The notes below the pieces were generated by a model. The model made no database searches. It was given only the letters and a program-made list of their open reading frames with translations, and had not been told where the DNA came from. From positions 1 to 45,167 of the forward strand of contig JAAYBX010000025.1 of NCBI GenBank assembly GCA_012729955.1: DNA of 45,167 nucleotides, given 5' to 3'. The position numbers and the translations under genes were made by a program. Source of the DNA: Clostridiaceae bacterium. Lineage in GTDB: Bacteria; Bacillota; Clostridia; DUPQ01. The first letter of the stretch is position 1, and the number at the start of each line of letters is the position of its first letter. Shown in pieces: positions 1-45,167 of the stretch.

Positions 1-16
1 ATTGAAGAGGGAAATT

Positions 17-508
17 ATGAGAGTTCAAGTAAATTATGAAGATATTTTTAAAAGATTTAACGGACAGCTGCCAGAAGGTATTTTTCTCAATACGAATTTT
101 GAAGGTGAATATAATACAATGACTATTGGCTGGGGCTTGATGGGAATATGCTGGGGAAAACCTATTATATGTGTTGCGGTGAGGTTCTCCAGGCATACTT
201 ATGAGCTTATAGAAAAGTCAGGTGAGTTCACATTAAGTATCCCAAAAAATACGGTAATGAAAAAAGAGCTTGCTATCTGTGGGACTAAATCCGGTAGGGA
301 TATTGATAAATTCAAACTGTGCGGATTTGAAAAAAAGGATATTATTGATAAATGCGATCTTCATATCGAATGTGAAGTTATTCAGAAAACAGCTATGGAT
401 AAGAACACTATTGAAGAGTCAATAAAAAACAAGTATTACAAAACTGATGATTATCATATGTTCTATTTTGGAGCTATAAAAGACTGTTACTATACTAAAG
501 AGGATTAA
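17..508 (+). CDS. flavin reductase-like (FMN-binding split barrel) protein
   Basis: A 163-residue protein that resembles the flavin reductase-like family, small FMN-binding split-barrel proteins of unknown substrate that are common in anaerobes. Visible family features are the early segment with TMTIGWG, the following ICWGKP and the segment ending TLSIP, which together form the usual flavin-binding core. The ATG at 17 is chosen because a GAGGGA ribosome binding site lies at 6-11; an upstream in-frame TTG at 2 has none. The gene ends 3 bases before ddl, so the two are probably cotranscribed, but nothing links their functions. No membrane segment or signal peptide is visible. The gene may belong to an operon that begins left of the window. 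Family call fairly sure, substrate unknown. Confidence 0.75.
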   Translation: MRVQVNYEDIFKRFNGQLPEGIFLNTNFEGEYNTMTIGWGLMGICWGKPIICVAVRFSRHTYELIEKSGEFTLSIPKNTVMKKELAICGTKSGRDIDKFKLCGFEKKDIIDKCDLHIECEVIQKTAMDKNTIEESIKNKYYKTDDYHMFYFGAIKDCYYTKED

Positions 509-511
509 AAA

Positions 512-1591
512 ATGAAAAATGTATGTATAATTTTCGGAGGCACTTCCACCGAACATGAGGTTTCCCGTATTTCCGCTTCAAACCTGATAAGATATATTGA
601 CAAGAAAAAATATTCAGTTACTGTGATGGAGATATCTAAGAAAAATGAATTTTTCCTATATGAATACGAACCGAGTGAAGCTTTTCTTAAAGATATTACT
701 TCTGTAAACAATGAATTAGCAAAAAAAAGCATTACACCGGATATTTCCATGTTTGAAAAGATGGGTATAGATATTGTTTTCCCTATTATACATGGAACTA
801 TAGGCGAAGATGGGAAACTGCAGGGATTTTTAGAATTATGCAAAATACCATATGTTGGCTGTGATGTTCTTTCTTCAGCAGTATGTATGGACAAGGTCCT
901 CTGCAAAGACATATTGTCAAAAAACGGTATAGCTGTGGCAGATTATTTGTGGTTTACATGTGATGATATTGATAAATCCATAAACTCTGTCATAAAAGCT
1001 ATTGAAAGCAGTTTTGCATACCCGGTTTTCGTAAAACCTTCCGAATGCGGTTCTTCTGTCGGCATAAATAAAGCAAGAAATTCTGATAGCCTTAAGAAAG
1101 CTCTTGTATTTGCTTCTCGCTTTTCCAGAAAAGTCCTTGTAGAGGAATTTGTTGAAGGGGAGGAGCTGGAAGTCGCTGTATTAGGTTCTTATGAAAACGT
1201 TTCATCATCAGGAGTAGGACAGATACTTTCCTCGAATGAATTCTATGACTATAATGCAAAATATCTGGATGGCAAAAGCATGACTGTAATGAATCCAGAT
1301 ATACCTGATTCATCAGCACGGGAAATAAAAAAAATAGCAGAGAAAGCATTTTCGATAATCGGATGTTATGGAATGGCAAGAGTAGACTTTTTTCTAACAA
1401 AAGGAAGGAAAGCTATAGTAAATGAAATCAATACCATTCCGGGATTTACAAGTATAAGCATGTATCCGAAGTTATGGGAACAGGCTGGTATACCATACAG
1501 CCAGCTCCTTACAAAACTGATTACTCTTGCAGAAGACAGAAAAGAAAGATACAGATTCGAGCTGGATTATGAAGGTGCGAATAATGACTGA
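512..1591 (+). CDS. ddl: D-alanine--D-alanine ligase
   Basis: ATP-grasp enzyme that joins two D-alanines to make the dipeptide end of the peptidoglycan stem peptide in the cytoplasm. The 359 residues match the family length. Visible motifs: FGGTSTEHEVS at residues 8-18, HGTIGEDG at 94-101, VKPSECGSSVG in the ATP-grasp core, VEEFVEGEELEVAVLG, and near the end RVDFF with NEINTIPGFT, which carry the metal and substrate ligands. The segment FYDYNAKYLDG has the Tyr-Lys type expected of D-Ala-D-Ala rather than D-Ala-D-Lac ligases. It begins just after the flavin reductase-like gene and overlaps murI by 8 bases, so D-alanine joining and D-glutamate supply for the wall are translationally coupled here. 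Confidence 0.95.
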   Translation: MKNVCIIFGGTSTEHEVSRISASNLIRYIDKKKYSVTVMEISKKNEFFLYEYEPSEAFLKDITSVNNELAKKSITPDISMFEKMGIDIVFPIIHGTIGEDGKLQGFLELCKIPYVGCDVLSSAVCMDKVLCKDILSKNGIAVADYLWFTCDDIDKSINSVIKAIESSFAYPVFVKPSECGSSVGINKARNSDSLKKALVFASRFSRKVLVEEFVEGEELEVAVLGSYENVSSSGVGQILSSNEFYDYNAKYLDGKSMTVMNPDIPDSSAREIKKIAEKAFSIIGCYGMARVDFFLTKGRKAIVNEINTIPGFTSISMYPKLWEQAGIPYSQLLTKLITLAEDRKERYRFELDYEGANND

Positions 1592-2393
1592 AGGTAAAAT
1601 AGGAGTATTTGATTCAGGTATCGGCGGTCTCACAGTACTCAAAGAAATAATAAAACACCTTCCTTATGAAGATATTATATATTTCGGCGATGGTAAAAGA
1701 ACTCCATATGGAGGAAAATCCAAGGAAACAATAGAGCTTTTTGCCTTGCAGAGCATGAAATTTCTTACTCAAAAAGGTGCGAAAGCGGTAGTAATCGCCT
1801 GCAATACAGTAAGCTCCAATGCAATGGATGTAATAAATGCAAATTACAGTCTTCCGGTTATAGGAGTCATATCCACTACAGCAGAATTAGCTTTTTCTGA
1901 ATCTAAAAACAAGAAAATTGGAGTCATAGGGACAAAAGCCACAGTGGAAAGCCGTTCTTATGAGAAAGCATTGAAAGCATTGGATACATCCATAACCGTT
2001 TTCCAGAAAAGCTGTCCTTTATTTGTACCACTTGCAGAAGAAGGGATTGAATGGTGGGATGATGAAATAACAGAGATGGTTGCCAAAAGATACTTCAATT
2101 CTTTTAGTAACACTGATATAGATACACTGATTCTCGGATGTACGCATTATCCTCTTTTAAAGGAAGTTATAAGACGTACGATTGGCAAAGGTGTAAATTT
2201 AGTAGATTCAGCATTAATAACAGCCAGTCAGACTAAAGAAATATTAGGAAAGATGAAATTACTGAAAACACAAAAAGCAAAAGGCAGTCTTGAAGTTTTT
2301 ACTTCTGACAGTATTGAAAGGTTCATGCCTTTATGTACTGCAATTTTAGGAATAAATAATATAAATATACAAAAATGTGATGTAGGAGAATAA
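1584..2393 (+). CDS. murI: glutamate racemase
   Basis: Cofactor-independent racemase that makes D-glutamate for peptidoglycan. The 269-residue product has the two-cysteine acid/base pair: Cys73 in IACNTVSS and Cys186 in LILGCTHYP, plus the N-terminal GVFDSGIGGLTV with the conserved Asp-Ser. The ATG at 1584 is preferred over upstream in-frame starts because it places the product at MTEGKIGVFDSG, the family N-terminus, and a GAAGGTG binding site lies at 1571-1577 inside the end of ddl. The 8-base overlap with ddl suggests coupled translation. No insertions or missing residues were seen. Confidence 0.95.
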   Translation: MTEGKIGVFDSGIGGLTVLKEIIKHLPYEDIIYFGDGKRTPYGGKSKETIELFALQSMKFLTQKGAKAVVIACNTVSSNAMDVINANYSLPVIGVISTTAELAFSESKNKKIGVIGTKATVESRSYEKALKALDTSITVFQKSCPLFVPLAEEGIEWWDDEITEMVAKRYFNSFSNTDIDTLILGCTHYPLLKEVIRRTIGKGVNLVDSALITASQTKEILGKMKLLKTQKAKGSLEVFTSDSIERFMPLCTAILGINNINIQKCDVGE

Positions 2394-2397
2394 AATT

Positions 2398-4404
2398 ATG
2401 GAAGACAGGTTACGTTTCAGGCAGATTCATCTGGATTTTCACACAAGCGAGTTAATAAAAGATATCGGGGCAGGATTTGATGAAAAAGAATTCGTAAAAA
2501 CATTGAAGGATGCCCATGTAAATTCGATAACATGCTTTGCAAGATGTCATCATGGAATGATATATTACGATTCAAAAATAAACAAAGAGAGGATACATCC
2601 TTACCTTGTTGAAAAAGACCTATTAAAGAAACAAATTGAAGCATGTCATAATAATGATATAAAAGTCCCTGTATATACAACTGTACAATGGGATATGTAT
2701 ACTGCTATAAGGCATCCTGAGTGGCTGGTAAGAAGACCTGATGGAACCATAGAGGGAGATTATTTCAACAAAGACGGATTTTATCAGAGAATCTGTGTCA
2801 ATACACCATACATTGACTTTTTGAAGAACCATGTTACTGAATTCGTTTCTGAACTTGACTGTGACGGGGTATTTTTCGACATAGTCAGCGAACTGGATTG
2901 CTCCTGCACCTATTGCATGGAAAGCATGAGAAACAAAGGATTGAATCCTCTTGATGAAGAGGACAGGAGACGGCACGCGAGAGAGGTCATGAACCGGTTC
3001 AAGAGCGAAATGTCATCCTTAGTCTGGTCTATTAAACCTGGTATATTAGTATTCTTTAATAGCGGACATGTTTCATTCAAAGATAAAATCCCATCAAAGG
3101 ATACATATTCCCATTATGAAATAGAAAGCCTGCCAAGCGGAGGATGGGGTTATATGCATTTTCCTGTAACATGCAGATACACAAGAAATCTAGGTAAGGA
3201 TTATCTTGCACATACAGGTAAATTCCACACCAGCTGGGGTGATTTCCATTCTTTTAAAAATGTTGAGGCTCTTGAATATGAAGTTTTCAGAATGCTTGCT
3301 CTTAATTCAAAGTGTCTGATTGGCGATCAGTTTGAACCGAGCGGTGTTTTATCAAAACCTGTGTATGATCTCATTGGCAAAGTTTATTCGAAAGTTGAAG
3401 AAAAAGAGCCTTGGTGTGCAAATGCAGATCATGTTGCAGAAATAGGCGTATTCGTTCCTACAGATGATAAAAGCAGAGTATCCTCATCTCAGGCTGCTAT
3501 CGAAAGTATACTAAGCCAGTTGGCATATCAATTTGACTTTATTGACCAGGATATGGATTTTAACAGATATAAATTATTGATTATTCCTGAAAGAATAAAA
3601 ATTGACGAAAGCATGGATAAAAAGCTTTGCGAGTACTTAAAAAATAACGGGAAAATCATATCAGTATTTGATTCAATATTCTCGAAATCCGCAGTCAAGG
3701 TCATTAAGGAGACAGTTGATGACTATAATGAACCTGTTAAAGGAAGATTCATTTCAAAAAATGGATATGCTGATTATGTTATTCCCACTAATGTAATAGG
3801 TAAGGATTTGTATAAGACTGAGTATGTGATGTATGCTAAAGGAATGGAAACAATAGCTAATGAGGGGAAATGTCTTGTCAAAGCCTATGAACCTGTATTT
3901 AACAGATCTTACAAGCATTTTTCATCACACCTGCAGGGACCGTCTTCTCATATCGAAGCATATGATGCTGTAATCATTAACAAAAGCAGAAATGCCATTT
4001 ACTTCAGTCATCCGATTTTCGAGATATATAATAAGAAAGGGCCGAAATGGATTAAAAGCATGCTTAATGATGCAATTAAGCTTCTGATGAAAGATAACCT
4101 TGTAAGTCATGATGGCCCTTCAACTATTTTTACAGCAATAAACATACAGAAAGAAGAAAAAAGATATATTCTGCACTTGCTTCATTATATACCTGAAAGA
4201 AGATGTACAGATTTTGATGTCATTGAGGATGTAATACCAGTATATAAAACAAAGGTTAAACTAAACATTCCCAAGACAATTAGGAATATAAAAATCGTAC
4301 CAGAGAACAAGCCTGTTAAATTCACTGTAAGAAACGGCAAAATAGCATTCACGCTGGATAAGCTGGAAGGTCATTGCATGATATGTATAGAATATGAAGA
4401 TTAA
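2398..4404 (+). CDS. predicted glycoside hydrolase-like protein (GHL6 type with beta-galactosidase trimerisation-like region)
   Basis: A 668-residue cytoplasmic protein (no signal peptide). The first 340 residues look like the hypothetical glycosyl hydrolase 6 group of TIM-barrel proteins: a HHGMIYY segment, PEWLVRRPDG, and CDGVFFDIVSELDCSC, where an acidic strand end would be expected in the active site. The middle (about 350-530) looks like the beta-galactosidase trimerisation fold (EIGVFVPTDD, KLLIIPE), and the C-terminus is a small beta domain with LHLLHYIPERR. A TAGGAGAA site precedes the ATG. It sits 4 bases after murI and overlaps the next gene by 11 bases. The substrate cannot be told; lack of a signal peptide suggests action on an imported oligosaccharide. 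Proteins of this group are mostly uncharacterised. Confidence 0.7.
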   Translation: MEDRLRFRQIHLDFHTSELIKDIGAGFDEKEFVKTLKDAHVNSITCFARCHHGMIYYDSKINKERIHPYLVEKDLLKKQIEACHNNDIKVPVYTTVQWDMYTAIRHPEWLVRRPDGTIEGDYFNKDGFYQRICVNTPYIDFLKNHVTEFVSELDCDGVFFDIVSELDCSCTYCMESMRNKGLNPLDEEDRRRHAREVMNRFKSEMSSLVWSIKPGILVFFNSGHVSFKDKIPSKDTYSHYEIESLPSGGWGYMHFPVTCRYTRNLGKDYLAHTGKFHTSWGDFHSFKNVEALEYEVFRMLALNSKCLIGDQFEPSGVLSKPVYDLIGKVYSKVEEKEPWCANADHVAEIGVFVPTDDKSRVSSSQAAIESILSQLAYQFDFIDQDMDFNRYKLLIIPERIKIDESMDKKLCEYLKNNGKIISVFDSIFSKSAVKVIKETVDDYNEPVKGRFISKNGYADYVIPTNVIGKDLYKTEYVMYAKGMETIANEGKCLVKAYEPVFNRSYKHFSSHLQGPSSHIEAYDAVIINKSRNAIYFSHPIFEIYNKKGPKWIKSMLNDAIKLLMKDNLVSHDGPSTIFTAINIQKEEKRYILHLLHYIPERRCTDFDVIEDVIPVYKTKVKLNIPKTIRNIKIVPENKPVKFTVRNGKIAFTLDKLEGHCMICIEYED

Positions 4405-5272
4405 ACCGGTCCTATATGATGATTATGTCATACTGGAGAATGTAAGCCCTGACGATATAAGTATTAAAGATACTTTTGAATGCGGGCAATGCTTCAGATG
4501 GGAGAAACTGGAAGATGAGGGTAGCTATTTTGGCATTGCTCATGGTAAAAGGCTTGTAGTGCAGCAAACACAGACTCATATAAAGATGTTCTGTAATAAA
4601 CAGGATTTCTCGGATATCTGGAATGATTATTTTGATTTAAGAGTTGATTATGATGAAATAAAAGAAAAATTGAGAAAAGATGATATTATGAATAAAGCAA
4701 TATCATCCTCACCTGGTATCAGATTACTTAACCAAGAGCTCTTTGAAACAACAATCAGTTTTATAACATCATCCAATAGCAATATCAAAAGAATAACAAA
4801 GAATATCAAAGATTTGTGCAGGCTGCTTGGTGAACCTATTAGCGGTGGGTATTATGCTTTTCCGACTATTAAAGCTGTAAGTGAAGCGGATATATGCACT
4901 ATTAATGAATGTAAAGCAGGATTTAGGTGTGACTATATTCAATCATCTGCTATTATGATTAAAGCTATGTCTGAATCTTTCGATAAAAAAAGATATGTAA
5001 AGTTGGGATATGATGAAACAAAGAAGGAACTTATGAAACTCAAAGGGGTAGGGCATAAGGTTGCTGACTGCATTATTCTTTTTTCAGGTATTTCTTCATC
5101 TGCTTTTCCTACAGATGTATGGGTTAAACGGATAATGCAGGATTTATATATAAAAAAAGATGTCAGTATTGATTATGTCTTAAAATACGGGCAGGAGAAA
5201 TTCGGCAATTTAGCAGGTTATGCACAGCAGTATCTGTTTCATTATGCAAGAAGTAATACACTCAAAAATTAA
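4394..5272 (+). CDS. ogg: 8-oxoguanine DNA glycosylase/AP lyase, OGG1 type
   Basis: Base-excision repair enzyme of the helix-hairpin-helix GPD superfamily that removes 8-oxoguanine opposite cytosine. The 292 residues show the OGG N-terminal domain (FECGQCFRW at 28-36), the helical core (FETTISFITSSNSN at 117-130), and the hairpin LKGVGHKVADC at 216-226, in which Lys222 matches the Schiff-base lysine of human OGG1, followed by PTDVWVKRI with Asp241 as the catalytic aspartate. The start overlaps the preceding gene by 11 bases. It is the last gene of this rightward group; a separate promoter for a non-coding RNA follows. The match to the eukaryote-like OGG family, rather than Fpg or AGOG, is clear. 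Confidence 0.9.
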   Translation: MKIKPVLYDDYVILENVSPDDISIKDTFECGQCFRWEKLEDEGSYFGIAHGKRLVVQQTQTHIKMFCNKQDFSDIWNDYFDLRVDYDEIKEKLRKDDIMNKAISSSPGIRLLNQELFETTISFITSSNSNIKRITKNIKDLCRLLGEPISGGYYAFPTIKAVSEADICTINECKAGFRCDYIQSSAIMIKAMSESFDKKRYVKLGYDETKKELMKLKGVGHKVADCIILFSGISSSAFPTDVWVKRIMQDLYIKKDVSIDYVLKYGQEKFGNLAGYAQQYLFHYARSNTLKN

Positions 5273-5302
5273 GTATATCACATTTCTAATCAATATAATA
5301 TC

Positions 5303-5331
5303 TTGATATAAAAGGTATTATATTGTATAAT
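5303..5331 (+). promoter_or_regulatory. consensus sigma-A promoter of the candidate 6S RNA
   Basis: TTGATA at 5303-5308 and a perfect TATAAT at 5326-5331 are separated by exactly 17 bases. Transcription should start near 5338. No open reading frame with a ribosome binding site follows on this strand before the convergent URO-D gene, so the promoter drives a non-coding transcript. Confidence 0.8.
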
Positions 5332-5337
5332 CCAAGT

Positions 5338-5486
5338 AGAAGAATTCCTGAGGTACACGATAACCCTTGTATTTGAACCTACAGTAATTTGACGGGATTT
5401 GGAAGTATGAATGCAGATGTCAAGCCGTGATCTGGCGGAAGACAGAAACATCCATCACAGAACCCACCTGGCGTATGCTAGGCGTC
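5338..5486 (+). ncRNA. ssrS: structured non-coding RNA, candidate 6S RNA
   Basis: A roughly 150-base transcript downstream of a near-perfect promoter, without coding capacity. Its ends can pair: CCTGAGGTAC at 5347-5356 faces GTATGCTAGG near 5473-5482, giving two helices (CCT/AGG and GTAC/GTAT with one wobble) around a symmetric internal loop, like the closing stem of 6S RNA, whose 5' part in Bacillota also reads like CCTGAnGTG. The middle can form a small hairpin (TGTA/TACA, near 5370-5385) and an apical hairpin (TGTC/GACA enclosing GCC/GGC, near 5419-5446). 6S RNA binds the vegetative RNA polymerase holoenzyme and mimics an open promoter. No clear intrinsic terminator was found, so the 3' end is an estimate. 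SRP RNA and tmRNA were considered, but their signature loops are absent. Existence of a structured RNA is more certain than its identity. Confidence 0.5.
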
Positions 5487-5528
5487 AAAAAAAAGGGCCG
5501 GTATTTTGGGAATTTTTATGTGTTTTGA

Positions 5529-6458
5529 TTAATATTTCCTGTATTGCTTCCAAATATCCAAGACAAGCTGATATCTCTTAAGGTCCAGACCTTTGAAAGG
5601 CACATTACTGGTAGAATATATATAACCGCCTTTTGGTTTCCCATGTGTAAGGCAGTATTCAGCGCTTTTAATAACTTCATCATCTGAACCAGTCTGAAGC
5701 AGTGCACAGTTCACATTACCAATTAGACATACCTTATCTCCTGCAATCTTCTTAACCTTTGCAATATCCACTCCAGCCATTGGATCAAGTGAATGAATTG
5801 CGTGCGGATTGGCTTCAATAAGCTGATCAAGTATAGGCATTATATTTCCATCTGTGTGTTTAATTGCATATCCTCCAGAATCTCTTATTCCTTTAATTAT
5901 TTTTGACAAATATGGAGTTATGAAAATGGAAAATTGGTCTGGAGATAAGAATGGTCCATTGTTATAACAGTAGTCAGAGCATAATATAAAGCTTTCTATA
6001 CCTCCATCTATCGCCCTGTTATTCCTTTCCACTGCGCTTAAAGCCATTTTTTCAGCTTGTTCAAGAAGACCTTTAGGATCATCTGCAATCCTGTATGCGA
6101 ACTCATACATTTCGTTGCCGTCAGGAATGCTGTATGTTCCGTCTCCATGTCTTGTCAGTAGATATCTGAAGTTGGTCATTTTATTTATAATCTGTGCTGT
6201 TTTTATGGATTCATCCAGCCATAGATAGTGGATAGGTATTATTGAATACTCGAGTTTCTCATACACTTCAACCATCAGCTCAGCATTTTCATGTAAAGCG
6301 ATGTCTTTTTCTTTTTCACTCATCTTTTCCAGATGTTCTTGTCTTAGGAATTCTTTACCTACCAGCTCATCGGTAAGCTGGAATTCCAATTCAAATGTAG
6401 GTATTTCATCGGGAATGCCTCTGTTCAACGCTGTTATTGCTCTTTGTCTTGGTGTCAT
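5529..6458 (-). CDS. uroporphyrinogen decarboxylase family protein (MtaA/CmuA-like)
   Basis: A 309-residue TIM-barrel protein of the URO-D superfamily. N-terminal TPRQRAITALNRGIPDEIP is the typical start of the non-haem members (cobalamin-linked methyltransferases and relatives). In the C-terminal half, KHTDGNIMPIL and IGNVNC correspond to the metal-binding strand ends, but the classical His-X-Cys of MtaA-type zinc enzymes reads His-Thr-Asp, so the metal site, if any, differs. No corrinoid protein or haem gene is nearby. It follows a DtxR-like regulator gene with a 14-base gap, so the two probably share a transcript and the regulator may control it. True haem-pathway HemE is unlikely. Function unknown. 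Confidence 0.75.
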   Translation of the reverse strand: MTPRQRAITALNRGIPDEIPTFELEFQLTDELVGKEFLRQEHLEKMSEKEKDIALHENAELMVEVYEKLEYSIIPIHYLWLDESIKTAQIINKMTNFRYLLTRHGDGTYSIPDGNEMYEFAYRIADDPKGLLEQAEKMALSAVERNNRAIDGGIESFILCSDYCYNNGPFLSPDQFSIFITPYLSKIIKGIRDSGGYAIKHTDGNIMPILDQLIEANPHAIHSLDPMAGVDIAKVKKIAGDKVCLIGNVNCALLQTGSDDEVIKSAEYCLTHGKPKGGYIYSTSNVPFKGLDLKRYQLVLDIWKQYRKY

Positions 6459-6472
6459 AAATCCTCCGGATG

Positions 6473-6835
6473 CTATTTATATAAAGCTTCTTTAATTTTG
6501 TTAAAAGTGTCATTGCTTATAACATGTTCTATTTTGCATGCATCCTGTTTGGCTGTCTTTTCATCTATCCCAAGCTTTAAGAGGACATCTGTAAGGACAC
6601 AATGCCGTTCATAAATATTTATTGCAATTTCTTCTCCGGAAGCAGTCAAAGAGATATACCCTTTTTCATCTATATTCAGATATCCGTTTTTCTTTAGCAG
6701 ATTGACTGCACGGCTTATGCTTGGTTTTGTATAGCCAGTATAGTTAACAATATCTATGGAACGTATCATGTCCGAAGTCTGTAAGAGAATCAGGATTGTT
6801 TCAAGATACATCTCTGCGGATTCCTGTATGTTCAT
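6473..6835 (-). CDS. DtxR/MntR-family metal-dependent transcriptional regulator, short form
   Basis: A 120-residue protein. Residues 1-65 form the winged helix domain with SAEMYLETILIL, then TKPSISRAVNLLKKNGYL as recognition helix and wing. Residues 65-120 look like the iron-dependent repressor dimerisation domain, with ERHCVLTDVLLKLG and DACKIEHVIS, where Glu, Cys and His are typical metal ligands. There is no SH3-like C-terminal domain, so it is closer to MntR than to full DtxR. An AAAGG site lies 8 bases before the ATG. It is first of a two-gene unit with the URO-D family protein. Manganese or iron sensing is inferred from the family; the target genes are not evident. Confidence 0.85.
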   Translation of the reverse strand: MNIQESAEMYLETILILLQTSDMIRSIDIVNYTGYTKPSISRAVNLLKKNGYLNIDEKGYISLTASGEEIAINIYERHCVLTDVLLKLGIDEKTAKQDACKIEHVISNDTFNKIKEALYK

Positions 6836-6896
6836 GGTTCAGCCTTTCGTAATTAATTTATTTAATTGTATCATAAATAAGTATAAAAAAAATAGT

Positions 6897-7832
6897 TCAG
6901 AGCTTACTTGCTCTTATCATTTGTTTATATGGTACCTGAATAAGTATTATCCCAAAAAAGATAAGCAGGCAACCCGCAATTTCTTTATATGAAAGGCCTT
7001 CTTCCAGTATAATCCATCCTGCTAAAGCGGCAAATACTGATTCCATGCTCATTATTATCGAAGCTACAGGAGCGGAAAGATTTTTCTGGGCTACAAACTG
7101 GAAGGTATATGCAACACCTGATGACAATATGCCTGCATAAGTAATAGGAAGCCATGCATCCAGTATTATATTCCATTCAGGATTTTCGAATATGAACATT
7201 GCGACAAAGGAAATCAAACCGCATACGAGAAATTGTATAAAAGCCATTCTGATACTGTCAGTTATTTTTGTGAAATGATCTATAACCATTATATGTGAAG
7301 CAAACAGGAATGCGCTGACTAAGATGAACAGATCACCTTTATTAACACTAAATCCTTTTTGAATGAAAAGCAGGTATGAGCCGGCAAGAGCTATCAATAC
7401 GCTTATCCATACTGTCAGGCTAACCTTCTTTTTAAAAAATAACCCTAAAATCGGAACTATAATTATATAAAGGACTGTTATAAAACCAGCTTTACCAACA
7501 GTTGTATATTGCAACCCAGCCATTTGAAAGAAATTTGCGATAGTAAGTATCACACCGCATGCGATTCCGGAAATAAGAAGATTTTTTTTATCATGTATTG
7601 TACCATTTCCAAGCAGAGAGGGCTTTTTACTATTTTTTGAATCCATAATGAATAAAAATATACCTAATACCAATGCAGCAAGAATAAAACGGGTTGCTGT
7701 AAAAGTATGTATACCCATTGTTTCAAGTCCTATTCTTTGTGATATAAATGCAAAACCCCAGATAAAGGAGGTAATAAGCAGCATTAAAGAGCTCTTTATC
7801 TGTACTTTTGAGAAACTGCTTTTATCGCTCAT
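6897..7832 (-). CDS. DMT superfamily transporter (EamA family)
   Basis: A 311-residue integral membrane protein with about ten hydrophobic segments and two EamA repeats; the first holds SFIWGFAFISQRIGLETMG, FTATRFILAAL and TVGKAGFITVLYIIIVPI, the second ITYAGILSSGVAYTFQF and SVFAALAGWIILEE. These are typical drug/metabolite transporter motifs. The ATG at 7832 is chosen for its AAGGTGGA site; an in-frame TTG 15 bases upstream lacks one. It overlaps the end of the propeller-like gene by 11 bases, so it is the last gene of the glycyl radical operon and may export or import a metabolite of that pathway. Substrate cannot be told from sequence. Confidence 0.85.
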   Translation of the reverse strand: MSDKSSFSKVQIKSSLMLLITSFIWGFAFISQRIGLETMGIHTFTATRFILAALVLGIFLFIMDSKNSKKPSLLGNGTIHDKKNLLISGIACGVILTIANFFQMAGLQYTTVGKAGFITVLYIIIVPILGLFFKKKVSLTVWISVLIALAGSYLLFIQKGFSVNKGDLFILVSAFLFASHIMVIDHFTKITDSIRMAFIQFLVCGLISFVAMFIFENPEWNIILDAWLPITYAGILSSGVAYTFQFVAQKNLSAPVASIIMSMESVFAALAGWIILEEGLSYKEIAGCLLIFFGIILIQVPYKQMIRASKL

Positions 7833-8883
7833 ATTCCACCTTAACAAATACTTCCTTATTCTGATATGAAAGTGAATACATATCTATCTGGGCATACCAA
7901 CCGTTATCATCACTCCTTAATGATTTCGCAATATAGAAATAACCATTATCAAATGAATACAATCCCTCCTGTCCTGATGAAAAATCGAAACCAGGAGTAC
8001 TGCAGCCTAAATTCCGTATATCTTTGAGAATAAGAACTTTTTGATTTTGTTGGATTTGATCATAGCTCAATTTCATATAAGATGGATTCTTTGAGCCATC
8101 AATCACGAAGTATGAATAATTAGGAAAATAAGCTTTACTTCCTTTGTAAACAGCCATCAGCCAGTCTTTTGTTTTTCCATCATATTCCAGATTCTGAATG
8201 CCGAAATTTGTATTTCCTGTATAAATGAAATACTTATCAGTGACTGAATCGCATCCGATATTGTGAAAAGGATTATCTTTAAAGTAACTGCTGAATCTTA
8301 TAATATCTTTTAAAGGGAATTTTAATATTATCTGATAATCATTTAGACCTTTTTCATTATTTTTATATATACCGTATGCTGTATATATGCAGTCACATAT
8401 GCCATCATTATTCTCAATATCCGGAGCTATACATGTGCCGTCAATTCCTGAACAACCATATCTTTTATTTTTATAGTCTTCTGTACATTCCTTTATGTAA
8501 GAAGTCCTCATAACATCACTTTTACCTGCATCTATATCTTTCTTTGTGATATTCCTGCCATCAAAAATGGCTATATAGAAAGAGTCAGGAATATCAGCGT
8601 CAAAGTTCAATAATTTCTTTATTGAAGAACCTATAGAATCATTTTTTATCTCCAATGACCCAAAAACTAACTCGTTCTCATCATCAAAATCAATACATCC
8701 CAGATGACCGATCCAGCCTTTAACTGAACCTAATAAATTACCAGCAAGATCACATTTTATAAGCTCTGTAGTAAATGAAAAGTATATATGACCGTTTTTC
8801 CTGTCAACTGCAATACCCTGAACATGTCCTCCATAACTAACAGGACTATTTATCCGTAGTGGGAAATTTTCAGTTGAAATCAA
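7822..8883 (-). CDS. propeller-like protein of unknown function in the glycyl radical operon
   Basis: A 353-residue soluble protein without signal peptide or membrane segment. Repeated short blocks such as GGHVQGIAVDRKNGHIYFSF, DLAGNLLGSVKGW, GHLGCIDFDDENELVFGS and QEGLYSFDNGYFYIAKS look like beta-propeller blades of the type that open with a beta strand and a conserved Gly-Asp turn. I recognise no catalytic family. It starts with TTG, supported by an AAAGGGGG binding site about 8 bases upstream, and the TTG overlaps the stop of the isomerase gene. A cluster of cysteines lies around residues 150-173 (YGCSGIDGTC, GICDCIY). Its place between a sugar isomerase-like gene and a transporter suggests a role with the same substrate, perhaps as lactonase-like or binding protein; this is inference. 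Confidence 0.6.
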   Translation of the reverse strand: MISTENFPLRINSPVSYGGHVQGIAVDRKNGHIYFSFTTELIKCDLAGNLLGSVKGWIGHLGCIDFDDENELVFGSLEIKNDSIGSSIKKLLNFDADIPDSFYIAIFDGRNITKKDIDAGKSDVMRTSYIKECTEDYKNKRYGCSGIDGTCIAPDIENNDGICDCIYTAYGIYKNNEKGLNDYQIILKFPLKDIIRFSSYFKDNPFHNIGCDSVTDKYFIYTGNTNFGIQNLEYDGKTKDWLMAVYKGSKAYFPNYSYFVIDGSKNPSYMKLSYDQIQQNQKVLILKDIRNLGCSTPGFDFSSGQEGLYSFDNGYFYIAKSLRSDDNGWYAQIDMYSLSYQNKEVFVKVEYER

Positions 8884-9947
8884 CTATTACCCCCTTTAAA
8901 GCATTCAATAACAGACATATGCTCTTTTGAAGATAATATGCATTTTTCTCTCATACAGTACGGGAGCAGAAAATAGTCTCCTTTTTTAATGAGTTTGGTT
9001 CTTTTTTCGCATGTTACAATTCCGCTGCCTTCTGCGACAAAATATATGGAAGGTCCTTGTCCTAAAACAACACTGTCAGCATCAAGACTGATTCTGTTGA
9101 CAGAGAAACAATCAGTTTTGCGTTCATCGATAAGAGATTCAATTATAATATTATGACTTTTGGAAGTTATTTTTGGTTGTACCTTTGATAATTCAATTGC
9201 GTCTTTTCCGCAGATTGACATATCAAAGCAGCTTAGTGCTGTGACTTTATCTAAACCCATATACATCTCATAATCATTCAGCCTGTAATCATCGCACCAT
9301 GCTTCTGGCTGTATTGTGAAATCTGTCGGTTCCTGTATCTCCAGTATAAGGCATCCATATCCGATTGCATGAACTGCTCTTGCTGGTATGAAATATACTT
9401 CGCCTTTCTTTACATTATGTTTTACGATAAGGTTTTCCATTGCTGTTTTTTCATTGATGCTTTTTTCCACTGCTAATACAAGATCCTTTTTTGTTATTCC
9501 TTCCTTAAATCCAAAGTAGATACAGGAATCCGGTCTTGTATCAAGGATTATCCATGCTTCAGCTTTGCCATATTCACTGTTGAAGTGTTTTCTTGAAAAT
9601 GGTTTATCGGGGTGGACTTGTACTGGCAGTCTTACCGCGCTGTCAAGCGCTTTAACCAGTATCCCAATGTCATCACTTGGTCCAAGTATCTCTTCCTTAC
9701 ATGCTGTAATAAGATCATCAAGATAAATATCGGTATTTAATACTTTGGATATGCCTTCCTTCGGGCCTTTGCTTATTTTATTCAATGCTCTTACTGAAGA
9801 AGCGATCCATTCTTCAGGGTAATTCCCGTCGTCTGCAGGATCATTGAAAAGCCTGTTAAAAAGAGCTCCTCCTTTATATACACGAAAAACCCTGTTTCTT
9901 TCGAAGAATATTGGACTTTTTGCTAATTCATGTAGTTTCTTATTCAT
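8880..9947 (-). CDS. class I mannose-6-phosphate isomerase-like protein
   Basis: A 355-residue cupin-type protein resembling class I phosphomannose isomerases. The zinc ligands are all visible: Gln110 and His112 in RLPVQVHPDK, Glu130 in KAEAW, and His193 in ARAVHAIG. N-terminal GGALFNRLF with the segment PEEWIASSV is also typical, the latter holding a substrate-binding Trp. The C-terminal cupin half ends with GDYFLLPY. The ATG at 9947 is preferred because GAGG at 9954-9957 is spaced 6 bases from it but touches the alternative ATG at 9953. It overlaps the kinase gene upstream by 8 bases and its stop overlaps the next TTG start. In this operon it may isomerise a phosphorylated sugar made by the FGGY kinase; whether that is mannose 6-phosphate is unknown. 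Confidence 0.85.
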   Translation of the reverse strand: MNKKLHELAKSPIFFERNRVFRVYKGGALFNRLFNDPADDGNYPEEWIASSVRALNKISKGPKEGISKVLNTDIYLDDLITACKEEILGPSDDIGILVKALDSAVRLPVQVHPDKPFSRKHFNSEYGKAEAWIILDTRPDSCIYFGFKEGITKKDLVLAVEKSINEKTAMENLIVKHNVKKGEVYFIPARAVHAIGYGCLILEIQEPTDFTIQPEAWCDDYRLNDYEMYMGLDKVTALSCFDMSICGKDAIELSKVQPKITSKSHNIIIESLIDERKTDCFSVNRISLDADSVVLGQGPSIYFVAEGSGIVTCEKRTKLIKKGDYFLLPYCMREKCILSSKEHMSVIECFKGGNS

Positions 9948-11307
9948 GTTCATCCTCAAATTCCACCATTTTCTGCGCTTGTTCAACCGATTTGAAAAAA
10001 CCAGTAGAAGTCAGTGCATATAAAGCAGCGCCATATGCAGCTTCTTCTGTATTTACTGGTATCGAAAGAGACATAGAAAATGTTTTCTCCAGTATATTTC
10101 TTAGTAATGGATTTTTTCGTATACCGTTTCCTGAACCGATGAGCCGGATTCTTTTTGATGAGTCATATTTCTTTATAGCATTATACATTGCATACAGCTC
10201 ATTACTTATTCCTTTTAAAGCTGCATAAGTAATATCAGCTGTGGTAAAATTGTCCGCAGTTAAATTTGTTATGCTTGCTTTAGCAGTAGGGTCATTTCTT
10301 GTGCCGCAAAAGAGAGTGGAAAATACCAAATCACTTTCATTATTAGGCAAATTCATATTCTGAAGCATTATGTCATATAAATTTTCAGGCGAAGTGAATC
10401 CAGCCATTTCTATAACATCCTCATAAAAGCTCTTCAGTATGGCAAAAGCTCTTCCTCCGCATAAGGATGCTCCTACGAATATGTGTTTATCATCAGACAA
10501 GGGACGTATCTCAATGTCAGGGCTTATTATGGATATTATATCTGTTTTTAATGAAATCTGGCTTCCTGTTCCGATATTCACAAGAATATCATCAATACAG
10601 CCTGATCCCATAAATCCTGCTTGATTGTCTCCTATTGCGACACAGACAGGTATTCTGTTTCTGTATTTGCCTAATATTACAGGTGAATTCACGACATCGG
10701 GTAAAATTCTTTCATTAATACCTGCTTTTTCAAGAGCTTTACAGTCAAATCTGTTATTATCTAAATTGTAAAGGCCAAGTGAATGTGCGTCTGAAGAGTG
10801 AAGGACAGGCTTTTTGCAATCTGCCATACAGCATGCGACATAACTGTGAATTGTTGATATGTAACTAGCTTGAAAATCGATTTTCTGATGCATATGATAA
10901 TACAGGGTAGTTAGTCCATATCCTGTTGCCATTTTGTATCCGGTCAGCTTTGTAAGATTTTCTGCATGTGATAATCCGCTATCTTCGTATTGCAGATCAC
11001 CAGATTCATCCTGCCATGTAAACAGAGGGCTTGCTATGGAAAAATCATCCTTTATATAGACTATTCCATGCATCTGTCCTGTCACTCCAATACATCCGAT
11101 ATTTGGATATTTTGAAAGTGCCATTTCAATAAGATTGAATGCTTTATCTTTTATTGCTTTGGCATCCTGCATCTTTGTTTGCTTATTATCTATAAAAATG
11201 AAAGTATTATTAAGTGCATGAAAATTTTCTAAGCATTTTCCAGTCCCGCTTTCGATGACAGATACACAAATCTTGCTTGTTCCTATATCTAACCCTAAAG
11301 CAATCAT
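9940..11307 (-). CDS. FGGY family carbohydrate kinase, sedoheptulokinase-like
   Basis: A 455-residue sugar kinase of the actin-like ATPase fold. N-terminal GLDIGTSKICVSV is the first phosphate loop, TGQMHGIVY and PLFTWQD match the substrate-binding face of sedoheptulokinase and related ketose kinases, ATGYGLTTLYYH follows, NIGTGSQISL is the second phosphate loop, and LIGSGNGIRKNPLLRNIL is the adenosine motif. Length fits the family. It begins 8 bases after the glycyl radical enzyme gene. I infer that it phosphorylates the sugar or polyol handled by this operon. Xylulokinase and rhamnulokinase are alternatives, but the TGQMHG form is the best match to the heptulose kinases. Confidence 0.8.
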   Translation of the reverse strand: MIALGLDIGTSKICVSVIESGTGKCLENFHALNNTFIFIDNKQTKMQDAKAIKDKAFNLIEMALSKYPNIGCIGVTGQMHGIVYIKDDFSIASPLFTWQDESGDLQYEDSGLSHAENLTKLTGYKMATGYGLTTLYYHMHQKIDFQASYISTIHSYVACCMADCKKPVLHSSDAHSLGLYNLDNNRFDCKALEKAGINERILPDVVNSPVILGKYRNRIPVCVAIGDNQAGFMGSGCIDDILVNIGTGSQISLKTDIISIISPDIEIRPLSDDKHIFVGASLCGGRAFAILKSFYEDVIEMAGFTSPENLYDIMLQNMNLPNNESDLVFSTLFCGTRNDPTAKASITNLTADNFTTADITYAALKGISNELYAMYNAIKKYDSSKRIRLIGSGNGIRKNPLLRNILEKTFSMSLSIPVNTEEAAYGAALYALTSTGFFKSVEQAQKMVEFEDEHE

Positions 11308-11315
11308 TTGCTCAC

Positions 11316-13679
11316 CTATATTGCTGTGGACTGTGGATCCAGTCTAGTTATAATGTCATTCTGAATAGCAGGGGAAAGGTCTAAAAAGTTAACAAATGTG
11401 CCGTGAATCCTCATTATATAAACTCCATTCGGAGCATATTTATCAGGATCAGCAAGAACTTTTCTCAAAGTTTCTGCAGTAGTGACATTCACATAGAGGT
11501 AATATGGACATAATGAATTGTTTAATTCATTAAAAAACAAAGGATGAATTATTCTTTCCTTAAACTGTATGCCTTTCTCTTCGTATGATTGGGCAGTGAA
11601 ATATTTAGGGTCAATGCCAAAATGTGAAGCATAACCCCCATTCATCTGCTCAAATGGCAGATTCATGCAGGATAATATCCTAAAACCTAAACCCATTGTC
11701 GCTTCGCCGTATAATGGATCTATCCCATAACCCAGCATCTGCCTGGCAGCTCTTCCGTCAGGTGTGGCTCCTACCCAGTATCCATAAAGAAGGTGAGTGG
11801 ATGGTGTGGACCAGTCAGCGCGGAAGCTGTTACCTAGGTAATTTTTCATAGATTTTACATAATCGGATATTTTTACTGAAATTTCCTGAGCAAGTGAATC
11901 AGGACCAGGAATATTATTGCCGTATTTAGGAGCTTTTTTTAAGAAAGCTTTTATGTCAGGATCACTTTCAAAATTGTTCCTTATAGCATTTAATAACCTG
12001 TCAGGATCATTCGGGTATGCCTTTAAGTATTCATCTACAGCAATTATGGAATCTGCAACTACAGACAAACCATGAATTAAGCATCCGCTTGCATTGTATT
12101 TAGTTCCCTGATTCTTTACATCTCTCATATCATATCCCGTTTCAAGTCCGCCCATGAAGCTTGACAGGAAAGGCACAGGCAGTTCCGATAATGCAATGGA
12201 AGCGGCATTAGCAGCATCTGTCATAAGTTTTATATAGAATTTTGCATCATCATAAAAATACTCCCTAATGTTCTTAAGAAGATTCAGATTATCAATGTTT
12301 CTTTTTCTTCCAAGCTGTTCATCAGATATTAAAGAGCACCCATTGTTAATTGTCATTTCAAGGATCTTGCCAAGATTTAGCCAGCTGTTAGTGGTATTCC
12401 CATTATCCTTACCCATGATTAACGGTTCCTGACAGCCTGCCACAGAGTAATCCTCAAGGTCGTGGTTCTCAATACCTGCTTTTGTAAGTACCTCAAAAAC
12501 TGATTCATCATTGAATAGAGAAGGTGTGAGGCATCCAGGCGTGAAGAAAAACCTTCCTAACTCCTCATAAAGTTTTGAAGGTGTGTTCTTATGAAGTTTG
12601 ACTGATAATATCGGCTGAGGAAAATTCATGGCATAATATGCGTCAAGAAATGCATATGTGCATACATTCGTAAGATCCTCACCACTATTTGATTTACCTC
12701 CAAGAAGGACATTCTGCGATATTGCCCAAGATCTGTCCCCGACATTATAGAATACAAGGAAGTGTTTAAATAAGCTTGAAGTCTGTTCTCTTGTTAGATT
12801 TTTTCTGTAAGGTTCAAAAATCCTGTCTGCATTTCCAACAGAAAAGGCAAATGGATTCGGGGCTTGTTCGAGACACATTACCTGCCATAATAATAAAAAT
12901 GCTTGTATTGCTTCATATAGATTCTCAGAAGGCAGGTAGGGAACTTTTCTCAATGTAGATTCGAGCAGCTGCAGTTGCCTCTTTCTTTCATCTGAAGCTT
13001 CTTCATATTGTGATGCAGCAATATCAGCATATCTGTTAGCCAGCAGTATAGAACATTCAAGAGTAAGCTTCATTGCAATAAGGTTGTTACGCTTTTCCTC
13101 GTTTTTCTCACTTCTTATACTTTCTTCTGTTTTTTCGATTATACCTTTTATACCATATTTTAAAGCAGGGCGGAAATCAGGTATTACATGACCGGTAACT
13201 TGTTCAATGAAAAATATGACCTCTTTTGTATACTGCTCATAATCATCATATACTTTTGTTAACTTCTTTACAAATTCTGTATTTTTTGTGAATTCCTTAA
13301 CTTTCGTAATTCTTTCTTTTGCAAATTCTTCATTTGGTTCAATATCATCATATATGGCAGTGGGATCACAGTAACCTGAAAAAGTTTCAACTTCGAATGA
13401 AGGATTTATCAAAGCATATGATCTGGCAAATGCATCTCTTTGTGTTCCTGCGAAAATATTATGCTCACTTATGCTTAATGGTATATTTATTACAATATTT
13501 TTGAGCTCATGAGCTGCACGGATCTCTTTTGGCAAATCTTTTAACTCGTTATGTATATCGCAAACGATCTCGCGTGCCAAAAACCAGCCATCAAGCCTTT
13601 TTAAACTGCGTTCTTCCTTAAATAGATAAGAAGCTTTTTTATCTATTATTTCTGGTGTATATACTTCATATGCATTCAT
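11316..13679 (-). CDS. glycyl radical enzyme of the pyruvate formate-lyase superfamily, atypical motifs
   Basis: A 787-residue glycyl radical enzyme. The thiyl-radical cysteine is Cys416 in SVAGCQEP, where most eliminase-type members read GCVEP; the glutamate two residues later is kept, which favours a dehydratase or lyase over true pyruvate formate-lyase (which has Cys-Cys). The glycyl radical loop near the C-terminus reads MRIHGTFVNFLDL with Gly760; typical members read RVAGY or RVAGF. The following helix SPAIQNDIITR is normal. The ATG at 13679 is chosen for its GGAGG site; one 12 bases upstream overlaps that site. The activase gene lies 15 bases upstream. Downstream kinase and isomerase suggest a carbohydrate substrate. 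The exact reaction cannot be assigned from sequence. Confidence 0.88.
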   Translation of the reverse strand: MNAYEVYTPEIIDKKASYLFKEERSLKRLDGWFLAREIVCDIHNELKDLPKEIRAAHELKNIVINIPLSISEHNIFAGTQRDAFARSYALINPSFEVETFSGYCDPTAIYDDIEPNEEFAKERITKVKEFTKNTEFVKKLTKVYDDYEQYTKEVIFFIEQVTGHVIPDFRPALKYGIKGIIEKTEESIRSEKNEEKRNNLIAMKLTLECSILLANRYADIAASQYEEASDERKRQLQLLESTLRKVPYLPSENLYEAIQAFLLLWQVMCLEQAPNPFAFSVGNADRIFEPYRKNLTREQTSSLFKHFLVFYNVGDRSWAISQNVLLGGKSNSGEDLTNVCTYAFLDAYYAMNFPQPILSVKLHKNTPSKLYEELGRFFFTPGCLTPSLFNDESVFEVLTKAGIENHDLEDYSVAGCQEPLIMGKDNGNTTNSWLNLGKILEMTINNGCSLISDEQLGRKRNIDNLNLLKNIREYFYDDAKFYIKLMTDAANAASIALSELPVPFLSSFMGGLETGYDMRDVKNQGTKYNASGCLIHGLSVVADSIIAVDEYLKAYPNDPDRLLNAIRNNFESDPDIKAFLKKAPKYGNNIPGPDSLAQEISVKISDYVKSMKNYLGNSFRADWSTPSTHLLYGYWVGATPDGRAARQMLGYGIDPLYGEATMGLGFRILSCMNLPFEQMNGGYASHFGIDPKYFTAQSYEEKGIQFKERIIHPLFFNELNNSLCPYYLYVNVTTAETLRKVLADPDKYAPNGVYIMRIHGTFVNFLDLSPAIQNDIITRLDPQSTAI

Positions 13680-13694
13680 GTTAACCTCCATAGG

Positions 13695-14555
13695 TCATGT
13701 TGTTATAGTATTAAATCCATTATCATTAAATTTACGGGTAAACATTTCAATTGTGTCCTTGGAAATATATTCATTTCCGTTCATTTTATACTCAATACCG
13801 CATTGCATCCATTTAGATTTACCAAATTCATGAAATCTAAGAAACTCAACTGATATGTTCTGTTTGTTACATTCGGATAAAGCATGTATGAATCCTAGGG
13901 CATTCTCCTCTTCCGCATTAAATCCTTTTATGAGCGGTATCCTTATAATAATTTTTGTAAGATAAGATAATTTTTTTAAGTTTCTTTTAATAATGGCATT
14001 AGAGATTCCGACAGTTTTTCTGTGTTTATCATCATCATAATGCTTGAAGTCGATTATCAGGTGGTCCACATATCCTATTACAGACACAAGATCCGGATGC
14101 GAACCATTTGTTTCGATAGCGGTATTAATATTATGTTGTTTGAGTTTTTTCAGCATATCGGTTAAGACCGGCATATTCAATGTTGGTTCTCCTCCGGTGA
14201 AAGTTACCCCTCCGTTTGAAAAGAACATGGACCTGCTTCTGACTGCTTCATCAACGATATCATCAGTTTCGTATGTGACAGATGATAATTTAATCCCTAA
14301 GTGAGGTGTCTGCAGACACATCCTCGAGCATCCCTTGCAGACAGTGCTGTCAAGTATTCCAGAAGTTATTGCTGATTTTGGGCAAATTTCATCTTTAATG
14401 CCCTCTGTGACCATTATACTTCCTTTCTCGCTTATGCCTTCAGGATTAGAGCACCATGGACAATGCATATTGCAGCCTTGTAAATGATAAACAAGCCTGT
14501 TGCCTGGTCCGTCCTGTGAAAAATTAAAGCCTTTTTGAAATATATTAACTAACAT
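13695..14555 (-). CDS. glycyl radical enzyme activase (radical SAM)
   Basis: A 286-residue radical SAM protein that should install the glycyl radical on the adjacent enzyme. The cluster motif is Cys28-x3-Cys32-x2-Cys35 in GCNMHCPWC; GGVTFTGGEP (about 115-124) is the SAM-binding GGE motif. Many activases of eliminase-type enzymes carry a two-cluster ferredoxin insert; here only four cysteines remain in that region (Cys58, Cys73, Cys76, Cys80), enough for one extra iron-sulfur cluster. A conserved later block is LIIDFKHYDDDKHRKTVG. It starts 1 base after the cysS stop, in the binding-site sequence AAGAAGGGATG, so it is translationally coupled to cysS. Cytoplasmic and oxygen-sensitive. Confidence 0.9.
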   Translation of the reverse strand: MLVNIFQKGFNFSQDGPGNRLVYHLQGCNMHCPWCSNPEGISEKGSIMVTEGIKDEICPKSAITSGILDSTVCKGCSRMCLQTPHLGIKLSSVTYETDDIVDEAVRSRSMFFSNGGVTFTGGEPTLNMPVLTDMLKKLKQHNINTAIETNGSHPDLVSVIGYVDHLIIDFKHYDDDKHRKTVGISNAIIKRNLKKLSYLTKIIIRIPLIKGFNAEEENALGFIHALSECNKQNISVEFLRFHEFGKSKWMQCGIEYKMNGNEYISKDTIEMFTRKFNDNGFNTITT

Positions 14556-14556
14556 A

Positions 14557-15939
14557 TCATCCCTTCTTAATTATCTGGCCTGACGGCGTGTCATTTATAA
14601 AATAACCTAATGATTTGATTGTATCCCGTAATTCATCAGATTTCTTCCAGTCTTTATTCTTCCTTGCCTGTAAACGCTGCTGTGCAAGCAATGAGATTTC
14701 TTCAGGTATCTCTTCTTCTGCCTCATTTCTTTTTATATCCAGATTCAAACCAAGTACTTTGTCAAAATCCATTAATAGTTGATATATTCTGAATGATTTT
14801 ACACTGCTTCTTGCTGCATTCCAAACAGTGCCCATCGCAAGAGGTATATTAAGGTCATCCTCCAATGCATTACGGAATTCATTCTTATATGTTTCAATCA
14901 AGTCAGAATCGGCTTCAGCATCTGAGTCTTTATGTGCGGCAACTAGATTAGAAAGACGGTTAAGGCTTTTCTGAGCTGCCTCGATCCCTTCCCATGTAAA
15001 ATTCAGTTTCTTGCTGTAATGAGCATTTAGGCACATATATCTGAAAGCAAGAGGTTCAAAACCCTTTTTCTCAAGGTCAGATACAAGATAAGCAGTACCT
15101 ATACTTTTTGACATTTTGCCATTATCTACTTGCAAGAATTCGCAATGCATCCAGCACTTGACTGCCTGCTTTTTTATATATGCATTTGACTGGGCTATTT
15201 CATTTTCATGGTGAATGGGTATATGGTCCACTCCGCCTGTGTGCAGGTCAAATTGATCTCCTAGGTATTTTCTTGACATTGCAGAGCATTCAATATGCCA
15301 TCCAGGGTAACCCATACCCCATCTGCTTTCCCATTGCATGATATGTTCTTTTGGAGCTTTTTTCCATATAGCGAAGTCAGCCGGATGCTTCTTTTCTGTA
15401 TTTATAGCCACTCTTGCTCCTGCAATCTGCCCCTCAAGATCAAGATTTGACAGCTTGCCGTAATCAGGAAATTTTGATATATCGAAATAAATCCCATCAC
15501 TTGTCTCATATGCATATCCGTCATCATAAAGCCTGTTTACCATATCCAGCATTTCATTTATGTGTTCAGATGCCTTACACAGGACATTCGGTCTGTGTAT
15601 ATTAAGTTTTCCGATATCATTTAAGAAAGCATCTGTATATATAGATGCGATATCCCATGGGGTCATATTTGAGTTTTTTGCTGTCTTAAGCATCTTGTCT
15701 TCTCCTTCGTCAGAATCAGAAACAAGATGCCCAACATCGGTTATATTCATAACACTTTTGACTTTGTATCCAAGGTAATTAAGAGATCTCTTTAAAAAGT
15801 CCATAAATAAAAACGCTTTCATGTTTCCAATATGAGCATAACTATAGACTGTAGGCCCGCATGAATACATCCGTATTGTCTTATTGTCAAGCGGTATGAG
15901 TTCCTCTTTGTTCTTTGTCAGCGTATTGTATACCTTCAT
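14557..15939 (-). CDS. cysS: cysteinyl-tRNA synthetase
   Basis: Class I synthetase that charges tRNA-Cys. The 460 residues match the family. Visible: MYSCGPTVYSYAHIGN with the zinc cysteine and HIGN signature, GWHIECSAMS with the second zinc Cys/His region, DLHTGGVDHIPIHHENE, and KMSKS before the anticodon-binding domain. The gene is the first of a tight leftward string that continues with the glycyl radical activase 1 base later. That neighbour is unusual; the usual partner of cysS in Bacillota (mrnC, rlmB or cysE) is not here. The 114 bases upstream are AT-rich and I see no T-box leader in them. Confidence 0.95.
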   Translation of the reverse strand: MKVYNTLTKNKEELIPLDNKTIRMYSCGPTVYSYAHIGNMKAFLFMDFLKRSLNYLGYKVKSVMNITDVGHLVSDSDEGEDKMLKTAKNSNMTPWDIASIYTDAFLNDIGKLNIHRPNVLCKASEHINEMLDMVNRLYDDGYAYETSDGIYFDISKFPDYGKLSNLDLEGQIAGARVAINTEKKHPADFAIWKKAPKEHIMQWESRWGMGYPGWHIECSAMSRKYLGDQFDLHTGGVDHIPIHHENEIAQSNAYIKKQAVKCWMHCEFLQVDNGKMSKSIGTAYLVSDLEKKGFEPLAFRYMCLNAHYSKKLNFTWEGIEAAQKSLNRLSNLVAAHKDSDAEADSDLIETYKNEFRNALEDDLNIPLAMGTVWNAARSSVKSFRIYQLLMDFDKVLGLNLDIKRNEAEEEIPEEISLLAQQRLQARKNKDWKKSDELRDTIKSLGYFINDTPSGQIIKKG

Positions 15940-16053
15940 AATCCATCCTTTTGATTAATATTTCACCATTTATTATATATTAATATATAGGAATAATCCA
16001 TCAGATAATGTCCAATAGAAAAATGTCATTAGATATATAAAGATAAAGATTAT

Positions 16054-17487
16054 TCAGCTTTGCTTAATGACTCTGATGTAGAATTTAACAATATCATATA
16101 CTGCATCACAGGATATCCTTTCGTTGTTTCCATGAATATAACCTCTTTCCTGTTTAGTCAGATGCATCGCTGAAAACTTATATACTTTATCGGTTATTCT
16201 GCAAAAATGTCTTGAATCCGATGCCGCAAACATAAGATATGGAGAGACAATTGCATCCGGCCATGTCTGCCTTATCGAATTATTAAGCGTATTCCAACCT
16301 TTGCAATCGGTACTTGAGTATATTGTAGGATTAGAACCATGGATTATCTCAAATTCAATTTTATCATTATCCGCCTTCTTCTTAAGATATTCCATTGCAG
16401 AATCGTATGTATCATTTCCTAATAATCTTAAATTCGCAGTGAAAGATGCTTTTGGCGGAAGAACATTAGTCGCATTACTACCGCTTGCCATTGTAAATGC
16501 TACTGTTGTTCTCATAAGTGCATTTAGTTCGCCTCCGCTTTTTTTGCACATCATATTTAAAACTGGGCTGAAACACCAAAGGTTTGCAAAGATAATTCGG
16601 AAAATGAAAGAAGAATGCCTGCCTAAAATGTCAAACATTTTTATTACTGGAGGGGTAAGCTGGAATTTGAACGGATTATTTTCGATATTTACAACTGCTT
16701 GAGAAAGCTGGCCTAAAATGGTGTGCGGCATAGGTGCAGATGCATGGCCGCCTCCGCTTTTCATTGTCATGCGTATATCAGTTATTCCTTTTTCCGCTAT
16801 ACCGACAAGAGCACACTGGCTTTTAACGCCTGGGAAAACACCTTCAACAACAGCTCCGCCTTCATCAATAACCATTGCAGGTATAATATTTCTTTTGCTG
16901 AATAATTCAACTATAGCTGGGCAGGTTGGTCCAGCTACTTCCTCATCTCCAGAAAAGGAGAAATAAATGTCATTCTTGGGTACATACCCTTGTTTTATCA
17001 AAAATTCTGCTGCTTCAAGTATTCCTACAAAAGTGCCTTTAGTGTCTAGAGTTCCACGGCCCCATAATTCATTGTTTTCTATAATACCTTCAAAGGCAGG
17101 CTTGTCCCATTGATCTTCATTAACAGGTACGACATCATAATGTGACATTAAAACAATCGGCTCTTCTTTTTTATCACCTGGCCATCGAAACAAAAGTCCA
17201 GTGTCAAGCACTTTTTCGAAGTCGCATTTATAAAAAACATTTGGATAGAAATTTTTTATAAGGTTATGGAGTTTTTCAAACTCAGCAAAATTTACTTTTG
17301 CAGTGTCCCTGTCGGAAATGGTCTTGCATTTGATCAATTCTGAAAATCTGTGCATTATTCCTTCGTTATCCAGTTCAAAATCATTTTTAACAGGCTCTGT
17401 TATAGTGTAAGGTTTAAACAGTATTGCACGTACAACAAGGATAATTATAAGAACTAAAAGTATACCTGGAAAAATTAGCCACCACAT
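16054..17487 (-). CDS. membrane-anchored M20 family metallopeptidase/carboxypeptidase
   Basis: A 477-residue protein that starts with an uncleaved hydrophobic anchor (residues 2-22, [18 protein letters not shown]). The rest is a M20 di-zinc peptidase: LMSHYDVVP holds the first metal His-Asp, GRGTLDTKG the bridging Asp, FSGDEEVAGPT the catalytic Glu pair, and HGNNERIS the last His; the lid domain follows ITDIRMTMKSGGGHASAP. It looks like the mammalian PM20D1/Cps1-like branch that hydrolyses dipeptides or N-acyl amino acids. ATG at 17487 is set by a GAGGAGG site; the longer reading frame upstream runs into the previous gene. It follows two membrane protein genes with 13 bases, so transport and hydrolysis of the same substrate are likely. 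Confidence 0.85.
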   Translation of the reverse strand: MWWLIFPGILLVLIIILVVRAILFKPYTITEPVKNDFELDNEGIMHRFSELIKCKTISDRDTAKVNFAEFEKLHNLIKNFYPNVFYKCDFEKVLDTGLLFRWPGDKKEEPIVLMSHYDVVPVNEDQWDKPAFEGIIENNELWGRGTLDTKGTFVGILEAAEFLIKQGYVPKNDIYFSFSGDEEVAGPTCPAIVELFSKRNIIPAMVIDEGGAVVEGVFPGVKSQCALVGIAEKGITDIRMTMKSGGGHASAPMPHTILGQLSQAVVNIENNPFKFQLTPPVIKMFDILGRHSSFIFRIIFANLWCFSPVLNMMCKKSGGELNALMRTTVAFTMASGSNATNVLPPKASFTANLRLLGNDTYDSAMEYLKKKADNDKIEFEIIHGSNPTIYSSTDCKGWNTLNNSIRQTWPDAIVSPYLMFAASDSRHFCRITDKVYKFSAMHLTKQERGYIHGNNERISCDAVYDIVKFYIRVIKQS

Positions 17488-17500
17488 ATATATACCTCCT

Positions 17501-18172
17501 CTAAATTTTATTTCTTTTATATAGTATTCTAGCACTGATTATAGCAATAATTGCTCCAACAGGTACCAGTATTCCTACATAGCCTGATAAATCAATTGGC
17601 GATAATATGAAAAGAGCGAGCATGAACAAAAGAGGTGCAAAAGCAATCTTCCAGTTTTTGGATACATAAACCACGCCAAGACCTCCGAATAAAGAGGGAA
17701 GTATATTAGCAAATGCAGGTTTTAATGTCTGTGATTCCAGCAAAGGGCGTATTGCAGTAAGTCCTAACACCCCTATAGCAATAATAATTATGGTTACTAT
17801 GCTTGAAACGGCTATGGAAATTGTTGAGATTACTTCTCCTTCATCTGTTCCCGGCTTTACTTTTGCCGCATTCATCGCATTCAAGGCGCAAGGTGCTTTA
17901 AGGTTTGAGATATTTCCTGTGACAAAAGAAAGATAAGATCCGCCAGAACCGAGCATAGGAGTGTATGTCAGAATTTCAATTGCTCCGACTGTCCAGAAAA
18001 TTGGTGCGACACCAGCAAGAGCTTTAAAAAATGGTCCTGCAGAAGGCCATGCATTATACATGATTGATATGAGTGCAGGAAGCAGTGTGAATAATCCTAG
18101 TGCTCCGAACATCCAGATTCTGCCATAAAAATGTATTTGATCATCATATGTTTTCTGTATTTTGTTTTTCAT
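17501..18172 (-). CDS. integral membrane protein, partner of the DUF5058 protein
   Basis: A 223-residue protein with about five hydrophobic segments (residues roughly 20-40, 50-70, 115-140, 155-180, 185-215). The segment TYTPMLGSGGSYLSFVTGN between segments two and three is Gly/Ser-rich and could be a substrate-binding re-entrant loop, and APCALNAMNAAKVKPGT follows on a soluble stretch. I do not recognise a characterised family; the same type of gene is usually found next to DUF5058 genes, as here. The ATG has a GGAGGATG site and lies 9 bases after the DUF5058 stop. Together with the M20 peptidase it may form a two-component carrier for a peptide-like substrate; that is inference from order only. 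Confidence 0.65.
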   Translation of the reverse strand: MKNKIQKTYDDQIHFYGRIWMFGALGLFTLLPALISIMYNAWPSAGPFFKALAGVAPIFWTVGAIEILTYTPMLGSGGSYLSFVTGNISNLKAPCALNAMNAAKVKPGTDEGEVISTISIAVSSIVTIIIIAIGVLGLTAIRPLLESQTLKPAFANILPSLFGGLGVVYVSKNWKIAFAPLLFMLALFILSPIDLSGYVGILVPVGAIIAIISARILYKRNKI

Positions 18173-18181
18173 AACATCCTC

Positions 18182-18913
18182 CTATACTATACTTTCTATA
18201 AAATGTGTTATAGGGATTGAAAGGGCCATAGAGGAAAGCATAGTTATTGGAAGAGCAAAATCCTCAAGCCATTTTATTTTAAGTATTTTTACTAAAATCC
18301 CAATAACAGACATGATTAAAGCAGAAACAATCATTACAAACACTGGTATCCATCCATCCAGACCTGTCTTAATATCAGTAAAGATAAGACCCAAAAAAGC
18401 GGATATCATACCTAAAAACAAAGCAGTAAGGAAAGCGTCACTCCATTTTTCGTCTTTTGTCTTTATTGAAATAAGGCCTCTCTGGATTTTCTTAAGGAAA
18501 ATAGGTATAAGAACAAGACCTGTAAATATTCCAAGATGCATTACCCATGCCATTGTGGAAAAGACTTTTGGATCAGTTACAAGAGTAGAAAGATCTTTAA
18601 TACCTAGCGATTCAGCTGCTGAATAAGCTGCAGAAAGTTCGTATGTGATTGCCCCCAAAACAGATAAACGAAGCCAGGGGAAAGGCAGCCCTAGAAAACC
18701 TGCAAGAGTCAGTACTCCCATTAATATTGAAACTGCAGGTGCAATTGTGAATACTGCGCTTGATAAAATGGTCTTTTTTACTGTCGATGTGCTGATATTA
18801 AGCTCTTTTGCTCTTTTGACCGCTTTCAATAGGAAAAAGACCGCCTGAGCAGCAACATAAAGTATTATTACCGCTACCATTATGTACATTAATTTGGAAT
18901 TAGGATCAAACAA
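18182..18913 (-). CDS. DUF5058 family membrane protein
   Basis: A 243-residue protein with about six membrane helices, matching the DUF5058 family by its N-terminal MYIMVAVIILYVAAQAVFF and the loop ELNISTSTVKKTILSS, then FTIAPAVSILMGVLTLAG with PFPWLRLSVLGA. It starts with TTG at 18913 behind a GGGAGGT site spaced 9 bases. It is first of a three-gene leftward unit with a second membrane protein and an M20 peptidase. Function of the family is not established; the pairing with a peptidase suggests uptake of a peptide or acylated amino acid. The 177 bases upstream hold TATAAT-like sequences on this strand but no good -35 box. Confidence 0.75.
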   Translation of the reverse strand: MFDPNSKLMYIMVAVIILYVAAQAVFFLLKAVKRAKELNISTSTVKKTILSSAVFTIAPAVSILMGVLTLAGFLGLPFPWLRLSVLGAITYELSAAYSAAESLGIKDLSTLVTDPKVFSTMAWVMHLGIFTGLVLIPIFLKKIQRGLISIKTKDEKWSDAFLTALFLGMISAFLGLIFTDIKTGLDGWIPVFVMIVSALIMSVIGILVKILKIKWLEDFALPITMLSSMALSIPITHFIESIV

Positions 18914-19090
18914 AATCTTGTACCTCCCGTATTTGATAGTTTTTTACGAATTATTCTTATTATATACTTATATTTTTTATTTGAGTAGGTTATATAAGGA
19001 AATTGTGTTTAATTATTTCCTTAATTTTTCTGTTTATAAAAATTTATTTTGTCTGTACACTAATACATTTGGTTGTAATATCATGTTTTT

Positions 19091-19315
19091 ATGAAATGTT
19101 TTTATTGTAAAAAGAAGAAGAGAGGCAGTGCGGCAGCAGAAGCATCGATTGCGCTTCCTCTTGTACTGATACTAGTAATTTCCATAGTGTTCTATGTTGT
19201 AAAAATCAGTTCAAGAGAGATTGATTGTAAAGTTTATGATCTGACTTCAAAAATAAGGGTAAGTGACAGTATAGAACGAAAGGCGGAAATGGTTTTTGAA
19301 ACACTCTTCGAATAG
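19091..19315 (+). CDS. TadE-like pseudopilin, small
   Basis: A 74-residue protein with a short basic leader ending in KKKKRG, then SAAAEASIALPLVLILVISIVFYVV (residues 13-37): a glycine before the hydrophobic stretch and a glutamate at about +5 are the hallmarks of a type IV prepilin/TadE signal cleaved by a prepilin peptidase. After it only about 35 residues remain. No good ribosome binding site is visible; a TAATAT at 19076-19081 with TGTACA 16 bases upstream would place the transcript start within a few bases of the ATG, so the message may be leaderless. It overlaps the next gene by 20 bases. Confidence 0.65.
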   Translation: MKCFYCKKKKRGSAAAEASIALPLVLILVISIVFYVVKISSREIDCKVYDLTSKIRVSDSIERKAEMVFETLFE

Positions 19316-21278
19316 TAAAAAAGGAGTAATTACAGCTTTTGTTGCAGTTGTAACACCAGTACTTATTCTGCTGGTTTTAGTGTTATCTGATATATATCTT
19401 GCAAAAAATGCTCTTGCGGCTGCTAGAAATGCATTTAAGGCCTCTTGTGGATGTGTATTAAGCCAATACAGCACATACATGAAGGAGGAATACTCATTAT
19501 ATGGGTATGAAATGAGTGATGAGGAGGCTCTTTTCATTATTACTGAATCGTTGAATAAATCCGTTATAGGCAGAGGACTTTTCACAATGGAAATTGAGAA
19601 TATTGAAATAACGAGGAATAAGCCTCTGATGCATTATCCGATTGTATCTGACCAGATAAGCACACTGATGCAGGATGAGATATTCAAACAGATTTTAATC
19701 GAGACCAATGAAAAAATAGAAATGTTCTCAAAAATTAAAGATGTAATCAGGACTCTTAATGCGAAGATGCAGATAGACGAACTGATTGGGGGATTAAAGA
19801 ATGCACATATTTCGTTAAAAGAGACAATTGAAGAAATAAATTCCAGCCAGTATTATCATGATCTGATGGACATGATACGGACTGCAGATGATATATATGA
19901 TGATATGCTTGTATATATGCACAGTGCAAATGAAGAAGAAGCTGATATGACCAATATTCTGAAAAAGCAGGTACTGGATATTTTAAAGATTAATGTCGAC
20001 AATATTATATATGTTTTAAAGGAATACAATAAAAAAGCGGTTAATCTATTAAACGAAATGATTAAGGCTTATGCTGATATCCATATCCTTTCAGACAGCA
20101 TGAAAAGAATAGTTGACAGTATAAATGACTGCCCTGAACATTTGAAAACTGTATTGAAAATATGTACTGATACTGTTTATGAAATGGAGGATTCATTTTC
20201 AATGTCAGTACTAGAACAACTTAAAATGGTACTGGATAGGAATATTGACTGTCTTGATCTGACAATGAATAATATGATTGAAGCAGTTAGCGAATCAGAT
20301 GAAATATCTATTTATGAAATTTTCAGTAATGGATTTGGGATGTATTGTGATGCCATTTATGATCCGGATATTCTTGATTCATTTTTTTTATCAGTAATAG
20401 ATGATATGTTTAAGGACCAAAGATCCGTACTAAAGGATACAGCTGATGAATTGTTAAATTCGATAGTGATAGAAGATGTACATATAGATGCATTCATCAA
20501 ATTACTGTCAGAAAGTTTAGAAGATTCCTATGCATTCAATGCTGATGTCACAGATAATACTTCAAAAAGCATATTTTTAACATTTAGTGATTTATCAGAC
20601 CTGTTATCTCAGATCAAAGAAGATATTATGGTCAATGAGTACATAATGCTGTATATGAGTAATTTTACACGTTCGGATAATTTTGATGAAAAGAACAGAT
20701 ATCTGGATGCGGAAGTGGAGTATCTGATTTTTGGTAATAGAGATAATGAGAAGAATGTCAAATCTTGCAAAGCTTTTCTATCAGCATTAAGGTTTGCGTG
20801 TAATGTTATACATGTATATACTGATCTTCCTAAAAGAACCAAAGCAGAAGCGGCTGGAGCATGCCTTGCTGGCAGCTGGACTTTCGGAGCTGCTGCACCT
20901 ATCGCTAAAAATCTGATATTATGTTCATGGGCTATGGCTGAATCTGCATATGATACCGACATTCTTTGCAGAGGAGGAAAATGTCCAGTAATTAAAATGG
21001 ATGGCGATTGGAATCTGGACATAGGTCTGGAAAAAGGAATAACAAAAACACCTGATTGGTTAAAAATCGGATATGATGATTATTTAAGGCTTCTTTTATG
21101 TACAAGAAGCAACAATGTCAAAGTCTTGAGACTTTTAGATTTAATTGCTTTGAATTCTCCAAATAACATGGACATGTCTTCAGTGTGCTGTGGTATTAAG
21201 GTAAATGCTGATCTGAAGTTCAGAGGGATTTTGGGAATGGTGAGGAACTTCTATGTTGAAGCGGAAGATTCATACTAA
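19296..21278 (+). CDS. DUF5702-type, TadG-like pseudopilin or surface protein
   Basis: A 660-residue protein that begins with KKGVITAFVAVVTPVLILLVLVLSD, a TadG-like hydrophobic segment (about 8-32), followed by LAKNALAAARNAFKAS, and then a large, mostly helical extracellular region with many Asp/Glu and Met residues and a C-terminal Gly/Ala-rich patch (about 525-555, AEAAGACLAGSWTFGAAAP). The overall form fits the DUF5702 family found beside TadE-like genes in Clostridia. It starts with TTG behind AAGGCGGA at 19280-19287 and overlaps genes on both sides (20 and 26 bases), so three pseudopilin-like genes are translated as a unit. No Tad ATPase or inner-membrane platform gene is in the window, so assembly must use machinery encoded elsewhere. 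Confidence 0.65.
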   Translation: MKHSSNSKKGVITAFVAVVTPVLILLVLVLSDIYLAKNALAAARNAFKASCGCVLSQYSTYMKEEYSLYGYEMSDEEALFIITESLNKSVIGRGLFTMEIENIEITRNKPLMHYPIVSDQISTLMQDEIFKQILIETNEKIEMFSKIKDVIRTLNAKMQIDELIGGLKNAHISLKETIEEINSSQYYHDLMDMIRTADDIYDDMLVYMHSANEEEADMTNILKKQVLDILKINVDNIIYVLKEYNKKAVNLLNEMIKAYADIHILSDSMKRIVDSINDCPEHLKTVLKICTDTVYEMEDSFSMSVLEQLKMVLDRNIDCLDLTMNNMIEAVSESDEISIYEIFSNGFGMYCDAIYDPDILDSFFLSVIDDMFKDQRSVLKDTADELLNSIVIEDVHIDAFIKLLSESLEDSYAFNADVTDNTSKSIFLTFSDLSDLLSQIKEDIMVNEYIMLYMSNFTRSDNFDEKNRYLDAEVEYLIFGNRDNEKNVKSCKAFLSALRFACNVIHVYTDLPKRTKAEAAGACLAGSWTFGAAAPIAKNLILCSWAMAESAYDTDILCRGGKCPVIKMDGDWNLDIGLEKGITKTPDWLKIGYDDYLRLLLCTRSNNVKVLRLLDLIALNSPNNMDMSSVCCGIKVNADLKFRGILGMVRNFYVEAEDSY

Positions 21279-22023
21279 AGGCAGAATCACAGTCGAAAGC
21301 TGTATATGTTCTTTTATTCTGATATTTATCTTGCTTTTAAGTATTCAAATTAATGGGTACATAAAGACATATTCAGATCTGTTATCTCAGCTGGACAAAA
21401 GACTTAATGACACAGCTGTCACATATCACTTGTCAGGAACATATTTGATTGACATTATCACGAAAATTGAAGTACATAATATTGACAATGTCAGATACAT
21501 AGCTGTTCCATATGATCACTTTTTTACTCTTGCGATTCATGCTGACTATGATGGAGTTCTATTGAAAAGCAGTATTTCCGTTCAGAACGCATCAGCAAAA
21601 TGGTCAGGTGACGGTATTAAAAACATTGATGAAAATATCTGGGAACTTGATCCTTTTAAACGTGGAGAAGCTATTCATGATATGATGGGTGCTAATCTTG
21701 ATCGTAATTTTCCTACTTTGGATATATATGATCCTTATTCACAAGAAGCAGTATCAATAATCAGCATAAACACACAGGATGACAGCTATAAATCAGGTTC
21801 GGACCTTAAGAAAAAAATCAAAAAGCAGATAGATGCAGTTAATCAATATTCATATGGAGAATATGGAGGTTATTCAATTTGTAAAGAGGATATAAGCATA
21901 AAAACCGTAGTTGTGGTTATTCCAGCTGCAAAACTTAATAACCACCAGACAAAACAGATAAATGATATGTTTACATATGCAAATAGTATGGGAATAAATC
22001 TTGAGGTCAAAAAATTTCAATAG
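21253..22023 (+). CDS. TadE/pseudopilin-like protein
   Basis: A 256-residue protein with a basic start (MLKRKIHTKG), a prepilin-like site with Gly10 and Glu15 in TKGRITVESC, and a hydrophobic helix CICSFILIFILLLSIQING (residues 16-34). The remainder is a soluble domain with FTLAIHADYDGVLLKSSIS and a possible repeated beta/alpha pattern; I recognise no further family. It overlaps the DUF5702 gene by 26 bases and ends 56 bases before the patatin-like gene. Likely a minor pseudopilin of the same surface apparatus as the two genes before it. Confidence 0.6.
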   Translation: MLKRKIHTKGRITVESCICSFILIFILLLSIQINGYIKTYSDLLSQLDKRLNDTAVTYHLSGTYLIDIITKIEVHNIDNVRYIAVPYDHFFTLAIHADYDGVLLKSSISVQNASAKWSGDGIKNIDENIWELDPFKRGEAIHDMMGANLDRNFPTLDIYDPYSQEAVSIISINTQDDSYKSGSDLKKKIKKQIDAVNQYSYGEYGGYSICKEDISIKTVVVVIPAAKLNNHQTKQINDMFTYANSMGINLEVKKFQ

Positions 22024-22079
22024 TTGCAATTGTAAAAAAATTCTCTTTTATATATAATCATTCCAGGTAGGTAAGGAAC

Positions 22080-23399
22080 TTGAAATATCAGCTTGTGCTT
22101 GCTGGTGGTGGAGCCAGAGGCTCATATCAGGTAGGTGTATGGAAAGCTCTCAGAGAGCTGAATATCGAGATAGACATGGTAATAGGTACTTCTGTTGGTT
22201 CTGTGAATGGAGCTGCTGTTGTCTGTGATGCTTTCGTGCAGGCCGAACATTTATGGAAAACTCTGGATATGCCTACTCTTTTTGATATTACTTATAATAA
22301 AGAGGATGGCGAACCGAACTCTTCTGAATATATTGAATCCATACTAAAGAATAAAGGTCTGGATACATCAACATTAAAATATTATCTTGAACAGGTAATT
22401 GACGAGGATGTCTTGCGTAATTCGCCAATAGATTATGCCTTAGTAACATTTTCATTGACACAGATGAAACCAGTCATCCTTTTTAAGAAAGATATACCCA
22501 AAGGTAAAGTAGTAGACTTCATACTTGCAAGTTCAGCTGTTCCCGGTTTTAAAAAACAGGAAATCGATGGCGAACTCTATATAGATGGCGGTATATATGA
22601 TAATCTTCCGATTAATATTCTAATAGACCATGGTTATAAGAATATAATTGCAGTAAGCAATGCCGCTATTGGCGTATACAGGAAGGTCAAAGAATCGGAT
22701 GCAAATATAATGTATATTGAGAATCAGCAGATTCAGGGAGGAATACTGGAATTTGATCCTCAAATAGCAGCTAAGAACATATTACTCGGCTATCTTGACG
22801 GTATGAAGGCATTTGGCAAATATATCGGGCAGAGTTATTACATATCAGATACAGCAACTCATGATTATGCTAAACCTTTGACGGAAAAGGAAATCGAGAT
22901 GCTGTATCTCAATGTTAAAAATAATAAGAAAAATATAATGGGATCAGTTGTGCAATTCTCTCTATTAAGGACTTTGAGGAATCATACAGACGGGCTGCTT
23001 ACTGCGAAGAAAGTTTTTTTTGCAGCAATGGAAATTACAGCTGATACTTTTGGTATAGAAAAGATAAGGCCTTATACACCTGAGCAGCTTATAACTAAAA
23101 TAATGGCAGCTTATCGTTCTGCTAAATCTGAACATAGCCAGATTATGAAAGAAAAAAAGAATTTTATTAAGAATTTGTTGGAAAAAATATGGGATAAAAA
23201 CAAAATCCGGATTAACGGTAAAGCTGCAAAAAAGTTTTTTCTCGGGCAGGTCCTAATAGATAAAGAAAATCCTTCTATCAGTTCAAATACAACTACAGAG
23301 TATCTTATATCAAATCTTTTCATATATCTTATGCTCTGGAGACGTAAGAAAATTATGAAAAAGACTGGAGATAAAAATGGACGAGATAATCAGGAATAA
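22080..23399 (+). CDS. patatin-like phospholipase
   Basis: A 439-residue patatin family serine hydrolase. GGGARG at 9-14 forms the oxyanion hole, GTSVG at 36-40 gives nucleophile Ser38, and IDGGIYDN gives the catalytic Asp169, so the dyad is intact. The patatin core ends near residue 270; a further 170-residue, Lys-rich, mainly helical extension follows, including NSLLRTLRNH-like and LFIYLMLWRRKK segments, the last possibly membrane-associating. The bacterial RssA-type family is usually near 300 residues, so this is a long version. It starts with TTG behind AGGTAGG/AAGGA. It overlaps the HAD gene by 23 bases. Substrate probably a lipid acyl ester. Confidence 0.82.
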   Translation: MKYQLVLAGGGARGSYQVGVWKALRELNIEIDMVIGTSVGSVNGAAVVCDAFVQAEHLWKTLDMPTLFDITYNKEDGEPNSSEYIESILKNKGLDTSTLKYYLEQVIDEDVLRNSPIDYALVTFSLTQMKPVILFKKDIPKGKVVDFILASSAVPGFKKQEIDGELYIDGGIYDNLPINILIDHGYKNIIAVSNAAIGVYRKVKESDANIMYIENQQIQGGILEFDPQIAAKNILLGYLDGMKAFGKYIGQSYYISDTATHDYAKPLTEKEIEMLYLNVKNNKKNIMGSVVQFSLLRTLRNHTDGLLTAKKVFFAAMEITADTFGIEKIRPYTPEQLITKIMAAYRSAKSEHSQIMKEKKNFIKNLLEKIWDKNKIRINGKAAKKFFLGQVLIDKENPSISSNTTTEYLISNLFIYLMLWRRKKIMKKTGDKNGRDNQE

Positions 23400-24153
23400 A
23401 GATGGCTTCATTATAGACATGGATGGTGTACTGTATCATGGAAATAATGTGCTAGAAGGAGCATTGGAATTTGTAGACTGGTTGAAAGCTAACGACAAGA
23501 AGTATTTATTTCTTACCAATAGTTCTGAGCGTTCTCCACGTGAACTTTCACAAAAACTCGGAAGGCTCGGAATAATTGTTGAAGAGGAGCATTTCTATAC
23601 ATCAGCAGTGGCAACTGCGATTTTTCTTGCCGCTCAGGCACCTAAGTGTTCAGCATACATAATCGGTGAACCAGGACTTATAAACGCTTTATATGAAGTA
23701 GGAATAACAATGAATGATGTTAGTCCGGAATATGTTATAATAGGAGAGACGAGGTCATATAGTTTTGAAAAAATTGAGAAAGCAGTACAGCTGGTTCAAA
23801 AAGGAGCAAAACTGATTGGTACTAACCCTGATAGGACCGGACCGACTGAGAAGGGAATAATGCCTGCAACAGGAGCTCTTGCAGTTCCAATCGAGATAGC
23901 TACAGGTAAGAAGGCATACTATATTGGAAAACCCAATCCGCTTATGATGAGGCATGCTTTAAAGAAGCTGGGCACTGATGTAAAAAACACTATAATAATA
24001 GGTGACCGGATGGATACAGATATAGTTGCAGGTATGGAAAGCGAGATAGATACAATATTGGTTTTAAGCGGAGTTACTAATGAAACGAATATGCAGAACT
24101 TTTCTTACAGGCCAAAATATATTTATTCCAATGTAGGAGAAATAATAAAATAA
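23377..24153 (+). CDS. HAD-IIA family hydrolase (NagD/phosphoglycolate phosphatase-like)
   Basis: A 258-residue HAD phosphatase of the IIA type. Motif I is IIDMDGVLYHG (residues 12-22) with the nucleophile and acid Asp; motif II is FLTNSSERSP; the C2-type cap lies between about 80 and 170 with TNPDRTGPTEKG; motif III/IV are GKPNPLMM and IIGDRMDTDI. The family dephosphorylates nucleotide monophosphates, sugar phosphates or 2-phosphoglycolate. The ATG has a GGAGAT site and overlaps the end of the patatin-like gene, so they are coupled. It is the last gene before the rho promoter. Confidence 0.88.
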   Translation: MDEIIRNKDGFIIDMDGVLYHGNNVLEGALEFVDWLKANDKKYLFLTNSSERSPRELSQKLGRLGIIVEEEHFYTSAVATAIFLAAQAPKCSAYIIGEPGLINALYEVGITMNDVSPEYVIIGETRSYSFEKIEKAVQLVQKGAKLIGTNPDRTGPTEKGIMPATGALAVPIEIATGKKAYYIGKPNPLMMRHALKKLGTDVKNTIIIGDRMDTDIVAGMESEIDTILVLSGVTNETNMQNFSYRPKYIYSNVGEIIK

Positions 24154-24168
24154 AATTTGTAAAAAGGT

Positions 24169-24197
24169 TTGACAATGCTTGTTATATATGATATTGT
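24169..24197 (+). promoter_or_regulatory. promoter of rho
   Basis: A consensus TTGACA at 24169-24174 is followed after 17 bases by TATTGT at 24192-24197, a weaker -10 box. It would give a leader of about 60 bases before rho, very AT-rich and without a visible hairpin. TATACT at 24199-24204 is nearby but too far from the -35 box. Confidence 0.5.
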
Positions 24198-24265
24198 CTA
24201 TACTCGATAAATATTAATCTATTATTTATTATTAAATATCAAAAAATACTTTAGTGAGGATATTA

Positions 24266-25825
24266 ATGAACGAGGACGAGATGTTAAGGTCGAAATCCAT
24301 TGCGGATTTGCGGATTATTGCCAAAACGCTGGGTGTGAAGAGCGTTACGATTATGAAAAAAGATGACATAATCAGAAGAATTTTGGAAATAACCAAATCA
24401 GATGAAGTGAAAGCTGAAAAAACACAGCAAAAAGATGAAGTAATTGTTGCCGAGGCAACAAAAATACTTGAAACTGTAACACAGGAAGCGCCAAAGAAAC
24501 CAAGATATCTTTTGTCTAAAATGGCAAAAGAATCTGAAGCTCCGAAACCTGTAAAAGAAGAGAAAAAGACAAGGCATGTAATAAAGTCACATGATTCTGC
24601 TGTTATTGCGCCTCCGGTGCAGGTGCAGAACATGAATATTCAAGAAGCAGCTGCTCTGCCTGTTGAGAGCGATGTTCCTGATGAATATGAAAACGACCAA
24701 TATGACGAAGTTTGTGGAGTATTAGAAGTTCTTCCAGATGGATATGGCTTCCTTCGTACTGATAATTACTCATATGGTTCGAAGGATATTTATGTAGCTC
24801 CCAATCAGATTCGTAAGTATGGTGTTAAAACGGGTGATAAGATTTTTGGTGTTGGAAAACCAAAAAAAGAAAATGAGAAATTCCAAGCTCTTCAGCATGT
24901 AATTAAAGTAAACGATGAAGATCCTTCAAAAGTTTTCACCAGAAAACCTTTTGAAACGCTTACACCAATATTCCCAGAGGAAAGGCTTACCTTAGAAAAT
25001 AATCCAAAAGATTATTCAACAAGAATAATTGACCTTATAGCTCCAATTGGAAAAGGACAGAGAGGAATGATAGTTTCCCCTCCTAAGGCAGGTAAAACAG
25101 TACTATTGAAAAAGATAGCGAACAGCATCACTCTCAATCATCCCAACATTGAACTTATAGTTCTACTGATAGATGAAAGACCAGAGGAAGTTACAGATAT
25201 GCAACGATCGGTTAAAGGGGAGATAGTGTATTCTACTTTTGATAAAGTTCCTGAAAATCATGTCAAAGTATCTGAAATGGTTTTAGAAAGAGCTCAGAGG
25301 CTTGTAGAACACGGCAAAGACGTTGTAATACTTCTTGACAGTATAACAAGGCTTGCAAGAGCACATAACCTTACAATGACTCCAACGGGAAGAACTCTTT
25401 CAGGAGGACTGGATCCAGGCGCACTTCATGCACCTAAGAAATTTTTCGGTTCTGCAAGAAATATCGAGTTCGGAGGGAGTCTTACTGTTATTGCAACTGC
25501 GCTTGTTGAAACTGGAAGCAGGATGGATGATGTTATTTATGAGGAGTTCAAAGGCACAGGTAATATGGAACTTCATCTTGACAGAAAGCTTTCTGAAAAA
25601 AGGATATTCCCTGCAATAGACATAAATAAATCAGGAACAAGAAGAGAAGAGCTTCTGCTTAACAAAAAAGAGCTTGAAAGTATCTGGACTATAAGGCGTG
25701 CAATGAGCAATATGGGTACTGCTGAAGTAACAGAATGGATGATTGATAAGCTTGTTAAGACAAAAAATAATGCAGAATTCGTCAGTAGTATCAATATTAA
25801 GCAGTCAGCTGTTATGGAATATTGA
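24266..25825 (+). CDS. rho: transcription termination factor Rho
   Basis: Hexameric RNA helicase that ends transcription at Rho-dependent sites. The 519-residue product has a Rho N-terminal SAP-like domain (residues 1-45), a charged, Pro/Lys-rich linker of about 90 residues (50-140) that most short Rho proteins lack, the cold-shock RNA-binding domain ([27 protein letters not shown]), and the ATPase: P-loop SPPKAGKT at about 271-278, [26 protein letters not shown], and the secondary RNA site around [13 protein letters not shown]. The ATG at 24266 is used because GTGAGG lies 6 bases before it; the upstream GTG is part of that site. It is monocistronic by spacing: rpmE has its own promoter. Confidence 0.95.
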
Positions 25826-25864
25826 TCTAAAGTAGGTTTGATAAGATTATTGAAAAAAATATTG

Positions 25865-25893
25865 TTGAAATGGCAAAAGCAGTGTGGTATAAT
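25865..25893 (+). promoter_or_regulatory. promoter of rpmE
   Basis: TTGAAA at 25865-25870 and TATAAT at 25888-25893 with a 17-base spacer: a strong vegetative promoter, with transcription starting near 25900, about 25 bases before the rpmE ATG. Confidence 0.82.
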
Positions 25894-25924
25894 CACGCTT
25901 GCGTCAATTTAGGAGGTGATTAGG

Positions 25925-26125
25925 ATGAAAAAAGATACACATCCAAAGTATTTTAAGACTACAGCGACCTGTGCATGCGGGAACGTGTTTGAAATAGGTT
26001 CAACGAAGAAGGATATCAAAGTAGAAATTTGTTCAAACTGCCATCCATATTTTACAGGGAAACAGAAACTTGTAGATTCGGGCGGAAGAGTAGACAAGTT
26101 CAAAAAGAAATACGGAATTTCGTAA
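25925..26125 (+). CDS. rpmE: 50S ribosomal protein L31, zinc type
   Basis: A 66-residue L31. The zinc-ribbon cysteines are present as CAC and CSNC (in TCACGNVF and [10 protein letters not shown]), so this is the C-plus form that binds zinc and can serve as a zinc store in Bacillota. The C-terminus [17 protein letters not shown] is the family signature. The ATG at 25925 has a perfect GGAGGTGAT site. It has its own promoter and is followed 12 bases later by an intrinsic terminator, so it is mostly transcribed alone, with readthrough into the DUF1385 gene. Confidence 0.95.
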
Positions 26126-26137
26126 TTAAAGGAAAGG

Positions 26138-26168
26138 CGGGTTGTCGAATAAGCAACCCGATTTTTTT
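26138..26168 (+). terminator. intrinsic terminator after rpmE
   Basis: CGGGTTG at 26138-26144 pairs perfectly with CAACCCG at 26154-26160 (7 bp, 9-base loop) and is followed by seven T residues at 26162-26168. It ends only 6 bases before the ATG of the DUF1385 gene. Confidence 0.85.
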
Positions 26169-26174
26169 ATAACC

Positions 26175-27089
26175 ATGAAGAAGACATCAATCGGAGGCTC
26201 TGCATTATTAGAAGGCATAATGATGATAGGCCCGCATAAAAAAGCTATAGCTGTCAGAAAACCTGATGGTGAAATTGACCTTAATGTTGAAAACCTTCCA
26301 GTCAAGAGGAAGATAGCCAGAGTTCCTGTGTTAAGAGGAGCTTATTCCCTTATATATCAAATGATTATAAGTATAAAGGCATTGACATATGCTGCATCTT
26401 TTTATGATTTGGAAGAAGAAGAAAAAACAGATTCCGAAGCGAAAAAAAACGAGACAAAATCATCAAATGGTGAGTCATTGAGTAAAACTGCTGTTTTCTT
26501 TGCAATCCTTTTATCTGTAGGGATAACAGTAGGTTTGTTTTTTCTGCTGCCTAACTTTATAATCGGTCTTCTTAAGATACAGAATAATGTAGTTAACAAT
26601 CTGCTTGAAGGTGTATTAAGAATTGCTATTTTCATTGGGTATATAGCAGCAGTAACTTTTATGAAAGACATAAAAAGAGTTTGGATGTATCACGGAGCAG
26701 AACACAAAACTATCAATTGTTATGAAGCTGAACAGGAACTTACTGTTGAAAATGTCATGAAGCATACGACCAGTAACCGCAGGTGCGGGACAAGTTTTCT
26801 CTTCCTTGTTATGGCAGTATCAATAATAATATTCTCTTTTGTCGGTTGGCATTCAGTTGCTCTGAATATGATTATAAGAATATTACTGCTTCCTTTAGTA
26901 GCAGGTCTTGCATACGAGCTTGTAAAGGTTGCTGGAAGATATGATAATCTCTTTTCCAAAATCATATCTGCTCCTGGAATGCTGTTTCAAAAACTTACGG
27001 CAAAAGAACCTGATGAAGACATGGTCGAATGCGCTATAATGGCTTTCAATGCAGTATTACCAACAGATGAAGAAGAGGCAAAATGGTAA
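26175..27089 (+). CDS. DUF1385 family membrane protein (YqhQ-like)
   Basis: A 304-residue integral membrane protein of the DUF1385/YqhQ family of unknown function. The conserved N-terminus SIGGSALLEGIMMIGP and the later blocks MYHGAEHKTINCYE and HTTSNRRCGTSFLFLV are family signatures; the His, Glu, Cys and Arg in them suggest a metal or catalytic site facing the membrane. Hydrophobic segments lie around residues 115-140, 150-175, 210-230 and 235-255. The ATG at 26175 has no ribosome binding site; an in-frame TTG at 26142 has GGAAAGG upstream but sits inside the rpmE terminator hairpin. I prefer the ATG because it fits the family N-terminus. It overlaps prmC by 7 bases, a conserved order in Clostridia. 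Confidence 0.85.
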   Translation: MKKTSIGGSALLEGIMMIGPHKKAIAVRKPDGEIDLNVENLPVKRKIARVPVLRGAYSLIYQMIISIKALTYAASFYDLEEEEKTDSEAKKNETKSSNGESLSKTAVFFAILLSVGITVGLFFLLPNFIIGLLKIQNNVVNNLLEGVLRIAIFIGYIAAVTFMKDIKRVWMYHGAEHKTINCYEAEQELTVENVMKHTTSNRRCGTSFLFLVMAVSIIIFSFVGWHSVALNMIIRILLLPLVAGLAYELVKVAGRYDNLFSKIISAPGMLFQKLTAKEPDEDMVECAIMAFNAVLPTDEEEAKW

Positions 27090-27916
27090 TTTCCCAGTTA
27101 ATTAGCTCATATTCCGGTTTTTTTACTGACAAGAAGGAAATGTATGTTTTCCTTGAGGAGATATTTAAAAAAGACATTTCATATTTTTATGCGCATCAGG
27201 ACGAAGAGGTAGAGGATTTCAAGTCCAAACTTTTACTGGAGTGTGCAAAGAGAAGAATGAAAAAAGAACCTATTGAGTATATCTTGAAAAAGGCTTGTTT
27301 TTATGGTAATGAATTTTACGTTGATTCGAATGTGCTTATACCCCGTAATGATACTGAAATCCTTGTAGAACATGCTGTTAATATAGGACAAATGATAAAA
27401 ACCCCTTCAATACTCGATTTAGCTTGCGGAAGCGGCTGTATCGGGATATCAATAGCAAAAAAGCTTGGTAAGTCAAAAGTCATCCTAAGCGATATATCTG
27501 ATAAATGTATTGATATAGCCAGAAAAAATATTGTAATTAATGAAGTTAAAAGCAACTGTTTTGCAGTTCAGAGTGATCTTTTTACTAAAATTGAAGGCAA
27601 ATTTGACTTAATAGTATCTAATCCCCCTTATATCCCTTTACACGAATATTTAGCTCTAGATAAACAGGTTTCAGATTACGAGCCTAAGCTCGCTCTTTTA
27701 GCTGGTGAAGAGGGAACAGAGTTCTATGAGTTAATATCCATAAATGCAAAGAAGCATCTGAATAATGGTGGATACATCATGTATGAAGTTGGATATAATC
27801 AGGCTTTGCAAGTAATAAAAATACTTAAAAAACAGGGATACAATGATATCCAAATACATAAAGATTTACAGAATAAGGACAGGATAGTCATGGCAAGAAT
27901 AGGAATGCTGATGTAG
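27083..27916 (+). CDS. prmC: peptide chain release factor N5-glutamine methyltransferase
   Basis: SAM-dependent enzyme that methylates the glutamine of the GGQ motif in release factors RF1 and RF2. The 277-residue protein has the N-terminal helical domain (1-75), VLIPRNDTEILVEHA linker, the SAM-binding ILDLACGSGCIGISIA, and the active-site SNPPYIP that holds the glutamine. Length and motifs fit PrmC/HemK. The usual neighbour prfA is not present; the order DUF1385-prmC is kept. ATG overlaps the stop of DUF1385. Confidence 0.92.
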   Translation: MVISQLISSYSGFFTDKKEMYVFLEEIFKKDISYFYAHQDEEVEDFKSKLLLECAKRRMKKEPIEYILKKACFYGNEFYVDSNVLIPRNDTEILVEHAVNIGQMIKTPSILDLACGSGCIGISIAKKLGKSKVILSDISDKCIDIARKNIVINEVKSNCFAVQSDLFTKIEGKFDLIVSNPPYIPLHEYLALDKQVSDYEPKLALLAGEEGTEFYELISINAKKHLNNGGYIMYEVGYNQALQVIKILKKQGYNDIQIHKDLQNKDRIVMARIGMLM

Positions 27917-27929
27917 AAGGACATAAAAA

Positions 27930-28724
27930 ATGGATAAACATGAAAGTAAATACAGTTTTGAAGATCTAATCGAAATAATGGCAAAACTAAGAAGCGAAAA
28001 TGGATGTCCCTGGGATAAGGAACAGACTCATGAATCCCTGACTAATTGCTTAATAGAAGAGGCTTATGAGACATGTGACGCAATTTCTGAAGACAATATT
28101 GAAAAAATTACTGAAGAGCTTGGAGATGTCCTGCTTCAAGTTGTCTTCCATGCCCAGATAGGAAAAGAAGATGGTACTTTTTGCATGCAGGACATAACTG
28201 ATGCGATTTGCAGAAAACTTATTTACAGACATCCTCATATCTTTGGAGACAAGAAATTTGATACATCTGAGCAAGTTCTAGAAAGCTGGGAAAAACTTAA
28301 AATAGAAGAAAAAGGTTACGAGAGCGAAGCAGACAGCATGAATAAGATCCCAAAGAATTTTCCTGCACTTATGCGGGCTTACAAAATTCAGAGTAAAGCT
28401 CAAAGAGTCGGATTCGACTGGCCGGATGTCTCAGGAGCATTTAATAAAATTAATGAAGAGACTAAAGAACTGAAGCAGGCAATTGAACAGAATGATTTAT
28501 CAAGGCAGAAGGAAGAAGCAGGTGATCTTCTTTTTGCAGTTGTAAATGTATGCAGATTTCTGGATATTGATCCTGAGCAAAGCTTAAATGCATCATCTGA
28601 AAAGTTTATCAAAAGATTTACCCATGTGGAAAATTCCTGTAATGACAAAGGATTGAACATGAAGCAGATGACAATAGAAGAACTGGATAAGTATTGGGAT
28701 GAGGCTAAAAATGAGAATAGATAA
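27930..28724 (+). CDS. mazG: nucleoside triphosphate pyrophosphohydrolase
   Basis: All-alpha NTP pyrophosphatase that cleaves NTPs to NMP and pyrophosphate, taken to be a house-cleaning enzyme. The 264 residues hold two MazG domains: the first with PWDKEQTHESL, EEAYETCDAI and EELGDVLLQVVFHAQI (metal-binding Glu/Asp), the second with EETKELKQAI and EEAGDLLFAVVNVCRFL. The gene overlaps the S4-domain gene by 14 bases; mazG-rqcP is the same order as yabN-yabO in Bacillus subtilis, though the B. subtilis protein has an extra N-terminal methylase domain that is absent here. Confidence 0.93.
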   Translation: MDKHESKYSFEDLIEIMAKLRSENGCPWDKEQTHESLTNCLIEEAYETCDAISEDNIEKITEELGDVLLQVVFHAQIGKEDGTFCMQDITDAICRKLIYRHPHIFGDKKFDTSEQVLESWEKLKIEEKGYESEADSMNKIPKNFPALMRAYKIQSKAQRVGFDWPDVSGAFNKINEETKELKQAIEQNDLSRQKEEAGDLLFAVVNVCRFLDIDPEQSLNASSEKFIKRFTHVENSCNDKGLNMKQMTIEELDKYWDEAKNENR

Positions 28725-28953
28725 ATTTTTAAAGGTAAGCCGTCTTATAAAAAGAAGAACAGTCGCAAATGAAGCATGTGAAGGACAGAAAATATTCATA
28801 AATGGCAAAGCAGTCAAACCTTCATATCAAGTAAAGAAAGATGACATTCTGGAGGTCAGGTTTACAAACAGCTTAATAAAAGTAAGAGTAGCTGATATAT
28901 CTATGAATGTCAAAAAGCAGGATGCTTCAACATTATATGAGATAGTTGAGTGA
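28711..28953 (+). CDS. rqcP: S4-domain RNA-binding protein of the RqcP/YabO type
   Basis: An 80-residue single S4 domain protein: MRIDKFLKVSRLIKRRTVAN is the typical start, with KIFINGKAVKPS and VKKDDILEV following. RqcP helps in alanine tailing of stalled nascent chains on the large subunit. ATG at 28711 is preferred because GAGG lies 6 bases upstream and the product then begins as in the family; an in-frame ATG at 28699 would take in the binding site. It overlaps the end of mazG. HslR-like heat-shock S4 proteins are longer, so RqcP is the better call. Confidence 0.85.
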   Translation: MRIDKFLKVSRLIKRRTVANEACEGQKIFINGKAVKPSYQVKKDDILEVRFTNSLIKVRVADISMNVKKQDASTLYEIVE

Positions 28954-28997
28954 GAACCATATTTTATCAAATAATAAAAAGAATTGAAAAATAGTGT

Positions 28998-29026
28998 TTG
29001 ACAAGTATTTTTTCATATGATAATAT
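28998..29026 (+). promoter_or_regulatory. promoter of the infC-rpmI-rplT operon
   Basis: Perfect TTGACA at 28998-29003, 17-base spacer, TAATAT at 29021-29026. Transcription should start near 29033, giving a leader of about 127 bases before infC. Confidence 0.75.
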
Positions 29027-29032
29027 ATCAAA

Positions 29033-29159
29033 AGGAAAGCAGAAGTAATCCCTTCTCACCCCAAAGTATTAACTGAACGGGTAAACATATTGCATTAATT
29101 GTTATGTGGTCTTGCGGATTAATATCTGCAGGACCATTATATTTACGGAGGTAATTACA
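29033..29159 (+). promoter_or_regulatory. ribosomal protein leader of infC-rpmI-rplT (L20 leader type) with attenuator hairpin
   Basis: The leader holds AGAAGTAATCCCTTCT (29041-29056), a short hairpin, then CACCCCAAAG, which resembles the L20-binding leader of Bacillota in the same operon. A long hairpin follows: 29108-29119 pairs with 29124-29135 over 12 bp with two wobbles, and an AT-rich tract follows, so it can act as an attenuator. The infC binding site GGAGG at 29147-29151 comes right after. L20 (rplT, third gene) is known to repress this operon in Bacillota by binding the leader and promoting termination; that is family knowledge and not shown by this sequence alone. The assignment rests on position and motif resemblance. 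Confidence 0.65.
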
Positions 29160-29687
29160 ATAGCAGCTCAAAAAAGTACCAAAACCCAGTATAGGACTAA
29201 CGAGGATATTACAGGACCAGAGGTCAGACTTATAGGATCAGATGGGATAGTAGTAGGAATAATGCCAGTTAAAGATGCTTTAAAACTAAGCGAAACTGCA
29301 GGGTTGGATCTAGTTGAAATTTCCCCAAATGCCACTCCTCCTGTATGTAAAATCATCGACTATGGCAAATTCATGTTCGAGATAACCAAAAGGGAAAAAG
29401 AAGCCAAAAAGAAACAGAAAACAATGGAACTGAAAGAAATCTGGCTGAAGATGGGAATAGACGAGCATGATATTAATTTCAAAATCAAAAATGCCTGCAA
29501 ATTTCTTGAAGATGGCGATAAAGTAAAGGTGAGCCTTTCATTCAGAGGACGTGAAATGACAAGAACGCAAATGGGAGCGGAAGTACTGGAAAAGTTCACG
29601 CAAGCATGTTCTGAATATGGCACAGCAGAAAAAGCACCAAAACTCGAAGGCAGACATATGATAGTAATATTGGCACCAAAGAAATAA
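29160..29687 (+). CDS. infC: translation initiation factor IF-3, ATA start codon
   Basis: IF-3 binds the 30S subunit and checks start codon pairing. The 175-residue product shows the N-terminal domain (YRTNEDITGPEVRLIG, DLVEISPNATPPVCKIIDYGKF), the Lys-rich linker, and the C-terminal domain (HDINFKIKNACKFLEDGDKVKVSLSFRGRE split over two strands). There is no ATG, GTG or TTG in a sensible position: the only upstream GTG at 29106 lies inside the leader hairpin. The ATA at 29160 sits 8 bases after GGAGG and gives a normal IF-3 N-terminus, so it is taken as the start. Rare start codons (ATT, ATC, ATA) are the known self-control device of infC, because IF-3 itself rejects them. Confidence 0.92.
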   Translation: MAAQKSTKTQYRTNEDITGPEVRLIGSDGIVVGIMPVKDALKLSETAGLDLVEISPNATPPVCKIIDYGKFMFEITKREKEAKKKQKTMELKEIWLKMGIDEHDINFKIKNACKFLEDGDKVKVSLSFRGREMTRTQMGAEVLEKFTQACSEYGTAEKAPKLEGRHMIVILAPKK

Positions 29688-29702
29688 TAGGAGGATTTGA
29701 AT

Positions 29703-29900
29703 ATGCCGAAACTAAAATCACACAGCGCTTCAAAAAAGAGGTTCTCAGTGACCGGAAGCGGAAAAATAAAGATGGGACATGCTTTTAGAAGACACAGACT
29801 GATATCTAAGACCAAAAGAGCCAAAAGAGATAACAGAGATACTGCTTTTGCATCAGCTGCAGACGCACCAGTAATTAAAAAGCTTATCCCATACAAATAA
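29703..29900 (+). CDS. rpmI: 50S ribosomal protein L35
   Basis: A 65-residue basic protein that begins MPKLKSHSASKKRFSVTGSG and includes AFRRHRLISKTKRAKR, both L35 signatures. ATG at 29703 has GGAGG 8 bases upstream; a TTG two codons earlier is less well placed. Second gene of the infC operon. Confidence 0.95.
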   Translation: MPKLKSHSASKKRFSVTGSGKIKMGHAFRRHRLISKTKRAKRDNRDTAFASAADAPVIKKLIPYK

Positions 29901-29914
29901 GGAGGAATTGACAA

Positions 29915-30259
29915 ATGGCAAGAGTAAAAGGCGGTGTAACAACACGCAGAAGACATAAAAGGGTATTAAAGCTCGCAAAGGGTTATTTCGGACATAAGAG
30001 TAAAAATTTCAGAATTGCTAAACAGCAAGTAATGAAGTCATTAAGTTATGCATATGCTGCAAGAAAAGCAAACAAGCGTAATTTCAGGCAGCTTTGGATT
30101 GCAAGGATAAATGCTGCAGCAAGAACAAATGGAATGAGTTATTCAAAATTCATCTCAGCTCTTAAGAGGAATAATATTGATCTTAATAGAAAAGTACTTG
30201 CCGATATGGCAGTAAACGATCCACAGGGCTTTGCATCACTTGTCAGTTCAGTAAAGTAA
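29915..30259 (+). CDS. rplT: 50S ribosomal protein L20
   Basis: A 114-residue basic protein: [20 protein letters not shown] at the start, [18 protein letters not shown] and NRKVLADMA later are L20 signatures. L20 binds 23S rRNA early in assembly and, in Bacillota, represses its own operon at the leader upstream of infC. The ATG has an AAGGAGG site. Third gene of the operon. Confidence 0.96.
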
Positions 30260-30264
30260 AACTA

Positions 30265-31032
30265 ATGAACCGTATAGAGTCCAAGGACAATCAGAGAATC
30301 AAAAGGCTGAAAAGCTTAGATAAGAAAAAGGTCCGCGAGCAAGAGGACCTTTTTTTCATCGAAGGCAGAAAACTTCTAGACGAAGCTTTTACCAGCCATG
30401 TCAAAGTAACTGAAGTATATGTCAGTGATACCTATTATCAGAATAATATGTCTTATGTTGACAGACTTATAGTTAAAGATATTTTTCTGTTAAAAGACGG
30501 TATATTAGAATCATTATCATACATGGCAAATCCAGAAGGAATTCTCGCTCTTGGGCGTCCTTTGAAATGGGATGTGTTTGATGTAATTAAGAAAGGCAGT
30601 CCTGTTCTTGTCATGGACAGGATTAATGATCCGAAAAATGCAGGAACAATGGTCAGAAGCGCTGAAGCTTTCGGAATAGGCTGCGTGTTTGCTCTTGAAG
30701 GATGTGCTGATCTGTACAATGAAAAAGCACTTAGAGCAAGCATGGGTTCCTTGTTCAGGATTCCATATATAAAAGCGACTGAAGAGATTTTTTCCATACT
30801 TAATAAGGCTGGATATGCTATATACGGATTAGATGCTAATGGACAGGATATAGAAACTGTCAATCTTGATAAGCATTGCGCGCTTGTCATAGGCAATGAA
30901 TCAAACGGACTGGATAAAAACATTAAAAAGCATCTTACAAAAACATTATCAATACCAATGCAAGGCATGACAGAATCTTTAAATGCAGCATGTGCAGCAG
31001 GTATAGTAATGTACAAGATATCTCTTCTGTAA
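30265..31032 (+). CDS. TrmH/SpoU family RNA 2'-O-methyltransferase
   Basis: A 255-residue SPOUT methyltransferase. Residues 1-95 form the L30e-like substrate-binding domain (RIKRLKSLDKKKVREQEDLF start); the knot has DRINDPKNAGTMVRSAEAFG, VIGNESNGL and SIPMQGMTESLNAACAAGIVMY, the three SpoU motifs. The likely target is a ribose in 23S rRNA. It starts 5 bases after rplT, a conserved position in Clostridia, and thus is probably cotranscribed with the infC operon. RlmB and TsnR-like subgroups cannot be separated by eye. Confidence 0.9.
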   Translation: MNRIESKDNQRIKRLKSLDKKKVREQEDLFFIEGRKLLDEAFTSHVKVTEVYVSDTYYQNNMSYVDRLIVKDIFLLKDGILESLSYMANPEGILALGRPLKWDVFDVIKKGSPVLVMDRINDPKNAGTMVRSAEAFGIGCVFALEGCADLYNEKALRASMGSLFRIPYIKATEEIFSILNKAGYAIYGLDANGQDIETVNLDKHCALVIGNESNGLDKNIKKHLTKTLSIPMQGMTESLNAACAAGIVMYKISLL

Positions 31033-31107
31033 TTTGAAATGATATCGTTTAAAGTATATAATAATTCAAAGGAAGCCTTTATGGCCAAGGACATCAGGGA
31101 GGAAATT

Positions 31108-31845
31108 ATGCCAAAAACAGCGCTACAGCTATATTCCATAAAAGAGATTGCTGAACAGGATTTTTATCATGCTCTGCACATTGCAAAGCAGATAGGTTAT
31201 GACGGAGTGGAATTTGCTGGTTTTTTTGGAAAAGAAGCTATTGAAACAAAGAAATACATTGATGATTTAGGTATACTGCCTGCAGGAAGCCATTCAGGTT
31301 TAAATGCAGTTGTAGACAAATTTAATGAAACAATGGAATATAACTCAGTAATAGGCAACAAGTATGTAATAGTCCCATATTTATCAGACAAATTTCATAC
31401 AGCGGACGGGATGAAGACTGTTGCAGAATATCTTAACATAGCCAGTCAAAATGCAAAAAAATTCGGTATAAAGATAGGCTACCATAATCATGCATTTGAA
31501 TTTACTATTATTGATGAAGGTCAAAGGCTTTTTGACATACTTGCGAAAAACACTGATAAAGATGTTATTCTTGAAATTGATACTTATTGGGCAGTAAAAG
31601 GCGGAGTGAACCCCATTGAATACTGCGAAAGGTATAGGGATAGGTTAGATTTGCTGCATTTTAAAGATATATCCAAAGAAGGAAACGATATAGAGGTCGG
31701 CAGAGGAATAATTGATTTTCCATCAATTTTAAAGACTTCAGATAAGATCGACTGGTGTATTATGGAACAGGAGAAGTTTGATATCCCTATGGAAAAGAGT
31801 ATAGCTATAAGCTGTAAATATATGAAGGAAATTATTAATGCCTGA
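31108..31845 (+). CDS. sugar phosphate isomerase/epimerase (xylose isomerase-like TIM barrel)
   Basis: A 245-residue AP endonuclease 2-type barrel. It begins MPKTALQLYSIKE, close to the IGLQLYSVRE start of the family; metal-site blocks are GVEFAGF, GYHNHAFEF, EIDTYWAVKGG, HFKDI and VGRGIIDF. The ATG at 31108 is chosen for the GGGAGGA site; an upstream frame start at 31039 and an ATG at 31081 lack one. It overlaps hisI by 8 bases. Substrate is unknown; members act on inosose, hydroxypyruvate, or keto-sugars. A role in histidine synthesis is not indicated. Confidence 0.85.
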   Translation: MPKTALQLYSIKEIAEQDFYHALHIAKQIGYDGVEFAGFFGKEAIETKKYIDDLGILPAGSHSGLNAVVDKFNETMEYNSVIGNKYVIVPYLSDKFHTADGMKTVAEYLNIASQNAKKFGIKIGYHNHAFEFTIIDEGQRLFDILAKNTDKDVILEIDTYWAVKGGVNPIEYCERYRDRLDLLHFKDISKEGNDIEVGRGIIDFPSILKTSDKIDWCIMEQEKFDIPMEKSIAISCKYMKEIINA

Positions 31846-32176
31846 TCTTAAGTATGATGAAAACGGATTAATACCAGTAATATGCCAGGACGCTGACACA
31901 AGACAGGTTCTTATGATGGCATATGCCAAAAGAGAACAAATAATTAAGACTATAAAAACTAAGAGAGCAACATATTTTTCCCGTTCAAGAAACAGCGAAT
32001 GGGTTAAAGGTGAGACAAGCGGAAATACGCAACAGGTCGTTAAAGTGTTGGTAGATTGTGACCTGGATACATTAATTTATCTAGTAAAGCAAAAAGGGAA
32101 CGCATGCCACACAGGTGCGCAATCCTGTTTTTACAGACAGATAGATGAAAATGGGGAGATTAAAGAAAATGAATGA
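31838..32176 (+). CDS. hisI: phosphoribosyl-AMP cyclohydrolase
   Basis: Third step of histidine synthesis, opening the adenine ring of phosphoribosyl-AMP. The 112-residue product shows [20 protein letters not shown], then VDCDLDTLI with Cys74 and the magnesium Asp residues, and [11 protein letters not shown] with Cys90 and Cys97 for zinc. It is a stand-alone HisI, not fused with HisE, but hisE overlaps its end by 8 bases. The rest of the his genes are not in the window. Confidence 0.94.
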
Positions 32177-32447
32177 GATATTGAATGAATTATATCAGGT
32201 TATAACCGACAGGAAGAAGAACCCCAAAGAGGGGTCATACACTTGTTATCTTTTTGATAAGGGTTTGGACAAGATTTTAAAGAAGGTTGGTGAAGAGGCG
32301 TCAGAAACTATTATCGCAGCAAAAAATGATTCAAAAGAAGAGATAGTGTACGAGGTATCTGATCTTTTATATCATCTTATGGTCCTGCTTGTTGAAAAAG
32401 ATATAACTCTGGAACAGATTGCAGAAGAATTGAAAAATAGAAGGTAA
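32169..32447 (+). CDS. hisE: phosphoribosyl-ATP pyrophosphatase
   Basis: Second step of histidine synthesis, removing pyrophosphate from phosphoribosyl-ATP. The 92-residue all-alpha protein has [31 protein letters not shown] and [14 protein letters not shown], typical HisE/MazG-like metal motifs. The ATG at 32169 is set by GGGGAG at 32154-32159, about 10 bases upstream, and by the family start; ATG at 32145 would add eight residues. Translationally coupled with hisI. Ends 1 base before the helicase gene. Confidence 0.93.
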
Positions 32448-32448
32448 T

Positions 32449-33783
32449 ATGAATAAAACGGAAATCAATGAGAACAAAAGAAAAAAAACTTTCAAAAGAA
32501 AAGGAAGTTTCACAAAAAACAGAAAATATGAGATAAAGCCAGAACGAATTTTTAGTGAACCAACTAAATTTAAAAAAAGACCCGTAAACCCTGATGAGGA
32601 TAAGCAGAAAACAAATTATTCAGGCACTAAATTTGATGATTTAAATCTATCAGAAGGAATTATAAAAGCATTAAACAAGAAAGAGTATATATACTCATCA
32701 ACTGTGCAGTCAGATGTTATACCTCCACTTATGGAGTATAAAGATGTTATTGCTAAAGCACCTACTGGGACAGGAAAGACATTTGCATTCGGAATACCTC
32801 TTCTTGAGCAGCTTGATTATGAAAACAAAGAAATACAGGCACTTATACTTGCTCCGACAAGGGAACTGGTTATTCAGATTTGCGAGGAATTAAAGGATCT
32901 CTCTGAATTCATGCCCAAAGTAAAGATAGAAGCTATATATGGAGGGAAACCCATAGAAGGTCAGATAAAGGCACTAAAAAGGAATCCGCAGATTATTGTT
33001 GCGACTCCAGGAAGATTAAAAGACCATATTGACCGTAAGACTCTTGATATATCCAAAGTCAGAACAGCAGTACTGGATGAAGCAGACCGTATGTTGGATA
33101 TGGGATTTATCGAAGAAGTAACAAAAATCCTTAACATGATGCCTAATAGAAAGAATTTAGCTCTTCTTTCAGCCACCATGTCTATGGGTGTCATGGATAT
33201 TTCATGGCTTTATCAAAGAGATGCAGTTGAAGTTACTGTAGAAGAGAATAACGAGAATAAACCGGATATTGATCAGATTTGCGTTATGGTCCAGAATATG
33301 CACTCCAAGATGAAAGCTGTAGAAGCAATACTGGACAACAATGATTTCTATAAAGTACTCGTATTCTGTAATACAATAAATATGGTGAGGATGCTTACTG
33401 ATAACCTTCGCGAAAAAGGCTACTCAGCAAACTGTATTTACGGGGGTAAATCGCAAACTGGCAGGGAAAAGACGATTAGAGCGTTTAAGGATGAAAAACT
33501 CAATATTCTGATAGCAACGGATGTTGCAGCTAGGGGTTTGGATATTACAGATGTAGATGCTGTAATTAATTTTGACCTTCCTGATGATAAAGAGCAGTAT
33601 GTACACCGTATAGGCAGGACCGGAAGAGCCATGAAGAATGGAATTGCAGTTTCGCTTCTTACGCCATTTGATCAGGATAAGCTGAATGATATTAAGAAAT
33701 ACTGTAAGGCAGATATAAAAGAGATAAAAAATGATGGTATACTGAATCTATCAACTGAAGGAGATTTGGAAAATGATAATTGA
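32449..33783 (+). CDS. DEAD-box RNA helicase
   Basis: A 444-residue ATP-dependent RNA helicase. A basic N-terminal tail (1-55, Lys/Arg-rich) is followed by the core: Q motif around Gln87, APTGTGKT at 104-111, APTRELV, ATPGR, DEAD in LDEADRMLDMGF, LLSATM, then the second RecA domain with CNTINMVRMLTDNLREKGY, ATDVAARGLDI and HRIGRTGRAM. The C-terminus is short, with no DbpA/RNA-binding domain, which suggests a RhlE-like ribosome assembly or RNA decay helper. It starts 1 base after hisE and overlaps the amidohydrolase gene by 11 bases. Confidence 0.92.
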   Translation: MNKTEINENKRKKTFKRKGSFTKNRKYEIKPERIFSEPTKFKKRPVNPDEDKQKTNYSGTKFDDLNLSEGIIKALNKKEYIYSSTVQSDVIPPLMEYKDVIAKAPTGTGKTFAFGIPLLEQLDYENKEIQALILAPTRELVIQICEELKDLSEFMPKVKIEAIYGGKPIEGQIKALKRNPQIIVATPGRLKDHIDRKTLDISKVRTAVLDEADRMLDMGFIEEVTKILNMMPNRKNLALLSATMSMGVMDISWLYQRDAVEVTVEENNENKPDIDQICVMVQNMHSKMKAVEAILDNNDFYKVLVFCNTINMVRMLTDNLREKGYSANCIYGGKSQTGREKTIRAFKDEKLNILIATDVAARGLDITDVDAVINFDLPDDKEQYVHRIGRTGRAMKNGIAVSLLTPFDQDKLNDIKKYCKADIKEIKNDGILNLSTEGDLENDN

Positions 33784-34633
33784 TGCTCATAATCATGCAG
33801 ACTGGCACAAGACAGATTTAGACGGATTCATAAAAAATATGGATGAGAATAATATTGATGTCACATGGCTTCTTTCATGGGAGTGCCCAAGACATGAATA
33901 TGAGAACTACAACGGAGGATTAGCAACTTATCTTAAAAAAGGACCTATACCATTCGAGGCAGGGCTGGAATACAAGAAAGCATATCCGGACAGATTCGTA
34001 CTGGGATATTGTCCTGATCCTAGAGATCCGGATGCGATAAATAACTTAAAAGCTGCTACTTTCATACACAAAGTACGAGTCTGCGGGGAACTGAAGGTCA
34101 GGATGATGTATGACGATTTTGATGCTATCAGATTATACCGTACAGCAGGAGAGCTTAATCTTCCGGTAACAATGCATTTTGATTATGAATTTAACAAGCC
34201 ATGGACAAACGCCTGGCCAAATTTCTGGTATGGAGGCGGTATTGATGTGCTGGAAAGAGTACTTCAGAAATGTCCTGAAACAGTGTTTTTAGGACATGCT
34301 CCGGGATTTTGGGCACATATATCAGATGATGACCAGTATGATAAAATGTCTTATCCGAAAGGGCCTGTAGTCAGGGGCGGCATGATTTCCAAACTTCTGG
34401 ATAAATATGATAACCTTTATTGTGATATGTCTGCAGGAAGCGGCTGGAATGCCTTCAGCAGAGATCTTGAGCATGCTTACTGGTTTATTAATAACTATCA
34501 GGACAGGATACTTTATGCCAGGGACTATTTTGATTCAAGACATGGCGAGCTAATCGAATCCCTTAACTTAAGCCAAACGGTGAAGAATAAGCTGTACTTT
34601 GAAAATGCGTTAAAGCTTGTTCCTTTAAAATGA
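33773..34633 (+). CDS. amidohydrolase family protein (amidohydrolase 2/ACMSD-like)
   Basis: A 286-residue TIM-barrel hydrolase of the amidohydrolase-2 group. Metal and catalytic residues: His6 and His8 in IDAHNHAD, a His in VTMHFDYEF, another in FLGHAPGFW, and Asp in RILYARDYFDS. Short length and the GHAPGFW block resemble decarboxylase-like members. Substrate unknown. ATG overlaps the helicase end and its stop overlaps the pcp start (ATGA), so the three are coupled. Confidence 0.82.
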   Translation: MIIDAHNHADWHKTDLDGFIKNMDENNIDVTWLLSWECPRHEYENYNGGLATYLKKGPIPFEAGLEYKKAYPDRFVLGYCPDPRDPDAINNLKAATFIHKVRVCGELKVRMMYDDFDAIRLYRTAGELNLPVTMHFDYEFNKPWTNAWPNFWYGGGIDVLERVLQKCPETVFLGHAPGFWAHISDDDQYDKMSYPKGPVVRGGMISKLLDKYDNLYCDMSAGSGWNAFSRDLEHAYWFINNYQDRILYARDYFDSRHGELIESLNLSQTVKNKLYFENALKLVPLK

Positions 34634-35181
34634 AGATTCTAGTTTCGGGATTCAGTCCTTTTGCAGGATTTAGTGAGAATATTACACAGAAGCTTGTAAT
34701 GGGGCTTCCAGACATGAGCAATGGGAATGAGATATATAAGGTCATACTGGATGTCACATACCAGACAGCTTTTGAACTTCTGGATAAAAGAATTGAAGAG
34801 CTGAAGCCTGATATAGTTATTGCAACTGGCATGGCTGCATCAAGAAAATTTATATCAATAGAAAAAATCGCTTTGAATATAAATAATTCGAACACAGCAG
34901 ATAATGCAGGTATATTTAAAAAAGACAGTATTATAATACCTAGAGCTGAAATTGCATTAACTGCGACGCTTGAGTATCCTAAGTCTGTTTATTTAATGGA
35001 TATAGTTGATACTTCCTATTCAGCAGGCACCTATATATGTAATGATATTTTTTACAGGCTTCTGGAAAAAAGCACAAAACGGGTATATCCATATATCTCT
35101 TTCATTCATTTTCCATCGGAAACAAATATATCATATGAAAAACAGCTCAGTACATTTATTGATATCCTGAGCTGTCTGTAG
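34630..35181 (+). CDS. pcp: pyroglutamyl-peptidase I-like cysteine peptidase (short form)
   Basis: Removes N-terminal pyroglutamate from peptides. The catalytic triad is present as Glu78 in ISIEKIALN, Cys137 in SAGTYICNDIFY and His160 in SFIHFPSE; the N-terminal SGFSPFAGFSEN corresponds to the substrate loop GFxPFGG of the family. At 183 residues it is about 30 shorter than typical Pcp (near 215), mostly by a reduced middle section, so activity or tetramer form might differ. Its 3' end contains an inverted repeat that works as the terminator of the convergent motor operon. Start codon overlaps the upstream stop. Confidence 0.85.
   Translation: MKILVSGFSPFAGFSENITQKLVMGLPDMSNGNEIYKVILDVTYQTAFELLDKRIEELKPDIVIATGMAASRKFISIEKIALNINNSNTADNAGIFKKDSIIIPRAEIALTATLEYPKSVYLMDIVDTSYSAGTYICNDIFYRLLEKSTKRVYPYISFIHFPSETNISYEKQLSTFIDILSCL
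35137..35175 (-). terminator. intrinsic terminator of the minus-strand motor operon, inside pcp
   Basis: ACAGCTCAG (35142-35150) and CTGAGCTGT (35167-35175) form a perfect 9-bp stem with a 16-base loop. Read on the minus strand, the stem is followed by TTTTT (35137-35141 plus the last stem base), as expected of a terminator for the operon that ends at 35195. On the plus strand no T run follows, so it is one-directional. It lies in the coding end of pcp. Confidence 0.65.
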
Positions 35182-35194
35182 TAAATAAATAAGT

Positions 35195-36097
35195 TTAAAT
35201 GCCGAAAAGATCAAGTGCTTTCGTTTCATTAGTCACGTTATAAATATTGAGATTGTTTTTAGCATACCTGAAAACTCTGCCTATGGCAGGATCCATCCAT
35301 CCTTTGGCAAAAAGGCGCTTTGCAAAATTAACTGCAAGATCATCGATATCATTATTCTCAACACATAAATCTATATAATTCCACATCACATCATCAGAAA
35401 GCTCAACACCGTTCATTCTCTGTACTTCGATCTTCTCTCTGGCTGAAACAAGATTATTGCCAGATAGGTTTGAAAACAGAAGAAGATTGATGTATGAATG
35501 GTCTAAATATCTTGGTATCCTTTTAAACAGGCTTGCTATGGTTATGTCATCCATCAGGTCTTTATCAGTAATTGACAATTTCTCTAAAAGTTTCCACCGG
35601 AATTCATCATCAATAAACTCATTATGCAGAAAATCTTTCATCATCTGCTCTGTGTCATGAGGTCTTCTCCCTAATACAGCATACCAGTAACATATCAGTA
35701 TGATAGCTAGAATATTATCTTTATCAGAAAGGTAAGCTTCATAAACAGTTTTCATACGATTTGCCATCAGTATAGCTGTAAAATAACCACGAGCGTTTTT
35801 CTTAAGATAACTTGTTTCCTTCATGAGAAGAGAAGTCATTATCTCAATAAACATCCCTGTGTTTAATGGATTATCAGTAAAATACTCTTTATTCTTTTCA
35901 TATGTCTTTAATGCTATTGTATATCTTGTAAGACAGGAGTAAGCCGTTAAAATTCCAAGCACGGATTTCTGAGGCTCGATACCATGATTAATAAGGTACA
36001 AAAAACCTTTAATGGCATCTTCATAGTCTCCTTCCTTAAGGCTCATCATAGAATTCGAATAATATAGCTTAAGATCTTTAAAATCTGTTTTTGCCAT
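35195..36097 (-). CDS. helical-repeat (TPR-like) protein, third gene of the motor operon
   Basis: A 300-residue soluble protein with no signal peptide or membrane segment. It appears all-alpha; the N-terminus (LYYSNSMMSLKEGDYEDAIKG, split by Met) and later KTYEKNKEYFTDNPLNT resemble tetratricopeptide pairs. I recognise no named domain. The ATG has an AGGAGA site and lies 9 bases after the MotB-like stop. Its position in one transcript with the channel pair suggests it is a cytosolic partner of the motor, perhaps docking on the long tail of the MotA-like subunit; that is inference. Confidence 0.6.
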   Translation of the reverse strand: MAKTDFKDLKLYYSNSMMSLKEGDYEDAIKGFLYLINHGIEPQKSVLGILTAYSCLTRYTIALKTYEKNKEYFTDNPLNTGMFIEIMTSLLMKETSYLKKNARGYFTAILMANRMKTVYEAYLSDKDNILAIILICYWYAVLGRRPHDTEQMMKDFLHNEFIDDEFRWKLLEKLSITDKDLMDDITIASLFKRIPRYLDHSYINLLLFSNLSGNNLVSAREKIEVQRMNGVELSDDVMWNYIDLCVENNDIDDLAVNFAKRLFAKGWMDPAIGRVFRYAKNNLNIYNVTNETKALDLFGI

Positions 36098-36106
36098 TAA
36101 TTTCTC

Positions 36107-37144
36107 CTAACTTGCATCATCAAGTGAGTCTAAATACTCCTGAATTATCTGTCCCACATTCTCTTCACGGACAACGATGGAAAATTCGATTCTTCTGTTT
36201 TTAGCACGCAATGTTTCTGTGTAATCATTTTGCACTAAAGGTCTTGACTCTGAATACCCGACTGCACCGAAATAATTCGCATAGTTTGTTTCAAGTCTTC
36301 TATTGCTATCAAATAAATACAATAGTACAGCATTAGCTCTGTCTGTAGATAAAAGCTGGTTTTTTAAATATGTGCCATCAGTACTAGCATGTCCTTCAAC
36401 CATTATAGACTCAATATACTTACCGGAATCTTTTAAAATTTCTTCAAATGCAGTAGCTAATTTATCTAGTAAAGTGTAAGCTGAAGGAGCTATTTCCGAG
36501 CTGTCCACTTGGAAAAGAAGGCTGGCATTTATCTGTAAATTACCTTCGTCACCAATAGTAACATATCCCTCTCCTAATGCTTCATCTATGGATTTTTTGA
36601 CCTTTTCAAATATCTCTACCTGCATTACAGCGACTTTCTGTAGCTGTTCTCTCATTGATTCGAGTTCAATCGTATTCAAAGCTATGAGAGCTAAAAGTTC
36701 TTGTTTCTGAGCTTCCAATGCAGCCTGTTGTTCAGCAAGGATCAGAATGAGGTTTTCGAGGTTTGCTGCTTCTTCCTCAGATAGTTCCAGTGCGGCCTGT
36801 TTAGCAGCTAACTCATTTTCCAGAAGGCTTAAGGATATTTCTTTTGCAGCAAGCTCTTCTTCAAGCATGATAAGAATAGTCTGTTTTGTCTCCAGATCCA
36901 ACTGTGTTTCCTGTAGAGCAAGTTCCTTTGCTGCCAGATCGTTCCTTGTTGCTTCCAGCTGAGCTCCTGTGGCAATATTAGTTGCTTCCTGTTCGTCTAA
37001 ATTTATTGATATGATTATGTTCTTAATAAACACTATCAGAACAAGGAATAGCATAATAAGCACCATAGTGGACATAACATCCGCAAATGACGGCCAGTAG
37101 TTCTCAGCTTCAGTTTTCTTTAAATAGCTAACTCTTTGTTTCAA
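36107..37144 (-). CDS. MotB/ZorB-like OmpA-domain stator protein with coiled-coil repeat
   Basis: A 345-residue protein: short cytoplasmic start, plug and single membrane helix (about 21-43) with Asp22 in WPSFADVMSTM, the position of the proton-carrying Asp of MotB; coiled coil (about 50-190); OmpA-like peptidoglycan-binding domain (about 205-330) with VEGHASTDGTYL, STDRANAVLLYL and GYSESRPL, which hold the diaminopimelate-binding Asp and Arg. Residues 70-125 are four tandem 14-residue repeats that start LAAKELAL, LETKQTIL, LAAKEISL and LAAKQAAL. It starts with TTG behind AGAGGTGAT. It follows the MotA-like gene by 22 bases. True MotB is unlikely: no flagellar gene is near, and the long coiled coil is foreign to MotB. 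Confidence 0.8.
   Translation of the reverse strand: MKQRVSYLKKTEAENYWPSFADVMSTMVLIMLFLVLIVFIKNIIISINLDEQEATNIATGAQLEATRNDLAAKELALQETQLDLETKQTILIMLEEELAAKEISLSLLENELAAKQAALELSEEEAANLENLILILAEQQAALEAQKQELLALIALNTIELESMREQLQKVAVMQVEIFEKVKKSIDEALGEGYVTIGDEGNLQINASLLFQVDSSEIAPSAYTLLDKLATAFEEILKDSGKYIESIMVEGHASTDGTYLKNQLLSTDRANAVLLYLFDSNRRLETNYANYFGAVGYSESRPLVQNDYTETLRAKNRRIEFSIVVREENVGQIIQEYLDSLDDAS
36770..36937 (-). repeat. four tandem 42-bp coding repeats (14-residue coiled coil) in the MotB-like gene
   Basis: Residues 70-83, 84-97, 98-111 and 112-125 of the MotB-like protein align in 14-residue register, i.e. two heptads per unit, with a Leu or Ala start and Lys at position 4. The DNA copies are diverged but in register. 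The units lie between membrane helix and peptidoglycan-binding domain, so their number sets the reach of the periplasm-like space. Confidence 0.75.
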
Positions 37145-37166
37145 TTAGATCACCTCTTGTCTTATG

Positions 37167-38627
37167 TTAATCATTCTTGATGGCCTTTTCTATGTCATCA
37201 AGCTTCTTTTGGATCTTTCCCGAAACCGACTTGTTGTATACCATGGTCTGCTCCGGCAAAGAAGCAATTGTCTGAGCCAGAATTTTCTGGTTGCTCTCAA
37301 AAGATTCAGACATTTTTGCGACATTAGCCATGGATTTTTCCATTGTAGAAGCGGTCTTCTCAGCGATTAAGTCACTGCTTTCCCTTAGAGCTTCTTCAAA
37401 TGAATTTTTAATTTTATCAGTCAAGGAAGCAACTTCCATAGAGGTAGCTATTATAGCTTTTTCAAATGCATCTTTCATATTATTGAACGATGCGGCATTC
37501 TCCTCGCTGGACTGTTTCATAGTATCTGTCAGCTGCATTAGAGCAGTAACAGTCTGGTCTACCTGGACTGCCAGGGTAGCAAGTTCTTCCATAGTCTCCT
37601 TGTTTGAGACAGCCATCTGTCCTGCAGCATTCTTGACATCATCGGCAAATACCCTGATTGCATCATAGTTTTTCATTATGAGGTTAGCAGAATCAGATAA
37701 TGATTCGCTCATCTTTATAAAGGATACATCCATCTTATCAACATTCTCTTTAAGATTAAGGTTGAAATCCGACATATCTTTCATAGCAACAGCTAATGTG
37801 GATATCGCACTGTCAAATCTTTCTACTGTAGTGTCAAGAGCTTGCGATGAGACTGAGACATCCATGACGACATTCGTAAGTTTGTCAGCAAAGGATTCAA
37901 TTGTCTGTTTGAGAGTATCTTCGATTTTTGTACCGAATTCTACAAAAGTATCCTTAAGTATCCTGTTCATCATCGTATACTCGGTTTCTTTATCTTTTGC
38001 AATAAGCACTGCGATATTATTATCAAGGTATTCTTCTATGTCGATCATTAGTGATCTTTTCTGGTCTTCGCAATCAATTGCGATTAGTGTGAAGTTAAGA
38101 ATAACAGAACCGAAAAGTCCCACAAGGCTGGTTGTGAAGGCAGCGCCCATTCCTTTAGCGGCACCTGCAAGCCTTACAAGTATCTCATTCCAGTCCATAG
38201 AGGAAGATCCAATATCCTGTAGAAGTACATTAACAAGCTCACTGACTGAAATTGTAAGCCCTATGAATGTACCCAAGAGTCCTAATGTGACCATCATTGC
38301 CTGGCTTTTTCTTACGAATGTCTCACCGAAAGAACTAAGTTTCATATGCTCTTCAAAGTTCTTTTCAATGATAGCCTGAGTATTTACATTATTGCTGTTG
38401 ATCTCACCTGCAATTTTGTAATCCTGTACAATCTCATTAAGCATCTCGTTCTTAAATGTTCCTGCACGCCTGTTCTGCCGGTTGTTTATCTGCTTGCTTA
38501 ACTTCAGATACTGAAGTTTGATAAGAAGGTTGATTGCGAATGCGGCTAAGAAAACAACCAGGATGAGTACAATCACTAATTTTCCTGAAACGTCTATCGA
38601 TTTAAACAATGATACTAAGTTATTCAT
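37167..38627 (-). CDS. MotA/TolQ/ExbB (ZorA-like) proton channel protein with long C-terminal tail
   Basis: A 486-residue protein with three membrane helices: 16-37, about 109-136 (TLGLLGTFIGLTISV) and about 157-185 (GMGAAFTTSLVGLFGS), the last two being the conserved MotA/TolQ/ExbB pore helices; the form GLLGTFIGL with GMGAAFTTS is close to ZorA of Zorya. After residue 186 comes a 300-residue helical tail rich in Met, Ser, Glu and Lys, with heptads, like the long ZorA tail in the cytoplasm. The ATG at 38627 has an AAGGAGAT site; an upstream in-frame ATG lacks one. First gene of a three-gene unit with the MotB-like and the TPR-like genes. Ion-driven motor subunit; partner and output unknown. 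Confidence 0.82.
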   Translation of the reverse strand: MNNLVSLFKSIDVSGKLVIVLILVVFLAAFAINLLIKLQYLKLSKQINNRQNRRAGTFKNEMLNEIVQDYKIAGEINSNNVNTQAIIEKNFEEHMKLSSFGETFVRKSQAMMVTLGLLGTFIGLTISVSELVNVLLQDIGSSSMDWNEILVRLAGAAKGMGAAFTTSLVGLFGSVILNFTLIAIDCEDQKRSLMIDIEEYLDNNIAVLIAKDKETEYTMMNRILKDTFVEFGTKIEDTLKQTIESFADKLTNVVMDVSVSSQALDTTVERFDSAISTLAVAMKDMSDFNLNLKENVDKMDVSFIKMSESLSDSANLIMKNYDAIRVFADDVKNAAGQMAVSNKETMEELATLAVQVDQTVTALMQLTDTMKQSSEENAASFNNMKDAFEKAIIATSMEVASLTDKIKNSFEEALRESSDLIAEKTASTMEKSMANVAKMSESFESNQKILAQTIASLPEQTMVYNKSVSGKIQKKLDDIEKAIKND

Positions 38628-38757
38628 ACGATCTCCTTGGAATTTGGTTTTTAATGCACTAATTTTACCACAAAAAAACATGATATTTAATTTATTCACA
38701 GAATGTTTACATTATACACACTACAATCATGTAAAACCCCTGTTTTTGCTGTGATTT

Positions 38758-38784
38758 ACAGGTATTTTAATATCAGTTACCTGT
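38758..38784. repeat. inverted repeat in the divergent queT / motor operon promoter region
   Basis: ACAGGTA (38758-38764) and TACCTGT (38778-38784) form a perfect 7-bp inverted repeat with a 13-base spacer, and an overlapping TGTAAA (38730-38735) / TTTACA (38755-38760) pair lies beside it. They lie upstream of the queT promoter and in front of the motor operon, so they could be an operator or a leader hairpin of a long minus-strand transcript. The function is unproven. Confidence 0.4.
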
Positions 38785-38822
38785 TTATGCACTTCTATTA
38801 GATGCTGTAATGTAACAAAAAG

Positions 38823-38851
38823 TTCACAATTAAGTGGTGCTGTGATATACT
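38823..38851 (+). promoter_or_regulatory. promoter of queT
   Basis: TTCACA at 38823-38828, 17-base spacer and TATACT at 38846-38851. Transcription would start near 38858, leaving about 17 bases before the ATG, too short for a preQ1 riboswitch downstream of this promoter. Confidence 0.6.
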
Positions 38852-38874
38852 TTCGAAGATAAGAAGGAGGCTGC

Positions 38875-39336
38875 ATGCTGAAAAAGTATGTAATAATACC
38901 AGCCCTGATAGCTGCCCTGTACTGTGCGCTTGTATTTATGTTTATGCCGATAAGTTTCGGAACAGTTCAGATAAGAGTGGCAGAAGCACTGACTGTTCTT
39001 CCATATTTTACATCATCCGCAATTTATGGTCTTTTTGTCGGCTGCATGCTTGCAAACATTATCGGCGGTGCTGGAATACTTGATATAGTTCTTGGATCAC
39101 TAGCTACACTTGTTGCAGCTTATCTGACGTACAAAGTGAAGAATAAATGGCTGGCACCTATACCTCCCATAGTAATAAATATGTTTGTGGTAGGCTATGT
39201 ATTGAATGTGTATTACGGAATGGATTACTGGCTTGCTGTCGCATCAGTGGCTGCCGGGCAGATAGTATCATGTATGGGTCTGGGAATGCTTCTTCTTTTA
39301 CAATTAGATAAATACAAAGAAAGGTTATTTTCATGA
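38875..39336 (+). CDS. queT: QueT family transporter (queuosine precursor uptake, ECF S component)
   Basis: A 153-residue membrane protein with about five helices. The blocks YCALVFMFMPISFGTVQIRVAE and YGLFVGCMLANIIGG (each given here within one helix turn of the family pattern) match QueT, the substrate-binding component for queuosine precursors used with the shared ECF energy module. No riboswitch motif is seen in the leader. The ATG has an AAGGAGG site. The next small gene overlaps its end by 4 bases (ATGA). Confidence 0.85.
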   Translation: MLKKYVIIPALIAALYCALVFMFMPISFGTVQIRVAEALTVLPYFTSSAIYGLFVGCMLANIIGGAGILDIVLGSLATLVAAYLTYKVKNKWLAPIPPIVINMFVVGYVLNVYYGMDYWLAVASVAAGQIVSCMGLGMLLLLQLDKYKERLFS

Positions 39337-39599
39337 ACAACAATCCTACTGATAAAAGAAACATAATTGATTATCTGCTTATATTCGTTTACATATTCAT
39401 GATGATGATATCAGATAATCCTGTTTTTAGAAGTTATTCGTTACTTGGTATCGCAATTGTTGGTATTTTAATTTCAATAGGTATCCTGATTTTTAAGAAG
39501 GATATAACCAAGAATGGCAGAATAAGGGAATTGATAGCGATAGGGCTGCTTGTATTAGCTGTCGGTTATGCGATATACAGGATAATTATGCTGAAATAA
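39333..39599 (+). CDS. small hydrophobic membrane protein
   Basis: An 88-residue protein with three hydrophobic segments (about residues 11-27, 33-53 and 67-85) and short Lys-rich loops. No family recognised. It is translationally coupled to queT through an ATGA overlap, so it may be a helper of the transporter; it could equally be a neutral passenger. The 118 bases after it hold the phosphofructokinase promoter. Confidence 0.65.
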   Translation: MNNNPTDKRNIIDYLLIFVYIFMMMISDNPVFRSYSLLGIAIVGILISIGILIFKKDITKNGRIRELIAIGLLVLAVGYAIYRIIMLK

Positions 39600-39656
39600 A
39601 GGGTCTTGTTATGTATTTACCTTATCTTCTTAAGCATATTTCACAAAAGCACAATA

Positions 39657-39685
39657 TTGTATTATGAAAATTATTATGTTATTAT
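39657..39685 (+). promoter_or_regulatory. promoter of the phosphofructokinase-aldolase unit
   Basis: TTGTAT at 39657-39662 and TATTAT at 39680-39685 with a 17-base spacer; start of transcription near 39692, about 26 bases before the ATG. A weak match to consensus. Confidence 0.45.
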
Positions 39686-39717
39686 AACTTAGATATTTAG
39701 GTCATGGAGGTAAACAA

Positions 39718-40968
39718 ATGGCAATGTTAAAAGGAGCCGCGATTTTCGGACAATCAGGCGGACCAACGTCAGTAATTAATGCAAGCGCATCTGGTGTTTT
39801 CCAGCAAGCGCTTAAAGAAGAAAGCATTACAGCAGTGTATGGAGCTGCACATGGAATCAGAGGTATTCTGAATGAAGAATTTTATGATATTTCAAAAGAA
39901 ACACAGGAACAGTTAGACCTGCTTAAAACTACACCTTCATCTGCACTGGGTTCTGTAAGATATAAGCTTAAGAATGCGGATGTTGATGATACCGATTATA
40001 AAAGACTGCTTGAAGTTTTCAGGAAATATAATATAAGATATTTCTTCTATAATGGGGGGAATGACTCTATGGATACATGCAATAAGATTAGCAAATTCAT
40101 GGCTAAATCAGGTTATGAATGCAGAGTCATCGGTGTACCGAAAACTATAGATAATGACCTTTCAGTGACAGATCATTGCCCAGGGTACGGTTCTGCGGCA
40201 AAATATGTGGCAACAACAATTATGGAGGTTTATCATGATGCAAATGTGTATGATACTCCAATGATAACGATAATCGAAATAATGGGAAGAAATGCAGGAT
40301 GGTTAACTGCAGCAAGCATGCTCGCAGCATACAAAGGAGCTGGTCCAGACCTGATATACCTTCCAGAAGTTCCCTTCACAATTGAAAAATTTCTTTCTGA
40401 TGTCAAAAAAGTTTACGAAAGCAAAGCAGACCATAAAGTTATTGTAGCAGTTTCTGAAGGATGCAAGGATTCACAGGGAAGATACATAGCTGAAATGACT
40501 CAGTCTCTCGCAAAAGATGCTTTCGGACATGCTCAGCTTGGCGGAGCAGCTTCAGTTCTTGGTGACATAGTTAAAAATGAATTCAAGTGTAAAGTAAGAT
40601 CAATAGAGTTCAGCCTTATGCAGCGTTGTGCAGCCCATATAGGATCAAAAACTGATATAGAAGAAGCATTTCTTGCCGGGAAAGAAGCAGTAAAAGCTGC
40701 AGTTAACGGACATACTGATTACATGATAGGATTTGAAAGAACCTATGTGGATGGCAAGTATGTAGGGAAAACTATTCTTGTATCGCTTGCTGATGCGGCA
40801 AACACTGAAAAAACTGTTCCTTCAGATTGGTTGAATGACGAAAGGAATTTTCTGAAGCAGGAATTTATTGATTATGCGCTTCCTTTAATACAGGGCGATT
40901 CTGAGCTGCCTTTTGAAGACGGGCTTCCGAAATTTGCAAAACTTAAAAAAGTATTAGTGAAAAAATAA
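39718..40968 (+). CDS. pfp: 6-phosphofructokinase, pyrophosphate-dependent type
   Basis: Phosphorylates fructose 6-phosphate, here probably with pyrophosphate. The 416 residues fit the long clostridial clade. FGQSGGPTSVINAS is the N-terminal diphosphate loop; FFYNGGNDSMDTC has Asp at the place where ATP enzymes have Gly (ATP form GGDGS), and GVPKTIDNDL has Lys where ATP enzymes usually have Gly; both changes mark pyrophosphate use. Asn precedes that Asp, where the ATP and many pyrophosphate enzymes have Asp. IEIMGRNAGWLTAAS is the fructose-6-phosphate site. The start has a GGAGG site. The class II aldolase follows 15 bases later, so these two steps of glycolysis are coexpressed. Confidence 0.9.
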   Translation: MAMLKGAAIFGQSGGPTSVINASASGVFQQALKEESITAVYGAAHGIRGILNEEFYDISKETQEQLDLLKTTPSSALGSVRYKLKNADVDDTDYKRLLEVFRKYNIRYFFYNGGNDSMDTCNKISKFMAKSGYECRVIGVPKTIDNDLSVTDHCPGYGSAAKYVATTIMEVYHDANVYDTPMITIIEIMGRNAGWLTAASMLAAYKGAGPDLIYLPEVPFTIEKFLSDVKKVYESKADHKVIVAVSEGCKDSQGRYIAEMTQSLAKDAFGHAQLGGAASVLGDIVKNEFKCKVRSIEFSLMQRCAAHIGSKTDIEEAFLAGKEAVKAAVNGHTDYMIGFERTYVDGKYVGKTILVSLADAANTEKTVPSDWLNDERNFLKQEFIDYALPLIQGDSELPFEDGLPKFAKLKKVLVKK

Positions 40969-40983
40969 AAAGGAGATACAGAC

Positions 40984-41922
40984 ATGGCACTTATAACATC
41001 AAAAAAAATGTTCGAAAAGGCCTACAAAGGCGGATATGCGATTGGCGCTTTCAATGTAAACAATATGGAAATTATCCAGGGCATAACAGAGGCTGCTAAA
41101 GAAGTTCAGGCACCTTTAATCCTTCAGGTTTCTGCAGGAGCTAGAAAATATGCAAAACATGTTTATCTTATGAAACTGATTGAAGCGGCTATTGAAGATA
41201 CAGGGCTTCCAATATGTGTTCATCTTGACCACGGCGACAGCTTTGAAACATGCAAATCATGTATAGACGGCGGTTTTACTTCTGTCATGATAGATGGGTC
41301 ACACCATTCATTCGAAGACAACATAAAAGAAACAAAAAGAGTAGTTGAATATGCACATGACAGAGGTGTTGTGGTAGAAGCTGAATTGGGCAGATTAGCC
41401 GGAGTTGAAGATGATGTCAAGGTCAGCAAAGAGGATTCATCCTATACTGATCCTGACCAGGTGGCTGAATTTGTTGCTAAAACAGGAGTAGATTCACTGG
41501 CAATCGCGATAGGCACAAGCCACGGGGCATATAAATTCCAGGGTGCAGCCAAATTAAGATTTGATATTCTTGAAGAAGTTCAGAAAAGACTGCCTAATTT
41601 CCCGATAGTGTTACATGGCGCATCATCAGTCATTCCAGAATTTGTGGAAATGATAAATAAATACGGTGGCAGAATGCCTGGCGCACAGGGCGTACCTGAG
41701 GATATGTTAAGAAAAGCTGCAGGTATGGCAGTATGTAAAATTAATATTGACTCGGATTTAAGGCTTGCTATGACAGCATCAATAAGAGAGCATTTCGCAT
41801 TATATCCAGACCATTTCGATCCAAGAGAGTATCTAAAACCTGCAAGAGAGAATATCAAGCAGATAGTAAAGCATAAGCTTGTCCATGTTCTAGGATGTGA
41901 CAACACAGCAGGAGAATATTAG
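40984..41922 (+). CDS. fba: fructose-1,6-bisphosphate aldolase, class II
   Basis: Zinc-dependent aldolase of glycolysis and gluconeogenesis. The 312 residues hold AIGAFNVNNMEIIQGI, VHLDHGDSFETC with the catalytic Asp and zinc His, VMIDGSHHSFEDNI, VVEAELGRLAGVED, IGTSHGAYKF and LHGASSVIPE, which give the other metal ligands. An AAGGAGAT site precedes the ATG. It is the second and last gene of a unit with the pyrophosphate-type phosphofructokinase; an intrinsic terminator follows. Confidence 0.95.
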   Translation: MALITSKKMFEKAYKGGYAIGAFNVNNMEIIQGITEAAKEVQAPLILQVSAGARKYAKHVYLMKLIEAAIEDTGLPICVHLDHGDSFETCKSCIDGGFTSVMIDGSHHSFEDNIKETKRVVEYAHDRGVVVEAELGRLAGVEDDVKVSKEDSSYTDPDQVAEFVAKTGVDSLAIAIGTSHGAYKFQGAAKLRFDILEEVQKRLPNFPIVLHGASSVIPEFVEMINKYGGRMPGAQGVPEDMLRKAAGMAVCKINIDSDLRLAMTASIREHFALYPDHFDPREYLKPARENIKQIVKHKLVHVLGCDNTAGEY

Positions 41923-41945
41923 AATTTGAATCTGATTTAAAAATT

Positions 41946-41968
41946 AAGCGGTTATCCGCTTTTTTTTT
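41946..41968 (+). terminator. intrinsic terminator after fba
   Basis: AAGCGG (41946-41951) pairs with CCGCTT (41956-41961) around a TTAT loop and is followed by a run of nine T residues (41960-41968). Confidence 0.88.
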
Positions 41969-42036
41969 GCTCGGGGAAACTGTAAAGTATGAAATCAGGA
42001 ACAAATAATGTATAATAACAAAAAAGGAGAGCTGGT

Positions 42037-42657
42037 TTGTTAGTAAAAGATTCAAAATTTATAATTAGTGCTGCAAAAGCAGAGCAGTGGCCAGATGATG
42101 ATATACCTGAGGTTGTATTCTCCGGTAAATCTAATGTCGGCAAATCCAGCCTTATAAATGCCTTATGCAACAGGAAGAATCTTGCATATTCAGGATCTGC
42201 TCCTGGTAAAACCAGACTTATAAATTTTTATGATGTGAACGGTATCATAAGGATGGTGGACCTGCCTGGTTATGGATTTTCCAAAGCTTCAAAACAGATA
42301 TCCGAAACATACGGAAAGCTTGCAGAACAGTTCTTAAATCAAAGGACGAATATTAAACTTGTCATACAGATACTTGACATACGTCATGACCCCACAGATG
42401 ATGATTTGCAGATGATAAAATTTTTAAACTCTTCTCATCTTCCTTTTATCCTTTCAGTGAATAAATGCGATAAACTGTCAAAGTCTCAAAGTATTACAAG
42501 AGCAGGGAAAATAGCGAAGATGCTTAATATAGACCCAGACACTCCTTTTATCTTAACTTCATCATCAACAAAAAGAGGTATTGACGAGATATGGGATGCA
42601 ATTGATTTTTACTGTTTTAATGAAACAGACGAAAAAGGAAATTCCACTGGCTTATAG
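42037..42657 (+). CDS. ysxC: ribosome biogenesis GTP-binding protein
   Basis: EngB/YsxC/YihA GTPase needed for late large-subunit assembly. The 206 residues include SGKSNVGKSSL (G1, 29-39), PGKTRLINFYDVNG with the G2 Thr, VDLPGYGF (G3), SVNKCDK (G4) and TSSSTKRG (G5). It starts with TTG at 42037 behind AAGGAGAG (42025-42031). TATAAT at 42011-42016 may be its -10 box, with a poor -35. It ends 29 bases before the lipoprotein gene. Confidence 0.93.
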   Translation: MLVKDSKFIISAAKAEQWPDDDIPEVVFSGKSNVGKSSLINALCNRKNLAYSGSAPGKTRLINFYDVNGIIRMVDLPGYGFSKASKQISETYGKLAEQFLNQRTNIKLVIQILDIRHDPTDDDLQMIKFLNSSHLPFILSVNKCDKLSKSQSITRAGKIAKMLNIDPDTPFILTSSSTKRGIDEIWDAIDFYCFNETDEKGNSTGL

Positions 42658-42686
42658 TGAGATAAAATTCATTAAAGGATATATTT

Positions 42687-43739
42687 ATGAAAAGTAGTAA
42701 GAAGAATCAAAATAGAATTATAAAAATCACATTGCTTTTTATTATTGGCGCAATAATGCTTACAGGTTGCAGCCCATACAAGAACAGCAGATATATCGAG
42801 CTTGGAGAATATATGAATCTACAGCTTGATTATAGCCTTATTGCTGTTACTGCCCAAGACATGGAAAATGAAATAAATCTTTTACTGGATAAGTATGCGG
42901 ACAATGTAGTTTTTGATGAGGGAACAGTTCAGATTAAGGATATTGCAAATATCGATTACTCAGGTACTGTGGATGATATGCCTTTTGAAGGAGGCGCAGC
43001 AACGGGATATGATTTAGAAATAGGATCAAACTTATTTATACCGGGGTTTGAAGAAGGACTCATAGGAGCATTTATCGGACAGCCGGTTGTATTGAATCTA
43101 ACATTCCCCACAGATTATAAGGACAAAGATAATAATGTATCAGCATTTGCTGGAAAAGAAGTTCGTTTCCAGGTTGTTGTGAATAAAGTCACAAGACGTG
43201 TTCTGCCAGAATATAACGATGAGTTTATTAAGAACATAGATAATGGATATAATACTGTAGATGAATATAACGAATATTTGAAAAAAGAGATATATAATTA
43301 CAAAAAAACACAAGCGGCATGGAAAATGGTGCTTGATAACACTGTTGTGAAGAAATATCCTGATACTGTTCAGAAAAGAGTTGATTCTATACGTGAATAT
43401 TATGAATACTACATGGCATATTACGGGTATTCCTCTTTTAATGAATTCTGCATGGATGCATTAGGGCAGACAGAAGAGGAGTTTAATCAGACGAATCTGG
43501 AAAGCGCGCGCGACGGAGTGAAACAGGAAATGATATCTCAGGCTATAGCCATGCTTGAAAAAATTAAATTAAGTGCTAACGAGCTTGACGAAGGATATGA
43601 TAACTATGCTCAATACTATGGCTATGACAATACAGATGACTTTTTGAAGGATTATGACAAAGAGTCAATTACAAACAGCATACTGCTTAATAAGATAATG
43701 GAGTATGTGTCAGCTAATTCTGTTGTTATTAATGATTGA
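42687..43739 (+). CDS. trigger-factor-like FKBP peptidyl-prolyl isomerase, lipoprotein
   Basis: A 350-residue protein with a lipoprotein signal: basic start, hydrophobic helix 13-27 and lipobox MLTGC with Cys28. Residues about 85-170 form an FKBP domain (VQIKDIANIDYSGTVDD, then FIPGFEEGLIGAFIGQ) as in trigger factor, and residues 175-345 a SurA/trigger-factor-like helical C-terminal domain with YDEF and EEEFNQTNLE type segments. The ribosome-binding N-terminal domain of trigger factor is missing. So it is a membrane-anchored extracellular foldase that borrows the trigger factor plan; PrsA-like in role. It follows ysxC and ends in a bidirectional terminator. Confidence 0.85.
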   Translation: MKSSKKNQNRIIKITLLFIIGAIMLTGCSPYKNSRYIELGEYMNLQLDYSLIAVTAQDMENEINLLLDKYADNVVFDEGTVQIKDIANIDYSGTVDDMPFEGGAATGYDLEIGSNLFIPGFEEGLIGAFIGQPVVLNLTFPTDYKDKDNNVSAFAGKEVRFQVVVNKVTRRVLPEYNDEFIKNIDNGYNTVDEYNEYLKKEIYNYKKTQAAWKMVLDNTVVKKYPDTVQKRVDSIREYYEYYMAYYGYSSFNEFCMDALGQTEEEFNQTNLESARDGVKQEMISQAIAMLEKIKLSANELDEGYDNYAQYYGYDNTDDFLKDYDKESITNSILLNKIMEYVSANSVVIND

Positions 43740-43755
43740 GTAATAGAAAAAAATA

Positions 43756-43788
43756 AAAGCTGCCTTTATTTGTTACGGGCAGCTTTTT
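43756..43788. terminator. bidirectional terminator between the lipoprotein and ilvE genes
   Basis: AAAGCTGCC (43756-43764) pairs with GGCAGCTTT (43778-43786) over 9 bp; T5 follows on the plus strand (43784-43788), and on the minus strand the stem is followed by TTTTATTTTTTT, so both convergent genes can end here. Confidence 0.88.
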
Positions 43789-43821
43789 GTATTTTCAGTT
43801 AATCACAAAAAAAGCAGGTTG

Positions 43822-44883
43822 CTACACTTCAACAGTCCAGCCTCTTGTGTCTTTTATTGTTCCATACTGTATTCCTGTAAGTGTATCATAAAGTGTCTGT
43901 GATATTGTACCGATTTTGTTATTATTAATAGTGTGGCGTATGTCTTTGTATATAAGTTCACCGACAGGCGATATGACTGCGGCAGTTCCAGTACCGAAAC
44001 ATTCTTTCATCTCACTGCTTTCCAACGCTTCAATAACCTCGTCAATTGTTATTTTTCTTTCCTCCGTCTTATAACCTAATGACTTAGCGATCTCAAGCGT
44101 GCTTTTCCTTGTTATTCCTGGCAATATGCTTCCTGATAATTCAGGGGTAACCACCTTATCGCCTATAACGAAGAATACATTCATTGCGCCTACTTCCTCA
44201 ATATATCTTCCTTCATGCGCATCAAGCCATAAAGTCTGTATGCAATTAAGTTTAATCGCTTTTTCCTGAGCGATAAGACTTGCTGCATAATTACCCATTG
44301 TCTTGACATGTCCCATTCCGCCTTTGGAAGCACGTTTGTAAAAGTCTTCAACATAAATGCTGGTCGGATTAAGTCCGGTCGGATAATATGGGCCAACAGG
44401 ACTAAGTATGATCATGAAAAGATATGTATGAGAAGGATGCACTCCTAAGAAAGGATCTGTCGATATTATGAAAGGACGGATATACAACGAGGTTCCTGCT
44501 GATGACGGTACCCAGTCAATATCTGTTTTGACAAGACTTACTATAGCTTCCACAACATCATCTTGATCAATCGGAGGTATACATAATCTTTCGCATGATG
44601 ATTTAAGTCTCTTTGCATTCTCATCAGGACGGAATAACAGTACTTTATTCTCTTTCGTCCTATAAGCTTTCAATCCTTCAAAAACGCCTTGGCCATAATG
44701 GAGTACATTTGTTGAAGGATCAATGGATAGAGGTCCGTATGGTTCAATCCTTGGATTATGCCAGCCTTTTTCAGAATCATAATTCATCAGAAACATATGA
44801 TCTGTGAACTGCTTTCCAAAGGATAGTTTATTCTCGTCTGGTTTTGTTTTTGGTTGCCCGGTCAGTTTGATGGAAATATTCAT
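43822..44883 (-). CDS. ilvE: branched-chain amino acid aminotransferase
   Basis: PLP enzyme of fold type IV that interconverts leucine, isoleucine, valine and their keto acids. The 353 residues show VLHYGQGVFEGLKAY, RPFIISTDPFLG, the PLP lysine Lys194 in GHVKTMGNYAAS, EEVGAMNVFFV and GTGTAAVISPVGEL. Length and form match the class II eukaryote-like IlvE of Bacillota. ATG at 44883 is preferred because AAGGA at 44891-44895 is spaced 7 bases from it and only 1 base from the ATG at 44889. Divergent from the YqeG-type gene; no T-box is seen in the short leader. Confidence 0.93.
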   Translation of the reverse strand: MNISIKLTGQPKTKPDENKLSFGKQFTDHMFLMNYDSEKGWHNPRIEPYGPLSIDPSTNVLHYGQGVFEGLKAYRTKENKVLLFRPDENAKRLKSSCERLCIPPIDQDDVVEAIVSLVKTDIDWVPSSAGTSLYIRPFIISTDPFLGVHPSHTYLFMIILSPVGPYYPTGLNPTSIYVEDFYKRASKGGMGHVKTMGNYAASLIAQEKAIKLNCIQTLWLDAHEGRYIEEVGAMNVFFVIGDKVVTPELSGSILPGITRKSTLEIAKSLGYKTEERKITIDEVIEALESSEMKECFGTGTAAVISPVGELIYKDIRHTINNNKIGTISQTLYDTLTGIQYGTIKDTRGWTVEV

Positions 44884-44975
44884 ACTCATGTCCTTGCCTT
44901 AATTTTATTTTCAGTATATTATACTAAAATATAAAAGCAATTACAAATAATTGCAAAATGTTTTTGAGGAATTTC

Positions 44976-45167
44976 ATGTATAAATATTTACCAGATTATA
45001 TAGCAGAAGGAATATTAGACATTAACTATAAAAAACTGTATGAAATGGGAATTAGAGGCCTATGTTTTGACATTGATAACACATTAACTGAGATGTATAA
45101 CGATACAATACACAACAAAGCCTTTACCTTAATTAAAGATTTGCAAAATATGGGTTTTTCATTGTGC
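44976..45167 (+). CDS. yqeG: YqeG family HAD IIIA phosphatase, 5' part (runs off the window)
   Basis: The first 64 codons of a HAD-IIIA phosphatase of the YqeG type: YKYLPDYIAEGILDIN at the start and GLCFDIDNTLTEMY holding motif I with the nucleophile Asp. ATG at 44976 has GAGGA 5 bases upstream; another in-frame ATG at 44958 is less well placed. YqeG genes usually precede aroE or yqeH; the neighbour to the right is not visible. The rest of the gene lies beyond the window end. Confidence 0.82.
   Translation, partial: MYKYLPDYIAEGILDINYKKLYEMGIRGLCFDIDNTLTEMYNDTIHNKAFTLIKDLQNMGFSLC

Follow-up and report, generated by a model that had tools for sequence, protein, structure and literature searches.

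A clostridial operon combines a putative OmpA-anchored ion motor with a separable module of channel tail and TPR protein

The window analyzed here, a 45,167-nucleotide stretch of DNA from a Clostridiaceae bacterium, carries a tight three-gene operon (positions 35195-38627, minus strand) that encodes, in order, a channel protein, an OmpA-domain protein, and a TPR protein. The locus consists of two separable modules, a motor made of the channel pore and the OmpA subunit, and a second module made of the end of the channel tail and the TPR protein. This two-module locus, the pairing of tail and TPR protein, and the repeated loss of the motor from loci that kept the tail and the TPR protein are new here. 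We favor, with a probability of roughly 0.6, the interpretation that the operon encodes a chromosomal ion motor of the 5:2 type in Clostridia, neither flagellar nor Zorya, whose tail acts on the cytosol via the TPR protein. The features of the operon are as follows.

37167-38627, minus strand: channel subunit, 486 aa, with a three-TM pore of the MotA/TolQ/ZorA fold and a helical cytosolic tail of ~300 aa (ORF, TM segments, AF2, Foldseek, and ZorA profiles)
38127-38132, minus strand: pore residues T166-S167 of channel TM3, motif AFxTSL (alignment of channels)
37233-37292, minus strand: conserved tail-end block of the channel, residues 446-465, NQKILAQTIASLPEQTMVYN, found in TPR-bearing loci and missing from short-tail loci
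36107-37144, minus strand: OmpA/MotB/ZorB-like subunit, 345 aa, TTG start (Pfam OmpA, 1.9e-12; ZorB and PRK09039 models; PDB 8vvn_B)
37079-37081, minus strand: OmpA-subunit residue D22, an aspartate predicted to carry the ion, Asp in 69 of 69 aligned proteins
35195-36097, minus strand: TPR alpha-solenoid, 300 aa, predicted to be cytosolic (profile match to PDB TPRs, 4e-32; AF2 pLDDT 90)
35140-35177, minus strand: terminator hairpin of the operon, -17.6 kcal/mol, z -3.63, ending in a U-run

The genes are separated by gaps of 22 and 9 nt, and a Shine-Dalgarno-like sequence lies upstream of each of the three starts. An earlier note on this DNA had described a compact three-gene operon with its own terminator, and both the genes and the hairpin were confirmed at the positions listed above. 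The hairpin overlaps the 3' end of a convergent gene (34630-35181) and was missed by a simple terminator scan because of its long loop. The earlier note had also reported the absence of a nuclease or helicase effector, and this held as well, since no ZorC/D/E/F/G-like gene was found among the scanned neighbors of the operon. A DEAD-box helicase gene (32449-33783) was considered as a candidate ZorD and rejected, as it belongs to a separate convergent gene group and matches generic helicase models only. Other neighbors (aldolase, GH3-like, dUTPase, and rpsO-pnp) were rejected as functional clues because they vary from family to family, and no additional conserved gene was seen at the locus in relatives.

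The channel gene starts with an ATG at 38627, and its product has three hydrophobic segments (residues 4-43, 108-136, and 159-187). In the AF2 model, a helical tail runs from approximately residue 186 to residue 485, in line with the long helical cytosolic tail of about 300 aa proposed earlier; pLDDT was ~70-85 in the pore and low, mostly <60, in the tail. The model contained no beta-strands (moderate confidence), and its closest PDB folds by Foldseek were ExbB, TolQ, and ZorA. The pore-proximal portion of the tail is the best-conserved part of the channel. A conserved pore Thr/Ser was found at position 166, which is Thr in all 68 aligned channels that have an OmpA partner and Ala in both three-TM channels that lack one.

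The second protein, previously characterized as MotB/ZorB-like with an OmpA domain, proved to be so by its Pfam OmpA match and by comparison of its family profile with the PDB, in which ZorB (8vvn_B) was the best match across both the TM and the OmpA parts. It comprises an N-terminal TM helix (WPSFADVMST), followed by a coiled coil and then the OmpA domain. The position of D22 corresponds to D24/D21 of ZorB (PMC11890865). In the genus of the window, the OmpA motif reads EGHAS, not EGHTD, and for this reason wall binding by the subunit is treated as a prediction only.

The AF2 model of the third protein is all helical, and neither a signal peptide nor a TM segment was detected by hydropathy. 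Orthologs of this protein exceed the Pfam TPR cut-offs; the window's own copy is, by itself, sub-threshold for every Pfam model. Its conserved part includes R167-W168, W239, and G266-W267. Foldseek searches with the model returned generic PPR/TPR solenoids only (E ~1e-3, TM <0.42) and gave no functional hint. The profile and fold evidence agrees with the earlier proposal of a TPR-like protein that is part of the system, as does the conservation of its gene alongside the pair, on which that proposal hinged.

Analysis of 78 non-redundant channel loci identified 41 with both the tail end and a TPR gene and 33 with neither. The rest were three loci cut by contig ends and one (L096) that had a weak TPR match without a recognizable tail end. 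Tail end and TPR gene were concordant in 50 of 50 loci, on a 50-row tree built without the tail end. A single clade of TPR-less loci was rejected (p-AU 0.0008), which indicates at least two independent joint changes of tail and TPR gene, a number too small to support a sign test. One of these changes falls in family f7, where loci that have a short tail and no TPR gene, but kept the motor, are nested inside a TPR-bearing clade. This joint inheritance suggests that the tail end and the TPR protein form one output unit. The TPR protein might instead be merely an assembly factor or chaperone of the long tail, placed outside the output path. TPR proteins are frequently chaperones, and the presence of this one follows the tail end exactly, as expected of an assembly factor. 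However, it is also kept with tails that have lost their motor (described below), so that the tail would still have a job, and we regard a role in assembly alone as improbable.

Tail and TPR gene were present in all 14 genomes of the Acetivibrio family, and in six of these the OmpA gene is missing at the locus while tail and TPR gene are kept. OmpA-domain matches elsewhere in these six genomes reached only 34-63 bits, were of the same kinds as those in relatives that have OmpA at the locus, and probably represent flagellar MotB and further OmpA proteins. The TPR tree requires three separate OmpA changes, each forced by starred branches, pointing to about three independent losses of OmpA in this family. 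TM2-TM3 were lost from the channel in three related genomes (G212, G302, and G091) and separately in G308, leaving one TM plus the tail, and in the three related genomes the tail was lengthened by internal repeats. In G308, a short OmpA relic lies between the channel and TPR genes (30.0 bits, where 100 shuffled sequences reached 21.6 at most), indicating that the direction of change there was loss. The channels of G309 and G310 kept three TMs, and both carry T166A. Between these two genomes, pN/pS was 0.355 for the pore, compared with 0.146-0.197 in OmpA-bearing pairs, and 0.175 for the tail, compared with 0.107-0.177, values consistent with a relaxed pore and a tail that is still constrained. 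The TPR reading frame of G309 is broken, reflecting either a sequencing error or early decay.

Ion flow is thus dispensable for the role of tail and TPR protein in the motor-less lineages, and the persistence of the tail-TPR unit there suggests that it has a useful function alone. The same losses could speak for a membrane-tethered cytosolic scaffold, in which tail and TPR protein hold or position a complex and the ion channel is minor, dispensable, or regulatory. Tail and TPR protein have outlived the pore and OmpA in about three lineages, the channel cut to one TM plus tail in two lineages would be a pure tether, and it is the pore-proximal tail that is most conserved. Nevertheless, the motor residues are invariant in all OmpA-bearing relatives, every short-tail locus included, which indicates that ion-driven work is under selection there, and a scaffold with an incidental channel appears rather unlikely to us. 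Still less likely is a gated sensor or signaling channel, in which OmpA would sense the wall and tail and TPR protein would read out its state, with no continuous rotation. An OmpA wall-binding domain outside, an adaptor-type TPR protein inside, and the lack of a motility or export target nearby would suit such a device, but the loss of OmpA and pore with retention of the tail argues against a pure wall sensor.

In the interpretation that we favor, a motor acting on the cytosol, five channel subunits would ring two OmpA subunits anchored to peptidoglycan, and ions passing OmpA D22 and T166 of channel TM3 would turn the channel ring. The channel C termini would form the long cytosolic helical tail, and the TPR protein would bind its end and relay motion to, or dock, a cytosolic partner. 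Direct binding of the TPR protein to the tail is what the sequence comparisons lead us to infer, and the 5:2 stoichiometry and ion-driven rotation are suggested by analogy with solved 5:2 motors (PMC11890865), from which the stoichiometry is taken. The ZorA tail is required for Zorya activity (PMC11890865), which provides a precedent for a tail as transmitter of force or signal; no precedent for a TPR partner of such a motor was found in the literature searched. A bolder and more tentative possibility is that tail and TPR protein constitute a distinct clostridial cytoplasmic machine that can be driven from the membrane by a wall-anchored ion motor and also works undriven, the motor being optional. 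In that case the motor, in cells with a single membrane, would act inward on some structure of the cytosol, and lineages of the Acetivibrio family would have dispensed with it on several occasions.

OmpA-anchored ion motors are known from flagella and Zorya. The family of loci described here offers a natural dissection, comprising motors without an output arm, motors with an arm, and arms without a motor. Acetivibrio species are among its members, and the role of tail and TPR protein may thus be testable by gene deletion.

The channel was found in 11 of 11 genomes of the window's own family, with the TPR gene adjoining; contig ends split the TPR gene in G001 and the channel in G008. Across the class, a channel match was obtained in 43 of 292 genomes, and only part of these 43 had the long tail. 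When a phylum-wide sample was searched with the TPR protein at E<=1e-12, it was found only in the window's own genome, suggesting that only some clostridial families carry the long-tail form. The tree of pore and OmpA follows genera, and synteny around the locus is kept within families, amid housekeeping genes. A search of a plasmid collection returned OmpA-domain look-alikes and Zorya only, and not the operon. The locus is vertically inherited and core within families, rather than patchy. FlhA (control positive in four genomes) and Spo0A are both absent from the window genome, the assembly of which is 96% complete, making a flagellar or sporulation role unlikely in this organism. Because the locus is core and part of it outlasts motor loss, housekeeping of the envelope or of cell structure would be likelier than defense. 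The distribution, core and syntenic within families, likewise speaks against the suggestion in the earlier note of a defense variant with the TPR protein as its effector; a better fit is a task in the envelope or in cell structure, or a motor that works inward, on the cytosol.

Kinship to known motors was assessed with hhalign against one reference sequence each, with probabilities for the pore family profile of 97% (ZorA1), 94% (ZorA2), 11% (TolQ), 8% (MotA), and 3.5% (ExbB), and for the B subunit of 98% (ZorB2), 97% (Pal), 90% (MotB), 0.4% (ExbD), and 0.2% (TolR). These values support the original designation of the pair as ZorAB-like and place it outside the TolQR, ExbBD, and MotAB branches, to which the channel matches at 3-11%. 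A PRK09039-type pair from Shinella (L202) gave 98.1% (58.5 bits) for the channel core and 99.6% (99.9 bits) for OmpA. Another Shinella OmpA match (L195) was rejected as the PRK09039 gene, being a different OmpA lipoprotein. The window B subunit scored 65.3 bits against the PRK09039 NCBIfam model, below its cut-off of 305. Zor models from both PADLOC and NCBIfam gave matches, the NCBIfam scores being far under the curated cut-offs (ZorB2, 45.6 bits versus 400 for the window protein; ZorA_2, 41.3 bits versus 100 for the relative L138), and no ZorA match was obtained in NCBIfam for the window channel. By these profile comparisons, the alphaproteobacterial PRK09039-type pair appears as close as ZorAB, or closer. 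Since the Shinella pair scores above ZorAB and the Zor scores fall below their cut-offs, the window pair would belong to a broad non-flagellar PRK09039/ZorAB-like group, outside Zorya proper. The literature searched yielded no papers about this operon or about what PRK09039 does.

These relationships bear on the possibility of Zorya-type phage defense, with the TPR protein taking over the sensor or effector role of ZorC/D, ZorE, or ZorF/G, a possibility to which we assign little probability. ZorA and ZorB are among the nearest named profiles, and the tail is long, as in ZorA. On the other hand, all curated ZorA/ZorB cut-offs were missed, the PRK09039-type pair is closer, the effector is absent, the locus is not patchy, and tail and TPR protein outlast the motor. 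Zorya-type channels are marked by a beta-sheet element in their cytoplasmic portion (PMC12505986), and the model of the window channel predicts no such strands.

Among the closest known systems, TolQR and ExbBD share the three-TM fold class with the window pair by structure, but their channels matched at only 11% and 3.5%, their B subunits are unrelated beyond the TM, and the window locus, from a single-membrane host, lacks TolA/TonB. Flagellar MotAB has an OmpA-type B subunit (MotB, 90%) and differs in its channel (8% against E. coli MotA, one reference), in lacking the long tail and TPR protein, and in that FlhA, which serves flagellar export, is absent from the window's host genome. In the Tol-Pal operon, CpoB is likewise a TPR-type protein encoded with a three-TM motor, a likeness at the level of operon layout. 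CpoB is periplasmic, whereas the window TPR protein is without signal peptide or TM by hydropathy. ZorAB resembles the window pair in its three-TM channel with a long cytosolic tail and in a B subunit that shares the TM motif and carries a wall-binding domain of the OmpA type (PMC11890865). It is set apart by scores of the window proteins below the ZorA/ZorB cut-offs, and by the TPR partner, the missing ZorC/D/E/F/G, the lack of a predicted channel beta domain, and the core, non-patchy occurrence of the window locus. With regard to the origin of Zorya, effectors could have been attached to a housekeeping motor. The PRK09039-type pair (NCBIfam NF006543/NF006545 "peptidoglycan-binding protein" and an adjacent MotA-like channel) is encoded, like the window pair, by adjacent chromosomal genes and has the same layout of WPxF-D--ST helix, coiled coil, and OmpA domain; unlike the window, the Shinella channel (L202) has 356 aa and lacks the long tail end, and no TPR gene was seen adjoining. 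Finally, short-tail clostridial relatives (L078-L095 and L098, among them Thermohalobacter, Geosporobacter, and Natronincola), with channels of ~314-362 aa and neither tail end nor TPR gene, have the same channel core and OmpA protein as the window.

The OmpA domain of the window's MotB/ZorB-like protein (36107-37144, minus strand) carries the motif EGHAS in the window's genus, whereas most relatives have EGHTD in this presumed wall-binding part. In Acetivibrio-family genomes in which the OmpA gene is absent from the locus and the channel lacks TM2-TM3, the TPR gene was retained at L134 (G212), L135 (G091), and L182 (G302) alongside a repeat-extended tail. Internal repeats of a segment of ~90 residues account for the greater tail length of these pore-less channels. 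At the corresponding locus of G308, a trace of the OmpA gene was detected:

L183 (G308), 5074-5240: a short piece of decayed OmpA sequence, located after the gene of the pore-less channel and before that of the TPR protein

Short-tail pairs, consisting of a channel without the conserved tail end and an OmpA protein, with no TPR gene, were found directly upstream of a dnaG-like gene at L042 (G059) and L037 (G023), and the pair of G059 is also preceded by an EF-G-like gene. The setting of both pairs is a housekeeping locus. Other loci with related or channel-like proteins were the following:

L101 (Caldalkalibacillus mannanilyticus), 6848-11023: related channel of 574 aa and OmpA protein of 230 aa, with an adjoining M20-type peptidase gene
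L035 (G019), 3768-6886: channel-like protein of 508 aa, beside a protein of 524 aa that has a related TM motif
L144 (G254), 1425-13372: more distant motor pair, channel of 555 aa and OmpA protein of 275 aa

A TPR gene was searched for at L101 and none was found. The two L035 genes adjoin an apparent polysaccharide gene cluster. Outside Bacillota, a single short relative of the clostridial pair, without a TPR gene, is encoded at L097, on a contig filed as Myxococcales bacterium FL481.

The L144 pair is flanked by two proteins of >1,100 aa, neither of which had a match in Pfam, and neighbors a tubulin-like protein (Tubulin_2, sub-threshold). This set is possibly a different motor system.
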